From assembly GCA_023433985.1 (NCBI GenBank), contig JAEYTN010000245.1, forward strand, positions 1 to 16,210: 16,210 bases of DNA. The letters are read 5' to 3'. This stretch comes from Pseudomonadota bacterium (GTDB taxonomy: Bacteria; Pseudomonadota; Alphaproteobacteria; Rhizobiales; Devosiaceae). The notes beneath the pieces were generated by a model. That model worked only from the letters and a program-made list of their open reading frames with translations. It was not told where the DNA came from and ran no database searches. Numbering within the stretch: position 1 is the stretch's first letter; every line of letters starts with the position of its first letter. Of the stretch, positions 1 to 16,210 are shown one piece after another. Both the position numbers and the translations under genes were made by a program.

Positions 1-778
1 AGCGGAAGCCGATCATCAGCGCCAGCCCGATCGCCATCGCCGAGTAGCCGGCGAAGTCGAAATAGAGCTGCATCGTGTAGGCGAGGGCGCCCAGCCAGCT
101 CTCTGCCAGCGTCGGGTTCGGCACCGAGAACATGGCGTCGGCGAGCGGGGCCACGCTGTCGGCAATCAGCACCTTCATGCTGAGGCCGATCAGGAACCGT
201 TGCCAGCCGGCGTTGAACAGCTCCCAGCTGTGCGTGCGCTTCTCGAACTGCGGCGCGAGGTCCTTGTAGCGGAGGATCGGCCCGGCCACGAGCTGCGGGA
301 ACAGCGCCAGGAACGCCGCGAAATCGATGATGTTGGGCGATACCTTCGCGTCGCCCCGGTACACGTCCACCAGGTAGCTGATCGAGTGGAACACGTAGAA
401 CGAGATGCCGATCGGCAGCAGCAGCTGCCAGTGAATGCCGAGCGCCTCCGGCGTCGTCCCCCACAGCATCGCAAAACTGTCGATGAAGAAGTTGAGGTAC
501 TTGAACGTCCCCAGCACCGCGAGGTGCCCGACGATACCGATGCCGACGAACAGCTTGGCGCGCGGCGTACCGGCATGTTTCTGCACCAGCAGCGACCACA
601 CATACCCCCACAGCGTATTGCCCACGAGCAGCAGCAGGAAGTCGAAGCGCCACCAGCCGTAGAACAGGTAGCTCTCGATCAGCAGCGTGATGTTCCGGTA
701 CTTGTTGGGCGTCAGGTAGTACGCGACCAAAAAGATCGGCAGGAACAGGAACAGGAACGTCTCGGACGAAAAGACCAT
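1..778 (-). CDS. algI: AlgI-like membrane-bound O-acyltransferase (MBOAT), 3' part cut by window edge
   Basis: This is the last gene of the alginate-type operon visible here. It starts with ATG at 778 and stays open to the window edge (259 codons seen; the family is about 500 aa). The N-terminus MVFSSETFLFLFLPIF closely resembles Pseudomonas AlgI. Several hydrophobic segments are visible, plus the MBOAT-typical stretches LPIGISFYVFHSISYLVD (about residues 121-138), FPQLVAGPILRY (160-171) and DFAGYS (241-246). The catalytic His of the family lies further downstream and is outside the window. AlgI takes part in transferring acetyl groups across the inner membrane to the nascent polymer. The ATG shares one base with the TGA of the upstream beta-helix gene (TGATG), which suggests translational coupling. 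Relatives such as DltB or PatA are possible in principle, but the N-terminus and context favour AlgI. Confidence 0.92.
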   Translation of the reverse strand, partial: MVFSSETFLFLFLPIFLVAYYLTPNKYRNITLLIESYLFYGWWRFDFLLLLVGNTLWGYVWSLLVQKHAGTPRAKLFVGIGIVGHLAVLGTFKYLNFFIDSFAMLWGTTPEALGIHWQLLLPIGISFYVFHSISYLVDVYRGDAKVSPNIIDFAAFLALFPQLVAGPILRYKDLAPQFEKRTHSWELFNAGWQRFLIGLSMKVLIADSVAPLADAMFSVPNPTLAESWLGALAYTMQLYFDFAGYSAMAIGLALMIGFR

Positions 779-2301
779 CAGTGGTCCCCCTCGAAGGAAC
801 AGCTGGTGGGGCGCAGCGCCCCGCTTGGGGTGAGCTTGGCGCCGCCGTCGAGCTTCAGCCCGTCGATCACTGCCTCGCCCGTGAGATCGAAGAAGCGGTC
901 GGAGAACTGCACCAGCTCCCCGGCGAACAGTCTCGGCGCCTGCCCGGAAAAGTCGTTCTCGACGAAGCGCAATTGCGCCGTGGTCGAGCCCTTGACCCCC
1001 ACGCGGTTGCCGTCGAGCTCGTTGCTCGCAATCTCGATCCGCCCGTAGTCGGGCTGGTGCGTCACCGAGATGCCGGCATTGCCGTTGTCGTAGAGCCGGT
1101 TCGCGGCCACCGCGACCCCCGCGGAATCCCGCACCGCCAGCCCCGACTGCGCATTCTTGAGCAGCAGGTTGTCGCTCACCGTCACGCAGTCCGCCGATGC
1201 AACGCTCACCCCCGAGCGCTTCGCGTCGGCAATGATGTTGCGCTCGACCGTCAGTTCCGCCGCGCCCGCATCCGCGAACACGCCGTTGAGGCCGGCCCCG
1301 ACCACGAGATTATCCGTAACCGAGACGTTACGCGCCCCGGCCGTCACCTTGATCCCGTGCGCCTGCGCTCCGGCGAGCACGACGTTGCGGTCCGCCACCA
1401 GATCCTCGCCGCTCGACATCAGCACGGCCGGCCCGGAGGCCCCGGCGAACACGTTCCCCGAAATCACCGCATCGCTCGCGCCCATCAGCGCCAGCGTCTT
1501 CACGTTCTCGAACCGGCTGTCGCGCACCACGCTGGGAGCGCCATCGCGGAAGAATCCGCCTTCGATCAGCGTCACCCCGGTCAGCGGCGCAAACAGCCCG
1601 AAGCCCAGCTCCGCAAACCGGGCCCCCTCAGCCGCCAGCGAGCCCGAAAGCGCGATCACCACGAACGGGTTGAACTCCTTGAGCCGCGGGTTCGCCGCGC
1701 CCGTGCCACGCAGCTCTGCGCCCTGCGCCAGCAGCGCCCCGGAGGAGAGCACGAACGCCCCCGCCTCGCGGTCGAGCAGCAACCTCTCGCCCGGCTGCAG
1801 GAACAGGCTCGCCCCATTCCACACGGCGATGGAAACATGCGCGACGTAGCCGTACGAAGTCTTCTCGAACAGCTCGCCGTGGCCCGCCTGTTGCGCCGCC
1901 TCGGCCACCGCCGCGAGGCTCGCGACCCCGCTCTCGATCATAAGCACTTCGGGCCGCGCCTGCGCCTGCCGGAGCGCCACGTGGTAGTTGGCGCCCGCCT
2001 GCAGCGCGAGCTGGCTCAGCACCAGGTCGATCGGCACGAGGCTGACCTTGGTCTCGCCCGGCGCCGGCCACGTGATCCCCGGTGCGGGCGTGTCGGTCGC
2101 CTCGAACCCCAGCGGCGCAGCCGCCGCCAGCACCTCGCCGGCGGAGCTGCCCTCCCTGGCCATCGCAGCTAGTTCCGCGACGGTTTTCTCGAAAGCGAGG
2201 GTCCGCGCATAGTCGGCCCCGGAGACCGGAATCGTGGCGCCCAGGGGGACGGTTGCGCACACGATCGAAGCCAGCCCTGCGCGGACCCAGACCTTACGCA
2301 T
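778..2301 (-). CDS. AlgG-like secreted parallel beta-helix protein, probable non-catalytic mannuronan epimerase homologue
   Basis: 507 aa. Residues 1-28 look like a Sec signal peptide (MRKVWVRAGLASIVC, cleavage near VSG-AD), so it is probably periplasmic. After an alpha/beta N-terminal part, residues about 210-450 form repeated short turns of the kind N-x-hydrophobic-x-x-G seen in right-handed beta-helices (for example VISGNVFAG, VTDNLVVGAG, VSDNLLLKNAQSG, ANRLYDNGNAG). The segment GERLLLDREAGAFVLSSGAL (171-190) and the NPFVV stretch near 211 match the layout of AlgG. In AlgG a DPH(D/H) motif carries out C5-epimerisation; no DPH tripeptide occurs anywhere here, and the equivalent turn reads AVLMSSGED (292-300). 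His315 in HGIKVT may match a conserved AlgG His. It overlaps the algA stop by 8 nt. Its role could be structural, guarding polymer transit, or an unrecognised activity. Family assignment is fairly sure; lack of activity is inferred. Confidence 0.8.
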   Translation of the reverse strand: MRKVWVRAGLASIVCATVPLGATIPVSGADYARTLAFEKTVAELAAMAREGSSAGEVLAAAAPLGFEATDTPAPGITWPAPGETKVSLVPIDLVLSQLALQAGANYHVALRQAQARPEVLMIESGVASLAAVAEAAQQAGHGELFEKTSYGYVAHVSIAVWNGASLFLQPGERLLLDREAGAFVLSSGALLAQGAELRGTGAANPRLKEFNPFVVIALSGSLAAEGARFAELGFGLFAPLTGVTLIEGGFFRDGAPSVVRDSRFENVKTLALMGASDAVISGNVFAGASGPAVLMSSGEDLVADRNVVLAGAQAHGIKVTAGARNVSVTDNLVVGAGLNGVFADAGAAELTVERNIIADAKRSGVSVASADCVTVSDNLLLKNAQSGLAVRDSAGVAVAANRLYDNGNAGISVTHQPDYGRIEIASNELDGNRVGVKGSTTAQLRFVENDFSGQAPRLFAGELVQFSDRFFDLTGEAVIDGLKLDGGAKLTPSGALRPTSCSFEGDH

Positions 2302-3733
2302 GCTCCCGGCTCCCGTCCGCCGCGACGGTTGCCAGCTCGACGAGCGGCGTAAGGTGTGTCATCGGCCCGTCCACATGGCAGGCGACTTCGATCACCTGCA
2401 TGGGTCCGGTGCCGTCATTGGTCACGTGCGCCGATTGCTCGTGACCGATCTCGAACGTGGCCCCCGCGCGCACTTCGCGCTTGCGGTTGCCGATCACCAG
2501 CGTCCCCTGGCCGGAAGCCACCACCATCATCCGGCGAAACTCGTCGCCGGTCTCGATGGGCAGCGTCGCGCCGGGGTTCACGGTGAGGTGCTTGAGCTGG
2601 TAGCCGGCACCCTGCGCCAGCATGCCCTGCTTGCCGAAATCCGTGGTGCCGAAGGCATGGTCGTCGGCCTCGCGGCGGTTCTGCGCCTTGAGCTCCTCCA
2701 CCACCTTCTTCACGTCCTGGCTCTGGTCCTTGGTGGTGACCAGCAGGGCATCCTCGGTGTCGACCACCACGAGGTTCTCGACTCCGACCACCGCGACGAA
2801 CCGCTTGCTCCCGCGGACATATGAACCGTGCGAGTTCACCATCATCACGTCGCCGGTCACGACGTTGTCGTCCTCGGTCTTGTCGCCGATGGTATGAAAG
2901 GCCGCCCAGGCGCCCACGTCGTCCCAGTCGACATCGGCCGGCGCCAGCGCCACCGACTTGCTCTTTTCGAACACCGCACGCTCGGTCGGCAGGCTCTCGG
3001 CCGAGCTGAAGCTCGTCTCGTGCAGCAGCAGCGCGCCGTCGTCCTGCGTGGCGTCGAGCAGCGAGGCGTTCACCGCCCCGAACGTCACCGGGTCGAACCG
3101 GCGATACTCCTCGATCACCGTGTCGGCCCGCATCAGCGAGATGCCGCTCGCCCAGTAGGCGAGGCCCGTCTCGATCAGCGATTGCGCCGTCTGCGCGTTC
3201 GGCTTCTCGATGAACTTCTCGGCCCGGTGCACGCCCCGGTAGTTCGAGAACTCACCGCCATCCATGATGTAGCCATAGCCGGTCTCGTTGTAGCGCGGCT
3301 TGATCCCGAACGTGACGATCAGCCCGTCGCTCGCCGCCTTAATCGTCTCGCGGACCCGGGCGTTGAGGTCACCGCCGATCACATGGTCGGATGGGCAGAC
3401 GAGGATCAGCGCGTCGGGGTCGGTGCGCGAAGCGAGCAGCGCGGCAGACAGTACGGCCGGGCCTGTGTTTCGGGCCACCGGCTCGGCGATGATGCGGGCG
3501 TTGCGCTGCACGTCGCGTAACTGCCGCCTTACGGTTGTGAGGTGTCCCGCCGCCACCGAAACCAGCGGATCGTGGAACAGGTCGCCGCGATGCCGCTGCA
3601 CCGTCGCCTGGAAGAAGGTGACCGCGCTTTCGGCGTCGATCGGTTGAAACTGCTTGGGCTGCTGGCTGCGGCTCAGTGGCCACAGCCGCGTACCTACGCC
3701 GCCGCAAAGGATGACTGGATGGATAGCGTTCAT
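2294..3733 (-). CDS. algA: Mannose-1-phosphate guanylyltransferase, bifunctional-family AlgA/ManC with degenerate isomerase domain
   Basis: 479 aa, the usual length of bifunctional AlgA/XanB proteins. The N-terminal nucleotidyltransferase is intact: the signature LCGGVGTRLWPLSR (9-22) followed by KQF, CPSDHV (113-118), GIKPRYNETGYGYI (143-156) and FIEKP (174-178). It makes GDP-mannose from mannose-1-phosphate and GTP, feeding AlgD. The C-terminal cupin should be phosphomannose isomerase with a QxHxHRxEHW metal site. After the recognisable TVNPGATL, however, the site reads PIETGDEFRRMMVV (392-405), so the Gln/His/Glu/His ligands are gone; only His436 may remain. Isomerase activity is therefore doubtful and mannose-6-phosphate probably comes from another enzyme. 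Its start overlaps the alg44 stop by 4 nt (ATGA). Its position here, rather than at the operon end, differs from Pseudomonas. Confidence 0.9.
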   Translation of the reverse strand: MNAIHPVILCGGVGTRLWPLSRSQQPKQFQPIDAESAVTFFQATVQRHRGDLFHDPLVSVAAGHLTTVRRQLRDVQRNARIIAEPVARNTGPAVLSAALLASRTDPDALILVCPSDHVIGGDLNARVRETIKAASDGLIVTFGIKPRYNETGYGYIMDGGEFSNYRGVHRAEKFIEKPNAQTAQSLIETGLAYWASGISLMRADTVIEEYRRFDPVTFGAVNASLLDATQDDGALLLHETSFSSAESLPTERAVFEKSKSVALAPADVDWDDVGAWAAFHTIGDKTEDDNVVTGDVMMVNSHGSYVRGSKRFVAVVGVENLVVVDTEDALLVTTKDQSQDVKKVVEELKAQNRREADDHAFGTTDFGKQGMLAQGAGYQLKHLTVNPGATLPIETGDEFRRMMVVASGQGTLVIGNRKREVRAGATFEIGHEQSAHVTNDGTGPMQVIEVACHVDGPMTHLTPLVELATVAADGSREHA

Positions 3734-4845
3734 TTCGGGCCCCCATTGGGCGTTCCAGTGAAGGAGAAGAACCGGCTCACGGCGGCGAGCGGATCGGATT
3801 TGATGAGCACGTCCACAGGCAGCCCCACCTGCGCCACGTCGAGCGGCTGGGTGGGGATCAGGTCGACGGGAATTGCCACCCCGTCGGTCGCGGTGCGGAG
3901 CAGTCCCGGCAGCTCCGCCTTGTCCAGGGCGGCGCTCGTCACCGTCCCGTCAGGCATGTGCACCTCGGCGATGGCGCCGGAGGCGAGCATCTTCAGGCCA
4001 TGTCCGTCGACATTGGCCGACACCACGACAGGTGCATCGGTGGGGGCGACGGTCATCACCGTATCGCCGGCCAGCACGGTGGAGCCGCTCGCAGCGGCCC
4101 CCGGCGCGACCACGCAGTCGCACGGCATCGAAACCGCCAGCACCTCGCCCGAGGTGGTGCGGATCGCGAACGCGATCTCGCCCTTGCCGGCGGCCGGATT
4201 GACGAAATCGAGCTGCCCGGGGCTGATCGCCCGCAGGTCCATCCCCGCCAGCGACACCGTTGCCAGCCCCGTCACCGGAGCCACGAACAGCCGCTCATAG
4301 AGCTTGAGCCCCACGAACCCGACAAGCAGCAGCCCGAGGCCCGCGAACGTGCCCCAGCGCAGCCCCTGTATGACGCCCGCGCGCAGCGACTTCCGGCCCG
4401 GGGCGGCCTCGGCCGTCCGCACGATTTCGACCTTGTCCGCCGCCTGGATCAGCCCGTCGATGCCGACGAGGTCGCCGCCGACATACGAGTTGAGGATGTA
4501 GCGCAACTGCGGCAGGTGCGGGCCGGTCGGCTCGAGGAAGCGCAGCGTCACCGTTCCCGCCTCGGGCGAACCGGCCCCGATCGCCGCGTCCACCGGCAGC
4601 GAGATCGAATAGCCGGGGAGGTTGAAGGCCAGCAGCACCACCTGCACGCGGCCATGCAGCTGCGGGTCGATTAGCCCGGTCGCCTCGGCCCCTACGATCG
4701 ACAGTCCCTGACCCTGGAACGAGCGGCCATTGATCACGACGTTGAACGGAATGCGGATGACCGGATGTTCGCCGTGCCCCGCAAAGTCATGGAAGGGTGC
4801 GCTTCGGCCTGCCGGCTTGTCGATTTCTGCATGCGCTTCGGTCAT
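3730..4845 (-). CDS. alg44: Alg44-like PilZ / membrane-fusion (HlyD-type) polymerase subunit
   Basis: 371 aa, close to the usual Alg44 length. Residues about 26-120 form a cytoplasmic PilZ-like domain, followed by one membrane segment (about 155-172, GTFAGLGLLLVGFVGLKL). The periplasmic part (about 175-355) resembles a membrane-fusion domain, with a PCDCVVAPGAAASGSTVLAGD hairpin region typical of lipoyl/HlyD folds. In Pseudomonas, Alg44 partners Alg8 and c-di-GMP bound to its PilZ domain switches polymerisation on, using an RxxxR and a D/NxSxxG motif. Here the first motif reads H27-P-V-I-R31 and the second region reads LSIVGAEATG, so several ligand residues are missing. The gene lies 12 nt after alg8 and overlaps algA, which supports the assignment. 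It is probably still the structural partner of Alg8, but c-di-GMP control is uncertain. Confidence 0.85.
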   Translation of the reverse strand: MTEAHAEIDKPAGRSAPFHDFAGHGEHPVIRIPFNVVINGRSFQGQGLSIVGAEATGLIDPQLHGRVQVVLLAFNLPGYSISLPVDAAIGAGSPEAGTVTLRFLEPTGPHLPQLRYILNSYVGGDLVGIDGLIQAADKVEIVRTAEAAPGRKSLRAGVIQGLRWGTFAGLGLLLVGFVGLKLYERLFVAPVTGLATVSLAGMDLRAISPGQLDFVNPAAGKGEIAFAIRTTSGEVLAVSMPCDCVVAPGAAASGSTVLAGDTVMTVAPTDAPVVVSANVDGHGLKMLASGAIAEVHMPDGTVTSAALDKAELPGLLRTATDGVAIPVDLIPTQPLDVAQVGLPVDVLIKSDPLAAVSRFFSFTGTPNGGPK

Positions 4846-4857
4846 TGGCTCTGGCCC

Positions 4858-6342
4858 TCAGTTGGCATGGACGGGGAGGGGGCTCAGCAGCCCCGTGGCA
4901 AAGATCACGCCGGCCACCAGCAGCCCGAGAGCGAGCAGGTGCATGTAGCTGGAGGAGACGGCGCGGAGGCGCCCAGCCGACCCGGCCCCGCGGGCAAGGC
5001 TGGTGGCCTGTCGGGTCCAGCGCTGCCGGTCGAGGCGGAACATGACCGAGGTCTTGATCGCCGCGCCGAAGAGCTGGCCGAAATAGAGCAGGAACGGGTA
5101 GGTGATCGGGAACGGCCCGCGGAACGTCGCCAGCAGCCAGCAATAGGCGTACCGGGTCGCCATCACCCAGGCGACATAGGCCACCGCGATCGGCGGATCG
5201 ACGAATACCGAGAACAGCGCAATCCCCACCGGCGCCGTCAGCGTCGTCCACATCGAGACGCGCTGGTCGAGGATCGACCACCAGGCGAAGAGCCCGATCT
5301 TCTGCGGCCCCAGCGCCAGCGCCCGGCCATTGGTGCGCAGCATGTTGCCGAACCAGCGGCGCATCAGCGTCACGGCGCTCTCGACGAACCCGTCCTTGGG
5401 CTGCGTCTCCATCGACAGGCAGCGCACGTCGGGCAGGTAGGCCATCTCGTAGCCATGCTTCAGCAGCCAGAACCAGGTCGACTTGTCGTCGCCGGTCAGG
5501 AACTTCACCCGCCCCAGCCGCCAGTGTTCGATATAGTCTTCCTCGATCGCGGCGATGAACTCGGGCCGCGTCGCGAGGTCGGCGCGGAACACCGACATGC
5601 GGCCGGTCAGCGTCAGCACCCGGCGGCTCAGCGCCACCGCCGACATCATCATCTGGCGCTGCGTGAACCTGAGCTTGAACCAGTCGCGGAAGATCGGCGT
5701 GTCTTCGATATCCGCCGCTTCGTCCGTGGTGAGCGCCCCCACCTTGCCGCTCGTGAAGAACGGCGCCGCGCGTTCGACGATATCGACCGGGATCTGCGTG
5801 TCCCCGTCGATCAGCAGCACCACGTCGCCGCCGCTGGGGTACCGCCGCGCGATGGAGCGCAGCGATGTGGCGAGCGCGTCGCGCTTGCCGGTGCCCTCGA
5901 TCCGGTCGATCACCACTTCCACGGTGTCGACGCCGTCGAGCACCTGCGCCGCGACCGTACGGATCAGCCTCTCGTCCGCCGCCTCCACAACCGAGGCCAC
6001 CACCGTCGCGCCGCCACGCGATTGCCGCGCCGCGCGGAAGATCGAACGATAGACCCGCGCCGAGATTTCGGCGTCGATCTTGTAGCTCGTGGCGAGGAAG
6101 AACGCGTGCGCCGGCCGGCGCTCCCGGTAGGCCGCCTCGGCGGCAGCGCGCCGCCGGGGATAGGCCACACGGATGTACAGATGCGCACGGGTGAAGTTCA
6201 CCAGCGCCCAGCCGTAGCGCCACAGCCCGATCACCCCGAGCGTCAGGAACACGCCTGCGCCACCCGAGAAGGCCGAGGCCGGCACCGCGCTCGCAATGGC
6301 GGCGGCGGCGAGAATGTACAGTCCGTGCGCGAAGACGTTCAT
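4858..6342 (-). CDS. alg8: Alg8-like processive glycosyltransferase (mannuronan synthase catalytic subunit)
   Basis: 494 aa inner-membrane GT2 enzyme, the normal size for Alg8. Two hydrophobic segments lie near the N-terminus (about 5-25, 30-48) and several near the C-terminus (about 350-385, 395-420, 465-488). The cytoplasmic catalytic domain between them has the expected signatures: LLIDGDTQIP (DxD-type metal site, DGD at 179-181), TGDD (283-286, probable catalytic base) and LMRRWFGNMLRTNGRALA (from 326), the Q/RxxRW acceptor motif. That last stretch is strikingly like Pseudomonas Alg8. It would polymerise mannuronate from GDP-mannuronate and export the chain. It begins 4 nt after the algD stop. 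Cellulose or hyaluronan synthases share the fold, but the algD and alg44 neighbours and the RWFGNMLRTNGR stretch make Alg8 the best call. Confidence 0.92.
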   Translation of the reverse strand: MNVFAHGLYILAAAAIASAVPASAFSGGAGVFLTLGVIGLWRYGWALVNFTRAHLYIRVAYPRRRAAAEAAYRERRPAHAFFLATSYKIDAEISARVYRSIFRAARQSRGGATVVASVVEAADERLIRTVAAQVLDGVDTVEVVIDRIEGTGKRDALATSLRSIARRYPSGGDVVLLIDGDTQIPVDIVERAAPFFTSGKVGALTTDEAADIEDTPIFRDWFKLRFTQRQMMMSAVALSRRVLTLTGRMSVFRADLATRPEFIAAIEEDYIEHWRLGRVKFLTGDDKSTWFWLLKHGYEMAYLPDVRCLSMETQPKDGFVESAVTLMRRWFGNMLRTNGRALALGPQKIGLFAWWSILDQRVSMWTTLTAPVGIALFSVFVDPPIAVAYVAWVMATRYAYCWLLATFRGPFPITYPFLLYFGQLFGAAIKTSVMFRLDRQRWTRQATSLARGAGSAGRLRAVSSSYMHLLALGLLVAGVIFATGLLSPLPVHAN

Positions 6343-6346
6343 GGGC

Positions 6347-7666
6347 TTACCAGCAGATGCCTTCGTAGGTGCCGTTGGAGCGCAGCGAGGCGTTGATGCG
6401 GGTGAGGTCCACCAGCGAGCGGTACTCGCTCACCGCATTGAGCGGGGCGATGGTCTCCTCGTAGCGATTGCCCACGAGGATCACGTCGGAACTCGAGATC
6501 AGGTCCTCGATCTTGCCGACCAGGCGGTCCGGCAGGTCCGGCACCACATCGTTGCCGCGGCCCATCGCCGATACGCCGCCCTGCACCGCCTGGGTGACGA
6601 ACGGGTCGTAGATGCGCACGTCCATGCCGCGCTTGATCAGCCGGCTCGCCAGCTCCGCCAGCGGGCTCTCGCGCAGGTCGTCGGTGCCGGGCTTGAAGGC
6701 GATGCCGACCAGGCCCACCGTCTTGCCGCCCGAGTTGTGCACCATCTTCTCGGCGCGCTCGATCTGCGCCTCGTTGGCCTTCAGCACCGAGTCGAGCAGC
6801 GGCGACGCCACCCCTTTGGTCTGCGCCAGGTGTTGCAGCGCCCGCACGTCCTTGGGCAGGCACGAGCCCCCGAAGGCGAAGCCGGGCTTCATGAAATAGG
6901 GGGAGATGTTCACCTTGGTGTCGGTGCAGATGAGCTTCATCACCTGCTGCCCGTCGACCCCGGCCGCCTTGGCGATGTTGCCGATCTCGTTGGCGAAGGT
7001 CACCTTCACCGCCCGCCACGAGTTCGAGGCGTACTTCACCGCCTCCGCCGTCCGCAGCGTCACCACGTTCGAGGGCACCGGCATCTGCGCGTTGATCTCG
7101 GTGAGGATCGCCGCCGTCTTGTCTTCCAGCGCCCCGAACACGATCAGGCCGGGGTCGTAGTAGTCCGCGATCGCGGTCGATTCCCGCAGGAACTCCGGGT
7201 AGTACCCGACGCCGAAATCCTGCCCGGCCACCAACCCGCTCGCTTCCTCGAGCGTCGGGATGCACACGTCGTCCATGGTGCCCGGCACGATGGTCGAGCG
7301 GATGATCACGGAGTGGAAGCTCTGCTTCTGCGCCAGCGCCACGCCGATATCGGCGCATACAGCCCGCACATACTTCAGCCCCACCGCGCCGGTGTCGTCG
7401 CTCGGCGTCCCCACGCACACGAAGGTCGCATCGGTGTCGAGCACCGCCTGCTGGCCATCGGTCGTGGCCCGCAGCCTGCCGGACCGGACGGCGCGGGCGA
7501 TGATCTCGTCGAGCCCCTGCTCGACGATGGGAGAGATGCCCGAATTGACCGCGCTCACCTTGGCGGGGTCGACATCGACGGCGATCACCTCGTGGCCGTC
7601 ATCCGCCAAGCAGGCCGCGGAAACGACGCCGACATATCCGATACCGAAGACGCTGATCTTGGCCAC
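6347..7666 (-). CDS. algD: GDP-mannose 6-dehydrogenase
   Basis: 439 aa, matching AlgD (about 436). The Rossmann start is MAKISVFGIGYVGVVSAACL (GxGYVG at 8-13) and the catalytic Cys269 lies in FAFGGSCLPKDVRAL. Further signatures are VCVGTPS (83-89), RSTIVPGT (123-130), PEFLRESTAI (157-166), NEIGNIAKAAGVDG (226-239), FKPGTDDLRESPL (312-324) and the C-terminal EGICW typical of AlgD rather than UDP-glucose dehydrogenases. It oxidises GDP-mannose to GDP-mannuronate with NAD, the committed step. The start is GTG (positions 7666-7664) with a good Shine-Dalgarno AGAGGA about 5 nt upstream. It is the first gene of the minus-strand operon, preceded by a long non-coding region with a possible operator. 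Confidence 0.96.
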   Translation of the reverse strand: MAKISVFGIGYVGVVSAACLADDGHEVIAVDVDPAKVSAVNSGISPIVEQGLDEIIARAVRSGRLRATTDGQQAVLDTDATFVCVGTPSDDTGAVGLKYVRAVCADIGVALAQKQSFHSVIIRSTIVPGTMDDVCIPTLEEASGLVAGQDFGVGYYPEFLRESTAIADYYDPGLIVFGALEDKTAAILTEINAQMPVPSNVVTLRTAEAVKYASNSWRAVKVTFANEIGNIAKAAGVDGQQVMKLICTDTKVNISPYFMKPGFAFGGSCLPKDVRALQHLAQTKGVASPLLDSVLKANEAQIERAEKMVHNSGGKTVGLVGIAFKPGTDDLRESPLAELASRLIKRGMDVRIYDPFVTQAVQGGVSAMGRGNDVVPDLPDRLVGKIEDLISSSDVILVGNRYEETIAPLNAVSEYRSLVDLTRINASLRSNGTYEGICW

Positions 7667-7689
7667 GACAGTCCTCTTTCACCAGTGTG

Positions 7690-7722
7690 AGCAATATTGT
7701 TCCCGCCAAACGGCGAGTTGCT
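7690..7722 (-). promoter_or_regulatory. Possible hairpin in algD leader
   Basis: Just upstream of the algD ribosome-binding site, complementary arms AGCAA (7690-7694) and TTGCT (7718-7722) flank a perfect small stem CGCC-aaac-GGCG. It also holds the palindrome CAATATTG (7692-7699). In the transcript this could fold about 24 nt before the GTG start. The stem is short, so this is only a candidate. Confidence 0.25.
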
Positions 7723-7745
7723 GTAGTTATTTTTAAGTTGCGCGT

Positions 7746-7763
7746 GCGAAACTAGAATTTCGC
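7746..7763. promoter_or_regulatory. 18-bp inverted repeat upstream of algD, candidate operator
   Basis: Perfect 6-bp arms GCGAAA and TTTCGC are separated by CTAGAA, 80-97 nt upstream of the algD start. The site lies beside the only AT-rich stretch of the intergenic region (7727-7739). The size and placement suit a dimeric transcription factor that controls the polysaccharide operon. The protein is unknown. No clear -35/-10 pair could be assigned with confidence. Confidence 0.4.
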
Positions 7764-7791
7764 TGGCCTCGTTACGCTAGGTGCCTGCAAG

Positions 7792-7863
7792 TGACGCTCC
7801 ACCGCTGGAGTCATTTGACGTTGCACCGAGCCCGGCATCTTTGCCGGAGTGACTGAACGTTGC
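7792..7863. repeat. Tandem pair of hairpins with shared 3' tail ACGTTGC
   Basis: The first unit has the stem CTCCA-ccgc-TGGAG (7797-7810), extended by TGA/TCA. The second has CCGGCA-tctt-TGCCGG (7832-7847). Each is followed by a similar tail, TGGAGTCATTTGACGTTGC and CGGAGTGACTGAACGTTGC, which agree at 13 of 19 positions with a period of 39 nt. The ACGTTGC words sit at 7818-7824 and 7857-7863. The stems differ in sequence while the structure is kept, which suggests a structured element or binding array. Strand and function are unknown. Confidence 0.4.
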
Positions 7864-8272
7864 TTGTCCGTTCGATGGTGAAAGCGTGTTCGCTGCGCCT
7901 GACACTGTGAAGGGAGGCGGGACTCATATGTGCCATGCCGCTCGTGCATGGAACGGACAGCCTGCGCAGCGGGCCGCCCCAGAAGTTAATCCCGGGAAGG
8001 CCCCCGAGGCGTGGGCGGTTCGCCGTTCATCAGCCGTTCAGCCGCCCGGCAAATCCGTGGCTCCATTGCGGCAAAATCATGAGGTACGTACCCGGTCTCT
8101 CCCGTCCATGCCCAACGAATGAGCACTCCAGAACGTGTGACAGGCGGACGACAGACAAGGAGCCCTCAGCCCTCAGCACTCGAAATCGCGCCGAATCCCG
8201 GCATCTCGCGAGCTAATTCAGGCGTTTAACTAATGCTGTCTCGCAAGCGCCGGGGATTCGTTAAGCGTTTAC

Positions 8273-8297
8273 CCTCATCCACGGGAACCGGATGAGG
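8273..8297. repeat. Perfect 8-bp inverted repeat upstream of receiver gene
   Basis: The arms CCTCATCC (8273-8280) and GGATGAGG (8290-8297) surround a 9-nt loop. A T4 run (8306-8309) follows nine bases later, too far for a standard intrinsic terminator. The loop and right arm contain GGAAC (8284-8288), which with CTTT at 8305 loosely resembles an EcfG-type stress promoter. It is about 125 nt before the next gene. Confidence 0.35.
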
Positions 8298-8390
8298 CGC
8301 CGCGCTTTTGCCATCCAATCGCGAAAGGATTCACACTGGGCAGAGCAGGGGGATTCGACCTCCGCTCTTAGTGCGCGCAAGGTGGAAGCC

Positions 8391-8438
8391 ATGCGTGTTT
8401 GGGTGAACGAACGGGTCCGATTTGTCAGCAACCGCTAG
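8391..8438 (+). CDS. 15-codon upstream ORF overlapping the receiver gene start
   Basis: ATG at 8391 is preceded by GGTGGAAG about 2-3 nt upstream and encodes MRVWVNERVRFVSNR before TAG at 8436-8438, overlapping the TTG start of the receiver gene in another frame. The receiver gene itself lacks a clear SD, so this leader ORF could deliver ribosomes by coupling. Alternatively a one-base change has split an original longer N-terminus, or it is chance. Confidence 0.3.
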   Translation: MRVWVNERVRFVSNR

Positions 8439-8835
8439 CCGCCCGCTTGTCCTCGTTGTCGAGGACGAACCTATGGTGATGCTGAGCGCCGTCCAGATGT
8501 TCGAGGCCGTAGGCTTCGAAGCCCTGGTGGCCTTCAGCTCCGACGAAGCCATCGCCCACCTCGAAAGCCGCAGCGGCGTCGTGGTGGCCTTCGCAGAATA
8601 CGATGCTCCCGGCACGCTGGATGGAGCCACCTTGGCGCGAACCATCCGCAACCGCTGGCCGACGGTGGAGATCATTGTCGTCTCGCGCCCGCGCGATGCC
8701 ATCGAGGATCTGCCTCTTGGTTCCCGCTATTTCGAGAAGCCCTATACTCAGGCGGCGATCGCCAGGGCCCTCGAGGAACTGGGCCTCATCGGCGACCAGC
8801 CCCGGGCCAAGACTAACCAGCCCCCGCGGGCCTGA
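8422..8835 (+). CDS. Stand-alone receiver-domain protein with Glu at the phospho-acceptor position
   Basis: 137 aa, essentially one REC (CheY-like) domain plus a short disordered tail. The beta1 segment LVLVVEDEP (9-17) gives the acidic pocket. The Ser in VVSRPRD and Lys in YFEKPY (switch Thr/Ser and Lys) are present. In related alphaproteobacterial receivers the phosphorylated Asp lies in a TD-V-D-MP-G-G-MDG pattern; here the stretch reads AFAEYDAPGTLDG, placing Glu59 at that position, though Asp61 could be considered instead. No output domain is present, so it would act through protein contact, constitutively or without phosphorylation. The only start giving a complete domain is TTG 8422; an in-frame stop lies at 8404. 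A short ORF (8391-8438) with its own SD overlaps this start. Confidence 0.8.
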   Translation: MSATASRPLVLVVEDEPMVMLSAVQMFEAVGFEALVAFSSDEAIAHLESRSGVVVAFAEYDAPGTLDGATLARTIRNRWPTVEIIVVSRPRDAIEDLPLGSRYFEKPYTQAAIARALEELGLIGDQPRAKTNQPPRA

Positions 8836-8859
8836 AAAAAAGCGATGTAAACGGGTATT

Positions 8860-8900
8860 CACTTAGCCCTTGCGCTAAGTGACGCAACGCGATACTTAGC
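8860..8900 (+). promoter_or_regulatory. Palindromic operator and possible promoter of the ArsR/SRPBCC operon
   Basis: A perfect inverted repeat CACTTAGC (8860-8867) - 6 nt - GCTAAGTG (8874-8881) is followed by a third half-site ACTTAGC at 8894-8900, three bases before the ATG of the regulator. This is the expected layout of an autoregulatory operator. A weak promoter TTGCGC (8870-8875) / GATACT (8891-8896), spacing 15, would overlap it and would start transcription almost at the ATG. No SD is seen before that ATG, so a leaderless message is possible. Confidence 0.55.
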
Positions 8901-8903
8901 CTT

Positions 8904-9242
8904 ATGGCACAGTATCAACCACTCGACAGCCTGTTCCAGGCCATCGCCGACCCCACCCGCCGCGCCGTCATCGGCCGCCTGAGCCGCGGGCCGGCGACCA
9001 TCAGCGACCTCGCCGCGCCCTTCGACATGGCGCTGCCGAGCTTCATGAAACACATCCACCAGCTCGAAGGCAGCGGCTGGATCAGCACCGAAAAGGCCGG
9101 GCGCATCCGCACCTGCCGCCTCGAACCCGCGTCCTTCTCCGCCGCCCAATCCTGGCTCGACGAACAGCGGGCGATCTGGGAAGGCCGCACCGACCGGCTC
9201 GAGGCCTTCGTCACCCGCACCAGCAAGGAGAAAGCGAAATGA
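8904..9242 (+). CDS. ArsR-family winged-helix transcriptional regulator
   Basis: 112 aa, the usual size. The start MAQYQPLDSLFQAIADPTRR and AVIGRLSRGPATISDLA are typical of the ArsR subgroup paired with SRPBCC/AHSA1 genes. The recognition region is about 31-60 (TISDLAAPFDMALPSFMKHI followed by LEGSGWI). No CxC metal site is present; the single Cys lies in RTCRLEP, so metal sensing is unlikely. It probably represses its own operon through the palindrome just upstream. Its stop overlaps the next gene's ATG by 4 nt (ATGA), a common signature of this pair. The ligand is unknown. Confidence 0.93.
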   Translation: MAQYQPLDSLFQAIADPTRRAVIGRLSRGPATISDLAAPFDMALPSFMKHIHQLEGSGWISTEKAGRIRTCRLEPASFSAAQSWLDEQRAIWEGRTDRLEAFVTRTSKEKAK

Positions 9243-9718
9243 ATGCGCCCTTCAATCCGAACCTCGACCTGTCCATCGAGCGCATCATCAAGGCTCCGCG
9301 CAGCACCGTCTGGCACGCCTGGACCGATCCGCAGAGCTTCGCCCAGTGGTGGGTGCCGCACCCCGCGCTCTGCCGTGTCGAGGCCATGGACCTCGTCCCC
9401 GGCGGCGCCCTTGTCACCAGCATCAGCGAGAACGGCGGCGCTTTCGGCCCGCACCTCGATGCCTGCTATCTGGCCGTCGAGCCGGAGCACCGCCTCGTCT
9501 TCACCAACGCCTTGACCGGCGGCTGGCGGCCCGCCGCCGAGCCCTTCATCACCGCCATCGTCACGCTTGCCGACCATCCAGACGGCACGCTCTACACCGC
9601 CCGCGTCATGCACAAGTCCGCCGACGTGCGGAACCACCACGCCGAGCTTGGCTTCTACGATGGTTGGGGTACGGTCGCGACCCAGCTCGCGGCGCTGGTC
9701 GAGGGCAGGGTTCAGTAG
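9239..9718 (+). CDS. SRPBCC-family protein (AHSA1 / activator of Hsp90 ATPase homologue-like)
   Basis: 159 aa. The N-terminal pattern LSIERIIKAPRSTVWHAWTDP followed by FAQWWVPHP is the hallmark of the bacterial AHSA1-like SRPBCC (START-like) fold, which forms a hydrophobic ligand pocket. The C-terminal helix includes GFYDGWGTVATQLAAL, with the GWxxxxxxL pattern of the family. There is no signal peptide, so it is cytoplasmic. It is translationally coupled to the ArsR regulator, which suggests the two respond to or handle the same small molecule; the substrate is not predictable from sequence. Confidence 0.92.
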   Translation: MNAPFNPNLDLSIERIIKAPRSTVWHAWTDPQSFAQWWVPHPALCRVEAMDLVPGGALVTSISENGGAFGPHLDACYLAVEPEHRLVFTNALTGGWRPAAEPFITAIVTLADHPDGTLYTARVMHKSADVRNHHAELGFYDGWGTVATQLAALVEGRVQ

Positions 9719-9739
9719 CACCCGCCTCGCTTGGCGGTG

Positions 9740-9768
9740 CCGGCCGCGTCTGCTATTGCCGGCCGCCT
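9740..9768. repeat. 10-bp direct repeat TGCCGGCCGC
   Basis: Two copies (9740-9749 and 9759-9768), 19 bp apart, each with the palindrome GCCGGC, lie between the SRPBCC gene stop and the WcbI-like gene. Half-turn-type spacing of near two helical turns could fit a regulator site, but GC-rich chance similarity is equally likely. Confidence 0.25.
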
Positions 9769-9789
9769 GTCACGAGCGAAGGCCGGTCT

Positions 9790-10590
9790 ATGCGTGTTCT
9801 GTTCTACGGCGGTTGCCACGCCACCGCGCTCGAGAAGCTCTTCCGGGCCACTGCCGCCGGGTCCCACCAGTTCAGCAGCCTGCAGAACTACGAGCTGATC
9901 AACGCCGGCACCCCGTTCCCCTATGACCGGCTGACGCGCTACGACGCCGTCGTCTATTCCCCGATCCGCAACAAGGACGAGTGGAACACCGAGCACCTGG
10001 TTGAGCGCTGCGCTGCGCTCGGCATTCCCACCGTCTGCTTCGCGTGGCTGCAGTGGAACGGCTACTTCCCCGACGTGATGAAGCTCGACCGGGCCCCGCA
10101 CATCTGGGGCTACCGCCGCCTTGCCGACCGGGCCGCCGAAGGCGCCACCTTTTCCCAGCTGCTCGCGGATGCTCGCGATCCCGCCGCGTTCGACCCCGCC
10201 GGCTACGCCGATTGGTCGTTCCGCGCGCTCGAGGAGCACGAGGCCGGCGTCGATGTCCCGATCAGCAGCTTCATCCGCAAGCACTACCGGTCCCAGCGCC
10301 TGTTCTGGACGCCCGACCACCCCACGCTCACGCTCTATACCTATGTGCAGAAGGAGATCGCCCGTCGTCTCGGCATCGGCCTCAAATGGTTCGCCCGCCA
10401 CGACGAGCTCCACCCCGATGCCTTCATCATCCTGCCCGGCGTCGCCGAAGCCCTTGGCCTCCGCTTCACCGGCGAGGAGTACCGGCCCGCGGAGTGGCGC
10501 AAGGGCGTCGGCCTCGAGCCGTTCCTGACGCTCACGCTCGAGCTGTTCGGCGAGACTCGCCCTCAACCGGCCGCGGCGAACGCGTCCTGA
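9790..10590 (+). CDS. WcbI-family polysaccharide biosynthesis protein, putative acyltransferase
   Basis: 266 aa. The start MRVLFYGGCHATALEKLF fits the WcbI domain, where a G-(N/G)-C motif near the N-terminus (here GGCH, 8-11) opens an SGNH-hydrolase-like fold. Later family-like stretches are YDAVVYSPIRN, PHIWGYRRL and the C-terminal HPTLTLYTYVQKEIARRLG (about residues 177-195), with H177 in the DHPT pattern a plausible second catalytic residue. WcbI proteins are known from capsule clusters and are thought to acylate glycans; the exact reaction is not settled. Chosen start ATG 9790; a longer in-frame extension upstream would overlap the SRPBCC gene and lacks protein-like sequence. It stands alone here, though the alg operon is only 2 kb away. 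Confidence 0.75.
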   Translation: MRVLFYGGCHATALEKLFRATAAGSHQFSSLQNYELINAGTPFPYDRLTRYDAVVYSPIRNKDEWNTEHLVERCAALGIPTVCFAWLQWNGYFPDVMKLDRAPHIWGYRRLADRAAEGATFSQLLADARDPAAFDPAGYADWSFRALEEHEAGVDVPISSFIRKHYRSQRLFWTPDHPTLTLYTYVQKEIARRLGIGLKWFARHDELHPDAFIILPGVAEALGLRFTGEEYRPAEWRKGVGLEPFLTLTLELFGETRPQPAAANAS

Positions 10591-10619
10591 TCAAGCCATC
10601 ATCGATGTAGGGAGAAGAT

Positions 10620-10695
10620 TGGCTCCGCGGCTTGGACTCGAACCAAGGACCATTCGATTAACAGTCGAATGCTCTACCAACTGAGCTACCGCGGA
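10620..10695 (-). tRNA. tRNA-Asn (GTT)
   Basis: On the minus strand the gene begins TCCGCGG and ends CCGCGGA-G-CCA, forming a perfect 7-bp acceptor stem with encoded CCA (10620-10622). The D arm GTAGCTCAGTTGGTAGAGC, an anticodon loop CTGTTAATC with anticodon GTT, and the T arm GGTTCGAGTCC are all standard. Length 76 nt. Confidence 0.97.
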
Positions 10696-10724
10696 ACACG
10701 TCGCCGTCAAGGCAGCGCCCGTTT

Positions 10725-10758
10725 AGGGGCATTGCTCTGCTTTGGCAAGCCCCTTTTT
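10725..10758 (+). terminator. Rho-independent terminator, plus strand
   Basis: AGGGGC-(a)-TTGC pairs with GCAA-GCCCCT around a 9-nt loop, a 10-bp stem with one bulged base, followed by TTTT (10755-10758). It would stop plus-strand transcription from the WcbI-like gene before it runs antisense into mobA. It also lies upstream of the minus-strand tRNA-Asn. Confidence 0.6.
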
Positions 10759-10760
10759 CC

Positions 10761-11399
10761 CTACCATGGAAAACCTGTCGCCGAGCCTGCCGCGCGAGCC
10801 TCGGCGAGCGCTAGGTCCTGCGGCGTATTGATGTTTGCGAACGGATCGCCGGCCGGCCCCGCGGGCCACTCCACCGCAACCGCACCCATTTCCGCCGCCA
10901 GCGACTTGAGGCTTCGCGGCGCCGTTCCGGCCCGCAACCGCGCCGGAAGCGCGCGGACACGATCCAGCCGCCACACCGAGTTGGTAGGGTAGGGCTGCCG
11001 CCCGTAGGTCCCGATCGCCGCCGCTCGGCCGCCCAGCCCCGTCAGCAGCCGCGCGACATAATCCTCCGGCAGGAACGGAGCATCCACCGCCGCACAGACC
11101 AGCAGCTCCGCCTCGGTCCCGAGCAGATCCACCGCCGCCGCGAATCCCGCCAGCGGCCCCGCGTAGTCGCCGGGCAGGTCGCTCACCGGCCTTGCTCCTG
11201 CCGGCAGCGCGAGCGCTGCCGGATCGTGCGGCCCGTGCGCCACCACAATCGGCCGGCAGCCGCCGAGCACCCCTAGCACCCGATCGAGCAACCGCACGCC
11301 ACCGACTTGCAACTGCGCCTTCACCCGCCCGCCCAGCCGCTCTCCTCTCCCTCCGGCGAGCACCACCGCCGCGACCGATTCCACACCTTCCGATCTCAT
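10761..11399 (-). CDS. mobA: Molybdenum cofactor guanylyltransferase
   Basis: 212 aa, the usual MobA size. It attaches GMP to molybdopterin to make the MGD form of the cofactor used by DMSO-reductase-family enzymes. Visible motifs: VVLAGGRGERLGG (12-24) for the GTP loop, K27, the metal-binding Asp106 in AAVDAPFLP, and FANINTPQDLA (188-198). The usual DK after RMGG reads VK here (V26-K27), a modest deviation. Start ATG 11399 is chosen because AAGGTG lies about 8 nt upstream; the first ATG of the longer ORF (11459) lies inside tRNA-Cys. No other cofactor genes are adjacent. It is flanked by two tRNA genes. Confidence 0.88.
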   Translation of the reverse strand: MRSEGVESVAAVVLAGGRGERLGGRVKAQLQVGGVRLLDRVLGVLGGCRPIVVAHGPHDPAALALPAGARPVSDLPGDYAGPLAGFAAAVDLLGTEAELLVCAAVDAPFLPEDYVARLLTGLGGRAAAIGTYGRQPYPTNSVWRLDRVRALPARLRAGTAPRSLKSLAAEMGAVAVEWPAGPAGDPFANINTPQDLALAEARAAGSATGFPW

Positions 11400-11453
11400 G
11401 CCCTCTTCACCTTGCGTAAAGGCAGTCGCTGCCATATGAAGCCGCCTCGGTGA

Positions 11454-11527
11454 GGCCACGTGGCGGAGTGGTTACGCAGCGGATTGCAAATCCGTGTATT
11501 CCGGTTCGATTCCGGACGTGGCCTCCA
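11454..11527 (+). tRNA. tRNA-Cys (GCA)
   Basis: Acceptor arms GGCCACG and CGTGGCC pair perfectly, followed by U73 (typical for Cys) and encoded CCA at 11525-11527. The anticodon arm GGATT-GCA-AATCC carries anticodon GCA, and the T arm TCCGG-TTCGATT-CCGGA is standard. Length 74 nt. It is divergent from mobA. Confidence 0.97.
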
Positions 11528-11619
11528 ACTTCCCCTGCCGCCGCGCTTTTGTCACCGGTTGCCCGCGCCACGCACCGGCGCTATCACCGGGCCACCTCAT
11601 GCCAGCCTCGGGGATTACA

Positions 11620-12273
11620 ATGGCCGATTTCGCAACCGCTCGCCGCCGCATGGTCGACAACCAGCTGCGCACCAGCAACGTCACCGATCGCCGGATTCTC
11701 GCCGCCATGGACGAGGTGCCGCGTGAGCGCTTCGTGCCCGAGGAACGCCAGGCGCTGGCCTACGCCGATACCGTCCACAATCTCGGCGCCGGCCGCGCGC
11801 TGCCGTCCCCGGCGCCGTTCGCCAAGCTGGTCCAGCTGGCCGAGGTCGATCCGGCCGACACCGTGCTCGATATCGGGGTCGGCACGGGGTATTCGACCGC
11901 CGTGCTCTCCCGCCTCGCCGCCCAGGTCACCGGGGTCGAAAGCGATCCCGCCCTCGCCACCAGGGCTCGCGACCTCCTCGCTGCACTCGGCGTCGGCAAC
12001 GCCACCATCGCCCAGGGCTCGCTCGACGGCGCCGGCCAGCCCGGCGACTCGTTCGACGTCATCGTTCTTGAGGGCGCGGTGGCCGAGGTCCCCGCGGGCC
12101 TGTTTTCGCTGCTGAGGGATCGTGGCCGGCTCGTGGCGCTGCTGCGGCGTAACGGCGCGGGCGTCGCGCATGTTTATGTCAAATCCGGCGGCGAGGTGGC
12201 CGCGCGGGCTGAGTTCAACACCGCCTTGCCGCCGCTCGCCCCGGCTCCGCGCGAGGAAAGCTTCGTCTTCTGA
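11620..12273 (+). CDS. Protein-L-isoaspartate O-methyltransferase family protein (non-canonical)
   Basis: 217 aa SAM-dependent methyltransferase. It has the PIMT N-terminal helix region (RRRMVDNQLRTSNVTDRRIL then MDEVPRERFVP), SAM motif I VLDIGVGTGYSTAVLSRLA (82-100), the acidic residue ending beta2 (VTGVESDP) and FDVIVLEGAV (145-154). The substrate-binding segment usually read as GxGQTISQP is GAGRALPSPAPF (56-67) here, so true repair of isoaspartate is not assured. The family commonly sits upstream of tolC in rhizobia-like genomes under this name. Start ATG 11620 is preceded by GGGGAT at good spacing; ATG 11599 is an alternative. tRNA-Cys lies just upstream. Confidence 0.85.
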   Translation: MADFATARRRMVDNQLRTSNVTDRRILAAMDEVPRERFVPEERQALAYADTVHNLGAGRALPSPAPFAKLVQLAEVDPADTVLDIGVGTGYSTAVLSRLAAQVTGVESDPALATRARDLLAALGVGNATIAQGSLDGAGQPGDSFDVIVLEGAVAEVPAGLFSLLRDRGRLVALLRRNGAGVAHVYVKSGGEVAARAEFNTALPPLAPAPREESFVF

Positions 12274-12333
12274 CGCCCGGCAACCGGCCGTTTCGTGATA
12301 ACTGACTGGGCGGCCATCACTGTTGCTGCCGAA

Positions 12334-12361
12334 TTACGCGATCCGCAAAAGCAGTGTTAAA
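12334..12361 (+). promoter_or_regulatory. Possible tolC promoter
   Basis: TTACGC (12334-12339) and GTTAAA (12356-12361) are separated by 16 nt in a locally AT-rich stretch. A start near 12369 would fall at the edge of the inverted repeat just downstream. Both boxes are weak matches. Confidence 0.3.
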
Positions 12362-12367
12362 AAATGG

Positions 12368-12389
12368 CAACTCTTGTGAACGAGAGTTG
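12368..12389. promoter_or_regulatory. 22-bp inverted repeat upstream of tolC, candidate operator
   Basis: Perfect 7-bp arms CAACTCT (12368-12374) and AGAGTTG (12383-12389) with an 8-nt spacer. It lies 53-74 nt before the tolC start and just after a candidate promoter. A second short stem GCCCC-(7 nt)-GGGGC (about 12393-12409) follows and could alternatively pair with GGCAC near 12419. This suggests repressor control of the efflux/secretion channel, or a leader structure. Confidence 0.4.
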
Positions 12390-12441
12390 TGTGCCCCATG
12401 TGCCGGGGCGTAGTGTCGGGCACGTGTCGGAGATAGGTTCT

Positions 12442-13803
12442 ATGGGTTATCTGGGGGCAGTGCGGGCGGGCGCCCTTGCCGTCGTGTTGAGTTGCGTGCC
12501 GACGATCGCGCACGCCGAGTCGTTGAAGGAGGCGCTGGCCAGCGCCTACACCAACAACCCCAACATCATGTCCGCGCTGCTGGATGTGAAGTCCACGGCT
12601 GAAGGCATCGCGCTTGCCAAGTCCGGCAAGCTGCCCACCATCGGTATTTCGGCCACGGCCGGCGCCAGCTGGTCTGCCGGCAACCCGCTCGGCGACAGCC
12701 TCGACATCAACTACGGTCAGGTCGGCGCAAGCTACAACCAGACCCTGTTCGACAACTTCCAGACCGAAGCCGAGATCGAGCAGGCGCGTGCCCTCACCGA
12801 ACTCAGCAAATACACGCTGCGCAACCAGGAGCAGAATGTCCTGCTCTCGGTGGTGCAGGCCTATTTCGGCGTCATCCGCGACACCCAGCTGGTGCAGCTG
12901 CGCGCCGACAACATGAGCTTCTTCGATGCCCAGGTCGGTTCCGCGGAGGACCGGCTGCGGCTTGGCGAAGGCACCCGGATCGACGTCTCGCAGGCGCGTA
13001 CCCGGCAGGCTGCGGCGATCGCGTCGTACCAGGCCGCCATCGCCTCGCTGCAGACCAGCCAGGCCAGCTACGAGCGCTGGGTCGGCCACAAGCCGAAGAA
13101 CCTGTCGAGCGACTACAACTTCGGCAAGTCGCTGCCGGGCTCCATCGACTCTGCCATTGCCTCGGCCGAGGAGCGGCATCCGGCGCTGCTTTCCGCTCGG
13201 GCCGCTATCCGCGTCGCGCAGGCCGGCTCCGACGCCGCCAGCGCCGCCTTCGGCCCCAAGCTGAACATGATCGGGCAGCTCTGCGCCATCGGCTGCTTCG
13301 GCCTCGACAATCCCGGCGCCTCCGGCTCGCTGAACTTCCAGCTGACCATCCCGATCTACGCCGGCGGCGCCCTCGGCGCTTCGATCCGCCGCGCCAATAT
13401 CGAGCAGATCAAGTCCGAGGTGGATGCGCTCTCGGCCCGCGACCAGATCCGTGAATCGGTGATCTCCGCCTGGTCCAGCCTGCAGAACTCCTCGGCGCAG
13501 ATCGAATCGGCCCAGTCGGCCGTCGAATCCGGGCAGCTCGTCGTCGAGGGCACGGTGCAGGAGCGCGATGTCGGGCAGAAGACCACGCTCGACGTCCTCA
13601 ACGCCCAGGCCGAACTCACCCAGGCCCGCGAGGGGCTGATCCAGGCCCGCGCCAGCCGGATGATCGCCGCCTTCGCCCTGCTCGCCGCCTCCGGCCGCCT
13701 CTCGGCCGAGGACCTGCGGCTCAATGTCGAGGTCCACTCCGCCGATGGCTACATCGCCAAGGTCGAGGATGTCTGGCAGGAACTGCGTGCCCTCGACGAG
13801 TAA
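12442..13803 (+). CDS. tolC: TolC-family outer membrane channel protein
   Basis: 453 aa, typical for TolC. The signal peptide MGYLGAVRAGALAVVLSC ends near IAHA-ES, giving mature ESLKEALASAYTNNPNIM. Two repeated coiled helix-barrel halves are visible, with motifs VGASYNQTLFDNFQTEAEIEQA and LTIPIYAGGALGASIRRA, and GERLRLGEGTRIDVSQA-like and VQERDVGQKTTLDVLNAQAEL repeats characteristic of the family. It forms the trimeric outer-membrane tunnel for type I secretion and efflux. Start ATG 12442 is chosen for the SD GGAG 9 nt upstream and the immediate signal peptide; the longer start at 12364 would put 26 residues before it. A strong terminator follows. A role in exporting the alg polymer is not implied. 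Confidence 0.95.
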   Translation: MGYLGAVRAGALAVVLSCVPTIAHAESLKEALASAYTNNPNIMSALLDVKSTAEGIALAKSGKLPTIGISATAGASWSAGNPLGDSLDINYGQVGASYNQTLFDNFQTEAEIEQARALTELSKYTLRNQEQNVLLSVVQAYFGVIRDTQLVQLRADNMSFFDAQVGSAEDRLRLGEGTRIDVSQARTRQAAAIASYQAAIASLQTSQASYERWVGHKPKNLSSDYNFGKSLPGSIDSAIASAEERHPALLSARAAIRVAQAGSDAASAAFGPKLNMIGQLCAIGCFGLDNPGASGSLNFQLTIPIYAGGALGASIRRANIEQIKSEVDALSARDQIRESVISAWSSLQNSSAQIESAQSAVESGQLVVEGTVQERDVGQKTTLDVLNAQAELTQAREGLIQARASRMIAAFALLAASGRLSAEDLRLNVEVHSADGYIAKVEDVWQELRALDE

Positions 13804-13823
13804 GCTCGGCGTTACTGAACATT

Positions 13824-13865
13824 CAGGGGCCTGGTCGCAAAGCTGCGGCCGGGCCCCTGTGTTTC
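13824..13865 (+). terminator. Strong intrinsic terminator after tolC
   Basis: Two 16-nt arms (13824-13839 and 13844-13859), CAGGGGCCTGGTCGCA and TGCGGCCGGGCCCCTG, pair fully if two G-U pairs are allowed, around the loop AAGC. A short TGTTT tail follows. It lies 20 nt after the tolC stop and separates tolC from popZ transcription. Confidence 0.8.
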
Positions 13866-13933
13866 GTGGCGCGTGCCGGCTCGGAATGCCGGGAAAACTC
13901 CTGGGGAAGCCGCGAGCGATAGTGGGGTCGCGA

Positions 13934-13963
13934 TTCACAAACCGCCATTGCTTGGACTAGATT
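13934..13963 (+). promoter_or_regulatory. Possible popZ promoter
   Basis: TTCACA (13934-13939) and TAGATT (13958-13963) are 18 nt apart, after the tolC terminator and about 90 nt before popZ. The match is weak but the terminator means popZ needs its own promoter here. Confidence 0.3.
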
Positions 13964-14052
13964 GGGGGCAGTCGATTCGGCGCGGCGCCGGATCGAGTCC
14001 TTTTCAAGGTCGTTTCTCGGGCCGCGTAAGTGGCGGGTATTGTGAGGCATTG

Positions 14053-14721
14053 ATGAACAAGCCGGCGCCCAAAGAGCCGTCGATGGATGAAATCCTGTCG
14101 TCCATCCGGCAGATCATCGCCGACGACGATGCGAGCGCCGTGCGCAAGCCCGCCGTGCCCCAGCCCGCGCCGCCGCGCAGCTTCGCCCCGGTGCCGCCGC
14201 GTCCCAACGAGCCCGCGACCGAGGCCGAGCCCGAACCGCTGGCCCTGTCCGCCGAGCAGATCCTCCGCGACACCGCCGCCAGCGACGAAGCCGGCAACGG
14301 CATCAGCTTCAGCGAACTGATCGGCAGCGACTCTGCGGCCGCGAGCTTCGTCGACCCCGACGACATCGCCTTCGACAGCGAGCCCGAGCCGGTTGCTCCG
14401 CCGCCGCCGGCACCGCGTCCGGCGCCTGCCTACGAGCGGCCGCGCCCGGCAGCTGTGGCCCAGGCCGCGCCACTCCCCGATCCCCGGCTCACCACCGACA
14501 TGGCGGAACAATTGCTTGAGCCTACGGCACAGTCCGTCATCAACCGCTCCTTCGCCAAACTCTCGAGCCTCTCCACCATCGGCTCCAACGTCACCATCGA
14601 AGAGATGATGCGCGACATGCTGCGCCCGATGCTCAAGGAATGGCTGGACGAGAACCTGCCCGCCGTGGTCGAGCGCATGGTCGAGCAAGAGATCGCCCGC
14701 GTTTCGCGAGGCGGGCGCTAG
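14053..14721 (+). CDS. popZ: Polar organizing protein Z (DUF2497)
   Basis: 222 aa. The N-terminal helix MNKPAPKEPSMDEILSSIRQ then IIADDD is the conserved PopZ partner-binding region. A long Pro/Ala/acid-rich disordered linker follows (about 35-150). The conserved C-terminal DUF2497 part includes LLEPTAQSVINRSFAKLSSL, then MMRDMLRPMLKEWLDENLPA and VVERMVEQEIARVSR (about 155-218), which drives self-assembly. PopZ makes a matrix at the cell pole that anchors chromosome origins and signalling proteins; in Hyphomicrobiales it is linked to polar growth. ATG 14053 has GAGG 5 nt upstream. The pcm/tolC/popZ/valS order is typical of the group. Confidence 0.93.
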   Translation: MNKPAPKEPSMDEILSSIRQIIADDDASAVRKPAVPQPAPPRSFAPVPPRPNEPATEAEPEPLALSAEQILRDTAASDEAGNGISFSELIGSDSAAASFVDPDDIAFDSEPEPVAPPPPAPRPAPAYERPRPAAVAQAAPLPDPRLTTDMAEQLLEPTAQSVINRSFAKLSSLSTIGSNVTIEEMMRDMLRPMLKEWLDENLPAVVERMVEQEIARVSRGGR

Positions 14722-14726
14722 CGCCC
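14713..14726. repeat. 14-bp palindrome at the popZ stop codon
   Basis: GGGCGCTAGCGCCC is a perfect palindrome that includes the TAG stop of popZ, between popZ and the convergent small ORF. No T-run follows on either side, so it is not a classical terminator. Confidence 0.35.
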
Positions 14727-14735
14727 TCGACTCCG

Positions 14736-14936
14736 TCAATCCCTGCCGTCGAGGTCGGCGATCCGCGCCTCGTGCAGGGCGATTGCCCGCTTGTGGCTCG
14801 CCAGCAGCCCCGGCCAGTTGGCGACCTGCACCGGATCGGTTGGCGGCCTTATTGCCGCCTGCCTCTCGATGATCGCCAGCTGTGTCTGCTCGAATTCCAG
14901 TACCTGTTGTAGTTGCCTGCGCGTCTCGCTTCGCAT
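14736..14936 (-). CDS. Small hypothetical protein, Gln/Ala-rich helical
   Basis: 66 aa, starts MRSETRRQLQQVLEFEQTQL and ends IALHEARIADLDGRD. It is predicted to be mostly helical with charged and Gln residues, soluble, with no signal peptide or membrane segment. No family recognised. It is convergent with popZ (stop 14 nt away). No clear SD precedes ATG 14936. The amino-acid mix looks protein-like rather than the Arg/Ser/Pro-rich pattern of shadow ORFs, which is the main reason to keep it. Confidence 0.5.
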   Translation of the reverse strand: MRSETRRQLQQVLEFEQTQLAIIERQAAIRPPTDPVQVANWPGLLASHKRAIALHEARIADLDGRD

Positions 14937-14995
14937 TTGTCCATCGCGTCGGGTCCGGCTCCGCCCCCATAGCGGCCCCTCAAAACCGGTTACCT

Positions 14996-15007
14996 CCAGT
15001 ATACTGG
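14996..15007. repeat. 12-bp palindrome CCAGTATACTGG upstream of valS
   Basis: A perfect palindrome between the small ORF start and valS. It contains TATACT (15000-15005), similar to a -10 box, though no good -35 lies at the right distance. It could be an operator or a minus-strand promoter element for the small ORF. Confidence 0.35.
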
Positions 15008-15074
15008 CTCAAGCTGACGCGTCGCTGAACCCCGCAATCTTGCGCATCCCCCTCCGGCGGCCCATGTCTTTGTG

Positions 15075-15104
15075 TTGACTTTGCGCCCCCGCCTTTGCTT
15101 TAGA
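15075..15104 (+). promoter_or_regulatory. Probable valS promoter
   Basis: TTGACT (15075-15080) and TTTAGA (15099-15104) are spaced by 18 nt, a good match to the housekeeping consensus. The start would be near 15111, giving a leader of about 65 nt before the valS ATG. Confidence 0.45.
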
Positions 15105-15175
15105 CCTCAGCACCCGATTTCCGCGTGCCCGCCGCGACCTGCCGCCGGCCGGGCCTTTGTCTGTTGGACCATCCA

Positions 15176-16210
15176 ATGCTCGAGAAGACCTACGAACCGT
15201 CCGCCGTCGAAGGCCGCATCTACGAAGCGTGGCTCAAGGCCGGGGCCTTCAAGGCCGGGGCAGGGGCCAAGCCCGGCGCCGAGACCTTCTCGATCGTCAT
15301 TCCGCCGCCCAACGTCACCGGCTCGCTTCATATCGGGCACGCCCTTAACAACACCATCCAGGACATCCTGATCCGCTTCGAGCGCATGCGCGGCAAGGAT
15401 GTGCTGTGGCAGCCCGGCACCGACCATGCCGGCATCGCCACGCAGATGATCGTCGAGCGCCAGCTGATGGAACGCCAGCAGCCCGGCCGCCGCGAGATGG
15501 GCCGCGAGAAATTCCTTGAGCGCGTCTGGGAGTGGAAGGCTGAATCCGGCGGCACCATCCTCAACCAGCTTCGCCGCCTCGGCGCCTCCGCCGATTGGTC
15601 GCGCGAGCGCTTCACCATGGACGAGGGCCTGTCCGAGGCCGTCCGCAAGGTCTTTGTCGGGCTCTACAACAAGGGCCTCATTTACCGCGCCAAGCGCCTC
15701 GTGAACTGGCACCCCGGCCTCGAGACCGCCGTTTCCGACCTCGAGGTCGAGAACATCGAGACCAACGGCAAGATGTGGCACCTGCGCTATCCCATCGAGG
15801 GCGGCGCGGACACGATCACCGTCGCAACGACGCGCCCCGAGACCATGCTCGGCGACGTCGCGGTGGCCGTGCACCCGGACGCCGAGCGCTACCGCCACCT
15901 CGTCGGCAGGCACGTCATCCTGCCGCTCGTCGGCCGCCGCATCCCGATCATCGCCGATGAATACGCTGACCCGGAACTGGGGTCGGGCGCGGTGAAGATT
16001 ACGCCGGCGCACGATTTCAACGACTTCGAGGTCGGCCAGCGCCATGGCCTGAAGCCGATCAACATCTTCACGACGACCGCCAAGCTGAACAACTCGGTGC
16101 CGGAGGCCTATCGTGGGCTCGACCGGTTCGTCGCGCGAGAGAAGGTGCTGGAGGAACTCGAGGCTTCGGGCGTGCTCGTCTGGGCCGACGACAAGAAGAT
16201 CATGGTGCCC
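15176..16210 (+). CDS. valS: Valyl-tRNA synthetase, 5' part cut by window edge
   Basis: ATG 15176 opens a frame that runs to the window end (345 codons; the whole protein is about 900 aa or more). It charges tRNA-Val with valine. Sequence [20 protein letters not shown], then [21 protein letters not shown] with the class I HIGH motif at residues 52-55, and [20 protein letters not shown] (from about residue 77) are classic ValS. Later [37 protein letters not shown] and [24 protein letters not shown] (editing domain) confirm it. The KMSKS motif lies outside. SD is weak (TTGGACC). Confidence 0.98.

Follow-up and report, generated by a model that had tools for sequence, protein, structure and literature searches.

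In Pseudomonas and Azotobacter, the alginate operon runs algD-8-44-K-E-G-X-L-I-J-F-A, an order that is seen in part in the canonical loci analyzed here. In laboratory mannuronan producers AlgG is mutant, and the locus described below would resemble them in that a disabled AlgG yields an unepimerized polymer, the difference being that those are laboratory mutants. According to the passages of PMC4444821 consulted, no natural mannuronan producer had been identified, and pure mannuronan is a useful substrate with which to tailor alginates. We analyzed a 16,210-nucleotide stretch of Devosiaceae DNA (the window) that carries an alginate-type operon. The explanation we favor, with moderate confidence, is a mannuronan-type, synthase-dependent secretion operon, usually acetylating, that lacks C5-epimerization and canonical c-di-GMP gating. 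The observed basis for this reading is gene content and order, predicted folds, motif loss, kept synthesis residues and purifying selection, and from these we infer the activities, product and regulation of the operon.

Gene order and conservation of the operon

Six adjacent open reading frames occupy the minus strand of the window from 7666 to 2 in the order algD-alg8-alg44-algA-algG-algI, with algI running off the left edge. The initial annotation had described six tightly packed genes with small overlaps or gaps, and the coordinates agree, as do the spacings from algD to algI of +4, +12, -4, -8 and -1 nt.

6347..7666, minus strand: algD, GDP-mannose 6-dehydrogenase (GTG start; 1mfz match)
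4858..6342, minus strand: alg8, GT2 mannuronan synthase, membrane protein (Glyco_tranf_2_3 domain)
3730..4845, minus strand: alg44, PilZ-helix-membrane-fusion co-polymerase (PilZ without aligned RxxxR and DxS)
2294..3733, minus strand: algA, mannose-1-phosphate guanylyltransferase, cupin C-terminus without the PMI motif (TIGR01479 match)
778..2301, minus strand: algG-like, AlgG-fold right-handed beta-helix that lacks DPHD
2..778, minus strand: algI-like MBOAT O-acetyltransferase, first 259 aa (PF03062, E 4.8e-12; cut by the window edge)
7667..8421, no strand: intergenic region from algD to the divergent response regulator, a likely promoter region
8422..8835, plus strand: single-domain response regulator (PF00072, E 2.3e-9), a candidate regulator

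AlgD, Alg8, Alg44, AlgA, an AlgG-fold protein and AlgI are common to the window and the Pseudomonas and Azotobacter operon, as are AlgJ, AlgX, AlgF, AlgL and a Sel1 scaffold to that operon and the window's relatives. The order differs, however, with algA, not AlgK and AlgE, lying between alg44 and algG. This alteration, pointed out previously, is borne out and is usual among relatives. The five-gene order recurs in 70 of the 80 best related loci, which come from two taxonomic orders and are all labelled Alphaproteobacteria, so the earlier view of a single-genome arrangement does not stand; because the order recurs in this way, it is beyond chance. The sampled clade Alg8 sequences (37 of 87 rows) formed one group on a tree whose root is for drawing only and whose canonical branch is long, and both this tree and the relatives' loci agree with the placement of an alginate-type operon with altered gene content near Devosia (Hyphomicrobiales). 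Across 385 genomes of the class, an Alg8 match was found in 22 (cluster type left aside) and a strong AlgG match in two, both with DPHD. One related locus (L071) has algD-alg8, and alg44, algA and algG were not found there within 19.5 kb.

Type-B alphaproteobacterial clusters (L005, L006, L132 and L133) share the algD-alg8-alg44 start. Unlike the clade, they have a DPHD epimerase domain in a ~1250-aa protein and keep RxxxR in Alg44. Type B is mixed, with AlgX and AlgF in L005 and AlgL and TPR proteins of ~960-1010 aa in the other three, and its unity is weakly supported on the Alg8 tree (79/35).

Loss of motifs in several domains, together with the lack of any exporter seen, might be expected of a locus that is decaying or silent and yields no product. 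We consider this very unlikely, as the frames are open and tightly spaced, the order is held in those 70 loci, the synthesis residues are unchanged, and the losses are common to the clade rather than scattered. Moreover, dN/dS was well below 1 in all five genes tested (0.04-0.24 across five Devosia loci), and the check for pseudogenes proposed earlier thus gave no sign of any. Measured against the window, algG had the highest dN/dS of the five (0.32-0.44, versus 0.13-0.25 for the other four), a pattern compatible with relaxed constraint no less than with a new role. The algI-like gene had 88-91% identity in L008-L013 and 62% in L014.

An AlgG-like protein without the epimerase motif

The algG product scored 34.1 bits against the NCBI AlgG model NF038177, far below its cut-off of 700, yet the family profile matched AlgG structures (E 7e-33) and the AlgG beta-helix fold is kept. 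We take the numbers His319 and Arg345 to denote AlgG active-site residues. Relative to the AlgG epimerase (NF038177; PDB 4nk6, 4ozy), the clade protein lacks equivalents of DPHD, Tyr314 and Arg345. The active-site Tyr, Asp, His and Arg were found in 0, 0, 1 and 1 of 78 clade rows, whereas all 14 aligned controls keep the site, DPHD being partly expected in the canonical controls, which were picked by the AlgG model. The 78 rows are the 80 loci with a match together with L131, less the cut L032 and the type-B loci L005 and L006. The alignment includes 10 of 11 canonical AlgG proteins (L100 was omitted, being close to L099) and the type-B rows L088 and L109 trimmed to the stretch around DPHD. 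Tyr314 and DPHD are assigned to the AlgG active site in a passage of PMC4444821, and D317 is taken from the title of PDB 4nk8. The passages of PMC4432689 consulted deal with Pseudomonas AlgG and led no further.

The initial annotation implied that algG encodes a working epimerase and that the product is the usual alginate of mannuronate and guluronate, a reading that our results do not support. The AlgG-like protein might instead act as a C5-epimerase (or lyase) through other residues or a shifted site, giving ordinary alginate. The kept fold, the purifying selection on the gene, and the single rows that retain His or Arg at catalytic places are in keeping with this, as is His315, which is nearly invariant in 29 aligned close proteins. 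By analogy with AlgL H202A, which is inactive in vitro and tolerated in vivo according to a passage of PMC8829089, motif loss would not in itself amount to loss of activity. Against an active protein, Tyr, Asp, His and Arg were lost together, the His315 column is His in only 27 of 78 rows, and the only conserved candidate base or acid across the 78 rows is Asp450 with two Cys. We therefore regard an active AlgG-like protein as unlikely. Under the favored mannuronan-type reading, the AlgG homologue would have lost epimerization and been retained as a non-enzymatic periplasmic channel part that holds and guards the chain, providing a natural experiment that separates the two roles of AlgG, as enzyme and as channel part.

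Two other sources of epimerase activity were rejected. DPHD has not been relocated within the AlgG-like protein, as a search for DPH[DE] matched only L005 and L006. With regard to an AlgE-type epimerase elsewhere, the pattern Y-G-x-D-P-H-[DE] occurred in 4 of 79 relatives' genomes (a set without the window's own genome and that of L028), each time in a long DPHD protein of the type-B kind. Variants such as YAIDPHD (L006) escape this pattern, and a family search agrees with its result. Four Rhizobium hosts of the clade cluster also carry a DPHD epimerase, and the window's own genome may have one elsewhere too.

The c-di-GMP site, the synthase and precursor supply

Although Alg44 had no Pfam match, its predicted model has a PilZ, transmembrane and membrane-fusion architecture, and the best match of the N-terminal PilZ fold was the Alg44 PilZ domain. 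Compared with that domain (PDB 4rt0, 4xrn), the c-di-GMP motifs RxxxR and DxSxxG are lost in the clade (positions 17, 21, 44 and 46, numbered by control row L123), and the conserved segments EHPxxxxPF and PTGPHLPQLR are new. Both aligned Arg residues were present in 0 of 82 clade rows and in 6 of 6 canonical rows; the latter come from the 6 of 11 canonical control loci that were taken whole, whose Alg44 and AlgA were included irrespective of motif. In three of the 82 clade rows (L018, L059 and L081), RxxxR occurs close to where it would be expected; these rows look like wrong frames and were left in. Gating of the synthase by c-di-GMP at the customary PilZ site would thus be absent, and the lineage would offer a case of an alginate-type synthase that has lost its c-di-GMP site. 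If so, control may come from elsewhere, possibly from transcription. The response regulator, a candidate regulator of the operon, is divergent from algD across the likely promoter region in the window and in L008-L013, with 61-75% identity in six of the seven loci of Devosia type that were compared; L014, the seventh, has little upstream sequence.

Residues for synthesis are retained. Alg8 residues D190, D192, D297, D298, R341 and W342 (control-row numbering), which we take to be catalytic, are each present in 87 of 87 clade rows, and AlgD C268 (control-row numbering), presumably the catalytic Cys, in 82 of 82. AlgD matched 1mfz, a GDP-mannose dehydrogenase (E 1.8e-130), ahead of a UDP-glucose dehydrogenase chain that came next at 6.8e-77. 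AlgA passed the GMP_PMI equivalog TIGR01479 (391.8 bits, cut-off 372.95), and the motif we scored as that of the isomerase (PMI) was found in 0 of 79 clade rows compared with 6 of 6 canonical rows. By its sequence, AlgA would have the GMP half of the bifunctional enzyme and lack the PMI half. This loss is not clade-specific: the single type-B AlgA row (L005) also lacks the motif, which occurs in no ORF of L005, L006, L132 or L133. Nor does it leave a metabolic gap, an idea we rejected, as a motif-bearing copy lies elsewhere in all 11 genomes tried (of 79); type-I PMI was found in none of the 11. AlgA would supply GDP-mannose for oxidation by AlgD to GDP-mannuronate, which Alg8 and Alg44 would polymerize, passing poly-beta-D-mannuronate into the periplasm.

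An altered sugar specificity of clade Alg8, so that the operon makes another uronic-acid or hexose polymer, is in our view improbable. The Alg8 tree places the clade at a great distance from the canonical proteins, and of the positions invariant in the six canonical rows, 68 (D, E, H, R, K, S, Y, W, C, N, Q or T) are kept in fewer than 20% of the clade. In addition, passages of PMC7892980 describe the EPS of Yangia sp. ND199, a relative of L003's strain, as made up of glucose, fructose and galactose, with acidic sugars as minor components. However, the two groups share many invariant Alg8 positions, and the operon includes AlgA and a true GDP-mannose dehydrogenase. The mostly neutral EPS may also mean that the operon is silent in culture or makes little.

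Acetylation, export and candidate producers

With algI cut at the window edge, the left flank was judged from relatives' loci, where algI is followed by genes for an AlgJ-like protein, a small Sel1-like protein, AlgX, AlgF, a ~910-aa Sel1 protein and AlgL. The prediction that acetylation, lyase and scaffold genes lie leftward thus finds support; AlgL was observed in just 11 clade rows, and the AlgF of L003 scored below its Pfam cut-off. The large Sel1 protein and the extra small one distinguish the clade from Pseudomonas and Azotobacter. Of the O-acetylation set, AlgI is the member in the window, and AlgJ, AlgX and AlgF were seen in relatives only; AlgI, with these leftward partners in most relatives, would O-acetylate the chain, the Sel1 proteins would serve as scaffold, and the AlgL homologue would clear stray polymer. 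The predicted product is mannuronan, usually acetylated, without guluronate.

The same enzyme set, followed in relatives by AlgJ, AlgX, AlgF, an AlgK-like protein and AlgL, could also belong to a canonical Pseudomonas-like operon that had only undergone rearrangement, its standard exporter and control lying further to the left. Partial PF13372 matches over the cut-off (45-47 bits) in 2 of the 26 host genomes searched (out of 79) point the same way. Gene order contradicts such an arrangement, as do the motif losses in AlgG, Alg44 and AlgA. Furthermore, neither the clusters covered in full (L002 and L003) nor the genome behind L131 showed an AlgE barrel, and PF13372 gave nothing at E 0.01 in the other 24 hosts, whereas its best match reached 256-434 bits in 4 of 4 canonical genomes. 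We accordingly give mere rearrangement very little credence, and the earlier suggestion that the exporter may be replaced is strengthened.

Several exporter candidates were weighed. That the ~910-aa Sel1 protein is an AlgK-AlgE fusion is unsupported (hhalign probability 95.8 for AlgK over 151 columns, 0.1 for AlgE), as is a barrel in a ~265-aa protein (weak AlgK-like match, 48.2; AlgE 0.1). The TolC homologue in the window (12364-13803) is an unlikely exporter: PCMT-TolC-valS matches L012 as a unit, and had no match in the available upstream stretches of L008-L011 and L013.

In such bacteria the known working residues are missing from the AlgG-like protein and from the Alg44 domain that would sense the biofilm signal c-di-GMP, so they may be a natural source of mannuronan left unconverted. 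We propose, tentatively and at somewhat less than even confidence, that members of the Alphaproteobacteria clade (Devosia, Rhizobium, Roseibium and many Rhodobacterales) naturally make mannuronan that is free of guluronate and mostly acetylated, and that in them AlgG has turned into a pure chain-holder, the synthase is uncoupled from c-di-GMP and the polymer leaves by a non-AlgE outer-membrane exit. The view that such a system was undescribed fits open-access literature searches, in which none of the matches listed names an alginate-type operon of the clade. Two leads were rejected: 'ALG8' in PMC11092380 is a strain name, and PMC11974857 concerns algC in Phaeobacter motility. Candidate producers are Devosia sp. 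Root413D1 and ZB163, Rhizobium rosettiformans W3, Roseibium sediminicola and Yoonia maritima, whose names carry no metagenome-bin mark and which are therefore probably in culture. The automatic names 'mannuronan synthase' and 'poly(beta-D-mannuronate) C5 epimerase' already stand on relatives' proteins, and caution is warranted, as the C5 epimerase names in clade genomes may be wrong.

The operon and its distribution among Alphaproteobacteria

The genes algD, alg8, alg44, algA, an algG-like gene and the start of algI lie on the minus strand at window positions 1-7666, separated by overlaps of 1-8 nt or gaps of 4-12 nt, which confirms, in both order and spacing, the packed six-gene alginate-like operon described in the initial annotation. 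Pfam, NCBIfam and PDB searches supported the identities of AlgD, AlgA, the GT2 synthase and the MBOAT protein. Alg44 had no match in Pfam or NCBIfam and the AlgG-like protein matched only weakly in these searches; both were assigned through profile and predicted fold.

We scanned species genomes with an Alg8 profile and kept the best 80 of 157 relatives, all of them Alphaproteobacteria by title. The altered gene order that had been noted, with algA between alg44 and algG, is common to most of these: 70 of the best 80 of 157 loci share the order algD-alg8-alg44-algA-algG. Of the ten that were scored otherwise, seven end at a contig edge and two (L018 and L046) contain all five genes, apparently missing the scored order through spurious frames. 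The last is L071, from a Cognatishimia MAG (19523 bases), in which algD-alg8 is followed by AlgX, AlgF, Sel1 and AlgL genes and in which alg44, algA and algG were not found within 19.5 kb. Among the same 80 loci, algI continues the operon in 63, and X1 (the AlgJ-like gene after algI), a ~265-aa protein, AlgX and AlgF also do so in 56. A sub-group (L060, L064, L067, L069, L080, L084, L131 and the plasmid loci L004 and L007) keeps the AlgG homologue and AlgX, with no algI, X1 or algF seen. A single branch of the Alg8 tree, with support 100/100, sets the 37 window-type rows apart; six canonical rows and four rows of type B (other alphaproteobacterial alginate-type clusters) fall on its other side. 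The arrangement in the window is a feature of this clade, not an oddity. Alg8 matches were found in 9 of 19 genomes of the Devosia ZB163 genus group, one of which (L120, 49%) clusters with a type-B row, and class-wide in 22 of 385 genomes at E 1e-100. In a Rhizobium sp. T1473 plasmid (L001:13677-14994), algD matches are split over two frames (residues 1-52 and 47-439); this copy is either frameshifted or a sequencing error.

Active sites of AlgG, Alg44 and the other enzymes

The interpretation of the operon as an alginate system was partly right. In its working the operon resembles a system for alginate synthesis and secretion, but it fails tests that define the canonical operon. We therefore class it apart, and file it as an alphaproteobacterial mannuronan-type operon. 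The DPHD motif of the epimerase active site is present in 11/11 canonical AlgG proteins (from genomes chosen by the AlgG model) and 4/4 type-B proteins. In an alignment anchored by the helix Asn and Gly columns directly past the motif, the residues at the Tyr314, Asp317, His319 and Arg345 places are kept in 0, 0, 1 and 1 of 78 clade rows, respectively. Of the 21 D/E/H/K/R/Y positions that do not vary in the 14 aligned controls, even the best preserved is retained in 46/78 clade rows, and apart from Asp450 and Cys372/Cys501 no set of conserved residues is peculiar to the clade. Rows P0125, P0128, P0138 and P0139 of the AlgG family carry the source name mannuronan C5-epimerase, yet lack DPHD in the alignment.

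The dN/dS of algG is 0.14-0.24 among Devosia and 0.32-0.44 against the window, the highest of the genes compared, a value compatible with either release of the active site or simple relaxation of constraint. As AlgG is required for polymer passage in known producers, according to a 2015 review (PMC4444821), a dead AlgG under selection fits a channel role, and the AlgG-like protein may be a part of the channel without the known epimerase site.

In the PilZ domain of Alg44, both aligned arginines of the c-di-GMP motif RxxxR are present in 0/82 clade rows and one in 3/82, as compared with 6/6 canonical and 4/4 type-B controls; Asp44 and Ser46 of the DxS motif are kept in 0/82 and 2/82 clade rows. 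The AlgA isomerase motif is found in 0/79 clade rows versus 6/6 canonical rows, and an enzyme with this motif is encoded elsewhere in 11/11 hosts tried. Because the sole type-B AlgA row also lacks it, this loss is not specific to the clade. For Alg8, AlgD, AlgJ and AlgX, the residues expected to act in catalysis are retained, either in every row or in the majority. Clade AlgL, encoded outside the window (11 rows, e.g. L001-L004, L007 and L060), has Leu at the His202 place in 11/11 rows and keeps Arg249 and Tyr256; His is kept there in 3/3 type-B rows. In P. aeruginosa, the H202A variant of AlgL has no activity in vitro but is tolerated in vivo (PMC8829089).

With these enzymes intact, the operon would supply GDP-mannuronate and build a polymer from it, acetylated in most relatives; the guluronate-adding part and the c-di-GMP switch of the synthase lack their known sites. 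This product is a prediction.

Export genes and additional epimerases

The initial annotation proposed that the exporter, lyase and acetylation partners may lie left of the window or be replaced. In relatives, AlgX, AlgF and lyase genes occur in the left part of the cluster; AlgE was not seen there. The cluster is seen whole on Loktanella (L002) and Salipiger (L003) plasmids. After algI, L003 encodes two ALGX-domain proteins with a 272-aa protein between them, then an AlgF-like protein (under its cut-off; the L002 counterpart is annotated AlgF), a Sel1 protein of 908 aa and an alginate lyase. Part of this gene set is also seen in Devosia (L134, L135) and R. tibeticum (L136). The Sel1 protein scored 95.8 against AlgK by hhalign versus 0.1 against AlgE. 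PF13372 recovers AlgE in 4/4 canonical genomes (best matches 256-434 bits). Of the 79 hosts, 26 were searched with it: two gave partial matches of 45-47 bits, above the cut-off of 25.2, and 24 gave none.

With regard to a second epimerase, nothing exceeded the cut-off of the AlgG family model in the 79 host genomes (completeness unstated). Strong AlgG-model matches (285-311 bits, in frames of 1229-1348 aa) occur in 4/79 hosts, all titled Rhizobium, and the same four have the pattern Y-G-x-D-P-H-[DE]. A type-B cluster around such an epimerase was read in R. tibeticum only (L133), a host that carries both systems (window type, L016). Type B (L005, L006, L132 and L133) differs in having a DPHD epimerase domain inside a ~1250-aa protein and RxxxR in Alg44, with otherwise mixed content.

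The 2015 review (PMC4444821) knew of no natural mannuronan producer, and among the matches listed in the open-access literature there was no later report of one and no account of this clade. A 2020 survey of such operons in 1733 genomes mentions environmental bacteria, some of them from the deep sea, whose atypical alginate operons lack algKE or genes for modification, as well as more divergent alg44 and algX clusters (PMC7112194); relatives may be among them. L129 and L130 both encode an AlgE-like barrel, AlgX, an AlgL-like protein and an AlgG-like protein that lacks DPHD; L130 has AlgI, AlgJ and AlgF in addition. In the stretch read alg8 was not found, and these loci may serve another polysaccharide with an alginate-like export and acetylation set.

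Flanking genes

A single-domain response regulator (window 8422-8835, plus strand) is divergent from algD, as in the Devosia-type loci L008-L013, and response regulators precede algD in L002 and L003 too. Its position beside algD is a hint, not evidence, that it is the controller. As we read the alignment, Glu replaces the phosphoacceptor Asp in all seven regulators, that of the window and those of L008-L013, as if the protein were locked in a phospho-like state. Beyond it are:

9346-10590, plus strand: WcbI-like polysaccharide-biosynthesis protein (PF18588), near the operon; start in this frame uncertain
11494-16210: PCMT, TolC, DUF2497 and valS

PCMT, TolC and valS look like ordinary neighbours, and occur together in L012 as well.
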